A DNA stretch of 38,207 nucleotides from Chlorobiota bacterium (GTDB lineage: Bacteria; Bacteroidota; Ignavibacteria; OLB7): contig JAEUSP010000001.1 of the NCBI GenBank assembly GCA_016788565.1, positions 1 through 38,207 on the forward strand. The letters are read 5' to 3'. Below are positions 1 through 38,207 of this stretch, piece after piece. The notes below the pieces were generated by a model, which had not been told where the DNA came from, did not search any database, and saw nothing but the letters and a program-made list of their open reading frames with translations. Both the position numbers and the translations under genes were made by a program. Position 1 is the first letter of the stretch. Every line of letters starts with the position of its first letter.

Positions 1-2154
1 CGGCGTGTACTCAGCGGTGAAATAGTCGGGGTACTTCTCCTTCAGCGCAAGGCGCAACCAGACGTAGAAGAAATCGGACAGCTCCGAGTAGTGCAGCAAG
101 CCCCCGAAGGGCGGGTCGGTGATGACAAGATCAAGGCTGCCATTTTTAAGTTGCGTCAGCTCCGTGGACGAGCCGCACTGAACATCCGCGCCGCCAACTG
201 GATCACCCGGATAGACTTTTTCGCTCTTGCCTGTGATTTGCGCAGCCAAGGTCACGTCGTGCCGCTTGAGCGTTTCAAGGCTGACGGCATCCCACGGACT
301 TGCTGCCCATTCACGCCCTTCGACCAGAACCTCGCTACACGAAACCCAGTTGCCGCGACCAAGAGCCGGGAAAACGCAGTTCTCGACGACGTTGTTCTTC
401 GGGTGGAAGTTGTTGTTACTCAAATGCGGGGCGAGACAATCCCTGCTGATGTCCCAGAAGCAGAACATGTTCTGGTTCCGCAGGTATTGCTGATACGCGC
501 CAAGAACGAACTCGCGAGTCTTCCAGTCGTAGCTGCCAACCTCGACAATCGCCTTCAGCAGTTGCGCATGCACCAGCAGCTGACGTGGATTAAACATCGT
601 CCACCAGTGGGTGAAGCCGTAGTTCTCACGGATGTCGCTGTTCGCAACCGCAGTCATGAACCCATACGGAACTTCTGAGCGAGGCCAGTAGTCCTTAAAG
701 TCGGCGTCTTTGCGCACCTCCCATTCCGCAAACGCGGCGTCGTATTGCCGGGCGTGCGCAGCGTCGTAGGGGGCGAAGAAGCGACCATTGTAGGACTTGC
801 CCGCCGCATCGCGCTTTGGCGCGTAGCCCTGCACCGCGTAGGCTGCCATTTGTCCGCTTTTCTTGGTTGCCTTGATGGAGTTCATCACATCCTGCACCGT
901 GCCGCAGGATGCGCAAGCGAAGTTAGAGCGCTTCGGCACCGTGCCTTTCTCCGGGGCAAAGGTGAGGTTCGTTTCCGGGCAGGTCACCACCTGCGGCAGC
1001 GGGCCGCGCACCTCCAGCAGGCGGATATTTGCAGCGCGTGCGGCATCCCAGCGTGTGGTTGCGTCCGCGTCGTCCTGGGCCGAGCCACCGTAGGGCTGGC
1101 CGTTGGCATCCTGGTTCGCTTCCCCCGCCAGCCATTGCGGATGCACCAGCAGGCTCAGTTCCACCTTCTTGTTCTTGCCCTTGCCCAGATTCGCCATCGC
1201 GGTGTGGCCGCAGTGTGGGCAGATCACGCCTTTCCTACGGTCGAGCACGGAGTAAGGAGCTTCGGTGGGCGCGACGTAGAACGGCGCGTCGGGAGCCATG
1301 CGCGCGGCTTCTTCCTCCACGTCGAAGGCTTCGCCACACTTGCCGCAGGTGTGTGCCCAGTGCTTGACGGTGAGTGTTTTCACGGCCATCACCGGGCTGG
1401 TCATGATCGGTGTGCGGTGGCCGCAGCCTGTCACCCGGCAAGGGCCATGCTTTGCCCAGAAGGTGTAGATAATCTCGGGGCCTTCGTAGCGGTAGTCCTT
1501 GCGTTGGTCGCGGGGAATTGCCAGCGGGTCGAAGTTGGCGGGCATGGCGTTGTTGGTCGGCAGGTGGGTCCACTTCCCTTTCTCACCTTGCGGGCCGTCG
1601 CAGTAGTAGTACGGCATGATCTGCGGCTTGACCTGGGCCTCGATGTCGGCAAGCAGATTTTTCACCTCCTCCAGATCAACGTTGGCCAGTTCCTGTTTCA
1701 CCACAAACCAGGCAACCGGGTTAAGGTCGTTGCCAACCATCTGCATCCCCAGGCGCGAGCCTTCCACCAGCGTGGTGCCGCCGCCCATGAAGATGTCGGC
1801 CACTTTTAGTTTTTGGAAATTCTTGTTCTTCTGATGGTTGGCGTAGTAGTTGTCCCACACCAGCTTGGCCGCGTGCGAGTGGTCGTCCGGCGCTTTGGTT
1901 GCCGCCGCGATCAGCATCGAGCGGAACACGCTGGACCGCCGCCGCGCCCACCACTTCGACATCTGGTAGATCGGCTTGCCGGCGTTCCCTTCGATGATCG
2001 CCACCTGATTGACCGGCAGGATCGGGAAGTCCACTTCCAGACATGTCTTGGGGCGGTTCGGGTCGTTGAAGTCGACGGTTTCCAGCGCGGCCGCCTTGCC
2101 TGCGCCGACGGCTTTGGCAACTTCTTGTTGGAGTAGTTCTTTTTTGGTGGCCAT
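1..2154 (-). CDS. DUF1156-family adenine-specific DNA methyltransferase (3' end outside window)
   Basis: The reading frame is open from an ATG at 2154 to the left edge (718 codons, no stop), so the C-terminus is missing. The N-terminal part carries a DUF1156-like stretch (FPILPVNQ, then KWWARRR near residues 67-73). The SAM-binding motif I reads DIFMGGGTT at residues 120-128, and the catalytic motif IV, DPPFGG, is at 680-685, typical of amino-methyltransferases. Cysteine pairs at about 270/273, 312/315 and 414/417 fit the Zn-ribbon that COG1743 methylases carry. Such enzymes are expected to methylate adenine in host DNA so that a partner module can tell self from phage. It is the last gene seen in the operon, 11 bp after the PglZ-like gene and downstream of the DUF499 ATPase. 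Family assignment is from recalled motifs; the target sequence is unknown. The order of motif I far before motif IV matches this family. Confidence 0.9.
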   Translation of the reverse strand, partial: MATKKELLQQEVAKAVGAGKAAALETVDFNDPNRPKTCLEVDFPILPVNQVAIIEGNAGKPIYQMSKWWARRRSSVFRSMLIAAATKAPDDHSHAAKLVWDNYYANHQKNKNFQKLKVADIFMGGGTTLVEGSRLGMQMVGNDLNPVAWFVVKQELANVDLEEVKNLLADIEAQVKPQIMPYYYCDGPQGEKGKWTHLPTNNAMPANFDPLAIPRDQRKDYRYEGPEIIYTFWAKHGPCRVTGCGHRTPIMTSPVMAVKTLTVKHWAHTCGKCGEAFDVEEEAARMAPDAPFYVAPTEAPYSVLDRRKGVICPHCGHTAMANLGKGKNKKVELSLLVHPQWLAGEANQDANGQPYGGSAQDDADATTRWDAARAANIRLLEVRGPLPQVVTCPETNLTFAPEKGTVPKRSNFACASCGTVQDVMNSIKATKKSGQMAAYAVQGYAPKRDAAGKSYNGRFFAPYDAAHARQYDAAFAEWEVRKDADFKDYWPRSEVPYGFMTAVANSDIRENYGFTHWWTMFNPRQLLVHAQLLKAIVEVGSYDWKTREFVLGAYQQYLRNQNMFCFWDISRDCLAPHLSNNNFHPKNNVVENCVFPALGRGNWVSCSEVLVEGREWAASPWDAVSLETLKRHDVTLAAQITGKSEKVYPGDPVGGADVQCGSSTELTQLKNGSLDLVITDPPFGGLLHYSELSDFFYVWLRLALKEKYPDYFTAEYTP

Positions 2155-2165
2155 GTAGTGGTTGT

Positions 2166-3161
2166 TTATTTCGTGAGTTCGACGAAGGGTGACAGCATTT
2201 CCAGCAACGAAAGGCCGCCGTGGGCAAGCGTAGGGTAGCCCCCCTGGCTGCGCCATTTTCTGCGGCCCAACGCCAACCGGTGCGCGCCGTGGGGGCTGGC
2301 AAGTTGCAATGCCACGGGCGGAACGAAGGGGCCGGTGTCACCGGTTCCCGCTTTGCTACGCCCGCTGGAAAACGTCTGTTTAAGGAACTGGCCGACCTGG
2401 CCATCGGCATCGGGAAAGTAGCCGGTGGCAGCGTAGCCGTGGTCGGAGGTGATGACCAACCGCCGCCCGGTGGCAAGACGTTCAACAAAGTCCCAAAAGT
2501 CGTTGCTGGATAGCTGCTGCTTGGCCTCGTTGGCCAACTGGGTAAGCCCCTGGCCGGCACCGTAGCTGTGGAGTTTTTCATCGGGCCAGTGATGCCAGAA
2601 TATCCAGTTTTTGGCTCCGGGTATGCTTGCCACCAAGCCTTCGCAGTCCTTCCATGGCAGATTGGTGGATTCGGTTTGTGCTGGTTGCAGCTTGTGTGCC
2701 ATGCCGCCGCCGTTGCTCTGAAGCTGGCTTCGGCTGGCGAAGCCGAGGGCGCGGGCAAATTCGTTGGTTTCGCTGGGAAGCTCGGAGGCAGTTGCGGAGA
2801 CCTCGCGCGGAGTAAATCCACGATTGTTTGCCCCTTGCAGCAGCCAGGGGAGTTCCCGAAGCGAGAGGCCGTCAAGGATCAGGACCGCCTTTGCGCCGAA
2901 GGGTTCGGCCCACAAGCGGGCAAGCCGTTCCGAGGTGCGCTCGACGTTTTCACCGAACGTCTGCCAAAGGTCCCATCCGGTGGCGGAAAGAAAAAGATCG
3001 AGTGTGCCGATACGTCGGTCGCGATTGACAACCTCACTTCCGGCGTTGCCCGGTGCCAATGGTTTTGTGGCGATACCCAGCGTGTATTCGATGATACAAC
3101 GCCATGCATCAGCAGCAGTGTCATGGGTCAGGCGATGTACCTGTTCAGCACTCAGTGTCAT
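2166..3161 (-). CDS. Small PglZ-like alkaline-phosphatase-superfamily protein
   Basis: This 331-residue protein has the key blocks of the PglZ/alkaline phosphatase fold: ILDGLSLRELPWLL (D97, G98, S100, nucleophile region), FWHHWPDE (about 188-195), VITSDHGY (metal-ligand type D240-H241) and a C-terminal LAHGGLSLLEMLSPFVEL (H314), which is the typical PglZ ending. PglZ is a core BREX component that binds metal; in some systems nuclease or phosphodiesterase activity has been shown. Known PglZ proteins are generally much longer, so this is a stripped version holding little beyond the catalytic domain. Its ATG overlaps the stop of the DUF499 ATPase (ATGA at 3158-3161), which implies translational coupling and a matched dose. 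The methyltransferase gene follows 11 bp later. I am confident of the superfamily, less of the subfamily. Confidence 0.82.
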   Translation of the reverse strand: MTLSAEQVHRLTHDTAADAWRCIIEYTLGIATKPLAPGNAGSEVVNRDRRIGTLDLFLSATGWDLWQTFGENVERTSERLARLWAEPFGAKAVLILDGLSLRELPWLLQGANNRGFTPREVSATASELPSETNEFARALGFASRSQLQSNGGGMAHKLQPAQTESTNLPWKDCEGLVASIPGAKNWIFWHHWPDEKLHSYGAGQGLTQLANEAKQQLSSNDFWDFVERLATGRRLVITSDHGYAATGYFPDADGQVGQFLKQTFSSGRSKAGTGDTGPFVPPVALQLASPHGAHRLALGRRKWRSQGGYPTLAHGGLSLLEMLSPFVELTK

Positions 3162-5893
3162 CCGTTCTCCTCCTTCTCAAGGCTCAGCTCGAACGTCATT
3201 CCTTCGGGCAACTTCTTGAGCAATTCTTTGAGTTGCGCGCCGTTGGCAGCAGAGACTTTGATGGAGACCTCGGTGACCTTCGTGGCAGGGCCAATGCCCC
3301 AGCCCTCAATCTTGCCGATAAGGTTCAGCGGCGAGGTGGCAGGGTTCGACAGCGGCGTGCGCGGCTTGGTGGTGCCGCCGTCGTCGCCACCGAAAATACC
3401 AATAGGCGCAGGGGTTGGCGCTGGCGAAATACCGGGCTGGGGATCGTGTACAGCGGGGGGGGGTACTGGATCATCATCGTCGAAGATACTGCCGGCATTT
3501 CCGCCGGCAGCTGGCTGGGGTGTGCCACCAGTGGCAGGCACGGCAGAAGGCAGCAACAGGAGCACTTCTTCGAGATGGCGGCCCGTGAGCGATAGCTTGG
3601 AGCGCAGACGCAGCCACGCTGACTCTTCGATCTCACCTAGATTCGTTTGCAGGAACTCTATGCCACGCAGGTTGATGGCGACCTTGCCCTTGGCGCACAT
3701 GCGCAGCAGGCGTTCCTTCATCGCCGTTTCCCCCAGCCAGGGAATGCAGTCCAGTCCAGCAGGGCGCGGCTCCTGCAGCTCAGTCAGCAGCTTGCCAACC
3801 GATTGATTATTGCTGGCGTATTCGAGCACTACTTCTTCAAATTCTTCCGGTACGAACAGGTTGCTGGTCAGGGCCTGCTCAATCGCTGCTGGAATCTGCG
3901 AACCCTGCTTGTCCAGATGCTCGACGCTGAACCTGCACTGCGCGGGGTCGGCAAAATTCCAGTGTTGCAGCACGGCAAAGCGGTCGAACCGCTTTTTCAG
4001 GTTGTCGCGCAGGGTGTTCTCGAATTCCTTGTGCAGCTTTCTGTATTCGGGATTCTGGCTACTCCACTCCTGCGCCTTCATCTCGGCGCGGGCAAGGATA
4101 AGCAGGTCGCGATCCATGAAAGAGTTAGTGCTGCCTGCACGAGGGAGCAGGAAGCGGACGGTGTTGCGGCGCTTCTGCAGCCGGTTCTTGAGCCAGCAGC
4201 CCAGGGTGGCATTGAGATTGTCGGCTTCCTCGGGCAGCACAAGGATAGGCAGACGGTCATCCCACCTGTCGGGCTGCTCGGTTTCGTCGAGCAGAGTCCA
4301 GGGATCATTGACCCACGATTTCGGCAGTGCAATGACGCGAAAGGCTTTGGTAACTTCATTGCTTCCGGCAATGACGTAGCGCACCTGCTTCGCGAGCTGG
4401 ACCTGATCCGCGCCGTCGGCAAACAGCTTGTCGTTGCGCACGTAGGCCATCAGCTTGGCGCGCGGGTTTTCTTCCTCACGGAACAGCAGTTTGGAACCTT
4501 CCTGATGGATGTTGAAACTGTTCTCGACGATGGTCGCCAGCTCGACTTGGAAGGCGTTGTCATCCACTGGCTTGGCGCGGGTGATATCCAATTGCAACGT
4601 GGCGGGTTCGGCACCGGCAAGGTTGCCGACGGCAATCGAGCGGAGCCACAGTGCTCCGATGATTTCCTGAAGGTGTGGCGCGATATTGGCGTGGTCGAGC
4701 CGTGCTTCCCGCACCGAGATGATGTTCTGCTGCGCCTTCTCGCGCAGCGTGCGGTGGTGCTGGTTGGCAACGGCTTCAAGCAGCGCACCGATGCCCGAGG
4801 TGTCATCGTCCAGCCGAAAGTCGGCGGCGGTAAGCACGGGCACGGCCTCGCCACGGCTCTTGTATAGGTTGGCCAAGATGCGGATCAGGTCGCGCGTTTC
4901 CTGCGCGTCGGTGGCGATCAGCACCTGTTCTTCAAGCAGGCGCAACAGGTGAGGAGCGTAGGGCCACGACTCGGTAAATTCCCGACGCTTGCGCTCCTGC
5001 TCGGCTGGCGGTACGTCGAGCAAACGGAAGGCTTCGGCGACGTGCGGCTCAACCAGCGGTTCGATGGCATCGCTGGCGATCTGCAATCGGTTGTCGAACA
5101 GGCGATGCAGCAGCATGCGGCGGCGATCCTGCTGGATGCGCTCGGCACTGCCGGCCGCCTTGAAGTCGATGGCGACCGGGTTGACGCGATGCACTTGCTG
5201 GTAGGCATCGCTGCCGCCGTTGCGCACCGAGATCACCAGCACCAACAGATCGGGGCGCTGGTTGGCAATCTCCGAAAGAATCTGGATGAAGTTGAATGCC
5301 CAGTTCTTCCACGGGTACTGCTTGGTGTTGGTGAGGCCGTCGTACCATGTCTGGAATTCGTCCAGCAGCAGCATCGTCGGCTTGTTCTCCAGCAGTTCGA
5401 TAATGAGCTTGTCGGACGGAACTTCGGTCTTAGATGCGCCTTGACCTTCCCACTTGCCCTTGATGAACGTGCCCTGTGGGTGATTCTCAAACAGCACGTC
5501 CCACAGGAATTTGTAGCGGTGGCGATGCAGGCTTTCGCCGATCACGTGCATCCCGTCGCGCAGGGCAATCCTGCCGATGCTTGCGTCGGCCAGCGTGATC
5601 GCCCATGTATTAAGCCAAGTATTGGTAGAGGACGGATCGGTCACTGCATGGTACAGCGCGGCCATCAAGTGCGATTTACCGAGGCCGCGCTCACCAATCA
5701 CGACCACGGGGCGACCCTGGTTGGGGCCAACGGCCTTGATGCCTTTCAGCAGGTCGTGCGTGGGATAGGTGATCTCCAGAAACTGCTGGGCGGCGATCTG
5801 GGTCGCGCCAGTGTGCTGGTCGTTGGACAGCTCGATGGCCGTGCCCTTGAGTCGCTTGCCGCGGAATTCTTCTCGTAACGTCAGGTTTAACAT
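3158..5893 (-). CDS. DUF499-family AAA+/P-loop ATPase of a BREX-like defence operon
   Basis: A 911-residue ATPase. The Walker A motif is GERGLGKS (67-74) preceded by a VVVI strand, and the Walker B is MLLLDEF (174-180). The early LKGTAIELSND and the later VLVISVRNGG stretch agree with COG1483/DUF499 proteins. A proline/glycine-rich linker (roughly 800-850) leads to a small C-terminal domain of about 60 residues. In BREX-type and related defence loci such ATPases (BrxC/PglY-like) are thought to form the motor or regulator that works with PglZ and the methyltransferase. Here the gene heads the three-gene core and overlaps the PglZ gene by 4 bp. It starts 15 bp after the stop of a 41-codon remnant. 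A run of nine G (plus strand, 3455-3463) lies in the linker and is a possible slippage site. The exact BREX type cannot be settled from sequence reading. Confidence 0.88.
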   Translation of the reverse strand: MLNLTLREEFRGKRLKGTAIELSNDQHTGATQIAAQQFLEITYPTHDLLKGIKAVGPNQGRPVVVIGERGLGKSHLMAALYHAVTDPSSTNTWLNTWAITLADASIGRIALRDGMHVIGESLHRHRYKFLWDVLFENHPQGTFIKGKWEGQGASKTEVPSDKLIIELLENKPTMLLLDEFQTWYDGLTNTKQYPWKNWAFNFIQILSEIANQRPDLLVLVISVRNGGSDAYQQVHRVNPVAIDFKAAGSAERIQQDRRRMLLHRLFDNRLQIASDAIEPLVEPHVAEAFRLLDVPPAEQERKRREFTESWPYAPHLLRLLEEQVLIATDAQETRDLIRILANLYKSRGEAVPVLTAADFRLDDDTSGIGALLEAVANQHHRTLREKAQQNIISVREARLDHANIAPHLQEIIGALWLRSIAVGNLAGAEPATLQLDITRAKPVDDNAFQVELATIVENSFNIHQEGSKLLFREEENPRAKLMAYVRNDKLFADGADQVQLAKQVRYVIAGSNEVTKAFRVIALPKSWVNDPWTLLDETEQPDRWDDRLPILVLPEEADNLNATLGCWLKNRLQKRRNTVRFLLPRAGSTNSFMDRDLLILARAEMKAQEWSSQNPEYRKLHKEFENTLRDNLKKRFDRFAVLQHWNFADPAQCRFSVEHLDKQGSQIPAAIEQALTSNLFVPEEFEEVVLEYASNNQSVGKLLTELQEPRPAGLDCIPWLGETAMKERLLRMCAKGKVAINLRGIEFLQTNLGEIEESAWLRLRSKLSLTGRHLEEVLLLLPSAVPATGGTPQPAAGGNAGSIFDDDDPVPPPAVHDPQPGISPAPTPAPIGIFGGDDGGTTKPRTPLSNPATSPLNLIGKIEGWGIGPATKVTEVSIKVSAANGAQLKELLKKLPEGMTFELSLEKEENG

Positions 5894-5908
5894 TGATTAC
5901 GCTTTCCA

Positions 5909-6034
5909 TCATTCGTTTTGAGTCTTGGTGGCATCCTCAATTTCTGCGATGCCTTCATCGGTGAATCTGAAGTGTCGGTCTGGCTCGGTGAACGGAGAGT
6001 TAATTATGGGCTGTTCGATAACAACGTTCGGCAT
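5909..6034 (-). pseudogene. N-terminal remnant of a BPTD_3080/type III Res-like restriction helicase
   Basis: A 41-codon frame on the minus strand, too short for usual ORF cut-offs. It reads MPNVVIEQPIINSPFTEP followed by DRHFRFTDEGI. From memory, this closely matches the start of BPTD_3080-type restriction helicases (pattern ENPxINSPFxEPxRHFRFxxxGIT). Similarity stops after residue 29 and the frame ends at TGA (5909-5911). A GGAG lies 6 nt before the ATG at 6034; an upstream ATG at 6046 is also in frame but has no spaced RBS. The DUF499 gene begins 15 bp downstream. The simplest reading is an internal deletion that removed nearly all of a large helicase once encoded at the head of this operon. 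It could instead persist as a leader ORF coupled to the ATPase gene. Identity rests on recalled consensus, not a search. Confidence 0.6.
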
Positions 6035-6126
6035 TCTATGCTCCATGATCCTAAAAAACTACCGGTAAAAAATACGCACCACCCCAACGCTTCCAAAGCA
6101 GAATTTCTGTTTTGTTGCTCCCCTTC

Positions 6127-6834
6127 CTACCCCTCCCCCTTCTGAATCTGCTGAATGCTTTTGATGACTTGGCTCCCTAATTGGCGGGTGTTGAACGGGT
6201 TGTTGTTGGCGTTCAACAGGGGAATCTGGAGTTGATCGGCAAGCTGGCGAAGAACTGGCTTGACTGGCTTGACTGGCTTGACCACCTTGACTCTATCACC
6301 CCCCGTTTCAACCTCTATCGTCCCGTTCTCAAGCTCCCTGATGGTGTACCCGTTGAATGTGACGGCAACCGCTGTGTTGATCTGGCGCTGGCTCTTCGGT
6401 TCGGGCTTCTTCAGTAGGAGGCCAAGATGAATTGCCCGCCTTCCGTTTTTCTCAGCAGACATCAGCTTCTCTGCGTCCTTGAACGGAGCATCCAGAAGAG
6501 TTTCAATCTCCATTTCTTCGTCGTTGATGCGGAGCACGATAACGCGGTCAACCTCTGGAAGCGTCTTGGCATTGAAACTGATGTGGTTACTCCCCTTCTT
6601 CGCTCCAGTGGTCTTTACCGAGATTCGCTCACCTTCCGCGCTCACAACATCATAGCCCCGCTGGTTGACGGTCTCGGCCATTTGGCCGTTGGTGAGAAGA
6701 GCCACATACAGCTCACCGATGCGCCCAATTAAATGCGGTAGTTCGGTGGGTTTTACACCCCATTGAAGTTCACGTTCAAGCCAACTCATAGCTTCACCCA
6801 ACGATTGGATAAGCTGCATCTGTGTTAAGGCCAT
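6127..6834 (-). CDS. Defence-operon protein with possible PD-(D/E)XK nuclease-like fold (DUF6998-like)
   Basis: A 235-residue soluble protein that I only partly recognise. Its best-conserved block is GRIGELYVALL, then YDVVSAEGERISVKTTG (about residues 37-78). A spaced E, D/E and xVKT pattern of this kind occurs in PD-(D/E)XK and Mrr-like nuclease folds and in DUF6998-type proteins. A middle part (VDRVIVLRIND, METL region) is followed by a linker with the tandem peptide KPVKPVKPV encoded by a 9-bp DNA repeat, and a C-terminal segment with LNANNNPFNTRQLG (about 210-222) that resembles a short DNA-binding or oligomerisation region. The ATG at 6834 is the first of the frame. It is the promoter-proximal gene of the defence operon, 92 bp upstream of the helicase remnant, so an effector or accessory role is plausible. 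Catalytic function is inference. Confidence 0.6.
   Translation of the reverse strand: MALTQMQLIQSLGEAMSWLERELQWGVKPTELPHLIGRIGELYVALLTNGQMAETVNQRGYDVVSAEGERISVKTTGAKKGSNHISFNAKTLPEVDRVIVLRINDEEMEIETLLDAPFKDAEKLMSAEKNGRRAIHLGLLLKKPEPKSQRQINTAVAVTFNGYTIRELENGTIEVETGGDRVKVVKPVKPVKPVLRQLADQLQIPLLNANNNPFNTRQLGSQVIKSIQQIQKGEG
6255..6290. repeat. 9-bp tandem repeat inside the nuclease-like gene
   Basis: Three exact copies of CTGGCTTGA (6255-6281) and one diverged copy (6282-6290). On the minus strand they encode a KPV repeat in the linker of the 235-residue protein. Copy-number change would stay in frame because the unit is 9 bp. Confidence 0.8.
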
Positions 6835-6920
6835 ACAGGATTTTGGTTTGTTGTTTTCGCCACAAGGCGCGGTGTTGAGAGAGGGTAACGGTGATAGAAG
6901 TACGCAGGCTGAACCTATGC

Positions 6921-6966
6921 TCGGTGGCTCCGCTCATACTTCGACGTAGCTCAGCATGAGCGGAGG
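6921..6966 (+). repeat. Dispersed hairpin repeat, copy A
   Basis: Contains the family core GCTCATACTTCGACG followed by AGCTCAGCATGAGC. The arms CCGCTCAT and ATGAGCGG form a perfect 8-bp stem. It lies in the 288-bp gap between the divergent defence operon and the GT-C-like gene; the rest of that gap (6835-6920, 6967-7122) shows no gene and must hold both promoters, which I could not pinpoint. Confidence 0.8.
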
Positions 6967-7122
6967 GCCACGTTCGGTAGCTTGGTTGATCCATTTGCAC
7001 ACAAACTTTGAGATACGCCACGCTCTTCTATCACCCTTGAAGTTGCCATGAAATTACACCCTGCATGGGGTTGTTTGCTATTGATTTTTGGACAAACTCA
7101 CATTGTTTCCGCAATTTCCTGA

Positions 7123-8769
7123 ATGACTGCTCGATTCGCACTTCTGCTTTGCTCTCAACGCCCTGCCGCACAGCTTGGGCTGTTGTTGGCGATCACCGGC
7201 GCGCTCCTTCTGCCGATGCTCTGGATTGGCTTCATCAACGATGACGTTGCCTACATCAGCCTCTTCTTCCAGAATAATGCCCCCAACCCGTGGAGGCTGC
7301 TAACCAGTGCTGGCGTTACCGAGGATTATTATCGCCCACTCAGCGAGCTTTCCAGCGCGGTGGATTTTTGGCTGTGGGGCTGGAACCCCATCGGCTTCCG
7401 GCTGACGAATTTGCTGCTGCACCTTGCCGCCACCGCGTTGGTGTTTCGGTTGGCAACCCAGTGGTTCGGCGGCGCGTTTCTTCCGTTTGCGGCGGGGCTG
7501 TTTTTTGGGTTGCTTCCGGTCCACGAGACCTCCATCCTCTGGATTCCAGGGCGCACTGATATGCTCTGCGCGGTGTTCTATCTTGGCTCGGTTAGCTGCC
7601 TGACGGAGTACGCCACCAACAACAACCTTCGGAATCAGTGGTTGGCGTTGGGGTTGTTTCTGCTGGCACTGCTTTCAAAAGAGATGGCGTTCTCGCTTCC
7701 GTTGGTGCTGGTTCCGGCGTTGTGGTGGGTTGGCCGGCGGCACGGTAGGCCGTTGGGATTTCAGCGCATTGCCCGCATCGTTCTTCCGTTTCTGCTGTTA
7801 GCTGCGGGCGTTGTGGTGGCGCGTTGGTTGCTGCTGGATAACAACCTGCTGCTTGGCGGAAACGGCCCTCACACCGAAACCAACATTCTGCACATTGCCC
7901 GCAACATGGCCATGTTCCTTGCCGCGCTGGTTGTTCCGACAGGATTGTACCAGTTGGAGGAGTGGCTGGCAGCATATCCATTGGTGGTGGTTGGAATCGG
8001 AACGGCTGTTGCCGCCGCCGCCGCTTGGGTTGCTTGGCGGAATCGGAGTTCACTGGTTCCGTTGCTTCTTCCAGCCGCGTGGATTCTACTCACCCTGCTC
8101 CCCGTTTCGCGGTTGATGATGCGGTGGTATCTCTACATCCCCTCGGTTGGGTTCAGCATTGGGCTGGCGTGGGCGGTGCGGTGGGCATGCCAAAACAACA
8201 GGCAGTTGCGCAATTCGGTGGCTAGTGCGATTGCTTTGCTCTATGCTGGGATTCTTGCCTTCACTGTTAGCCAGTGGATTTCCGCAAGCAACGTTGCCGA
8301 GCGGTTGGTGGCTCAGCTTCAACGTGAGGTTCGCGTTGGGGGCGGGGCCGATACCATCTATGTGGCTTCATCGCTTGCCCGAATCCAGACGGTTCCGGTG
8401 TTTCATCTTGGGTTCCAAAAAACGCTGCAACTGGCGTTTGGGAACGATAGCCTTGTGGTGGGGATGTGGAGTAGATTTGTGGCCGATCGGTATCCGTCAA
8501 GCATCAAGTATCGCTACGATTCGGTGGCCGGAATCGTTCATTTTTCTGCCAAGCGTGGCGGCTATTTTTTGTTGATGGGTGAGGCTGTTCACGTGAAGAA
8601 TGGCCGCAACGTAGTGGATGCAAAAACAGACGCGGGGAACGCCACCGTTCTGGTTGATAGCCTTTCCGAAAGCCGCAAACCAACGGCAATTACTCTGGCC
8701 TTGCCAACTCTCTCGCCCCGCCACCTTGTAGTGTTCGATGGAGCCAATTTTGTGGTGCTTCAGCCATGA
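7123..8769 (+). CDS. GT-C-like multi-pass membrane protein (TMTC/PMT-like)
   Basis: A 548-residue integral membrane protein with about ten hydrophobic segments up to residue ~385 and a soluble C-terminal part of roughly 160 residues. After the first membrane helix comes FINDDVAY (acidic loop), then DYYRPLSELS and LWGWNPIGFRLTNLLLHL. This arrangement of an acidic loop, YRPL and a [NS]xxGFHxxNLLLH-like helix is seen in GT-C glycosyltransferases of the TMTC/PMT/GT39 type, which use lipid-linked sugars at the outer face of the inner membrane. A second loop reads WIPGRTDMLCAVFYL, again typical. I infer transfer of a sugar to protein or polymer, but donor and acceptor are unknown. Start ATG 7123 lies directly before the hydrophobic N-terminus. 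The GAF gene follows after 79 bp on the same strand. Confidence 0.7.
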   Translation: MTARFALLLCSQRPAAQLGLLLAITGALLLPMLWIGFINDDVAYISLFFQNNAPNPWRLLTSAGVTEDYYRPLSELSSAVDFWLWGWNPIGFRLTNLLLHLAATALVFRLATQWFGGAFLPFAAGLFFGLLPVHETSILWIPGRTDMLCAVFYLGSVSCLTEYATNNNLRNQWLALGLFLLALLSKEMAFSLPLVLVPALWWVGRRHGRPLGFQRIARIVLPFLLLAAGVVVARWLLLDNNLLLGGNGPHTETNILHIARNMAMFLAALVVPTGLYQLEEWLAAYPLVVVGIGTAVAAAAAWVAWRNRSSLVPLLLPAAWILLTLLPVSRLMMRWYLYIPSVGFSIGLAWAVRWACQNNRQLRNSVASAIALLYAGILAFTVSQWISASNVAERLVAQLQREVRVGGGADTIYVASSLARIQTVPVFHLGFQKTLQLAFGNDSLVVGMWSRFVADRYPSSIKYRYDSVAGIVHFSAKRGGYFLLMGEAVHVKNGRNVVDAKTDAGNATVLVDSLSESRKPTAITLALPTLSPRHLVVFDGANFVVLQP

Positions 8770-8848
8770 TAGAACTCAGGGTTTGCAACGCGCAACGCCA
8801 GTATTTTGCTGGGGTTCAACGGTCAACCAACCTTTTTCCAACAACGCC

Positions 8849-9358
8849 ATGAACGATAACCAAATCATCTGTGCCGAACTTTTGCAGTCAGTCCGTGCCA
8901 CGCTTGCGGCAAACCTTCCTTCCAGCCAGCAGCTTCGCGAAGCGTTGGAGGTGATCCTTGAGTGGTACGGGGGTGTTGTTGGCTCCATTCATCGGCTGGA
9001 ACCGTTGGCAAACGTGCTGCGGCTGGAAGCCGAAGTAGGAATTCCGCCGGGGCTGATGGAGAAAGTGGCAATTATCCCGATTGGCAAAGGAATGGCTGGG
9101 CTTGCTGCGGAACGGCGCGCACCGGTGCAAGTCTGCAATCTGCAAACAGATGAATCGGGGGTTGCAAAACCATCGGCGCGGGAAACGGGTGTGGAAGGCT
9201 CGCTCACGGTTCCAATAATGCTGGATGGCGAACTGCTTGGAACGCTGGGAATCGCAAAGCCATCCCAACATGAGTTCACCACGCAAGAAATTGACTGCTT
9301 GATGAAGGTTGGGGAAGAGATTGGTGGGAGGTTTAGGGTTAGGGGGTTGGGGGAATAG
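8849..9358 (+). CDS. GAF-domain protein
   Basis: A 169-residue protein that is essentially one GAF domain. Features are a helix with SSQQLREALEVILEWYGG, the core VAIIPIGKGMAGLAAERRAP (about 72-91), and the ending GSLTVPIMLDGELLGTLGIAKP followed by a closing helix (FTTQEIDCLMKVGEEIGGRF). GAF domains bind small ligands, cofactors or redox species, or only dimerise; no output domain is fused here, so the partner is unknown. The frame is open from 8738, but that start would overlap the preceding gene, so I chose the ATG at 8849, where GAF-like sequence begins. The last residues (RVRGLGE) are encoded by a G-rich tract. No redox-sensor cysteine pair of the fRMsr type is evident. Confidence 0.8.
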   Translation: MNDNQIICAELLQSVRATLAANLPSSQQLREALEVILEWYGGVVGSIHRLEPLANVLRLEAEVGIPPGLMEKVAIIPIGKGMAGLAAERRAPVQVCNLQTDESGVAKPSARETGVEGSLTVPIMLDGELLGTLGIAKPSQHEFTTQEIDCLMKVGEEIGGRFRVRGLGE

Positions 9359-9560
9359 GGAGTTGAGGAGTATATATTCGGGACAAATTGGTTTGCGGGA
9401 ATAGACCTCATGGATACGCTGCGCAGGCCTTCGGCTCCCGCCTTCGCCCCGAATGGTCGGGATAAATAGCGAATGACAACGACTAGATTTTTCGCAAATC
9501 ACTTTGTTTGGAGTACACCAGAAGCAACCCTAAGCTGCTTGCAGCCAAGCAGGGGGGCGC

Positions 9561-9620
9561 GCCGTTCGGTGGCCTCGCTCATACTTCGACGGGGCTCAGC
9601 ACGAGCGGGGGTGGGGTTCG
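9561..9620 (+). repeat. Dispersed hairpin repeat, copy B
   Basis: GCCGTTCGGTGGCCTCGCTC, then the core ATACTTCGACGGGGCTCAGC and ACGAGCGGGGGTGGGGTTCG. Arms CGCTC and GAGCG can pair. It is near-identical to copies C and D over its length but lacks their downstream TTCCT-rich part. It lies in the 930-bp gap between the GAF gene and 10289; 9359-9560 and 9621-9698 show nothing else I can name. Confidence 0.85.
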
Positions 9621-9698
9621 CGGTGGATTCTCATTACTCCGTGCTTCAGCGCGGTGATTGCACGCGGCCACCTCACTCACCTTTTCCCCCCAATCTTG

Positions 9699-10019
9699 GG
9701 CAGGGCTGTTAAGAGTTTTGGAATGCAGTGGATTGGAGAGGCAAAGAAACGATGGAACTGATTCGACGAATGTCAGGCGAAGCCTGACAGAGAAAGAAAA
9801 AATTCCCCTCCCCCGGAGGGGTGGCAGGCGCAGCCTGACGGGGTGGTGGGGCTACGCATGAGGATACTCCAACATCACTGCCAAGAAACCACCCCGCCCT
9901 GGCGGGCACCCCTCCACTGGAGGGGAATGGAGGCGATGATTCGATCAAGAATGCAACGATCACCTTCGCCAACAAAACCTCCTGCCTCCATCAACTTGTG
10001 ATAACTTAACAGCCCTGCC
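9699..10019. mobile_element. MITE-like element with perfect 15-bp terminal inverted repeats
   Basis: GGCAGGGCTGTTAAG at 9699-9713 is exactly inverted at 10005-10019 (CTTAACAGCCCTGCC), giving a 321-bp non-coding element. Inside are a perfect hairpin, GTCAGGC-GAA-GCCTGAC (9773-9789), and two larger arms that pair imperfectly: TTCCCCTCC...GGAGGGGTG...GGGGTGGT (about 9804-9850) against ACCACCCC...CACCCCTCC...GGAGGGGAA (about 9889-9929). No transposase is encoded and I see no clear target-site duplication. The ends look like those of an insertion sequence, so a non-autonomous derivative is the likeliest explanation; a complex fold-back repeat is the alternative. Confidence 0.7.
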
Positions 10020-10053
10020 TGACATCGGAGAGCGGGGAGCGGAGGCTGGTAGA

Positions 10054-10165
10054 TTCGCCGTTCGCTGGCCTCGCTCATACTTCGACGGGGCTCAGCACGA
10101 GCGGGGGTGGGGTTCGCAGGTTTCCAGTCTTGCTTCTATTTCCTCCCTCCTATTTCCTATTTCCT
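10054..10165 (+). repeat. Dispersed hairpin repeat, long copy C
   Basis: Begins TTCGCCGTTCGCTGGCCTCG, holds the core hairpin (10069-10105) and continues into TGCTTCTATTTCCTCCCTCC. The whole of it matches copy D (15578-15689) with only a few substitutions and one 1-bp gap. It starts 34 bp after the MITE-like element and precedes a 120-bp stretch leading to the next gene. Confidence 0.85.
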
Positions 10166-10288
10166 CTCCCTCCTATTTTCTACCTCTGGAGCCATTCAAC
10201 CTTTGCCGCTGTGGCGAATCTTCTGCCTTGCCAAATCGTTCTGGAAAATGCGATACTTGAACCGCACCGATGGATGGAGGAAAAAACC

Positions 10289-10636
10289 ATGAAGAAAAAT
10301 CGCACAGCCGTTGGAATACTTTGCTTGCTGCTGATGGCCGCCACTGGCTATCTGGTGAACCACGCCTTGCTCCCGTTTCAGGATCGCTACATCGGGACCA
10401 GCCACCAGCTGACGATGGAGTTCCGGGAAATTCAGAGTGAAGATCGGTTGGTGGAGTTTTGCTACCAGCTTCACTTGCTGCAAGGGGTGACGGGGGTAAG
10501 CTACCAGCACTACAACCCGATGGAACGCACAGCAACCATTCGGGTGTTCTACAACCCCCAATCCACCACCCCGCGAATGCTGCGGGTGCTGCTGCAACAC
10601 AGCGAACTAATGATTGGAAAATCGCTGAGCGCATAA
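10289..10636 (+). CDS. Small membrane-anchored protein with HMA-like (ferredoxin-like) domain
   Basis: A 115-residue protein. The start ATG at 10289 has GGAGG 8 nt upstream (10276-10280); the longer frame from 10130 would be repeat-encoded and is rejected. Residues 7-28 form one hydrophobic segment (VGILCLLLMAATGYLV), either an anchor or an uncleaved signal. The rest has the pattern of a beta-alpha-beta-beta-alpha-beta heavy-metal-associated fold: FCYQLHLLQGVTGVSYQHY, then ERTATIRVFYNP, then a helix TPRMLRVLLQHSELMIG. The metal-binding CxxC of classical HMA domains is absent (only one Cys, in FCYQL), so copper binding is unlikely unless another ligand is used. Function is unknown. A strong intrinsic terminator follows at once, so it is probably transcribed alone. 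Confidence 0.7.
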   Translation: MKKNRTAVGILCLLLMAATGYLVNHALLPFQDRYIGTSHQLTMEFREIQSEDRLVEFCYQLHLLQGVTGVSYQHYNPMERTATIRVFYNPQSTTPRMLRVLLQHSELMIGKSLSA

Positions 10637-10644
10637 AATCCGAA

Positions 10645-10692
10645 TAACAACAGCACGAGCTGCCAAATGTTTGGCGGCTCGTGTTGTTGTTT
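10645..10692 (+). terminator. Intrinsic terminator after the HMA-like gene
   Basis: Long hairpin: AACAACAGCACGAGCTGCCA with its complement TTTGGCGGCTCGTGTTGTTG, one or two mismatches, 3-4 nt loop, followed by TTTG. It separates this gene from the sigma-factor operon. Confidence 0.8.
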
Positions 10693-10866
10693 GAATATTG
10701 TTCTCCACAGATTCTCTCTGGATTTAAGTGCTACTTCTCCCCCAATAGTTGAGATATCACCTCAGAACAGCATTGCTTATTCGGTAGTCGTTCAGTATGT
10801 TGTTTACGGGCTGCTTTACTAAGCTCCTCATATCCTTCTGTACAATCAGAATACACCTGAACAACT

Positions 10867-11409
10867 ATGACACCCGATCAATTTCCGGTATCAATTATCG
10901 CCGCTCGAAGGCTATTGGCCAGAAAACTCAGCCGCCAATTCCCAACAGCTAACCGAGCAGAAATTGATGATGCCACCAGCCATGCTGTGGAAGTTTTATT
11001 ACGAACTGCCCCTCCTCATGTTCGCAATTCCTCAAAAGAATGCTTTTTATGGCTTAGGGTAGTGGCTTCCCGTTGGCTTTCGCGCGAACTTCGCCGGAAG
11101 AAAATCTTTGTGCGCATAGATGACCTATCTGAAAAAGGACAAAGCATCGAACAAATCCCTGATTCGATTCGCACAGATGAGGATGCTGCTTACTTGATAC
11201 TGCGTGCCACTATCGAGAAAATCATCGGTTCATTCAACACGCAGATTATTTGGCTCAGAATCAATGATGGCTACCGCTTGAACGAAATCGCCCATAAGCT
11301 CGGCATCTCAGCAAAAGCCGTGTATCACCGCTACAACAAAAGCATTAAGCGATTACAGAAATTTTTCACCCCCCCCCCCGTAAATTTTTCAAAAAAGAGG
11401 GATTTATGA
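10867..11409 (+). CDS. ECF-like sigma-70 family RNA polymerase sigma factor
   Basis: A 180-residue protein with sigma region 2-like sequence (KLSRQFP...EIDDATSHAVEVLL, then WLRVVASRWLSRELRRKK) and a clear region 4 helix-turn-helix at about 114-165 (IIWLRINDGYRLNEIAHKLGISAKAVYHRYNKSIKRL). This is the ECF/SigZ-like architecture without region 3. It would direct transcription of a small regulon, possibly its own downstream genes. No anti-sigma gene is adjacent; instead two unrecognised genes and two secreted YCF48 proteins follow. The 3' end is odd: a run of eleven C (11369-11379) sits just before the stop. With one C fewer the frame stops directly after the tract; with one more it continues to TAG at 11523-11525. 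No good ribosome-binding site precedes ATG 10867. The 175 bp upstream are AT-rich and show no certain promoter. Confidence 0.8.
   Translation: MTPDQFPVSIIAARRLLARKLSRQFPTANRAEIDDATSHAVEVLLRTAPPHVRNSSKECFLWLRVVASRWLSRELRRKKIFVRIDDLSEKGQSIEQIPDSIRTDEDAAYLILRATIEKIIGSFNTQIIWLRINDGYRLNEIAHKLGISAKAVYHRYNKSIKRLQKFFTPPPVNFSKKRDL
11369..11379. repeat. 11-bp poly-C tract at the sigma gene's 3' end
   Basis: Eleven consecutive C residues within codons for Thr-Pro-Pro-Pro near the C-terminus. Such tracts are prone to slippage during replication, transcription or sequencing; the three possible phases give three different protein ends. Confidence 0.9.
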
Positions 11410-11536
11410 GATGTGTAAAAAAAATCAGGATGAAGGGGGAATTACGAGAACCTTGTGGCATTATAGTAGTACGGGGTGGGACAACAGTTCCTTCCACAAG
11501 TCATTCTATACAACCACACACGTAGGAGATACACCA

Positions 11537-12130
11537 ATGGGCTGCAACTGCAACGGTCCGGTAAATTCATGGTACGATTGGGCACACCAGATGCCCGCTA
11601 ATATCCTTGATCTTGTTGCCATGGCTCAACTTGGAGCAATGCCTGGTTTATTCCAGAACAGCACAACCTTCAATACACCACCAGTAGCTTGGACTGCAAG
11701 CGGCATTGCCTACAGTGGTGAACCAGTCGTAACTGCGTTAGCAACTGATAGCGGTTTAGCAACGAATTTCGCCAATCAGTATAATTTTAGCCGCGAACAA
11801 CGCAACCAAAGCGCGCTGTTAGCTCCGCCACTGCAAAAAGTTATTTTTGCACGAGCAGGAACGCAATGGGAGAACTTGATTACATTGGCGTTTGGTGGTG
11901 TCACCTACAACGACCTTCAGCTAAGTTTTCGCGATAATGCCGGAACCCGTGGGGATGCGCAAGGAACGATTCCAGTTATTAGCTGGACAGGATCGTTCAC
12001 AGGCAACCAGCAACTTGGATTAGTGTTCAAGCAGCCGGGACAAGTATCGCTAATGCTACGAGCAATCAACGCCGCAGGTGATTGGAGCGCGTTCGAGATG
12101 GAGATTATCATTAAGCAGATGCTGCAATAA
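11537..12130 (+). CDS. Unrecognised protein, probable beta-sandwich C-terminus
   Basis: A 197-residue protein I do not recognise. It begins MGCNCNGPVNSWYDW, has a hydrophobic Ala/Met-rich helix (ILDLVAMAQLGAMPGLF) and ends in an Ig-like or beta-sandwich pattern (DLQLSFRDNAG, GQVSLMLRAINAAGDWSAFEMEI). There is no signal peptide. The start at 11537 has AGGAGA 7 nt before it, matching the next gene's signal. The frame is also open from ATG 11411, 1 bp after the sigma stop, with GAGGGA 8 nt upstream; that start would add 42 residues and is a real alternative. The choice depends on the poly-C tract: if the sigma gene truly runs on to 11525, the 11537 start fits exactly. A terminator follows. Confidence 0.65.
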   Translation: MGCNCNGPVNSWYDWAHQMPANILDLVAMAQLGAMPGLFQNSTTFNTPPVAWTASGIAYSGEPVVTALATDSGLATNFANQYNFSREQRNQSALLAPPLQKVIFARAGTQWENLITLAFGGVTYNDLQLSFRDNAGTRGDAQGTIPVISWTGSFTGNQQLGLVFKQPGQVSLMLRAINAAGDWSAFEMEIIIKQMLQ

Positions 12131-12136
12131 TCAACA

Positions 12137-12175
12137 AGGAGGGCAACTATCTTTTGATAGCTGCCCTCCTGTTTT
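12137..12175 (+). terminator. Hairpin terminator or attenuator between two operon genes
   Basis: AGGAGGGCAACTATC and GATAGCTGCCCTCCT pair almost perfectly around TTTT, followed by GTTTT. It should reduce or stop read-through into the downstream genes. Confidence 0.8.
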
Positions 12176-12213
12176 CAATCAATCCATTGCTATTTCAGAA
12201 AAAGGAGAACTCC

Positions 12214-13008
12214 ATGATCCGCCCAACTAGCAGCAGATTACCGTTTGATTTTGGTCCACTGCTTGGCCCGCTTGCACCAACCGCCGATCCACCAAGCAGC
12301 CCACCGCCGCCAAAAAATCCATTTGGGCCGCCCAATGATCCGGTTAAAGCGCAAGACCCAAAAGATAGAGTGCCTTTTGATAGCCCGATCAAGCGGAATC
12401 CAATTAAAGGAGGATTGTTGCTCCCGGATGACCCTGTTCGTCCGCAGGATCCAAAAGATAGAATGCCGCTTGAGTATCGAGGGACTTTACCCTGTTTTAA
12501 CGTAAAAATTTATTATGACAGTCCAATTTCAAAAGAATGGTTTGGTGTATATATGACACAGACTCCAGGAGAATTTGACTATCATCTTGCAGTAAGGGCT
12601 TATATGCGTGGAGGCGATGTGCCTAACCATCCAGGTGTCTATCAAGGCTATTTTACAGATTATGAGGGGGATGTAGGATACGTGGATTGGGAAAGATATC
12701 CAGATACTGATTGGCCATCTCTAAGAAAAGAATGGGATTTTAGCAAGTCAGGAGAGACAGAAAGCATTATAAGAGATAACTACCTATCTGGATATAATCT
12801 ATACTGGGATCATATAGATATTTCATTTGTTCAGAACGAAGGTTATCTCGTTCCAATTGATAACTCTTGGCACTCTTTCAGACGTAAGCCTCCAGTAACA
12901 ACTGTAGTCAACGGGACTATTTATGAAGTGGAATTGCTAGTCATAGCATATTTAGATGAAAATGGGTGCTTAGTAATTCGCATTAAAGAAAGAGTTGTAA
13001 TTGGATGA
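12214..13008 (+). CDS. Unrecognised protein with Pro-rich, internally repeated N-terminus
   Basis: A 264-residue protein with no recognised domain. The start ATG 12214 has AGGAGA 5 nt upstream; a longer frame from 12154 would begin inside the terminator hairpin. Residues ~1-50 are Pro/Gly-rich (PPSSPPPPKNPFGPPNDPV). A motif DPVxxQDPKDRxP occurs twice (about 48-60 and 74-86) and probably forms a flexible spacer. The remainder (about 90-264) is rich in Tyr, Trp and Asp and predicted beta (YDSPISKEWFGVYMTQTPG, YEVELLVIAYLDENGCLVI), which suggests a carbohydrate- or ligand-binding beta domain. No signal peptide is visible, so the protein is cytoplasmic unless exported otherwise. The stop overlaps the next start (ATGA, 13005-13008). 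Codon use with many AGA and AAA codons differs from the rest of the window. Confidence 0.65.
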   Translation: MIRPTSSRLPFDFGPLLGPLAPTADPPSSPPPPKNPFGPPNDPVKAQDPKDRVPFDSPIKRNPIKGGLLLPDDPVRPQDPKDRMPLEYRGTLPCFNVKIYYDSPISKEWFGVYMTQTPGEFDYHLAVRAYMRGGDVPNHPGVYQGYFTDYEGDVGYVDWERYPDTDWPSLRKEWDFSKSGETESIIRDNYLSGYNLYWDHIDISFVQNEGYLVPIDNSWHSFRRKPPVTTVVNGTIYEVELLVIAYLDENGCLVIRIKERVVIG

Positions 13009-14240
13009 GCTATAACATCAGAATGTACTACGGGCTTCTCATTATAGCACTGCTTTTCACTCTTCCAGTCAATTCATATGCCCAGTTTTGGCAAAGGGTA
13101 GAATCGAACAACAGTGGCACTCTAAACGGTATTGATTTTTATGACGGGATGTTTGGAATGATTGCTGCTGGCAATTCAGCTATTTTGCAAACGACTGATG
13201 GCGGCAATTCATGGGGCATTCATGAAATAAATCGTTCGATTATTTTCCATGACATATCAATAATTTCAAGAACAGCGGCAATAGCAGTTGGTATTGAAGC
13301 AATTTTCAAAACTACTACCAGCGGAAAGCATTGGCAGCGTATCTATACTGGCTCAGATACGATTTCTTCGTTATTCAGTGTCAGTTTTGCCGACTCAAGT
13401 ATTGGGATTATTGCAGGCACTTCATATCCAAATGATGGCTCCCAGCAAGCAATAATCTTGTTTACTGTAGATGGAGGAGAAACATGGCAACGGCGTGATC
13501 ATGGGATTCAGCATCTTCTCACCTCTGTTTATATGATAGATAAATCAACGGCATTAGCCGGTTCGTATCAAGGCATCTATAGAACTACTAATCAAGGGCT
13601 ATCATGGGAATTGATTGATTCAATGATGCGTGTAGATGATTTTCATTTTCTTAATCAAAATTATGGATGGTCTGTTGGATGGCCAATGGCCAAAACTACT
13701 GATGGCGGATCAACATGGACTAAAGTTGATCGCAACATTGCGTCCCCTGCTCATGGAATACATATTCTTGACTCACTCAACATCATTTGTCTTGGAAGCA
13801 ATGGGGAAATTATTCGTACAACTGATGCAGGGATTACATGGCGAGTTGAACATATCAATCTTGGGTTTCTTTATGGTATAGATTGCACAGAGGAAGATTG
13901 CTTTGCTGTGGGACAGCATGGCACAATTCTTCGGTCACAACGTCGTGTTTCTGCTTATGATGATCCCACCCAAAAAAATAAAATTGACCACCTCAAAATC
14001 AAAGTTTATTCGCCTGAAATTTCAATAGATATTCCATGTGGCGGGAAAATGCAGGCCAATATCTGTGATATTCTTGGTAAATCAGTAGCTCAATTATGGA
14101 ATGGTGATGTTTATGAAACCAATATGAATTTTCATGCACAAAACCTTGATGCTGGCATATACTTTCTTCACGTCATACTATATCCACAAAATTTAGACGA
14201 TCAACTCCAAGCCACTGTTCCAGTAATAATAACGCGATGA
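13005..14240 (+). CDS. Secreted YCF48/BNR-repeat protein with T9SS-type C-terminal domain
   Basis: A 411-residue protein. The N-terminus has a clear signal peptide (LLIIALLFTLPVNSYAQ, cleavage near residue 27). About six repeats of the form xxTTDGGxxW follow (LQTTDGGNSW, FKTTTSGKHW, FTVDGGETW, YRTTNQGLSW, KTTDGGSTW, RTTDAGITW), which build a YCF48/sialidase-like beta-propeller. The last ~85 residues (IKVYSPE..., NICDILGKSVAQLW, NLDAGIYFLHVIL) follow the pattern of a type A T9SS sorting domain, so the protein is probably exported through T9SS and surface-attached. It overlaps both neighbours by ATGA, so it is translationally coupled in a tight operon with the next, similar protein. Ligand and role are unknown. 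Confidence 0.82.
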   Translation: MSYNIRMYYGLLIIALLFTLPVNSYAQFWQRVESNNSGTLNGIDFYDGMFGMIAAGNSAILQTTDGGNSWGIHEINRSIIFHDISIISRTAAIAVGIEAIFKTTTSGKHWQRIYTGSDTISSLFSVSFADSSIGIIAGTSYPNDGSQQAIILFTVDGGETWQRRDHGIQHLLTSVYMIDKSTALAGSYQGIYRTTNQGLSWELIDSMMRVDDFHFLNQNYGWSVGWPMAKTTDGGSTWTKVDRNIASPAHGIHILDSLNIICLGSNGEIIRTTDAGITWRVEHINLGFLYGIDCTEEDCFAVGQHGTILRSQRRVSAYDDPTQKNKIDHLKIKVYSPEISIDIPCGGKMQANICDILGKSVAQLWNGDVYETNMNFHAQNLDAGIYFLHVILYPQNLDDQLQATVPVIITR

Positions 14241-15547
14241 AAAATCTTGCGAAATTAGCATCTATCTGCTGTTGCTTTATGCTATGGCTATGTAGAAATC
14301 AGTCAACCTTTGCGCAAGATTGGAGTACAGTGTTCAAGAACGATTCGGAGACCTTCCGTCGAATTATCTGGTGTAATGATTCTGTTGCAATGGCGATTGG
14401 GAAACAAGGGACTGTTGCAAGAACTACTGACGCGGGGTTGAGTTGGACTACCAAGGATCAGCTTGATCCGGGGTTAAATATCGAATTAGCTGATGGGTGG
14501 TTTATTTCTCCTGACACAGCGTTCGTCACAGGCAACACTCGAATTTTCAAAACAACTGATGGAGGAGAATCTTACCAGAACAAGCTCCACCCGAACATTG
14601 ATTATGAAGGAAAAATAGGCTTACGCCTGACTATTGGTTTTGCAAGCCCATCAATTGGGATATGTGGAGGTAATTATGAGACTATGAATTTTAGATTCTA
14701 TCCTTCATTTTTTCGGACAACCAATGCTGGTGAAACTTGGGAAATTTGCGAAGGAGTTCCTGAAAAATTGATTGCAAGAGTTCAGATGTTTGATTCTGCA
14801 AAAGCAATTGCAATTGGCATTGATCAAAGTAGGATTCCGCCAGTATCCACCTTTTACCGCACATCAGATTTTGGCACAACGTGGGTAGGTGGAAAAGATA
14901 TTGAAGGAATAATCTCAAATTTTCACTTTGTAGATTCCTTGGTTGGATGGTCCTGCGGGCATGGGTCTGTTGTACGCCGCTCGATAGATGGAGGAGCCTC
15001 ATGGCAAGACTTTGAAACTGGAATATCACCTTGGTATTACGGACTTTGGGCCTATGACTCACTATCAGTTGTGCTCTGTGGAGTTAATGGAGATATAGTG
15101 CGAACACATGATGGAGGTAAAACTTGGAAATTAGAATCATCGTTCTTATCGCGCATTTTCCGCTCCATTCAATTTAATAGCAAAGGCATTGGTTTAGCCG
15201 TTGGAGAAGAGGGGGTGATTGCAAGGTTTGACCCCAACATATCCAATGTTCCGAATGAACAACAATCAACAACCAGTGCTGTAAAACAGTTCGCTGTTGG
15301 GTTGCAAACACCTGATATAAGCATGCTCCGATTTGAGATTACCCAGCCAATGGAGTTATCGCTAACGCTCTATAATTCCCATGGTGAAATTGTGCAATCC
15401 CAGCCTGCACGACCTTATGAACAGGGTATCCATTCTGTTCGCTTGGAAACAGTAGGATTGCCCTCAGGCGCATATTTCTGTTTTGGGCGTTGGGGAGCAG
15501 AACAGTATGTGAAACCTTCCAACTGCATGTTTATTGTGAATGATTAA
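14237..15547 (+). CDS. Secreted YCF48/BNR-repeat protein with T9SS-type C-terminal domain (paralogue)
   Basis: A 436-residue paralogue of the preceding protein. A signal peptide (LAKLASICCCFMLWLC...STFAQ, cleavage about residue 27) precedes roughly six YCF48 repeats (ARTTDAGLSW, FKTTDGGESY, FRTTNAGETW, YRTSDFGTTW, RRSIDGGASW, RTHDGGKTW). The C-terminus has the sorting-domain pattern MELSLTLYNSHGEIVQ, then QGIHSVRLETVGLPSGAYFC. The propeller of YCF48 proteins often binds protein partners or sugars; enzyme activity is not expected since sialidase catalytic residues are not evident. It starts inside the previous stop codon (ATGA, 14237-14240) and ends 31 bp before direct repeat D. Two adjacent paralogues suggest a local duplication followed by strong divergence. 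Confidence 0.82.
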   Translation: MKNLAKLASICCCFMLWLCRNQSTFAQDWSTVFKNDSETFRRIIWCNDSVAMAIGKQGTVARTTDAGLSWTTKDQLDPGLNIELADGWFISPDTAFVTGNTRIFKTTDGGESYQNKLHPNIDYEGKIGLRLTIGFASPSIGICGGNYETMNFRFYPSFFRTTNAGETWEICEGVPEKLIARVQMFDSAKAIAIGIDQSRIPPVSTFYRTSDFGTTWVGGKDIEGIISNFHFVDSLVGWSCGHGSVVRRSIDGGASWQDFETGISPWYYGLWAYDSLSVVLCGVNGDIVRTHDGGKTWKLESSFLSRIFRSIQFNSKGIGLAVGEEGVIARFDPNISNVPNEQQSTTSAVKQFAVGLQTPDISMLRFEITQPMELSLTLYNSHGEIVQSQPARPYEQGIHSVRLETVGLPSGAYFCFGRWGAEQYVKPSNCMFIVND

Positions 15548-15577
15548 ATATGCCCACACTCACAAGAAATGGGAAAC

Positions 15578-15689
15578 TTCGCCGTTCACTGGCCGCGCTC
15601 ATACTTCGACGGGGCTCAGCACGAGCGGGGGTGAGGTTCGCAGGTATCCCGTTCTTGCTTCTATTTCCTCCCTCCTATTTCCTACTTCC
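15578..15689 (+). repeat. Dispersed hairpin repeat, long copy D
   Basis: Matches copy C (10054-10165) in the same orientation: TTCGCCGTTCACTGGCCGCG, the core ATACTTCGACGGGGCTCAGC, and TTGCTTCTATTTCCTCCCTC. Copies C and D thus frame the sigma-factor block as direct repeats. Confidence 0.85.
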
Positions 15690-15767
15690 TACTTCCTACT
15701 TCCTACTCTTCTATTCGACATTCGACATTCGACATTCGGCATTCGCCATTCGCCATTCGCCATTCCC
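15679..15767. repeat. Two adjacent 7-bp tandem arrays
   Basis: Four copies of TTCCTAC (15679-15706), then eight head-to-tail 7-mers of the form ATTCG(A/G/C)C (15713-15767, last copy ATTCCCC touching the porU stop codon). They fill the gap between the convergent sigma-block genes and porU. Confidence 0.85.
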
Positions 15768-18700
15768 CTACCTCATCACCACCAACTTTTCAATAATCTC
15801 CTCGGTTGCGGTTCCGTCGCCGATTCGGATGCGGTAGTAATAGACCCCGTTGGCAAGGCGGTCGCCGTCGGCATCGAAGCCGTCCCACTCCACTTTGTTG
15901 AACCCGGTTTTCAGCGTGGCCGGGTCAATCGGGATTGTCCTGATTTTCCGCCCGCTGACGGTGAAAACTCCAATCTCCCCCTCGGTCGGTTGGTTCTCTC
16001 CCCCCACCATAAAGGTGAACGTTGTTTTGTTGGCAAAGGGGTTCGGCACGTTGGCAACCTGCCGCACGGTCAGGTTTTGCTCAACATAAAAAATGATGAT
16101 GTCGCTCTCCTGCTTGTTCCCGGTGGCATCGCTTAACACCACTTTCATGGAGTGCTCCCCCGGCGCAAGTTTGCTTTGTGGAATGTAGAACAGACTTGCA
16201 CGGTGGTTGTCGCCGGTTTTGGCGAAAGTCTCCCAGCGCGCCCCGGTTTTTCGGGCATCAATTTTATCAATGTCAAGGTAGATCACCACCGATGTCACGC
16301 TATCTAATTTCAAGATGGAGTTATCGAACAGCCGCACCTCGAACTCTGGAATTGGCCGCACAATGTCGCCCTCTATCAAGCGGTTCCGGTCGGCGTAGAT
16401 GGTTAGTTCGGGCTGTGTGGAGTCAATCCCGATGCGGAGGCTGGCGCGTCCCAGATTGTTCTGCGGATATGGCTCGGCGGGGAAATCGCTGGGGTTGGCA
16501 ACGGCTGTGAACTGCTGCGCATTTTTCAGTTTGTCGGTGGCAATCCGCAGCCCGGTGACGGCGGAATCCAACGGAGCCAGCACGCTAATCCAGATGGAGT
16601 CTTCAAGGCTAACCCCGCTTTCCAACTGCCGCCACAACACCACAGGGAAATTGCTGGCTGGATACTTCCGCGACAAATTCACCACGCTTCCGTTGGCAAC
16701 CGCTGGGAATCCTTGCAACACGGAATCGGGGGCCAGATGGAAGGTGGATGGAGTAATCGCTAACTCCGGCGAGGGATCGAACGCAAAGGAAATGGAGCGC
16801 AACCGCTGCGCGCTATCCTGGCCGAAGTTGGCTGCGGCCTCCAACCGTGGGTAGCTCTGGACGTTGATTCCGGAAAGGTCAATGGTTGCTTGCTGGGAAC
16901 GGATCAGCGTGTCGCGGCGGCCATCACGGCGCAGGCCGTAGATGGTGGTTTGCACCGGCGGCCCTGCCACATCCACCCTTGCGGATTTCCACGCCGTTGC
17001 CGGCCCAACTGTTGGGAAGGCCGCGCTTCCGCGTGGGACTAGCACCAGTGTGTCGAGCAACGTCAGCCGGTACGGAGGTTTCACCCCCGCTTTCCGCAGC
17101 GAGTCGGTGTTGCTCCAGATTTCCCGCACGCGGCTTGCGGGGATACCTTTTCCACCAATCATCGCAAACGATTCTTCGTTCAAAAAACGCCCGGCCACGC
17201 GGCTTCCCAATAACGTCAGTGCCTCGCGAAGGAAATCGCTGTGGCCCTGATCTAGGGCTTTGTCGTACTGCTGGTGGCTGAAGGCAACCAGCACCAAATC
17301 CCCAGCAAGCACTGTGTCGCGGACGAAGTCGCGGAAGCTGCGGAACGTCTCGCGGCTGGCGTTGAAATCATACACCCGCTTGGCTTTGGGCAGAATATCA
17401 TTGGGGGGAAGCACCAAAACATGGACACCATCCAACGGCAACGGCGCGTAGTCAATTCCGGGGTTTTCGCCAATTCGCATCTCCACAACTTTGGTATCGG
17501 GAACGCGGGTGTTTTCATCAATGAAACTTTGCCCAACAGAGTAGAGCTTGATAGGAACCGGAAGGAGCGCGGGGCCAATGCCACGTTCGTCGGCGGTTAG
17601 CTCGGCAATCTGTGATTCTTGCAGTTGGTTCTTCCCGCGAATGATGTATTCATCTGGGCCATCGGGCTGCACCGTGAACGACTCAATCAGCGGGAAAAGC
17701 GCGGCCGCGGCTGTGTCGCCGGTTGATGAGTAGGCGCGCCACCAGTAGGTGCTTCCCCCACGGTGGCTTTGCGGGATGCTGAAGCTCCATGTTGTTGTTA
17801 GCTCCTGCAACTGCATTGTTCCAAGCTGGCTGTTGGTGAATGGAGTTTGGAACAGCGGCGTGGTGTCCACGGCAATGATTGCGCCGGGGCCGCTGGCTGG
17901 GTTCAGCAGCCGGATCACCACGCTATCGTGGCTGGAAACCCGACCGTACGGGAGCGGCTCGAGCGGCAGCGGCTGGCTTCCGCGAATCCGCAGGCGAAGG
18001 GTCAGCACGTTGTCGTCGCGGTAGGATTCGGCGAATTTCTGTTCGGGGTCAATCTCAATCCTGATGGTGTACTCCCCCGGCTTCCCGCTGATTGGCAGCG
18101 TCAGGATTGCATCGGTGAAGTAGCAGATTCCATCCAACACAAGCGTGACGCGCTGCTCACTTCCCAAACGATCCACAATGGTGGCAACCACCGTCACCGC
18201 CGAATCAGGCTTTCCGGTTGGTTGGATCGGCAGGCCGAAATCCCACAAACGCACCCGCACCTTCACGGCAGTGTCGCCAATCGTTGGTGTTTGGTCGTTC
18301 AGGTTAGTGAGCGTCACGGTGTTGTTTTGCTCACGGACGGCAAGTTCCGGCGTGTTGCGTGCGGCAAGCTGCATGGCGGGGTCGCCAAGCAAGCAGTACA
18401 TCAGCAAGTGGTTGCGGGCGGGGACGTTGGCGAAATACCAGAAGTCGGTGACATCGCCAACAAAGCTGGTGAACATATCCCACTTTGTCTGGGTGAACAC
18501 TTGGCCAAGCGTTCGCTGATGCTGGGAAGTGATGTGGGAGACAAATCCTTGTTTCAGCAGCTCATCAACGTTGGTGTAGCTGAAACTGGTCCCGCCAATG
18601 GCGGCCACCGCGCCGGTGTGCGAGGTGACAAACCGCTCGTTCCGGTTCACCAAGCCTGGCTCGGCATAGGCCCCGGTTTGGCAGGAGTAGGTGGTGAGCA

Positions 18701-21700
18701 CGAAGTAGCGATTGCCAACGTTCAAGTCTTCGGGATAGCCGAAGTTGAGGTCGAAAATATCCACCGCGCCGTGGCCGCTGAACGTGACCCACAACGTCCC
18801 CTGGTTGATTTCTGAACGCGCCCAGTCGGCATCCAGATCATCGGGGAACGGCAAGCGATTGTCGGGTGAGGTGCGCACCACCATTCCAGTATCGCCGCAA
18901 AATTCCGGGGCAAGGGCGTAGGTGGTGGCAATCTGCTCGTGAAGCTCTTTGAAGTGGTCGCGCTGGCCGGGATCGCCGCCGCCAGCCAAGAAAACAAACC
19001 GTTTGTTCCAAGCATCGGGGGGAAGGTTTTCGTACTCGATGACTTTCCGCACCATGTTGTCGGCCTCGGCGGGGGTTCGCACGGGGAAGCGTCCGATGTA
19101 GTAATCGGAGGCCTGGGAAGTATCGCCAATTTTTACCGTCAGCAAGTAATCACTAACCGGGACACCGAGGCTTGGGACGTAATCAATCATCGTGGAGTTA
19201 TCGGCTTTCAGCATCGGGTCCCACGAAGCATCCCCCACCAGCAGAACGTACAGCGGCTTCGGCTGCGCCCACGATTGGCTGGCGTAGTGAAGAAAACGGC
19301 GGATGGCATAGCCCGATTTAATGCCGTCGTTGAATTCATCATACACCGTCTCAACATCCACCACCCGCACGTTCAAACCGCTCCGTTGGCGGCGGTGGTT
19401 GGCAAGCTCCTCGCTGGCTTGGCGGAAGGCTTTGTGGGTGATGATGAGCATATCCGCCTGGTTGGTTTCGGCAACCAACTCATCCTTTGGATGCCAACGG
19501 AGCAGCGGCGTTTTTGGTGAATCAAACAGGAACTCCTCCCCCGCGCCCCCCACCAGTGTGGCGGTTGCTTGCCAGGTCAGCCCGGGGAAGGTGCTGTTTT
19601 CCGGCATTGGAAAGAAGGCGTTGAAACTGATGCCCCGGTTGTTGTCGAAATCGGTTTTCATGAACTCCTGCGCCGAAGCTGGATTCCCTTTGATGGCGGC
19701 AAAGGACCACGCGGTGCTGGTCATGTCGTACCGTTCGATGTTGCGGCTTCCCAGCGATGTGAACAGCGAGCGCAGGTCGTTGGAAAACTCATCGCTGAAC
19801 CCGCCGCCGCTGGCAAACCCAGCAACAACAAAATTTCCATTCTTGGCAGCGTTCAGGAACTCCACCGCACGCTGATACTCCGCACTCGATTTCCCACGGT
19901 CAAGCGTCTGGAACCAAGACCGGCGGAGCACGGCCCCGGTGTTCACATCAATCTCGGCAATGTGCAGCCCCTGTTCCCAGGAAGCTGATCCAACAGCACT
20001 ATCGCCATACTCCGCCCGCCATTGCGGGTTGATCCGCTCGGGGCCTGGATAATGGCGCGAGGTAAACCGGAACAGCACGCCGCGCTGTTGGTTGGTAATT
20101 GCGGCGCGCCCCGTTGCCGAAGCCACCACCGTTGGCGGACTTGTGAACCCACCGACCACCACACGAATCGGCTTCCCCGACTCAGGAATTTTCACCTGGG
20201 TGCTTCCGCCGGATGATGCTGGCAGCCACGCCCCGCTGATCTGGAAGTAGTCAATCTTCACCGAGTTGGGAACGATTCCTGAAGGGCGGAGCGGCTCGAT
20301 ACGCAGCACGTTGCGGCCGTTGAACAGATAGCTGGAGGGGATGGAAAAACGGAAGGTGACATCGCCCGTGTCGTTGGTCAGGACGGTATCGCCAACGGTG
20401 GAGTAGGCGTTCAGCACAAACTTCAGCGGGTGGTCGGTGAAGTTGATTCCGGCAAGGCGGACGCTGAAGGTGACGCGCCCGTCGTGCTGGTAGTTGGGGA
20501 AGCAGGTGAAGGGGAACTCAATCCACCCTCCGTCGCGGATGTAGGTGGCATCGGTCCAGTACCACCGCTCGTTCTGCACACGCTCGTTCACGTGAAGCGT
20601 CAGCTCATCGCTGCCGTTCACGTTCATCCCCCCGAAGTACTCCTTATCCTGCTCGAAATGAAGCGTGGAGTCCACCGATTGAAGTTGCTGGTCGGCATTG
20701 GCGGCGGTGAGGGTTTGGATGCGTGGTTGCTCGGCACCAACACCATCCCAGCGGAGCAGGTAGGCGTTGGTGTCGGTGGTTTCGTCGAAGTAGAAACCTT
20801 CGGGAGATTGGTTGCGGCGTGCGGTGAACTCCACCCGGTCATCGGGATCGAATCGGCCGTTGCCGGCGCGGTCATCCAGAAACATCGGGACGCTTGCCGT
20901 GCGATTCCACAAGCGAAGATCAGTGATGCTTTTGCCGATAACGCCCCCGCCCCCCGCCGCCGCAACCTCCGCGCCGGTGATGGAATACAGCCCCTCGGTT
21001 GGTGTCAGCAACACCATTGCCTCCCCCATTCCGCCGGTAATCGTGACGGCGGCGGCTTGCAGTGCCGCACCCTGGTTGGAAGTTGCGGCGCGCCAGCGTT
21101 TGGCTTGTTGGTAGTTCAGCAGTGTTTGCGCCAGCGTTCGTTCGTAGTCGGGATTTTCGCGGTACTCCACCCCTTGCTTCCCCCCCCCTCCGGTTCTGCG
21201 CCAGGTGATGGTAAACGTCAGGTTTGGCTCAACCAGCAGTCGGTTTCCTTCGGCGGTTAGGGGGCGAAGGATGGCATCCACCATCCGCAGGCCACGCTTC
21301 ACGTACGGCATCCCAAGCTGTGCGCGCTGGGATTCAAGTTTCAGAAATGGGAGCGATGCGGGAAGTAGGAGCGTATCGCATGTGCCAGCCGGGTTGGGAA
21401 GTATCTGCAGATCAACGGCATCGAAGGGAATTGCAACCGAAACACGCACCCCCGGCAATCGGCTGCTATCGCCCGGAAGGATGTTTGCAAGCGCGTTATG
21501 GGCCACCGCCACACCGTTCCCCTGCTTACTGACGATTGCCCGCAGGTTGGCCAGTTGCGCGGTAATTCCTGCATCATCGGCACGCAGCAACCGGAACGCC
21601 CCTTGCGTTGGCTGCGGCTGTTGGGCAACCGTACGATTGCCAACAACCCCAACCAAAAGAAGGAGAACAACGGGAAGAAAACGGGACAGCAGTTGCACCA

Positions 21701-21701
21701 T
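15768..21701 (-). CDS. porU: Type IX secretion system sortase PorU (C25 peptidase family), unusually long
   Basis: A 1977-residue protein. I start it at ATG 21701, where a signal peptide begins (MVQLLSRFLPVVLLLLVGVV, ending near AQQ); the longer frame to 21812 adds 37 residues without signal character. N-terminal beta-rich regions resemble the PorU propeptide and pre-domain. The gingipain-like catalytic centre is in the middle: His977 in VTFSGHGAVD and Cys1007 in TTYSCQTGAY, with YVLLVGDASWDP upstream. Ig-like modules follow, and the C-terminus has a FlgD/CHU-type domain (GEIGVFTVSGRKIRT, VEWDGFDADGDRL, GVYYYRI). PorU removes the C-terminal signal of T9SS cargo and joins it to a cell-surface lipopolysaccharide. 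Porphyromonas PorU is much shorter, so several hundred extra residues here are unexplained. It is the last gene after four polysaccharide genes, 88 bp downstream of the O-antigen ligase-like gene. Confidence 0.9.
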   Translation of the reverse strand: MVQLLSRFLPVVLLLLVGVVGNRTVAQQPQPTQGAFRLLRADDAGITAQLANLRAIVSKQGNGVAVAHNALANILPGDSSRLPGVRVSVAIPFDAVDLQILPNPAGTCDTLLLPASLPFLKLESQRAQLGMPYVKRGLRMVDAILRPLTAEGNRLLVEPNLTFTITWRRTGGGGKQGVEYRENPDYERTLAQTLLNYQQAKRWRAATSNQGAALQAAAVTITGGMGEAMVLLTPTEGLYSITGAEVAAAGGGGVIGKSITDLRLWNRTASVPMFLDDRAGNGRFDPDDRVEFTARRNQSPEGFYFDETTDTNAYLLRWDGVGAEQPRIQTLTAANADQQLQSVDSTLHFEQDKEYFGGMNVNGSDELTLHVNERVQNERWYWTDATYIRDGGWIEFPFTCFPNYQHDGRVTFSVRLAGINFTDHPLKFVLNAYSTVGDTVLTNDTGDVTFRFSIPSSYLFNGRNVLRIEPLRPSGIVPNSVKIDYFQISGAWLPASSGGSTQVKIPESGKPIRVVVGGFTSPPTVVASATGRAAITNQQRGVLFRFTSRHYPGPERINPQWRAEYGDSAVGSASWEQGLHIAEIDVNTGAVLRRSWFQTLDRGKSSAEYQRAVEFLNAAKNGNFVVAGFASGGGFSDEFSNDLRSLFTSLGSRNIERYDMTSTAWSFAAIKGNPASAQEFMKTDFDNNRGISFNAFFPMPENSTFPGLTWQATATLVGGAGEEFLFDSPKTPLLRWHPKDELVAETNQADMLIITHKAFRQASEELANHRRQRSGLNVRVVDVETVYDEFNDGIKSGYAIRRFLHYASQSWAQPKPLYVLLVGDASWDPMLKADNSTMIDYVPSLGVPVSDYLLTVKIGDTSQASDYYIGRFPVRTPAEADNMVRKVIEYENLPPDAWNKRFVFLAGGGDPGQRDHFKELHEQIATTYALAPEFCGDTGMVVRTSPDNRLPFPDDLDADWARSEINQGTLWVTFSGHGAVDIFDLNFGYPEDLNVGNRYFVLTTYSCQTGAYAEPGLVNRNERFVTSHTGAVAAIGGTSFSYTNVDELLKQGFVSHITSQHQRTLGQVFTQTKWDMFTSFVGDVTDFWYFANVPARNHLLMYCLLGDPAMQLAARNTPELAVREQNNTVTLTNLNDQTPTIGDTAVKVRVRLWDFGLPIQPTGKPDSAVTVVATIVDRLGSEQRVTLVLDGICYFTDAILTLPISGKPGEYTIRIEIDPEQKFAESYRDDNVLTLRLRIRGSQPLPLEPLPYGRVSSHDSVVIRLLNPASGPGAIIAVDTTPLFQTPFTNSQLGTMQLQELTTTWSFSIPQSHRGGSTYWWRAYSSTGDTAAAALFPLIESFTVQPDGPDEYIIRGKNQLQESQIAELTADERGIGPALLPVPIKLYSVGQSFIDENTRVPDTKVVEMRIGENPGIDYAPLPLDGVHVLVLPPNDILPKAKRVYDFNASRETFRSFRDFVRDTVLAGDLVLVAFSHQQYDKALDQGHSDFLREALTLLGSRVAGRFLNEESFAMIGGKGIPASRVREIWSNTDSLRKAGVKPPYRLTLLDTLVLVPRGSAAFPTVGPATAWKSARVDVAGPPVQTTIYGLRRDGRRDTLIRSQQATIDLSGINVQSYPRLEAAANFGQDSAQRLRSISFAFDPSPELAITPSTFHLAPDSVLQGFPAVANGSVVNLSRKYPASNFPVVLWRQLESGVSLEDSIWISVLAPLDSAVTGLRIATDKLKNAQQFTAVANPSDFPAEPYPQNNLGRASLRIGIDSTQPELTIYADRNRLIEGDIVRPIPEFEVRLFDNSILKLDSVTSVVIYLDIDKIDARKTGARWETFAKTGDNHRASLFYIPQSKLAPGEHSMKVVLSDATGNKQESDIIIFYVEQNLTVRQVANVPNPFANKTTFTFMVGGENQPTEGEIGVFTVSGRKIRTIPIDPATLKTGFNKVEWDGFDADGDRLANGVYYYRIRIGDGTATEEIIEKLVVMR

Positions 21702-21789
21702 GATTGAAACGCTTGCGACAGTTGAAGTCAGTTGAAGCCACCAGTGGAAATCAGGTCGGCCTGAAGATGGGGTGTTGGCAACACAAAAG

Positions 21790-23181
21790 TCAAGCCCCCA
21801 AAACGGTAGCACCGCTGTTCGGTGCGGCAGCGGAATTTGGGAGCTGCAGATGCTGACCCGACAAATTTTTGCGCGGCTTCCACGCGCCGGGGAGGTAGGA
21901 AGTCATCACCATCACAAAGGGGTAAAACTGCTGAAGCCGTTCGGCAAACACTGGGGTGAACAGGCCGGAAAAGATCAGAATCAGAGTGCTGGAATAAAGC
22001 CACAAGGCAACAAAGCGATGAAACGGGCGGGCCGCAGCGTTGATGGTGCGACGGTGCATGGCAACCATTGCCGCAAGCACCCAAATCCACGCAAGCAAGC
22101 CAACAATTCCGCCGCGAAGCCACACGTACAAGTACGCGTTATGCGGGACTAGCTCGCTGACATTCTCATACTCCAAAATCGTGTAATTCTTGATCTTCTC
22201 CCCAAACGGATACCCATACCACGGATTTTCTACCAACATATTGGCAAGGTTATAGACCTCCAACGCACGATATGCCGCCGACCCTTCCTTCCCCGGCTCG
22301 GCAATACTGGAGAGGCGATCCACAAAACTCCCCAAGCCAATTCCCAAAATCCCGATAAAAAAGAGCAGAGTACTGGCAACAATGGCCCCTTTTGCGGCGC
22401 GGCGTTCGTTGCGGTTCATGGCAATGGCCAACACCACAACAGCAATAATTACTCCAATTAAATAACTGCGGCGAAGGCACATAACAAACATGATTCCAGT
22501 GAACGGAAGCGCGCAGAGTAGGAAGGTGCGTATTCGTCGGTAATAAGGGTCATCCTTCGGTTGTACGGCGTAGGCAACAATGGCCCCCACCACCATCAGC
22601 GCAAGAATCATGGCATCCCCCCATCCAGTAAGCAATCCCCACAACACACCAACGTTCAGGTAAATGGTGGATGCTTCGATGGTTTTATACACCCCGCCAG
22701 CAATAACAATCCATGCCATTAAATAGAGGTCGTCCGGCTCGAAAATCAACAACCACATAAAAAAGCAGAAAATGGTCATCGGGACGGCGAACATCTCCCA
22801 GGAGAAGCGGAACCCTTGTTCAGCAACAAACATTCGGATCATGGGGATCAGCCCACAGAAAATAGCAAGGGCGATCATCGGCCTTGATAACGAGCTTCGA
22901 TAAATGGTCAGGTGGCCACGGACCACTCGGCGAAGAATGCCGAAAATGGGAATTGAAAAAAGGATCACATCCAACAATCCGAACCGCCCGCCAACCCAGG
23001 GATCAAAAATGGAAAGAACAAAAGGGGAAAAATTATCGGGGCGGGTTTCGTAATGAAGAATAAACACCGTCAGCAGCACAACCAATACCCCGCAAGGGTC
23101 GCCAGCATGATACAACCACCGCTGTAGCGGCGGCCACGGCGGCCATTGCGATTGGGAAAATGTGCTCTGTTCGGTTTGCAT
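21790..23181 (-). CDS. O-antigen ligase/polymerase family membrane protein
   Basis: A 463-residue protein with about 11-12 membrane segments. The large periplasmic loop near residues 310-370 contains MLVENPWYGYPFGEK and SELVPHNAYLYVWLRGGIVGLLAW, the typical PF04932 (WaaL/Wzy-like) signature with its conserved HN pair. An earlier arginine-bearing loop (LRRSYLIGVIIAV) also fits. Members either polymerise O-units (Wzy) or ligate polymer to lipid A core (WaaL); sequence reading alone cannot tell which. It lies 16 bp after the GT4 glycosyltransferase and directly before porU. If it makes or attaches the surface polymer to which PorU links cargo, the gene order would make functional sense; this is inference. 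Confidence 0.85.
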   Translation of the reverse strand: MQTEQSTFSQSQWPPWPPLQRWLYHAGDPCGVLVVLLTVFILHYETRPDNFSPFVLSIFDPWVGGRFGLLDVILFSIPIFGILRRVVRGHLTIYRSSLSRPMIALAIFCGLIPMIRMFVAEQGFRFSWEMFAVPMTIFCFFMWLLIFEPDDLYLMAWIVIAGGVYKTIEASTIYLNVGVLWGLLTGWGDAMILALMVVGAIVAYAVQPKDDPYYRRIRTFLLCALPFTGIMFVMCLRRSYLIGVIIAVVVLAIAMNRNERRAAKGAIVASTLLFFIGILGIGLGSFVDRLSSIAEPGKEGSAAYRALEVYNLANMLVENPWYGYPFGEKIKNYTILEYENVSELVPHNAYLYVWLRGGIVGLLAWIWVLAAMVAMHRRTINAAARPFHRFVALWLYSSTLILIFSGLFTPVFAERLQQFYPFVMVMTSYLPGAWKPRKNLSGQHLQLPNSAAAPNSGATVLGA

Positions 23182-23197
23182 AGCGTGTTGTGGGGAT

Positions 23198-24412
23198 TTA
23201 GCGAAGCCCGCGCCCAGTTACTTGTTCCAGCATCCGGATTATTGCATCGGCAAAGGTGTCCATACTGAACCGGTGTTTGGCGCGTAGCTTCCCCCGTTGG
23301 CATTGTTCCTGGCGGGTGTTTGGGTCGTCCAAAAAATGGAGCATTTTTTCCAGCAAATCATCTACATCTCCGGCCTGAAAAATATATCCGGCATCTCCAA
23401 TCACCTCTGGGATTCCTCCGCTGTTGCTGGCAATAATTGGAGTTCCGGCAAGCATCGCCTCAACATTCACCCGCCCAAACTGCTCATCAATTTCGGCGCG
23501 GCTGGGAAGCACCATTGCGTCGGCAGCAGCGATGTAGTATGGCATTTCTTCTTGCGGAACCACATCACGAAACGCGACCCCCGAAAGCTGAAGCGATTCG
23601 GCTTGTTGGCGCAATGCCGGCTCGTAATCCCCCCTTCCCACAATTAACAATCGAATCGCTTGGTTGGGGCGTTGATGCTGCAACAGGGAAAACGCTTCGA
23701 TAAGGTCTTGCACCCCTTTTAATTCCACTAACCTTCCGGCGAACAGGAATATCACCTCACTATTATTTTCATCATTACTCAAGCCAAGTTTTTTTCGGGC
23801 CTCCTGCTTGTTAATCTCCACAAACAGCGTGTCGTTCACGCCGTAAAATTGTTCAACAATCGGCCCCTGAAATCCAAGTTCTTGCAGCGCGGCAACCGCC
23901 TTGCTGTTGATGCAAAATGCCGCCGTCATCCGGGGGATCATCAGTCGTGATAGCAGGCTGTAGAGCGGCCCCAGCCGATAGGCAAACGTTTTGAAAGAGG
24001 CGATGTGATTGTTATAAAAAATGATTGGGACGCGGCGAGCCAGCAGCCACCGTACAAGCATAATTTGCACAGCAAAAAAAGAGAAACCTTCCTCCAACAT
24101 CAGTATCACTTGCGGGCGCGAGTGGCGGAAAGCGCGAATCAACCCCGTTAAATAAAATCCACGTTGCGCTTGGCCTTTTGCAGCAACCTTCCCCAAAACA
24201 ACGGGGAATGGATCCGATTCCGGCGACTGGTAGCGAATTACTTTATCGTTTTCAATCCAAGCGGTTGGCGCAAGAAGGGTGATGCCAACATTGGCGCGCT
24301 CAGCAACCAGAAAATGCCGCCAACGCACCGAACGCAGCACCGAAACTTTGTCAATAACCAGCACCCGCAACGGCGGCCCCAGCGTTCGATCTGCCGGCAA
24401 TATCTCTGGCAT
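23198..24412 (-). CDS. GT4-family glycosyltransferase
   Basis: A 404-residue GT-B fold enzyme. The N-terminal Rossmann-like domain starts LRVLVIDKVSVLRSVRW; the C-terminal domain has FLFAGRLVELKGVQDLIEAF (typical KG motif, about 222-241), LLIVGRGDYEPALR, and the E-x7-E motif within EQFGRVNVEAMLAGTPIIAS (donor binding). These are hallmarks of retaining GT4 transferases using nucleotide sugars, most often in polysaccharide assembly at the cytoplasmic membrane face. It is separated by 3 bp from the upstream chain-length gene and 16 bp from the downstream polymerase/ligase gene, so it is plainly in one operon. Sugar specificity is unknown. Confidence 0.9.
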   Translation of the reverse strand: MPEILPADRTLGPPLRVLVIDKVSVLRSVRWRHFLVAERANVGITLLAPTAWIENDKVIRYQSPESDPFPVVLGKVAAKGQAQRGFYLTGLIRAFRHSRPQVILMLEEGFSFFAVQIMLVRWLLARRVPIIFYNNHIASFKTFAYRLGPLYSLLSRLMIPRMTAAFCINSKAVAALQELGFQGPIVEQFYGVNDTLFVEINKQEARKKLGLSNDENNSEVIFLFAGRLVELKGVQDLIEAFSLLQHQRPNQAIRLLIVGRGDYEPALRQQAESLQLSGVAFRDVVPQEEMPYYIAAADAMVLPSRAEIDEQFGRVNVEAMLAGTPIIASNSGGIPEVIGDAGYIFQAGDVDDLLEKMLHFLDDPNTRQEQCQRGKLRAKHRFSMDTFADAIIRMLEQVTGRGLR

Positions 24413-24415
24413 AAT

Positions 24416-25666
24416 TTATTTGTTGCTTCCAGGATCAATCTGCTTGTGGTTCATGGCTTGCTGTTTATTGGAATAGATTCCACGTTGCAAGCCATCATAG
24501 AGATACACGCCCAGCACGGAAAAGGCTGTCAGTAAAATTCCAGTAACGGCAACAATGATTGTTTTGCGTGGGGCCGATGGATATAATGGAGTAGTTGCCC
24601 AATCCAGCACCGAAACCGTGGGAAGCTCTCGCGCTTCTTGGATTTTCTCCTGATTATATTGAGCCTCCAACAGCATATACACCTGCGTTGTCACCTCAAG
24701 ATTTAATTTTAACGTGGCGTACTGGCGTGCAAGCTCTGGAACATTTTTGAACGGTATTCCCAGGGCATCAACACCACTGTTCCCCGTTTCCACATTCTGT
24801 TGCTGGCGTTGCAGCAATGCTAATTGCGAACGTAGCGATTGCACCGTGCGTTGATCCGAATTCAAATCCGACTCGGCGCGGATAAGCTCTAATTTCGCTT
24901 TTTGGATCATCGCTTGGGTTTCAATCACCGAACTCAGTGCGGCATCCAACTGTTTATCCAACGCAATCGCCTTATTCTGCTCTTGGAATGCCTGCATCGC
25001 ACGCTGTGCGGAATCCATTTCCTTCCGCTTCTCCTCTTTCATTTTTTCTAAAAAAATTCGTGAGCGGCGAGCACGGGTAACGCTTTTTTGTTGGTTCAGT
25101 TTATCAAGAATTTCAATGGCGTTATTGATGAGAGTAGCCGTAAATGTAGCCACCTCCTGCTGTTCGGCTTTGTCTGATAGAAATGATGTTTTTTCGTTGT
25201 ACGTAACAGATATCACCCCTTGCTTATCTGACTCGGCCTCAATTCGCCCCATCACTTGCTCGATTGCCAGCGAGCGTTGTGCTGAATCAACATCATACCG
25301 CTGCAGCAGGTTCAGCCGGGTTACTAAGCTATCGGCCAGTGAGCGGCTGGTCAAGATTTTCACAAACACTTCCGCCGATGAGTTTTGGCCAAGCGATTTC
25401 AGATCAAACCCCGAACCGCCGCCAAGAATCAGATTATTCAGAGACATTCCTTCCGATTTTTCGGGAGGCAACAACACAGCCCCAGCCGTGAATGTTTTGG
25501 GCATGATAAACGAATAAACAATCACCAGCACAAGCCCTGTAAGAATAATTGTTAGCAACAGAGAACGATACCGGAGTAAAACTGCGAGATAATCACGCAG
25601 ATTCATCACGGGAGGTAGGTTAGGATTCTCAGGCACGTGGATTGGATATTGTGTTGGGTCGGTCAC
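24416..25666 (-). CDS. Wzz/GNVR-type polysaccharide chain-length or export protein
   Basis: A 416-residue inner-membrane protein. A Wzz domain starts with NLRDYLAVLLRYRSLLLT and the first membrane helix (about 35-53), then MPKTFTAGAVLLPPEKSEG. A long periplasmic coiled-coil part (about 180-310, KMKEEKRKEMDSAQRAMQAF) leads to the GNVR-like segment and the second helix (about 370-392) after VLDWATTPLYPSAPRKT. No cytoplasmic tyrosine-kinase domain is fused. Its role is to set polymer length and couple synthesis to export. The start used is GTG 25666; no clear ribosome-binding site precedes it, and ATG 25606 (before NLRDYL) is an alternative. It follows the Wza-like gene by 26 bp. Confidence 0.88.
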   Translation of the reverse strand: MTDPTQYPIHVPENPNLPPVMNLRDYLAVLLRYRSLLLTIILTGLVLVIVYSFIMPKTFTAGAVLLPPEKSEGMSLNNLILGGGSGFDLKSLGQNSSAEVFVKILTSRSLADSLVTRLNLLQRYDVDSAQRSLAIEQVMGRIEAESDKQGVISVTYNEKTSFLSDKAEQQEVATFTATLINNAIEILDKLNQQKSVTRARRSRIFLEKMKEEKRKEMDSAQRAMQAFQEQNKAIALDKQLDAALSSVIETQAMIQKAKLELIRAESDLNSDQRTVQSLRSQLALLQRQQQNVETGNSGVDALGIPFKNVPELARQYATLKLNLEVTTQVYMLLEAQYNQEKIQEARELPTVSVLDWATTPLYPSAPRKTIIVAVTGILLTAFSVLGVYLYDGLQRGIYSNKQQAMNHKQIDPGSNK

Positions 25667-25692
25667 GGTAGGTACGGTTGCTGAGGGAGGTC

Positions 25693-27360
25693 TTAGTTCT
25701 TGTTATTTAGCAAGCCAACAACTACGGCAATCACGGTAGCGACCTGTGCAACAATAGTAATTGCAGTAGCGAACCCTGACCAGAAATCCCCTTTTGCTTT
25801 TTCGGGGACAAAAATTGCATCCCCCGACTCGATGCTGTAATCATCTTGGCTGTCGGCAAGGAACGTTTCTCCGGTTCTTCCTTTTATCACTTTTTCTTCC
25901 CCTTCTTCAGCGTTCCAGCCGTAGCCGCCAGCAAGTTGGATGTATTCACGGAAGGTACGGTCAGCAACGTAAGAGATATTTCCCGGGTTTTTCACTTTTC
26001 CGCTGACTTTCACGAACCCACGGGTTTGCGGGACAAATACTGAGTCGTCATGCTGAAGGAATAAATTTTCGGATTCATCGTTATTCATCAGCTTATTAAA
26101 ATCTACGGTAAGAATTCCAGGGCGCTGGAACTCGCGATTTTTTACGCGGAAGTACTCTGTCTCTTCGGGGGTGCGTTGGTCGGGATCAATTTGGGCGATG
26201 CGGCCATATTCTGGGTCCTGCTCGATTAACCGGCGGCGAATTAACACGGCATCAGCAAGGGATGCTTGTTCGGTGAATCCGCCAGCGCGTTGGATAATTT
26301 CACGCAGCCGCGTTGAGTGTGGCTCGATAGAGTAATACCCAGGATATTTTACCTCACCCCACACCACTACCCTGCTTGCTGCATGGAAGCCCTTCTTCTG
26401 GCGAACAAATACTTGATCCCCAATTTCTAACGGGCGGTCGCCGAGTATTTGGCCATCGGGGGTGGCGCGCAGGAAGAGGCGTTGGCGGATATTCCCAACT
26501 TCATCCACTGTCACCACTTCAATGGAGTCGGTCACAGCGTCCACGGTGAACCCGAAGGCGTAGCGAATAAGGCTTGAGACGGAGTCACCGTGATGCCACG
26601 TGAACTCGCCGGGGCGTTGCACGCCGCCGGTGATGATGATGATGTTACGCTGATCCTGCACCCCAACTTTCACCACATCCCCCCCTTCCACCGTGGGGTT
26701 TGCCGTCAGGTCGCCGTTGGCATAAAACGGGACAAGATCAACGGGAATGATTTGGCCGTTGCGCACAATTTGGATGTCGCGTTTGGAGGAGCGTGTGCTG
26801 GCTCCGCCGGCCAAATCAATCACCTCCGAAACCCGTGTTACCGGCGTGGCAACCACCATTCCGGTGCGCCGAACGGATCCGATAACCGACACTTTGAACT
26901 GCCGCATCCGCCGCAGCGACACCGCCGCCGTGGGGTCGCGATAGACGCGCGCAATTGCTTGCTGGATAAGAACCTCCGATTCGGCAAGCGAGCGGTTTCG
27001 CAGGTCAATCGCGCCAACGCCAGGGATTATCAGCTTGCCATCGGGGGCAACCACTAGCTCATATTGGATTGGCTTGGAGAGGGTGAGCATCACGGTCAGT
27101 TGGTCGTTCGGGCCAAGCTGGTAGCGTTCGGGGTCAATTGGGCGTTCCAGTAGCGCGCTTGACTCAAGGCTGCGCTGGCTTAGTTCGCGGGTGAGGGTGG
27201 TGTCGAACGGTGTGGACTGGCCCGTGGTTCCAACCCCACGTGGCTCTTCGCCGGTTGATGGCTGGGAATGGCCACGCCCCGGCGCGCACAACCAAAGCAG
27301 AACAACAAGCCAAGCCGCAAGCCATTGGTATGACCTGGATAACAGCAGTTGATGTTTCAG
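25693..27360 (-). CDS. Wza-like SLBB-domain polysaccharide export protein, probable CTG start
   Basis: A 555-residue outer-membrane/periplasmic export protein. It contains a Poly_export domain (YQLGPNDQLTVMLTLSKPI, GKLIIPGVGAIDL, then QAIARVYRDPTAAVSL) and three or more SLBB domains (VSVIGSVRRTG, IIITGGVQRPGEF, VVWGEVKYPGYYSI, VKVSGKVKNPGNI). A C-terminal hydrophobic segment (FATAITIVAQVATVIAVVVGLL) ends it, as in several Bacteroidota exporters. No ATG lies upstream of the domain. Extending the frame to CTG at 27360 yields a proper signal peptide (LKHQLLLSRSYQ, then WLAAWLVVLLWLCA), and that CTG sits 7 nt after a perfect AAGGAGG; an in-frame TAA at 27373-27375 rules out more distant starts. 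A TTG at 27291 is the other option, but it would lose the signal peptide. First gene of the polysaccharide operon. Confidence 0.88.
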   Translation of the reverse strand: MKHQLLLSRSYQWLAAWLVVLLWLCAPGRGHSQPSTGEEPRGVGTTGQSTPFDTTLTRELSQRSLESSALLERPIDPERYQLGPNDQLTVMLTLSKPIQYELVVAPDGKLIIPGVGAIDLRNRSLAESEVLIQQAIARVYRDPTAAVSLRRMRQFKVSVIGSVRRTGMVVATPVTRVSEVIDLAGGASTRSSKRDIQIVRNGQIIPVDLVPFYANGDLTANPTVEGGDVVKVGVQDQRNIIIITGGVQRPGEFTWHHGDSVSSLIRYAFGFTVDAVTDSIEVVTVDEVGNIRQRLFLRATPDGQILGDRPLEIGDQVFVRQKKGFHAASRVVVWGEVKYPGYYSIEPHSTRLREIIQRAGGFTEQASLADAVLIRRRLIEQDPEYGRIAQIDPDQRTPEETEYFRVKNREFQRPGILTVDFNKLMNNDESENLFLQHDDSVFVPQTRGFVKVSGKVKNPGNISYVADRTFREYIQLAGGYGWNAEEGEEKVIKGRTGETFLADSQDDYSIESGDAIFVPEKAKGDFWSGFATAITIVAQVATVIAVVVGLLNNKN

Positions 27361-27367
27361 AACCGTT

Positions 27368-27374
27368 CCTCCTT
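27368..27374 (-). promoter_or_regulatory. Strong ribosome-binding site deciding the CTG start
   Basis: AAGGAGG on the minus strand, 7 nt before CTG 27360. It overlaps the region just after an in-frame stop, so it can only serve that start. The remaining intergenic DNA to 27599 contains no convincing gene and presumably the operon promoter. Confidence 0.7.
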
Positions 27375-27599
27375 AGTGAATAGGACTTCTGGAATGAGAG
27401 AAAAAGGGCAACCGCAGATGCTTGATGTACTCAGCGGAGGGTGCCCATAACCCGATACGTGAGAGATTGCGTGTGCGCAGAAGCAGTAGTAACCGAAGCG
27501 ATAGCGTAGGAATTGTTGATTTGCTGCTGAAAAACGGCAGCCGCAACATACACCGAAGCAGCATTCATACAAGCCCAAAAATCTATCTACTGCGCTTGC

Positions 27600-28574
27600 T
27601 TATCCTTGCATACGTTCGGCGATGTGAGCAATCACCACTTCGGCATGATGCCTTCCGTTTTCGATGAATACTTCCCATGTTCGGCAACCACACACCACCG
27701 ACCCAGCCAAGTATAGCCCCGGCACGTTGCTCTCGAACGTTGCTGGGCTGAACAACGGGATCAGCGTTTCAAGGTCGTAGGCGATGCCGCAGGCGCGGAA
27801 CAGATGCTCGTCGGGGCGGTGGCCAATCATTGCAAACAGCGCGTCGCACGGGAGGGTTGCTGTTTCCCCGTTGGTGTTGTGCTGCACGGTAACTCTGGTT
27901 GGCTCTATCTGCAGAACGTGGCTGTTCCACAGCATGGCGATCTGCCCGTTGGCCAAACGGTTTTCGATGTCGGGCCTGATCCAGTATTTCACGCCACGCC
28001 CCAGCTCTCCCTGCCGATGCACCATCGTCACCGAAGCACCATGCCGGTACAGGTCCAGCGCGGCCTCCACCGCAGAATTCCTTCCGCCAACCACCACCAC
28101 CTGCTTGCCAAAAAACGGGAACGGTTCCTTGTAGTAATGATGCACATGGGGCAAGTCTTCCCCCGGAACCTTCAGCCGGTTGGTAGTGTTGAAGTAGCCG
28201 GTAGCCAGCACCACAAAACGGCAGTCGAACGCCCCAAGCGATGTCTGCACAGCAAAGCCCCCGTGCTGCCTGCGCTCCACCCCGGTCACGCTTGCCCCTT
28301 GCTGGATTTTCAGCCCCCGCGTCCGGACAACGCCACGGTAGTATTGGATAGCCTCGGCCCGTGTTGGGCGGAAATTGGGTGAGGTGAAGGGCATATCCCC
28401 TAACTCCAATAAATCAGGGGTGGAGAAAAAAGTCATGGCGGTTGGATAGCCAACAATGGTGTTCACCACTGTTGCTTGCTCCAGCACCAGATAGCGCAGC
28501 CCCAACGATTCGGCGTGCAGCGCGCACGCTAACCCCGTTGGCCCGGCACCGATAATGATGAGGTCATACTCCAT
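27600..28574 (-). CDS. YpdA-like bacillithiol disulfide reductase (FAD/NADPH flavoprotein)
   Basis: A 324-residue flavoprotein of the thioredoxin-reductase-like fold. The FAD-binding dinucleotide motif is IIIGAGPTG (6-14), the NADPH motif is VVVVGGRNSAVEAAL (159-173), and a C-terminal block SNVPGLYLAGSVVCG ends the FAD domain. The sequence VGYPTAMTFFSTPDLLELG (41-59) is characteristic of the YpdA family. The classic CxxC redox pair of thioredoxin reductase is absent, as expected for YpdA. It should reduce bacillithiol disulfide with NADPH and keep cytoplasmic thiols reduced. It is transcribed leftward, divergent from hemF. A bacillithiol synthesis locus is not visible in this window. Confidence 0.88.
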   Translation of the reverse strand: MEYDLIIIGAGPTGLACALHAESLGLRYLVLEQATVVNTIVGYPTAMTFFSTPDLLELGDMPFTSPNFRPTRAEAIQYYRGVVRTRGLKIQQGASVTGVERRQHGGFAVQTSLGAFDCRFVVLATGYFNTTNRLKVPGEDLPHVHHYYKEPFPFFGKQVVVVGGRNSAVEAALDLYRHGASVTMVHRQGELGRGVKYWIRPDIENRLANGQIAMLWNSHVLQIEPTRVTVQHNTNGETATLPCDALFAMIGHRPDEHLFRACGIAYDLETLIPLFSPATFESNVPGLYLAGSVVCGCRTWEVFIENGRHHAEVVIAHIAERMQG

Positions 28575-28749
28575 ACGTTGCGGGCAAAATTACGTGTGGA
28601 AGCGGGGGAGCCTGCCGTTGGAGTTGTCCCAGATTGTTTTCACCAGGGTTCGTTCGGCAGGGTGAAATGGCCGGGAAAGTATATTCGCCAAGCCCGATAG
28701 CCAACACGCTGCGCGGGCCTTCCACATTCCATTTTCCCACCGTTGAACC

Positions 28750-29661
28750 ATGACCGAACCAGCATTCTGCTTGCAGCTGAAGGAGCCGATGGCCCAGTAC
28801 GTTGCCACCTTGCAAAACCGTATTTGCCAAGCCCTGGAACAGGAAGATGGCGTGGCCACATTTGTGCAGGATAGCTGGGAACGCCCCGGCGGCGGCGGCG
28901 GGCGTTCGCGGGCGATTGCCAACGGAGCCGTGTTTGAAAAAGGTGGGGTGAATATCTCCACCGTGTTCGGGACGCTGCCGGAAGGAATCGCTTCCAAAAT
29001 GAAGGTTGCTGACCCCAACTTTTTTGCCACCGGAATCTCGCTGGTGATCCACCCGGCCAACCCGCATGTGCCAACGGTTCATGCCAACTTCCGCTACTTT
29101 GTTTCGGGGGAACATGATGCTTGGTTTGGCGGGGGGATTGACCTGACCCCCTACGTTGCCAACGAAGAAGACGCTCGGCATTTTCACGCTGTTCTGCGGG
29201 AAGCCGCCGCCCCTTTTGGCTTGGATCGCTACCGAAAATTCAAGCAATGGTGTGATGAGTATTTCTTTATTCGTCACCGTGGGGAATCGCGGGGAATTGG
29301 GGGGATGTTCTACGATTACTTGCGCGGCACGCCGGAGGAGTTAGCGGAATTATTCAAGTTTCAGCAAGCAATGGGAGATTCATTTTTGGATGCTTACCTG
29401 CCAATCGTGCAACGCCGGAAAAACACCCCGTTCACCGAGCGTGAGAAGAAATTCCAACTGCTGCGGCGGGGGCGATATGTGGAGTTCAATTTGGTGTATG
29501 ACCGGGGGACGCTGTTCGGCTTGGAAACCAACGGGCGAATCGAGAGCATTCTGATGAGCCTTCCCGCAGTGGTCAATTTCGACTACAACGCACCAATGGA
29601 AACCAACAACAACGAGCGCACGCTGATGGATTGGCTACGAAATCCGCGTAGTTGGGAGTGA
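28750..29661 (+). CDS. hemF: Oxygen-dependent coproporphyrinogen III oxidase
   Basis: A 303-residue enzyme, normal length for HemF. All signature blocks are present: HPANPHVPTVHANFRYF (101-117), GGGIDLTPYV, GIGGMFYDYL, and GRYVEFNLVYDRGTLFGLET followed by NGRIESILMSLP near the C-terminus. HemF converts coproporphyrinogen III to protoporphyrinogen IX by oxidative decarboxylation using O2, so the organism lives at least partly aerobically. The ATG at 28750 is used; an internal ATG at 28789 is possible but would remove little. It is monocistronic here: divergent from the YpdA-like gene and convergent with a lipoprotein gene, with a palindromic repeat between the stops. Confidence 0.97.
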   Translation: MTEPAFCLQLKEPMAQYVATLQNRICQALEQEDGVATFVQDSWERPGGGGGRSRAIANGAVFEKGGVNISTVFGTLPEGIASKMKVADPNFFATGISLVIHPANPHVPTVHANFRYFVSGEHDAWFGGGIDLTPYVANEEDARHFHAVLREAAAPFGLDRYRKFKQWCDEYFFIRHRGESRGIGGMFYDYLRGTPEELAELFKFQQAMGDSFLDAYLPIVQRRKNTPFTEREKKFQLLRRGRYVEFNLVYDRGTLFGLETNGRIESILMSLPAVVNFDYNAPMETNNNERTLMDWLRNPRSWE

Positions 29662-29674
29662 TGAAGAAAGAATG

Positions 29675-29752
29675 AAGGCACAGAGTTCACAAAAGAGGAA
29701 AGAGCGTTCTCTCCGGCTCTGTGCCCTTTGTGTCTCTGTGGTTCTTCTCTCT
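29675..29752. repeat. Palindromic intergenic repeat (GGCACAGAG type)
   Basis: GGCACAGAG at 29677-29685 pairs with CTCTGTGCC at 29717-29725, and CCTTTGTGTCTCTGTGGTTC follows. Very similar 'CACAGAGTTCACAGAG' style units recur in intergenic DNA of many bacteria (recalled). Lying between convergent genes, it may also act as a bidirectional transcription stop. Confidence 0.65.
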
Positions 29753-29769
29753 TCCTCACTGAAACTCAC

Positions 29770-30408
29770 TCACTCCCCCACCCAGAACGGCATCCGCTTG
29801 CTGAGCTCGGTAGCCACCATTTGCCAGGTTGTTTCCAGCTTACGGGGGTCCTCCACCGCAATATCGAACTCACCAGAGGTCATCACCTTGTTGTTGCGAG
29901 CATCCAGAAGAATGAATCGCCCCGATACCGCTTCATCCCCCCGCCCACTTGGGCCGCCAGTGGTGTTGGTAATTTCCAAGTTGCGAACCACAATCATGTA
30001 ATCAATGTTCCCTTCGCGCGCAGCCTGCGAGACCTTTTCCCAATTAATTGGGCCGGCGTTGTTGAAGTCGTTGGTGGCGTTCAGCGCCACCATGCTACCG
30101 ACTGGCTCATCGGAGTAATTGAAGGTGGTGTTGGAGTCCATCTGCTGGTTCAGTGCTGGGATCAGCATGGTGCGGAACTCACTCTGCAGCATCTCGCGCG
30201 CGGTTGCGCCGGCAACGCCACGGGCAGCAGCAAATTGGTCGGGATTGGTCATGGTCACTTGGTCTGGCAACGGAGTCACCACAAAAATTCGGTGGCCGTT
30301 CAGCGTTGCGTCATCGTATCCATTAATTGTTGTCCGGCGGCTGCTACCGCAAGCGGCCAACAGCACTGCAAGCAGTGCGACGGTGAGAAATCGGATGTTG
30401 GTGTTCAT
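29770..30408 (-). CDS. Lipoprotein, possibly LpoB/CsgG-like
   Basis: A 212-residue lipoprotein. I start it at ATG 30408 (NTNIRFLTVALLAVLLAAC), with a perfect lipobox LLAAC and Cys20; the frame is open 13 codons further but without signal character. The mature part has alternating strands and helices (RIFVVTPLPDQVTM, ATAREMLQSEFRTMLIPAL, IDYMIVVRNLEITN, VSGRFILLDARNNKVMTSGEF). This resembles the LpoB/CsgG-type fold, in which small outer-membrane lipoproteins contact periplasmic partners such as penicillin-binding proteins. That assignment is an impression from the fold pattern, without a diagnostic motif. It is convergent with hemF and 113 bp upstream-side from the GlmU-like gene, which is on the same strand. 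Confidence 0.8.
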   Translation of the reverse strand: MNTNIRFLTVALLAVLLAACGSSRRTTINGYDDATLNGHRIFVVTPLPDQVTMTNPDQFAAARGVAGATAREMLQSEFRTMLIPALNQQMDSNTTFNYSDEPVGSMVALNATNDFNNAGPINWEKVSQAAREGNIDYMIVVRNLEITNTTGGPSGRGDEAVSGRFILLDARNNKVMTSGEFDIAVEDPRKLETTWQMVATELSKRMPFWVGE

Positions 30409-30521
30409 TGTGATTGTGAGAATGATGATTCGGTGGATTGAGTACATCCCGGCAAGAACGTGCAGGGACTGAGTAAGGATGCTGCCTTCCTGAATGGAAA
30501 GGCGAACACACTGCGGCGAAC

Positions 30522-31727
30522 TTACTTCCCGGAGCTATGGTATTCAATACCCCGCAGCAGTTCTTCTTCGGCATCGGTCATCACCACTTTCCGGCGCAGC
30601 ATCACGGCTCGGGCGGTTTGGATTGCTTTGTTGCGGTCGTATTCTTCGCGTTCCCCCCATGCAAACGATGGTATGAATTTTGGCGGAAACCCTCCGCCAA
30701 ACACGTTCGCCCCAACGCCAACCACCGTCCCAGTGTTCAGCATGGTGTTGATTCCGGTTTTGCTGTGGTCGCCAATCAACGAGCCAAGAAACATTGTGCC
30801 GCTGTTGACCTCACCCCACGGGAAGGTGACACGAACTTGGCCGTAGTTGTTTTTTAAATCGGAGGTGTTGGTGTCGGCCCCCAGATTCACCCACTCCCCC
30901 AAGTAGCTGTGCCCCAAAAAGCCATCATGCTGCTTGTTGCTGAACCCCAGAATAATGGAGCCTTCCACCTCGCCCCCCACCTTGCACCAGGGGCCAATGG
31001 AGGTTTTCTCGTAGATCTTCGCGCCGATTTTAATCGTGCTGTTATCACCAATAAAACATGGCCCCACCACCACCGCGTTTGCCATCACCTTCACGTTGTT
31101 TCCCACGATGATTGCCCCGCCGCTGGCATCCAACACCACACCTGGCTGGATGCTGCACCCCGCCCCGGCAACAATCGCCGAAGGGTTCACCAAATGCACG
31201 CCATCGAAAGGTGGAAGATTGCTTGGTGATGCCAACCCGGCAGCGTCTTCTGCCAACATTCGTTCGTTGTCTTCTATCAATTCCCACAAGTAGCGGTAGA
31301 GTTGTAGCTCACCCGTCTGGATAATTTCCAGACCCAACTCTCCCCATTGCTCAGGCCTAGCACTGACGATCTGTTCGGAAGGGATGATAGAGGTGCGGGC
31401 GGCAAGAAGGTGAGCCCCATCGGTCAGCAGCCACTCGGTAGTGTTGCTTGAGGGAAGGTGATCCTGAAGGTGGTTGCGCCAGCGGAGCCGACCGTTCAGA
31501 TACAGGGTGTCGTGGGTTGATTCTGGTTGGTGAATTGCATGGCCGCGGCTTTGCAGGGCTTTGGTGATTTCCCCCCTTCCCATCCACGTCAGGCCTGCCA
31601 CATTGGGAAGCGCGCTAACCCGTTGGCACAGCGGTTTTGTGCCAACCAACAACTGCGCAGGGTGGTGGGTTAGCGCAAGCGGATAGAGGTTGCGAACGTG
31701 CTGGTCTTCAAACAGGCAAAGGAGCAT
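30522..31727 (-). CDS. GlmU-like putative sugar-phosphate nucleotidyltransferase with left-handed beta-helix
   Basis: A 401-residue protein. The N-terminal ~170 residues replace the usual nucleotidyltransferase domain with a diverged version (LCLFEDQHVRNLYPLALTHH, start of the fold). From about 180 a hexapeptide-repeat beta-helix follows: VNPSAIVAGAGCSIQPGVVL, GAIIVGNNVKVMANAVVVG, IKIGAKIYEKTSIGPWCKVG. Then come EVEGSIILGFSNKQHDGFLG and SYLGEWVNLGADTNTSDLKNNY, which are signature-like for the GlmU-family putative nucleotidyltransferases of Bacteroidota/Chlorobi. The likely product is an activated sugar or amino-sugar used in cell-envelope synthesis, but the substrate is not known and canonical GxGTRM-like residues are missing, so it may have lost the first activity. 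Confidence 0.85.
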   Translation of the reverse strand: MLLCLFEDQHVRNLYPLALTHHPAQLLVGTKPLCQRVSALPNVAGLTWMGRGEITKALQSRGHAIHQPESTHDTLYLNGRLRWRNHLQDHLPSSNTTEWLLTDGAHLLAARTSIIPSEQIVSARPEQWGELGLEIIQTGELQLYRYLWELIEDNERMLAEDAAGLASPSNLPPFDGVHLVNPSAIVAGAGCSIQPGVVLDASGGAIIVGNNVKVMANAVVVGPCFIGDNSTIKIGAKIYEKTSIGPWCKVGGEVEGSIILGFSNKQHDGFLGHSYLGEWVNLGADTNTSDLKNNYGQVRVTFPWGEVNSGTMFLGSLIGDHSKTGINTMLNTGTVVGVGANVFGGGFPPKFIPSFAWGEREEYDRNKAIQTARAVMLRRKVVMTDAEEELLRGIEYHSSGK

Positions 31728-31762
31728 AGGCTGAAGGAAGGAGAACGTGGACGGATGCTTCC

Positions 31763-31801
31763 GAAAAAAAAGCGCGGCGATGTTCGGGCATCACCGCGCT
31801 T
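31763..31801 (-). terminator. Intrinsic terminator of tRNA-Ser
   Basis: On the minus strand, AAGCGCGGTGATG and CATCGCCGCGCTT form a stem with a short loop, followed by eight T. It lies 11 bp after the 3' end of tRNA-Ser. Confidence 0.88.
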
Positions 31802-31811
31802 GTGTGTTCAG

Positions 31812-31900
31812 CGGAAAGGGAGGGATTCGAACCCTCGGTACGGTTTGCGCCGTACAAACGCTTTCCAGGCGTTCCAGTTCAACCACTCCTGCACCTTTCC
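31812..31900 (-). tRNA. tRNA-Ser (anticodon GGA)
   Basis: An 89-nt class II tRNA. Acceptor arms GGAAAGG and CCTTTCC pair, with G as discriminator. The anticodon arm is ACGCCTGGAAAGCGT (anticodon GGA), there is a long variable arm (GTACGGCGCAAACCGTAC) and a T arm GAGGGTTCGAATCCCTC. The CCA end is not encoded, so a CCA-adding enzyme is needed. Confidence 0.96.
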
Positions 31901-31992
31901 AGTGGTGTCCGATTTGGCCCCTGCTGCTTTGGGCAGCTTTGCCAGAACGGGGCGCAAATATACTGCCGAACGATTCGGCAACGCAACAGTGA

Positions 31993-32637
31993 TTACGACT
32001 GTTGCAAGGATTCAAGTTGTTCCTGTTTCGGTTGGGCCGGTTCGGCGGCTGGTGGCAACGATGCCGGTGGCGGATCCGATTTCTGCTTTGCTGCCACTTT
32101 CTGATTCCCCACCGGACGCGACTTCCGCTGCATGTAGCCCGCCGAAGCGGACATCGAGACCAGCGTGGTGACGTGCAACATCAGCGCAAGCACACCAACG
32201 GCAAACTCCCCTTTCACCAACATGGAATACGTCTGATGCTGGGCGTTGAACTCACTCCGCAGAGCCTCTTTCTCGCTGGCCACCGCATCGAAATCACCGA
32301 TGCTAACCCGCATGGCGTTGATTTCCGGGAAGAGTTGGAAAGCATTGTAGCTGGCGGTGGAAAGCATCAGCACCGAGCAAGCAAGCACAATCCAGTTTAG
32401 CACCCGTTTCCCACGAACGGCCATGTACAAGGCCCCGGCCAGCACCACCACACCGCAGACAACTTCCAACACACCCAGCCGCGCCAAAATTGCGCTGTTA
32501 ACCGCGCCGGCTTCCGTGCGGCCATCCAACATTCCCGGGGCGAACAGCACGCTTGCAACGCCAACACCAAAAAAAAGGATGCTTCCCAGCCATATTCCCA
32601 GGGCAAGGATCATCAGGATATTCAGCAGATACTTCAT
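31993..32637 (-). CDS. DUF4149-like integral membrane protein
   Basis: A 214-residue protein with four membrane segments (about 4-31, 52-75, 81-99 and 146-168). The pattern ILALGIWLGSILFFGVGVASVLF near the N-terminus and LFAPGM followed by a helix starting AGAVNSAIL match the DUF4149/TMEM205-like families as I recall them. The third segment is followed by a soluble loop (about 100-145) with SEFNAQHQTYSMLVKGEF. The C-terminal ~45 residues are a Lys/Pro/Gln-rich cytoplasmic tail. Function of the family is unknown. It precedes the tRNA-Ser gene by 92 bp on the same strand and follows the dehydrogenase by 31 bp, so these two protein genes probably share a transcript. Confidence 0.75.
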   Translation of the reverse strand: MKYLLNILMILALGIWLGSILFFGVGVASVLFAPGMLDGRTEAGAVNSAILARLGVLEVVCGVVVLAGALYMAVRGKRVLNWIVLACSVLMLSTASYNAFQLFPEINAMRVSIGDFDAVASEKEALRSEFNAQHQTYSMLVKGEFAVGVLALMLHVTTLVSMSASAGYMQRKSRPVGNQKVAAKQKSDPPPASLPPAAEPAQPKQEQLESLQQS

Positions 32638-32668
32638 GGGGTCGGCCAGCTTGTTTATGACGTGAGCG

Positions 32669-33679
32669 TTATTTCAGCCGCTCGATGATTGCGCGGGTCA
32701 TCTCGGTTGTTCCCACGCCCGATTCTTTGTTCAAATCCTTTGTCACGAAACGCCCTTCGGCAATAACATCGGCAAGGGCTTGCTCGATATTTGCAGCGGC
32801 ATCGGCGTGGCCAATGTGGCGCAGCAGCATTGCCCCAGCAAGAAGCAGCGCGCCTGGGTTTGCAAGGTTTTTGCCAGCAATGTCCGGAGCCGAACCATGC
32901 ACTGCCTCGAAGATTGCAACATCCTGGCCGATATTTGCACCGGGTGCCAAGCCCAGCCCGCCAACCAAGCCGCTGATAAGATCGGAAAGAATATCGCCGA
33001 ACAGGTTGGTTGTCACCATCACATCGAATTGGTGCGGGTTCATCACCAACTGCATCGCCATGTTGTCAACGATTTTGTCATCGCTGGCAATCTGCGGAAA
33101 CTCGGCAGCAATTTCCCTCCCAACCTCCAAAAATGTTCCCGATGTAAATTTCAGGATGTTGGCTTTATGAACAATCGTCACTTTCTTGCGCCCATGCTCC
33201 ACAGCGTACTGGAATGCGGCGCGGATAATCCGGCGGCACCCTTCGCGAGTGACGATGGAGATAGATTCGGCAGCGTTCCGTTTGGCATCAATGTAATGTT
33301 CAACGCCGGAGTACATCCCTTCGGTGTTTTCGCGGAACAGCACAAGGTCAATATCGCTGTAGCGGCTGATAACCCCCTTGAACGACTTGGCCGGGCGAAG
33401 ATTGATGTACAGGTCGAACTCCTTCCGCAACGCCACATTCACGCTGCGGAAACCGCTGCCGACCGGGGTGGTCAGGGGTCCTTTCAGCCCAAGTTTCACA
33501 TCACGGATCAGCTCCACCGTTGCCGCCGGAAGCGGGTCGCCGACGGACTGGAACGCGCCCAGCCCCGCTTGGGCTTCCACCCACTGAATGGGAACGCCGG
33601 TGGCCTCGATAATCTGGATGGTGGATTCGGTGATGCTGGGGCCAATACCATCGCCGGGAATGACAACAACGCGAGTCAT
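32669..33679 (-). CDS. NAD-dependent isocitrate/isopropylmalate-type dehydrogenase
   Basis: A 336-residue beta-decarboxylating dehydrogenase. Recognisable blocks are VVVIPGDGIGPS (4-15), the substrate loop GSGFRSVNVALRKEFDLYIN (S79, N81, R85) with R95 in LRP, RENTEGMYSG (117-125), NLFGDILSDLISG (metal-ligand aspartates) and HGSAPDIAGKNLANP. The SxN..R pattern in the loop fits isocitrate rather than 3-isopropylmalate, and the length fits NAD-linked IDH homologous to eukaryotic subunits. It would oxidise isocitrate to 2-oxoglutarate in the citric acid cycle. I leave homoisocitrate or isopropylmalate as less likely alternatives, since no leu or lys genes are nearby. Start ATG 33679. Confidence 0.9.
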   Translation of the reverse strand: MTRVVVIPGDGIGPSITESTIQIIEATGVPIQWVEAQAGLGAFQSVGDPLPAATVELIRDVKLGLKGPLTTPVGSGFRSVNVALRKEFDLYINLRPAKSFKGVISRYSDIDLVLFRENTEGMYSGVEHYIDAKRNAAESISIVTREGCRRIIRAAFQYAVEHGRKKVTIVHKANILKFTSGTFLEVGREIAAEFPQIASDDKIVDNMAMQLVMNPHQFDVMVTTNLFGDILSDLISGLVGGLGLAPGANIGQDVAIFEAVHGSAPDIAGKNLANPGALLLAGAMLLRHIGHADAAANIEQALADVIAEGRFVTKDLNKESGVGTTEMTRAIIERLK

Positions 33680-33866
33680 AGTGGTTACGGAAGCGTAAGG
33701 TTAGTTGTGCGGATAGAGTTGCTACTCAAGAAATCCCTTGTGCAGAAAGAATTCGCTGGCAAACTTACCAACAGTTCCAGACAGCAAACGATGACGCATC
33801 GCAGACCTTGCGATATGTTACCGAACTACGGTGGATGTGCGGTGTTGTTCTTCCAATCTTTCTTCC

Positions 33867-33905
33867 AAAAAAAAACTTCCACCACGTTTTGCGTGATGGA
33901 AGTTT
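33867..33905 (-). terminator. Intrinsic terminator of tRNA-Gly
   Basis: Minus strand: AAACTTCCATCACG pairs with CGTGGTGGAAGTTT around a short A-rich loop and runs into a T tract of nine. It is 10 bp after the tRNA 3' end. Confidence 0.85.
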
Positions 33906-33913
33906 GAGTACCT

Positions 33914-33987
<74 letters not shown>

Positions 33988-34190
33988 GTTGCCCTTCCAA
34001 AAGGGAGTGCGAAAATAAGGCACTGAGGAAGGGATTGCAAGTGTGGTTTACAACTCCACATATTCCCCCCAAGAAACAAGTGCGTATTTGGGACACCGGC
34101 TCCTGAATTTTCAGCATCCTCCATTGTGAACATCCTTGAAAAGTGAACATCTCAACAGTGAGCAACTCAACATCTCAGAATCAGCAATTC

Positions 34191-35255
34191 ATGCGTAAAC
34201 ATCTCTGCGCGGTTATCCTGTTGGCGGCGGCAATGCAGCAATCGGCGTTTGGGCAAGGGTTTGCCAATGCCAAGTACGCCAGCGAGTTTTTGTCGCTGGG
34301 TGCTGGCGCGCGCTCGGCAGCATTGGGCGGGGCAGGAACAGGGTTTGCCGACGATGTGACGGCTGGATACTTCAACCCAGCGGCCCTCTCGCTGGTGAAC
34401 TATCCGCAGATCGCCATCTTTCACGAGTCACGGTTTGGTGGGCTTTCCAACTACGATTACGCCGCCGCAACGCTCCCGATTGCCTTTAACCAAACCGTCG
34501 CGCTCAGCGCGTTCCGAATCGGCTACGGCGATGACATCAAGGACACCCGCGGCGCGCTGATTGACCAAAACGGCAACGGTGTGATTGACGAAGAAGACCG
34601 CCTTGACGAAACCAAAATCAAATACGGCAGCGCGTCCGATTGGGCATTCTTCGGCTCCTACTCACGGAAGATTGATGAAAAACTCTCGGTTGGCGGAAGC
34701 CTGAAAGTGCTGCATCGTGCGGTGCTGGACAACACCGCCTGGGGCTTGGGGTTCGACGTTAGTGCCAGCTACAAACCTGTTGAAAACCTTACGCTTGGCG
34801 CGGTGCTGGCCGATGCCACAAAGTCAATCCTGACGTGGGACACGGGGAATCAGGAGTTTATCGTTCCCGCGCTTCGCCTGGGCGGGGCCTATCTGCTGAA
34901 GCTGCATGAGAACCATTCGGTGATGCCGGTGGTGGATGGAACGTTCCGCTTTGAGGGCCGCCACCAAACCGCTCAAGCCGATTTGGGAATCGCCAGCCTT
35001 GATGCAAAAGTTGGGTTGGAGTACTCGTTCAAAAACCGCTTCTACTTGCGGGGTGGATTGAATGAGATTGAGCAACTCAGCATCGGCGCAGGAATCCGGC
35101 TGCCGAAGCTGAACATTGACTACGCCTTCACGAACGCGGGGACAGAGTTGAGCGGTTTTGGAGCCACCCACCGCATCTCGCTGATGCTTACTCTTGAAGA
35201 AGAAAAATATCTGCGCCCAGCGGCCCCGAAACTGGGTGAGCCGATTGTTCGGTAA
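34191..35255 (+). CDS. PorV/PorQ-family outer-membrane protein
   Basis: A 354-residue beta-barrel protein. I use ATG 34191 (RKHLCAVILLAAAMQQSAFG, a signal peptide ending near residue 22); the 16 earlier in-frame codons are repeat-like and unconvincing. Mature sequence FLSLGAGARSAALGGAGTGF, then ADDVTAGYFNPAALS is the signature start of the PorV/PorQ (UPF0164, FadL-like) family. PorV is part of the T9SS attachment complex and hands cargo from the translocon to PorU. An odd insert at about residues 130-145 reads DQNGNGVIDEED, a near-perfect EF-hand/dockerin calcium loop. Whether this copy is PorV or another family member cannot be decided here. A hairpin terminator follows. Confidence 0.85.
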   Translation: MRKHLCAVILLAAAMQQSAFGQGFANAKYASEFLSLGAGARSAALGGAGTGFADDVTAGYFNPAALSLVNYPQIAIFHESRFGGLSNYDYAAATLPIAFNQTVALSAFRIGYGDDIKDTRGALIDQNGNGVIDEEDRLDETKIKYGSASDWAFFGSYSRKIDEKLSVGGSLKVLHRAVLDNTAWGLGFDVSASYKPVENLTLGAVLADATKSILTWDTGNQEFIVPALRLGGAYLLKLHENHSVMPVVDGTFRFEGRHQTAQADLGIASLDAKVGLEYSFKNRFYLRGGLNEIEQLSIGAGIRLPKLNIDYAFTNAGTELSGFGATHRISLMLTLEEEKYLRPAAPKLGEPIVR

Positions 35256-35269
35256 GTATCTTTTCACAC

Positions 35270-35307
35270 GCGCCAGCATCGGGACCGCTGACCTTTGATG
35301 CTGGCGC
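35270..35307 (+). terminator. Hairpin after the PorV/PorQ-like gene
   Basis: GCGCCAGCATC and GATGCTGGCGC form a perfect 11-bp stem with a 16-nt loop. Only a weak T-rich stretch follows, so termination may be partial. Confidence 0.6.
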
Positions 35308-35367
35308 ATCGTTATCTTGCAGGCCATCGGCCAGTAGCTTCACAATCGTCATTAACCCATTCCAGAT

Positions 35368-37815
35368 ATGCGCCTTGTTTCAGCCTACCTCCCTGCGTTG
35401 ATTGCCCGGATGATTCCGGTGGTACTGATCCTCGGTTGGGCCATCCAACTTCAAGCTCAGATTCCGCAACCGCAAACCGACACCAGCAAGCGCTGGATGA
35501 TGATGAATCTGAACCAGTCCAGCGGGTTCCAGAATGATCTTGAGGAGCCGCAATCCATCTTCTTCAGCTCGCCACAAGTTGGTTACTACGACCAGAAATA
35601 TGCCACCACAAACGGTGGCCAAACTTGGTCGCGCCTTTCCAACATTGTGCCGGTTCCCCACACCATGATGAACGCCACGTTCGGCATCAGCCCAAGCGGC
35701 CAGATCACTACCGACGGCGGAGCAAACTGGGTTCCGATTCGGCCATCATTCACCGATATTTCCAAAAACTACCGTGTGGTGGCGGCGCAAGCCTTCAGCC
35801 AACAAGCAATGGTGGTGCTTTACCGCTCGCATGAAATTGACGGCAGCACTGGCGAAATCTACCCGGTTGGCCCCACCCGGCTTGCCTTCACGCTGAATGG
35901 CGGGAACAACTGGAAGTTTGCCGACTCCGTCATCACCCTTTCCGACCGGCTGGAGGACTCCACATTTTTTGGCGAGCTACCGGTTCCGAACGGGCTTGCG
36001 CCGGTGTTCGCCAACGAGTGGTGGGGGCTTGGTGTGATGAGCGATTCGATCACCGCGACGGTCATTACCAACGCTTATGGCCGGTTCAACAACCAGCTCA
36101 CCAACTTCTACTACCTGCTGGAGCTGAATCTGAAAACGGGAAAGATCACCTCCAAAAACCTGATGCCAATCGGCGACCAAGTCCCCCCCCTTTCCAGCTT
36201 GCCAGCCAACGTTCAATACATCACCCCCCAGATACTTTACAGCTTTGCCTCGCGCCAGCCGAACACATCGGTTAACTACTATCAACTCCGTTCAATTAAC
36301 GGCGGAAAAAATTGGGACTCGCTCCCCTCCCCCGATTGGCTGGATTACGGAACGTTCCGCTTTATCACCCCAACGCTTGGCGTGGCCTCGAACGGCATCA
36401 CCACCGATGGCGGGATGACGTGGAAACGCTGGGCGCATCCTTACGGGCAAACCCAATTCTACGCTCTGGACTCGACCCACTACTACATTGCCGGAAGTTT
36501 TTCCCTGTTTGCTTCCTCCTCCGATGCCGGCCACACTTGGAAGCGGAACGGAGCCGGAGCATTCCCCCGCGCAGTGGCAGCAAACCGTGGGACAGTGTTG
36601 ATTGGCCGCGACTACCGCAGCCTGCTGTTCAGCACCGACACCGGCAAAACTTGGACTGATGCTGGCTTAACCGGCGGAATCCCCGGCGACGTTAGCGCGA
36701 TTTGGGACATCGCGTTTGTGGACACCTCCAACGCCCACGCCTTCGCGCTTGCAACGTTCATCACCTACGATGCCGAAAATTATTTGGGGATGCTGGAAAC
36801 CGTTGACCGTGGGAAAACATGGTTCCGTGGGCAACGCATCCCGGAACTTGAAGGGACCGAAGCCTCGGCAGTGATGCAGTTCGTGGCCGACACCGACCCG
36901 GAGACATCAGCCGAAGGAGCTTGGGGATTTATCGGGAGCATCTTTGGGCTGGTGGGGTCCAACGATGGAGGGCGGAATTTCACTTCTCGGAACGCCGCGC
37001 TCCCCTTCCGCGACATCGCCATGTACGATTCCGCAACGGGAGTTGCAGCATTGGGTGATGGCCTGTACAAAACAAGCAACGGCGGAAGCGACTGGACGAA
37101 GGAGCAAGCCTACAACCCGAACCGTGATGAACCGCTTGGCCTAACTGCCATTCCAAACGTGGCCACCGGTGAGGTGACGTACAAAGTCATCCTGCCTGAT
37201 CCCACAAAGGAGTACCAGCACTGGGATATCGCCACAAAAAATGGAACCGGAGCCTGGAGCGTTGGGGCAATGACCGGCGCCCCCCGCCCACTTGACCGCA
37301 GCGCGTACTGGTTTGGCCCCGACACAGCCTTTGCCGTCGGGAAAGGGGGAACCGTGCAGTTCTCTTCGACCGGTGGGAACAGCTTCACGCTGCTGCGAGA
37401 TTCCACCGAGCAGTTCAACAACGTTGGCGGGTGGATTGTGATGGATGGCGACGGCAGGAACCTGTACATCGCCGGAACCGGAAACACCGCCGCACGCTGG
37501 GGGGTGTATGCCGAACCAGTGATCACATCGGTCCCTTCCACCGGTACTGGGGGACGGCAGTACGCGCGGCTTCTGGCCAACCCTGTCATCACCGGGCAAG
37601 CCCAGTTGCTGCTTGCGATTGACCGCGCCGATGAGCTAACCGTAGAAGTGGTGGATATGCTTGGCAGCACCCAACTGGCCCAACGAATGGTGATAACTGA
37701 TGCGGGGAATTTTACCCTGGCCATCAATCTTCGAGGACTTTCCAGCGGGCAGTACCTGCTGCGGGTTTCGGGAAGCCACGGCGTTCAGACGCTTCCGCTG
37801 ATGGTGCTTCGGTGA
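35368..37815 (+). CDS. Large secreted YCF48/BNR-repeat protein with T9SS sorting domain
   Basis: An 815-residue exported protein. The signal peptide is LIARMIPVVLILGWAIQLQA (cleavage about residue 31). Around ten YCF48/BNR-type repeats span residues 70-690 (TTNGGQTWS, TTDGGANWV, SINGGKNWD, TTDGGMTWK, SSDAGHTWK, STDTGKTWT, TVDRGKTWF, SNDGGRNFT, TSNGGSDWT), enough for one large or two propellers. The last ~80 residues form a type A sorting domain (ARLLANPVITGQAQLLLAID, EVVDMLGSTQLAQRM, NLRGLSSGQYLLRVSG), so it is a probable T9SS cargo. It shares its architecture with the two smaller proteins at 13005-15547, but its codon use is like the bulk of the window. A run of eight C lies at 36183-36190. 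It sits 112 bp after the PorV/PorQ-family gene. Confidence 0.87.
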   Translation: MRLVSAYLPALIARMIPVVLILGWAIQLQAQIPQPQTDTSKRWMMMNLNQSSGFQNDLEEPQSIFFSSPQVGYYDQKYATTNGGQTWSRLSNIVPVPHTMMNATFGISPSGQITTDGGANWVPIRPSFTDISKNYRVVAAQAFSQQAMVVLYRSHEIDGSTGEIYPVGPTRLAFTLNGGNNWKFADSVITLSDRLEDSTFFGELPVPNGLAPVFANEWWGLGVMSDSITATVITNAYGRFNNQLTNFYYLLELNLKTGKITSKNLMPIGDQVPPLSSLPANVQYITPQILYSFASRQPNTSVNYYQLRSINGGKNWDSLPSPDWLDYGTFRFITPTLGVASNGITTDGGMTWKRWAHPYGQTQFYALDSTHYYIAGSFSLFASSSDAGHTWKRNGAGAFPRAVAANRGTVLIGRDYRSLLFSTDTGKTWTDAGLTGGIPGDVSAIWDIAFVDTSNAHAFALATFITYDAENYLGMLETVDRGKTWFRGQRIPELEGTEASAVMQFVADTDPETSAEGAWGFIGSIFGLVGSNDGGRNFTSRNAALPFRDIAMYDSATGVAALGDGLYKTSNGGSDWTKEQAYNPNRDEPLGLTAIPNVATGEVTYKVILPDPTKEYQHWDIATKNGTGAWSVGAMTGAPRPLDRSAYWFGPDTAFAVGKGGTVQFSSTGGNSFTLLRDSTEQFNNVGGWIVMDGDGRNLYIAGTGNTAARWGVYAEPVITSVPSTGTGGRQYARLLANPVITGQAQLLLAIDRADELTVEVVDMLGSTQLAQRMVITDAGNFTLAINLRGLSSGQYLLRVSGSHGVQTLPLMVLR

Positions 37816-37840
37816 TGTAACCGAATCTTTACTTTACACT

Positions 37841-37888
37841 TCAGGCCTGTGTTGTACCGACTGAGTACAGCACAGGCCTGATTGTTTG
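37841..37888 (+). terminator. Intrinsic terminator after the large YCF48 gene
   Basis: CAGGCCTGTGTTGTAC and GTACAGCACAGGCCTG form a long stem around a short loop, followed by ATTGTTTGG. Confidence 0.8.
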
Positions 37889-37927
37889 GCTCCATCGGCA
37901 AGTCCGAATCGCCGAACATCGTCCCGA

Positions 37928-37971
37928 CTCATGCTGAGCCCCGTCGAAGTATGAGCGGAGCCACCGAACAC
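37928..37971 (-). repeat. Dispersed hairpin repeat, copy E
   Basis: On the minus strand it reads TTCGGTGGCTCCGCTC, then ATACTTCGACGGGGCTCAGC and ATGAG, matching copies A-D. It lies between a terminator and the convergent partial gene at the right edge. Confidence 0.85.
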
Positions 37972-37996
37972 AGCCTCCCGCCAGCCTTGCCATCAC

Positions 37997-38207
37997 TCAC
38001 TTCACCACCACCACCGCTTGCTCACCCCACCACATCCCGCTCCTCACCCGGCAGTAGTACATCCCTGAACTCTCCCGCCCCGCATCCCACAATAACTCAT
38101 GCTCGCCGGCGGATAATTCCTCATCCAACAGCCGAGCCACCACCTCACCCCGGATATTCACAATCTCCACCACCGTCCGGCCCGACAGGCCCAGCACGAA
38201 CCTCAGT
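37997..38207 (-). CDS. C-terminal T9SS sorting domain of a protein starting outside the window
   Basis: The frame is open from the right edge to a stop at 37997-37999 (about 69 codons visible, no start needed). The sequence has the pattern of a type A T9SS sorting domain: VVEIVNIRGEVVARLLDEEL, SAGEHELLWDAGRESSGMYY and a final strand WWGEQAVVVVK. The preceding part of the protein, and hence its function, is not in the window. An internal GTG at 38197 is not a convincing start because the domain continues upstream of it. Confidence 0.8.
   Translation of the reverse strand, partial: LRFVLGLSGRTVVEIVNIRGEVVARLLDEELSAGEHELLWDAGRESSGMYYCRVRSGMWWGEQAVVVVK

Follow-up and report, generated by a model that had tools for sequence, protein, structure and literature searches.

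A short open reading frame at the head of a defence operon in Chlorobiota bacterium is very probably the scar of an illegitimate recombination that joined the head of a restriction helicase gene to the tail of a regulator gene, directly before an otherwise complete BREX-related operon. The scar most likely sits in an acquired island; the window is the whole stretch of 38,207 nucleotides that we analyzed. We infer the recombination event from four observations, namely, the helicase head, the regulator-like tail, an intact helicase on contig C131 of the same assembly, and an empty site in a genome of the same genus.

The frame (MEHRMPNVVIEQPIINSPFTEPDRHFRFTDEGIAEIEDATKTQNE*) exists as read and extends from 6046 to 5909 on the minus strand, with a full length of 45 aa. 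A second ATG at 6034 defines a version of 41 codons (MPNVV...), and we retain this start, which the earlier note had chosen, since it follows a GGAG motif at a distance of 6 nt and aligns with the N termini of full-length relatives (MPSVVIENPIINSPY...). The TGA stop (5909-5911) falls 15 nt before the ATG of a DUF499 gene located on the same strand.

The earlier note had identified the frame as the N-terminal relic of a restriction helicase, and both the profile and the tblastn searches found that similarity. The codons at 5948..6034 of the minus strand (MPNVVIEQPIINSPFTEPDRHFRFTDEGI) contain the N-terminal signature of the BPTD_3080 family, INSPxxEPxRHFRFxDEGI, and the frame matched positions 1 to 27 of the 970 positions of the corresponding NCBIfam profile, NF046055 (restr_BPTD_3080), with an E value of 2.7e-4. 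In tblastn searches of other same-class genomes, the top matches were the N termini of long helicase frames of ∼850 to 1050 aa (59 to 75% identity), and a full-length protein of 988 aa from genome G034 was 83% identical to the N terminus of the frame over 29 residues. The resemblance is above chance, and the first ∼30 to 35 codons are the N terminus of a BPTD_3080-type restriction helicase. The helicase reading does not extend to the last ∼8 to 10 codons of the frame. With 45 aa, a score of 19 bits against the 800-bit cutoff of NF046055, and no helicase core, the frame is a remnant of a BPTD_3080 gene and not a member of the family. Pfam and PADLOC searches gave no match for so short a piece, and a literature search returned nothing usable on BPTD_3080 or on the MADS system.

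The remainder of the helicase gene, described earlier as gone, was not found anywhere in the genome by a full-genome search. The same genome contains a separate, complete BPTD_3080 restriction helicase (G000:C10:18100-21090; L130, 4068-10289), which is followed by a 1021-aa gene. We considered whether the frame is a copy of this C10 gene, and the two were only 40% identical over 25 residues, too different for the C10 gene to be the source of the helicase head. As members of the helicase family strongly conserve the motif, the frame could also be pictured as a conserved stand-alone micropeptide that shares it. Across 99 relatives and 395 genomes sampled from the phylum, all good matches belonged to long frames or were cut by contig ends or gaps, and none was a stand-alone small frame like the 45-aa one. 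The good matches in these genomes thus include no case of the same frame conserved alone, and we regard a micropeptide as extremely improbable.

The other end of the frame points to a different gene. We compiled 91 other DUF499 loci, 80 of them from bacterial and archaeal genomes, 5 from viral contigs, and 6 from plasmids; 88 of the 91 had a locatable DUF499 start and were used in the following tests. In 39 of these 88 relatives, DUF499 is immediately preceded by an excisionase-type helix-turn-helix (HTH) gene; its stop typically overlaps the DUF499 start codon as TAATG, and one such gene that we ran against NCBIfam reached the cutoff of the MAD1 model (NF047737). The 26 nt preceding the DUF499 ATG in the window (5894..5919, minus strand) were identical to the HTH tails of the relatives at up to 19 of 26 positions in ungapped comparison. 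This maximum was equaled by 7 of 20,000 shuffles and the mean by none. Since ribosome-binding features are common to sequences before start codons, 576 other gene starts served as controls. The mean identity of 16.5/26 compared with 7.4 (standard deviation, 1.9) at the control starts, none of which reached the maximum (19) or the mean (16.5) of the 26-nt tail. When the HTH-gene 3′ end was searched by nhmmer against the whole window, the true place ranked only fifth (E = 4.5), so the assignment of the regulator tail rests on the anchored test. Because the ∼26 nt before the DUF499 start match the 3′ end of an HTH gene and not a helicase, the frame is chimeric. Its TGA stop at 5909-5911 lies within the regulator tail and arises by accident, as the frame reads this tail in another phase.

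Beyond the 26 nt, the match to the regulator tails is weak (20-nt segment, 5920-5939), and the breakpoint therefore lies somewhere in 5920-5948. It is ambiguous over these ∼28 nt: by codon comparison, helicase homology fades into regulator-tail homology across a junction zone at 5920..5947 (minus strand). The junction thus joins the operon to another defence gene and is not a deletion within the operon. This junction is known from one genome only. The 1.2 kb of the window that precede DUF499 gave no HTH profile match, and a search of the genome for a gene resembling the lost regulator gave none, the single match having 33% identity and an E value of 0.06. The DUF499 operon has apparently lost its own HTH regulator at the junction. 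The gene before DUF499 differs among loci L033 to L123, being an excisionase/MAD1-type HTH gene, a HigA-like gene, a gene for an unrelated small protein, or none; comparison of the loci suggests that this slot may be a hot spot for regulator exchange.

The genome is a draft assembly of 137 contigs, and such a junction might arise by the misjoining of two loci. A misjoin of two intact loci requires that their remainders be present, and the absence of a remainder for either broken gene from the assembly argues against it. Moreover, the junction is internal to its contig and is flanked on one side by a coherent operon. We therefore judge an assembly artifact to be very unlikely.

The operon following the junction is otherwise complete. 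On the minus strand of the window, it comprises an intact DUF499 AAA+ ATPase of 911 aa (3158..5893; PF04465 above cutoff), an intact PglZ-like protein of 331 aa (2166..3161; weak PglZ profile matches), and the first 717 codons of a DUF1156 N6-adenine methylase (1..2154), a gene that is assigned by profiles, runs off the contig end, and resumes on G000:C131. The methylase matched the HmaB and DUF1156_MTase profiles, its Pfam and NCBIfam matches being below the curated cutoffs. The DUF499 protein is 84 to 87% identical to its nearest relatives, mostly from Pseudomonadota, and the PglZ-like protein is 74 to 76% identical to the gene of the same operon in close relatives, in which its position is conserved. 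The end of C131 overlaps the start of the window by exactly 126 nt, an overlap from which the two probably form one operon. C131 carries the C terminus of the methylase, a 168-aa gene, and an intact 921-aa SNF2 helicase. This helicase is 84% identical to the one from Aminobacter, matches the BrxHI/BrxHII profile (3e-104), and lacks a nuclease fusion as judged from Pfam matches alone. The 168-aa gene had no profile match and stands where a small protein is expected. Plasmid relatives have the same gene order, followed by an ∼165-aa gene and an SNF2 helicase at the 3′ end of the operon. In enterobacterial plasmid operons (L034, 15792-18669; also L037 and L038), the PglZ-like gene is separated from the methylase gene by two extra genes, one for a SIR2-family protein and one for an ATP-binding protein, and the L038 plasmid also bears blaKPC-2.

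These data bear on the explanation put forward in the earlier note, according to which the helicase gene once stood in the DUF499 system, after the upstream gene and before DUF499, and a clean deletion removed this helicase/nuclease arm, while the ATPase, PglZ, and methylase genes kept their frames. The frames are indeed kept, with that of the methylase spanning two contigs, and so are those of the small protein and the SNF2 helicase. The position of the helicase head, between a DUF6998 gene and the intact ATPase gene, is what a clean deletion would leave. However, within the sequence stretch examined, none of the 91 DUF499 loci had a BPTD_3080 gene before DUF499 or elsewhere, and none had the fragment or the DUF6998 gene; conversely, DUF499 was absent from all 7 BPTD_3080 loci that we read in detail. 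Most of those among these 7 loci that have enough downstream sequence had a methylase-like gene there, as judged by motifs and not by a profile. Since no related DUF499 locus has a BPTD_3080 gene, a deletion within the operon does not account for the fragment, and the SNF2 helicase that belongs to the operon is preserved whole, in conflict with the loss of a helicase arm. The missing helicase part shows no sign of past membership in the DUF499 operon. The claim of a clean deletion is thus largely refuted, and we give it next to no credence.

The gene upstream of the frame (6127..6834, minus strand) encodes a 235-aa protein of the DUF6998 family (PF22522, E = 6.4e-17) and belongs to the insert. 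The 148 other genomes examined from the lineage lack it, and viral contigs contained no relatives of it. We rejected DUF6998 and BPTD_3080 as a standing gene pair, as there was no case of it among the loci compared. The DUF6998 gene contains a 9-bp tandem repeat, ACTGGCTTG, at 6254-6289, which gives a KPV repeat near the C terminus. Genome G001, of the same genus, provided the empty site. In G001, which is without the whole insert, a molybdopterin oxidoreductase gene (92% identical) and a 548-aa gene (76% identical) adjoin, 126 bp apart; in the genome of the window, ∼11.4 kb separates the oxidoreductase gene, located after the SNF2 gene on C131, from the 548-aa gene to the right of the insert. 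The motif TTCTATCA at 7026..7033 (plus strand) is a possible target-site duplication, with a second copy at the other edge (C131:11694) and a single one at the empty site of G001. This reading is weakened by the fact that the right copy is also an arm of a palindromic interspersed repeat, which has no assigned strand and occupies the right edge of the insert (6887..7038). The 58-bp core of the repeat (6921-6978) has >50 copies in the genome, with more window copies near 9566, 10062, 15590, and 37928; the repeat folds far better than shuffles (z score of −4.95) and appears REP- or MITE-like. Among 391 same-class genomes, DUF499 occurred in just one other, at 27% identity, and phage records contained none. 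We infer that the insert was likely acquired from Pseudomonadota.

Illegitimate recombination would thus have joined the head of a BPTD_3080-type helicase gene (∼30 to 35 codons) to the last few codons of an HTH regulator gene. In this event, ∼960 codons at the 3′ end would have been lost from the helicase gene and the 5′ part from the regulator gene; the operon with the attached helicase head lies within the ∼11.4-kb insert. The retained start site of the helicase would now stand where the regulator stood, so that the operon may have swapped its regulator for this upstream context.

The chimeric frame might, in addition to being a scar, be expressed and retained in the role of a translation leader, with the start site and leader of the helicase driving the DUF499 operon by coupling in place of the lost regulator; a translated leader was also raised in the earlier note. 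The start and its GGAG motif are kept, the frame is open, and its stop lies shortly before the DUF499 ATG on the same strand; in the relatives, the end of the upstream regulator gene typically overlaps the start of DUF499. Against this, a scan for sigma-70 promoters found no promoter-like sequence upstream, the RNA around the frame folds no better than shuffles, and a single genome offers no conservation in support. We regard a leader as possible, although on balance unlikely. A putative promoter or leader capture, in which the expression head of a restriction gene took the place of the HTH regulator and the system would now be switched like that gene, is a speculative proposal that we consider doubtful. 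If the leader were functional, the locus would exemplify the replacement of a regulator in a BREX-related system, resting on one genome. As a recombination scar, the locus is a well-resolved but ordinary case of defence-gene shuffling, traced to ∼28 bases, with the break in a small regulator gene and all catalytic genes whole; it also corrects the view of a system without a helicase.

Compared with known systems, the frame shares the N-terminal ∼30 residues of the BPTD_3080 family restriction endonucleases (NF046055), which are type III Res-like helicases. It keeps ∼3% of such a protein and is without the ATPase motifs, the helicase core, and the nuclease. Likewise, 26 nt of the window match the 3′ end of the MAD1-type HTH regulator (NF047737, excisionase family) of DUF499 relatives, whereas the HTH domain itself is gone from the window. 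A recent survey (Nucleic Acids Res 2026 gkag035, PMC12839542) describes Type-3 BREX-related (BR) systems as DUF499 centered, with a BrxHII-like helicase and a PglZ that stands alone. By its gene content, the operon would be assigned to Type-3 BR, a class that overlaps the "Hma" label in PADLOC. It has in common with this class the DUF499 ATPase, the PglZ-like protein, the DUF1156 N6-methylase, a small protein of ∼168 aa, and the SNF2/BrxHII-like helicase; the counterpart of the iSTAND small protein would be the 168-aa gene at the corresponding place. The operon differs in its HTH regulator gene, which precedes DUF499 in 39 of the 88 relatives and of which only a 3′ remnant, joined to the head of a helicase gene, is left here.

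What the first reader, a model, noticed from the sequence alone, without database searches (positions are those of the whole stretch)
15768..27360. PorU encoded as the last gene of a polysaccharide synthesis/export operon
wza-like, wzz-like, GT4, O-antigen ligase/polymerase and porU run on one strand with short gaps (26, 3, 16 and 88 bp). Known: PorU joins T9SS cargo to a lipopolysaccharide in Porphyromonas. Inference: this operon could encode the acceptor glycan and its sortase together, a direct genetic link between glycan assembly and protein anchoring.
Basis: partly seen in the sequence, partly recalled or inferred. Interest (0 to 1): 0.65.

Follow-up and report, generated by a model that had tools for sequence, protein, structure and literature searches.

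The report
PorU-like protease capping glycan operons
A second, PorU-like surface enzyme, distinct from this bacterium's ordinary protein-anchoring sortase, is the last gene of a sugar-polymer operon, and its relatives often sit directly after sugar-polymer genes, which suggests that cells pair a protein-attaching enzyme with the glycan it attaches to.

Summary
The five-gene run is real: Wza, Wzz, GT4, Wzy_C and a C25 peptidase, minus strand, gaps 26, 3, 16 and 88 bp. The name porU is wrong in the strict sense: the protein scores 260 bits against the PorU model (cut-off 420) and the genome has a true PorU elsewhere (783 bits). In a C25 tree it lies outside a fully supported PorU clade, among long C25 paralogues ("LC25"). 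LC25 keeps PorU's N-terminal, catalytic and C-terminal regions; 25 of 26 members, and 0 of 21 PorUs, carry a FAM3/POMGnT1-stem-like (ILEI) domain.

The gene order is kept in 4 of 5 family genomes; the fifth lacks the orthologues tested. More widely, 26 of 47 LC25 loci (8 of 12 families) have co-directional glycan genes within 5 kb upstream, against 2 of 20 PorU loci; my markers favoured LC25 somewhat.

Best reading: a second, glycan-dedicated T9SS sortase-like transpeptidase. Linkage is shown; transpeptidation and acceptor are inferred. A co-regulated surface protease is the main rival. The window's ILEI domains lack the known GlcNAc-binding residues, and four LC25 families are unlinked. New variant of a known kind.

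The parts
25693..27360 (-). Wza-like outer-membrane polysaccharide export protein (SLBB, Poly_export); probable CTG start at 27360 after AGGAGG (ATG/GTG/TTG frame starts at 27291)
   Evidence: Pfam SLBB 1.4e-31, Poly_export 2.2e-11; start and SD
24416..25666 (-). Wzz-like chain-length protein
   Evidence: Pfam Wzz 7.3e-09, GNVR 5.3e-10
23198..24412 (-). GT4-type glycosyltransferase
   Evidence: Pfam Glycos_transf_1 1e-35; best NCBIfam EPS HpsO, below cut-off
21790..23181 (-). Wzy_C-family integral membrane protein (polymerase or ligase)
   Evidence: Pfam Wzy_C 1.1e-13; conserved PHN motif in 4 of 4; low-confidence model matches WaaL 7tpg E 7.9e-4
21702..21789 (-). 88-bp gap Wzy to C25; no promoter- or terminator-like site
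15768..21701 (-). LC25: long PorU-like C25 protein, 1977 aa, ATG start followed by a signal-peptide-like N-terminus (read by eye)
19683..19973 (-). ILEI (FAM3/POMGnT1-stem-like) domain N-terminal to the protease domain, residues 577-673; GlcNAc triad not conserved
   Evidence: Pfam 8.4e-19; Foldseek POMGnT1 stem; triad test
18366..19451 (-). Peptidase_C25 domain, residues 751-1112; His977 (codon 18771-18773) and Cys1007 (codon 18681-18683)
   Evidence: 3.4e-70; GH and C invariant in 26 of 26 LC25
17142..17387 (-). second, degenerate ILEI-like domain, residues 1439-1520, at the place where other LC25 members carry theirs
   Evidence: weak (E 0.4); G002 orthologue 5e-05 at the same place
15777..16433 (-). 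PorU-type C-terminal region with T9SS-type terminal domain
   Evidence: NF033707 positions 873-1094, 101.9 bits; TIGR04183 22.5 vs cut-off 23

Best explanation
The last gene encodes LC25, a paralogue of the T9SS sortase PorU, made together with the machinery for one particular exported glycan. Shown: conserved gene order, a PorU-like frame, an intact His/Cys pair, and a separate PorU, PorV and PorZ in the same genome. Inferred: LC25 leaves the cell through the T9SS by its C-terminal domain, stays on the surface through its PorU-like C-terminal region, and cleaves the sorting domain of a subset of T9SS cargo, joining the new C-terminus to an amino group on the glycan assembled by GT4/Wzy and exported by Wza/Wzz. 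PorU serves the general anchor and LC25 a second glycan, so that enzyme and acceptor are inherited as one cassette. The ILEI domain would help to hold or present glycan in members that keep its sugar-binding residues.
For: Order conserved in 4 of 5 family genomes; the fifth lacks the tested orthologues. Overlap or 14-bp gap between Wzy and LC25 in G003. 26 of 47 LC25 loci, 22 of them with two or more glycan genes, against 2 of 20 PorU loci; Pfam confirms a glycosyltransferase in 13 of 14 upstream genes sent from linked families. LC25 profile matches the solved PorU 6za2 (222.8 bits) far better than gingipains (at most 67 bits) and includes PorU's C-terminal region. His/Cys invariant in 26 of 26. 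ILEI in 25 of 26 LC25 and 0 of 21 PorU; R-D-R triad kept in all 5 f2/f3 members tested, in 1 of 5 f9 members and in L082. PorU, PorV and PorZ over cut-off elsewhere in the genome. f2 clusters also hold an amidotransferase of the WbpS type implicated in the P. gingivalis linking sugar.
Against: No transpeptidase or substrate evidence. LC25 is unlinked to glycan genes in f10, f14, f6 and f15, and in a second f2 clade. The window's two ILEI domains lack the R-D-R triad (for the first; the second is too weak to be aligned there and reads without it by eye). No VimA-type FemAB match in the own genome, so the known linking-sugar route is not evident. Below cut-off for PorU and PorU2. PorV2-like shuttle not linked except within the genus. 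C25 family members are also ordinary proteases.
Confidence: 0.45

Rival explanations
1. LC25 is a gingipain-like surface endopeptidase, itself T9SS cargo, co-expressed with an exopolysaccharide because both belong to one surface or biofilm programme; it degrades proteins or matures adhesins and makes no glycan bond.
For: C25 domain with intact catalytic pair; T9SS-type C-terminal domain near the cargo model's cut-off; the best fold matches of the 700-residue model are gingipains K and R, ahead of PorU; glycan linkage absent in four families.
Against: By sequence profile the family is far closer to PorU than to gingipains, also outside the catalytic domain; other T9SS-type tails in this genome match the PorU model only over its last ~100 positions while LC25 matches 873-1094.
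Confidence: 0.28
2. The linkage is genomic convenience: LC25 was captured beside a polysaccharide locus in an ancestor of each family and carried along without functional coupling.
For: Order is not kept beyond the family with this Wza-Wzz-GT4-Wzy set; class Wza-Wzz clusters mostly lack C25; the linked label changes about 8 times on the tree.
Against: Gene order survived at 38-52% identity while flanks changed; different glycan sets but the same relation, LC25 downstream and co-directional, often overlapping; PorU control low.
Confidence: 0.17
3. LC25 acts on the glycan pathway itself, for example as a surface glycan-binding assembly or proteolytic maturation factor for the exported polymer, not on T9SS cargo.
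For: ILEI fold, a sugar-binding fold in FAM3/POMGnT1 proteins, in 25 of 26.
Against: PorU frame and T9SS-type tail; sugar-contact residues lost in f1; known Wzx/Wzy systems need no such factor (recalled).
Confidence: 0.08

Closest known systems
PorU, T9SS sortase (P. gingivalis; NF033707; PDB 6za2)
   Same: N-terminal region, C25 catalytic domain with His/Cys, C-terminal region with T9SS-type domain
   Different: Below family cut-off; separate clade; 1977 vs 1360 aa; ILEI (and in many members CARDB) domains besides the PorU-like blocks; encoded at the end of a glycan operon; true PorU is elsewhere in the genome
PorU2 (NF052324, putative second T9SS sortase)
   Same: Long C25 protein beside PorU in the same genomes; best NCBIfam model for several LC25 members
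   Different: Window protein 237 bits vs cut-off 450; six of seven sampled PorU2 form their own clade; PorV2 directly upstream in the 2 genomes with over-cut-off PorV2 (G122, G135), few glycan neighbours
Exosortase/PEP-CTERM with EPS loci (XrtA) and rhombosortase with wbp/vim loci
   Same: A C-terminal-processing enzyme encoded with exopolysaccharide genes; the window Wza and GT4 match EPS/XrtA-associated models, below cut-off
   Different: Different enzyme family and membrane; no exosortase match in the own genome and none over cut-off in 12 searched
Gingipains RgpB/Kgp (C25 proteases)
   Same: C25 catalytic fold
   Different: Sequence profile at most 67 bits vs 222.8 for PorU
FAM3/POMGnT1-stem (ILEI) domains
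   Same: Fold and, in f2, f3 and one f9 member, the sugar-contacting Arg-Asp-Arg
   Different: Triad absent in the window protein

Membership tests
PorU (NF033707 equivalog_domain) | Score over curated cut-off 420 | tested here: not met
   259.7 bits; own PorU at C5 782-783
PorU (NF033707 equivalog_domain) | Groups with PorU orthologues in a tree | tested here: not met
   20 PorU rows one clade, SH-aLRT 100; 7 rows 100/100
PorU (NF033707 equivalog_domain) | Catalytic His and Cys of C25 | tested here: met
   H977, C1007 invariant in 26 of 26
PorU (NF033707 equivalog_domain) | Cleaves sorting domain and joins cargo to A-LPS | not testable with these tools
   biochemistry needed
PorU2 (NF052324) | Score over curated cut-off 450 | tested here: not met
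   236.8 bits
PorU2 (NF052324) | PorV2 gene adjacent (not a stated criterion; seen in 2 genomes) | tested here: not met
   PorV2-like gene lies about 7 kb upstream of Wza on the other strand, and on other contigs in G002, G003
T9SS type A cargo (TIGR04183) | C-terminal sorting domain over cut-off 23 | tested here: inconclusive
   22.5 bits; Pfam FlgD_ig 25.4 vs 27
Peptidase family C25 (PF01364) | Score over gathering 23 | tested here: met
   237.6 bits
Wzx/Wzy-dependent EPS locus | Wza, Wzz, GT and Wzy-type genes present | tested here: met
Wzx/Wzy-dependent EPS locus | Wzx flippase and priming transferase in the locus | tested here: not met
   none in the five genes; rest of genome not searched for them
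Exosortase system | Exosortase (PF09721) in genome | tested here: not met
   0 matches in G000; 1 of 12 genomes, below cut-off
POMGnT1-stem-type GlcNAc binding | Arg-Asp-Arg contacts | tested here: not met
   Q-S-T in the window domain; RDR in f2, f3, one f9, L082

The most novel reading that the evidence does not exclude
LC25 proteins are a second class of T9SS sortases, each dedicated to the glycan made by the gene cluster it terminates, so that a cell carries parallel sortase-glycan pairs: general PorU with its anchor and LC25 with a cluster-specific, exchangeable glycan. It would be the outer-membrane, T9SS counterpart of exosortase/EPS loci.
Probability: 0.35. Interest if true: 0.85.

Novelty: new variant of a known kind. 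Interest (0 to 1): 0.6.

Why it matters
In T9SS bacteria the sugar that anchors secreted proteins is known in very few species and its biosynthesis is not conserved between them (PMC11969387, passages). If LC25 is a sortase, its position at the end of glycan clusters gives the address of candidate acceptor-glycan genes, and makes the question 'which glycan is used by which sortase' testable by genetics and C-terminal glycoproteomics. It would also show that protein anchoring and glycan assembly are inherited as a cassette.

Tried and rejected
Rejected: that the window gene is the genome's PorU. Rejected: that LC25 is simply PorU2 (237 of 450 bits; most PorU2 in a separate clade; different neighbours). 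Considered and dropped: a PorV2-LC25 pair, because the PorV2-like gene at 34143-35255 is near LC25 only in this genus and also exists in G004, which lacks LC25. Considered: PorZ linkage; PorZ is 8 kb (G003) and 12 kb (G001) from the cluster but on other contigs in G000 and G002, so left as a side note. Sugar-binding by ILEI in the window protein: not supported. Structure models were weak: mean pLDDT 65.3 for residues 541-1240 and 58.9 for Wzy; only domain-level matches are used. Ligase versus polymerase: not resolved.

Limits of the linkage test: the profiles for GT4, WecG, GT2, GT9, Wza, Wzz, Wzy and GLF were seeded mostly from LC25 neighbourhoods, which favours LC25. A Pfam tally of 55 co-directional PorU-upstream genes (of 56 listed; one overlapping ORF left out) showed no glycosyltransferase among its 25 commonest families, but 5 genes with Polysacc_synt (flippase type), so the PorU control is not free of glycan genes (111 families matched, 25 shown). 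Loci are not independent; the family-level Fisher p is 0.024, the locus-level 0.00086. Dropped before the count: L064 and L067 (no flank), L182-L185 (a third C25 type, scored nearer PorU), L039 (G001, linked), L003 (PorU at a contig end). Included although unlinked: second copies L058b, L059 (two), L061, L076, L186b, L190-L192; L186b has only about 2.6 kb between it and the first copy. In one search rows shorter than 280 or longer than 520 residues, and the duplicates L079-L081, were left out; L193 was skipped for length and L064/L067 were left out. PorU2 alignment A4 used 10 PorU2 proteins; L198 (frame broken by stops), L205 and the partial second copy in L199 were left out.

Not answered: identity of the ~450-aa outer-membrane-like genes downstream of LC25 in f9/f11 and of window 35368-37815; searches failed on wrong coordinates of one co-submitted protein, and the last family search was then spent on the PorU control.
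Full report
Observation. The minus strand of the window carries Wza (25693-27291, more likely from a CTG at 27360 that follows AGGAGG), Wzz (24416-25666), a GT4 glycosyltransferase (23198-24412), a Wzy_C protein (21790-23181) and a 1977-residue C25 peptidase (15768-21701). The promoter scan found no sigma-70-like site in 14500-28500 (9.0 expected by shuffling) and no terminator-like site in the Wzy-C25 gap; a scan for Bacteroidetes-type motifs found none in the gaps. These scans are weak evidence for one transcript.

The last gene is not PorU. Against NCBIfam it scores 259.7 bits for PorU (cut-off 420) and 236.7 for PorU2 (cut-off 450). The genome has two C25 domains: the window gene and one at G000:C5, which is PorU with 783 bits (782.4). 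PorV (258.8 bits, cut-off 250) and PorZ (308 bits, cut-off 260) are also present on other contigs, so the cell has its own PorU attachment set apart from this operon. In a tree of 101 C25 domains, 20 PorU rows form one clade (SH-aLRT 100) and the window protein falls with its three family orthologues among 35 long C25 rows of the class and one outside row (40-row clade, SH-aLRT 99). A second tree of 64 rows by a more careful search again gives PorU as one clade (100/100) and the family orthologues as one clade (100/99); the deepest forks are weak and LC25 as a whole need not be one clade. I call these proteins LC25, a working name of mine.

What LC25 looks like. A profile of 26 LC25 proteins finds PorU 6za2 as its best solved structure (222.8 bits, two stretches: N-terminal plus catalytic region, and the C-terminal region), with gingipains at 67 bits or less. 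The window protein alone finds only PorU (73.9 bits). In the own genome LC25 matches the PorU profile at 873-1094 with 101.9 bits, whereas the 16 other tails listed match only its last ~100 positions at 45 bits or less. His977 and Cys1007 are invariant in 26 of 26 LC25, and the matching pair in 21 of 21 PorU. The ILEI domain is found in 25 of 26 LC25, 0 of 21 PorU and 3 of 10 PorU2; CARDB in 18 of 26, 0 of 21 and 3 of 10. ILEI-fold domains of FAM3 and POMGnT1 bind sugars; in POMGnT1 Arg129, Asp179 and Arg207 are directly involved (PMC9802357, abstract and passages). Mapped by alignment, this triad is complete in all 5 f2 and f3 domains tested, in 1 of 5 f9 domains and in L082; the other f9 domains keep Asp and Arg; one f11 member keeps Asp-Arg and two keep only the last Arg; f1 (the window included), f5, f12 and f13 have lost it and f14 keeps it in part. 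So sugar binding by this route is not supported for the window protein. The family f1 has an extra ILEI domain before the protease domain; the one at the usual place is degenerate. A model of residues 541-1240 (mean pLDDT 65.3) matches gingipains, PorU, the POMGnT1 stem and CARDB domains.

Linkage within the family. The five genes are in the same order in G001, G002 and G003, whose contig lengths equal those of records JADZEY010000018, JAFDZV010000036 and JAGWAZ010000002 (titled Armatimonadetes SJ842, Bacteroidetes SZAS-92 and Chlorobiota 277c_20; the titles disagree and I do not assign a class). In G002 and G003 the proteins are 38-52% identical to the window's and the window's other neighbours that I searched for are missing, except YpdA fragments in G003. 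In G003 the LC25 frame overlaps Wzy by 4 bp or starts 14 bp after it, depending on the start chosen. G004, in the same genus as G002 and 95% complete, has no LC25 (its best C25 match is a PorU-type tail, 9.5e-23), no Wzy match and only a distant Wza paralogue; Wzz and GT4 orthologues were not searched genome-wide there. So 4 of 5 family genomes have the set and the fifth lacks the three orthologues tested.

Linkage beyond the family. The Wza/Wzz set is not beside LC25 in other families, and Wza-Wzz clusters elsewhere in the class mostly lack C25. But reading the LC25 neighbourhoods showed other glycan genes directly upstream: GT4 in f2, f3 and f9, WecG/TagA/CpsF in f5, f9, f11, f12 and f13, with GT2, GT9 and UDP-galactopyranose-mutase-like genes further up (names of the last by eye). 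Pfam gave a glycosyltransferase family for 13 of 14 nearby upstream genes sent from linked families (one 454-residue membrane protein had none) and for 0 of 4 sent from f14, f10, f6 and f15. In G033 LC25 ends a 21-kb run that begins with Wza-Wzz and a Wzx-like flippase and includes a WsfD-type transferase and an amidotransferase. With local profiles, 26 of 47 LC25 loci (8 of 12 families) have at least one co-directional glycan gene within 5 kb upstream and 22 have two or more; for PorU it is 2 of 20 (1 of 9 families), both a GT9-type gene in f13, and none has two. Fisher p is 0.00086 by locus and 0.024 by family, with the biases told under Tried and rejected. Against the rule: f10, f14, f6 and f15, and a second f2 clade, are unlinked; f10 LC25 mostly follows DUF4835, which I recall as the T9SS protein PorD.

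Mechanism. In P. gingivalis PorU cleaves the sorting domain and joins cargo by an isopeptide bond to A-LPS presented by PorZ (PMC8545088, passages), through an amino-acid-modified uronamide sugar of the Wbp/Vim pathway (PMC7468200, passages and section 20; PMC11969387, passages). The linking sugar differs between species. PMC7468200 section 20 notes that vim-type and WbpS-type genes sit beside exosortase genes, or occur in genomes with a rhombosortase, in other bacteria. LC25 fits this pattern on the T9SS side: PorU frame, intact catalytic pair, glycan genes next door, and in f2 a TIGR03108-like amidotransferase in the cluster (429.0 and 435.5 bits, below cut-off 816.9). The own genome has TIGR03108-like genes only on other contigs and no TIGR03019 match, so the chemistry of the f1 acceptor is unknown. 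I rate the glycan-dedicated sortase reading at 0.45, a co-regulated surface protease at 0.28.

Novelty. PorU2 and PorV2 exist as NCBIfam models, so a second T9SS sortase has been proposed in a database. I found no paper linking a PorU paralogue to glycan gene clusters: searches 'PorU2', PorU with paralog/glycosyltransferase/gene cluster/C25, exosortase with type IX, PorU with Ignavibacteria, 'second sortase', peptidase C25 with polysaccharide biosynthesis, PorU with Wza and Kapabacteria with type IX, in the open-access library only; of the listed papers I read passages of four (searches cover five papers, one of them on FAM3). The linkage is therefore a new variant of a known kind, not a new kind.

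Noticed in passing
L182, L183, L184, L211, L212, L096, L116, L084 (downstream of the C25 gene): A further group of C25 proteins (~1600-1890 aa, mostly scored nearer PorU in the catalytic domain) is followed, one or two genes later, by a gene that matched the Wza profile (about 180 aa where read), in several phyla; in Zixibacteria L084 a Wzz-like gene follows.
   Followed up: no
G001:C18:21945-24176 and G003:C18:34586-36826: PorZ, the A-LPS delivery protein, lies about 12 kb and 8 kb from the LC25 cluster in these two genomes, but on other contigs in G000 and G002.
   Followed up: partly
window 15770: Nucleotide synteny with G001 (window 34361-15770) stops right after the C25 stop codon; what follows in G001 (the PorZ block) is at the start of contig C80 in the own genome, so a rearrangement or assembly join lies here.
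   Followed up: partly
window 34143-35255 +: PorV2-like protein (NF052325 188 bits, cut-off 325; PorV_fam 122 over 90), conserved as one best copy per genome in most of the class genomes searched but near LC25 only in this genus.
   Followed up: yes
PorU-upstream genes of L162-L181: 5 of 55 co-directional genes upstream of canonical PorU match Polysacc_synt (flippase type); the tally does not say which, but the position suggests f2.
   Followed up: no
L052, L055, L069, L074: In four of six f10 loci LC25 directly follows a DUF4835 gene (recalled as T9SS PorD).
   Followed up: no
L043:6323-6656: Two fragments of YpdA (residues 6-78 and 279-318) just upstream of Wza in G003, where the window has an intact YpdA: a remnant or a shortened gene.
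   Followed up: no
G000:C48 (L140) and G004:C12 (L139): A second polysaccharide locus with a nucleotide-sugar dehydrogenase, an epimerase-like gene and Wza/Wzz paralogues, present also in the genome that lacks LC25.
   Followed up: no
window 15620-15768: Short degenerate repeats (gaatggcgaatg..., gaagtaggaagtag...) directly after the C25 stop.
   Followed up: no
window 14500-28500: No sigma-70-like promoter site where 9.0 (sd 2.5) are expected by shuffling.
   Followed up: no
G001:C119:54648-54866: An 87-residue open frame 84% identical to the C-terminal domain of the window C25 protein.
   Followed up: no
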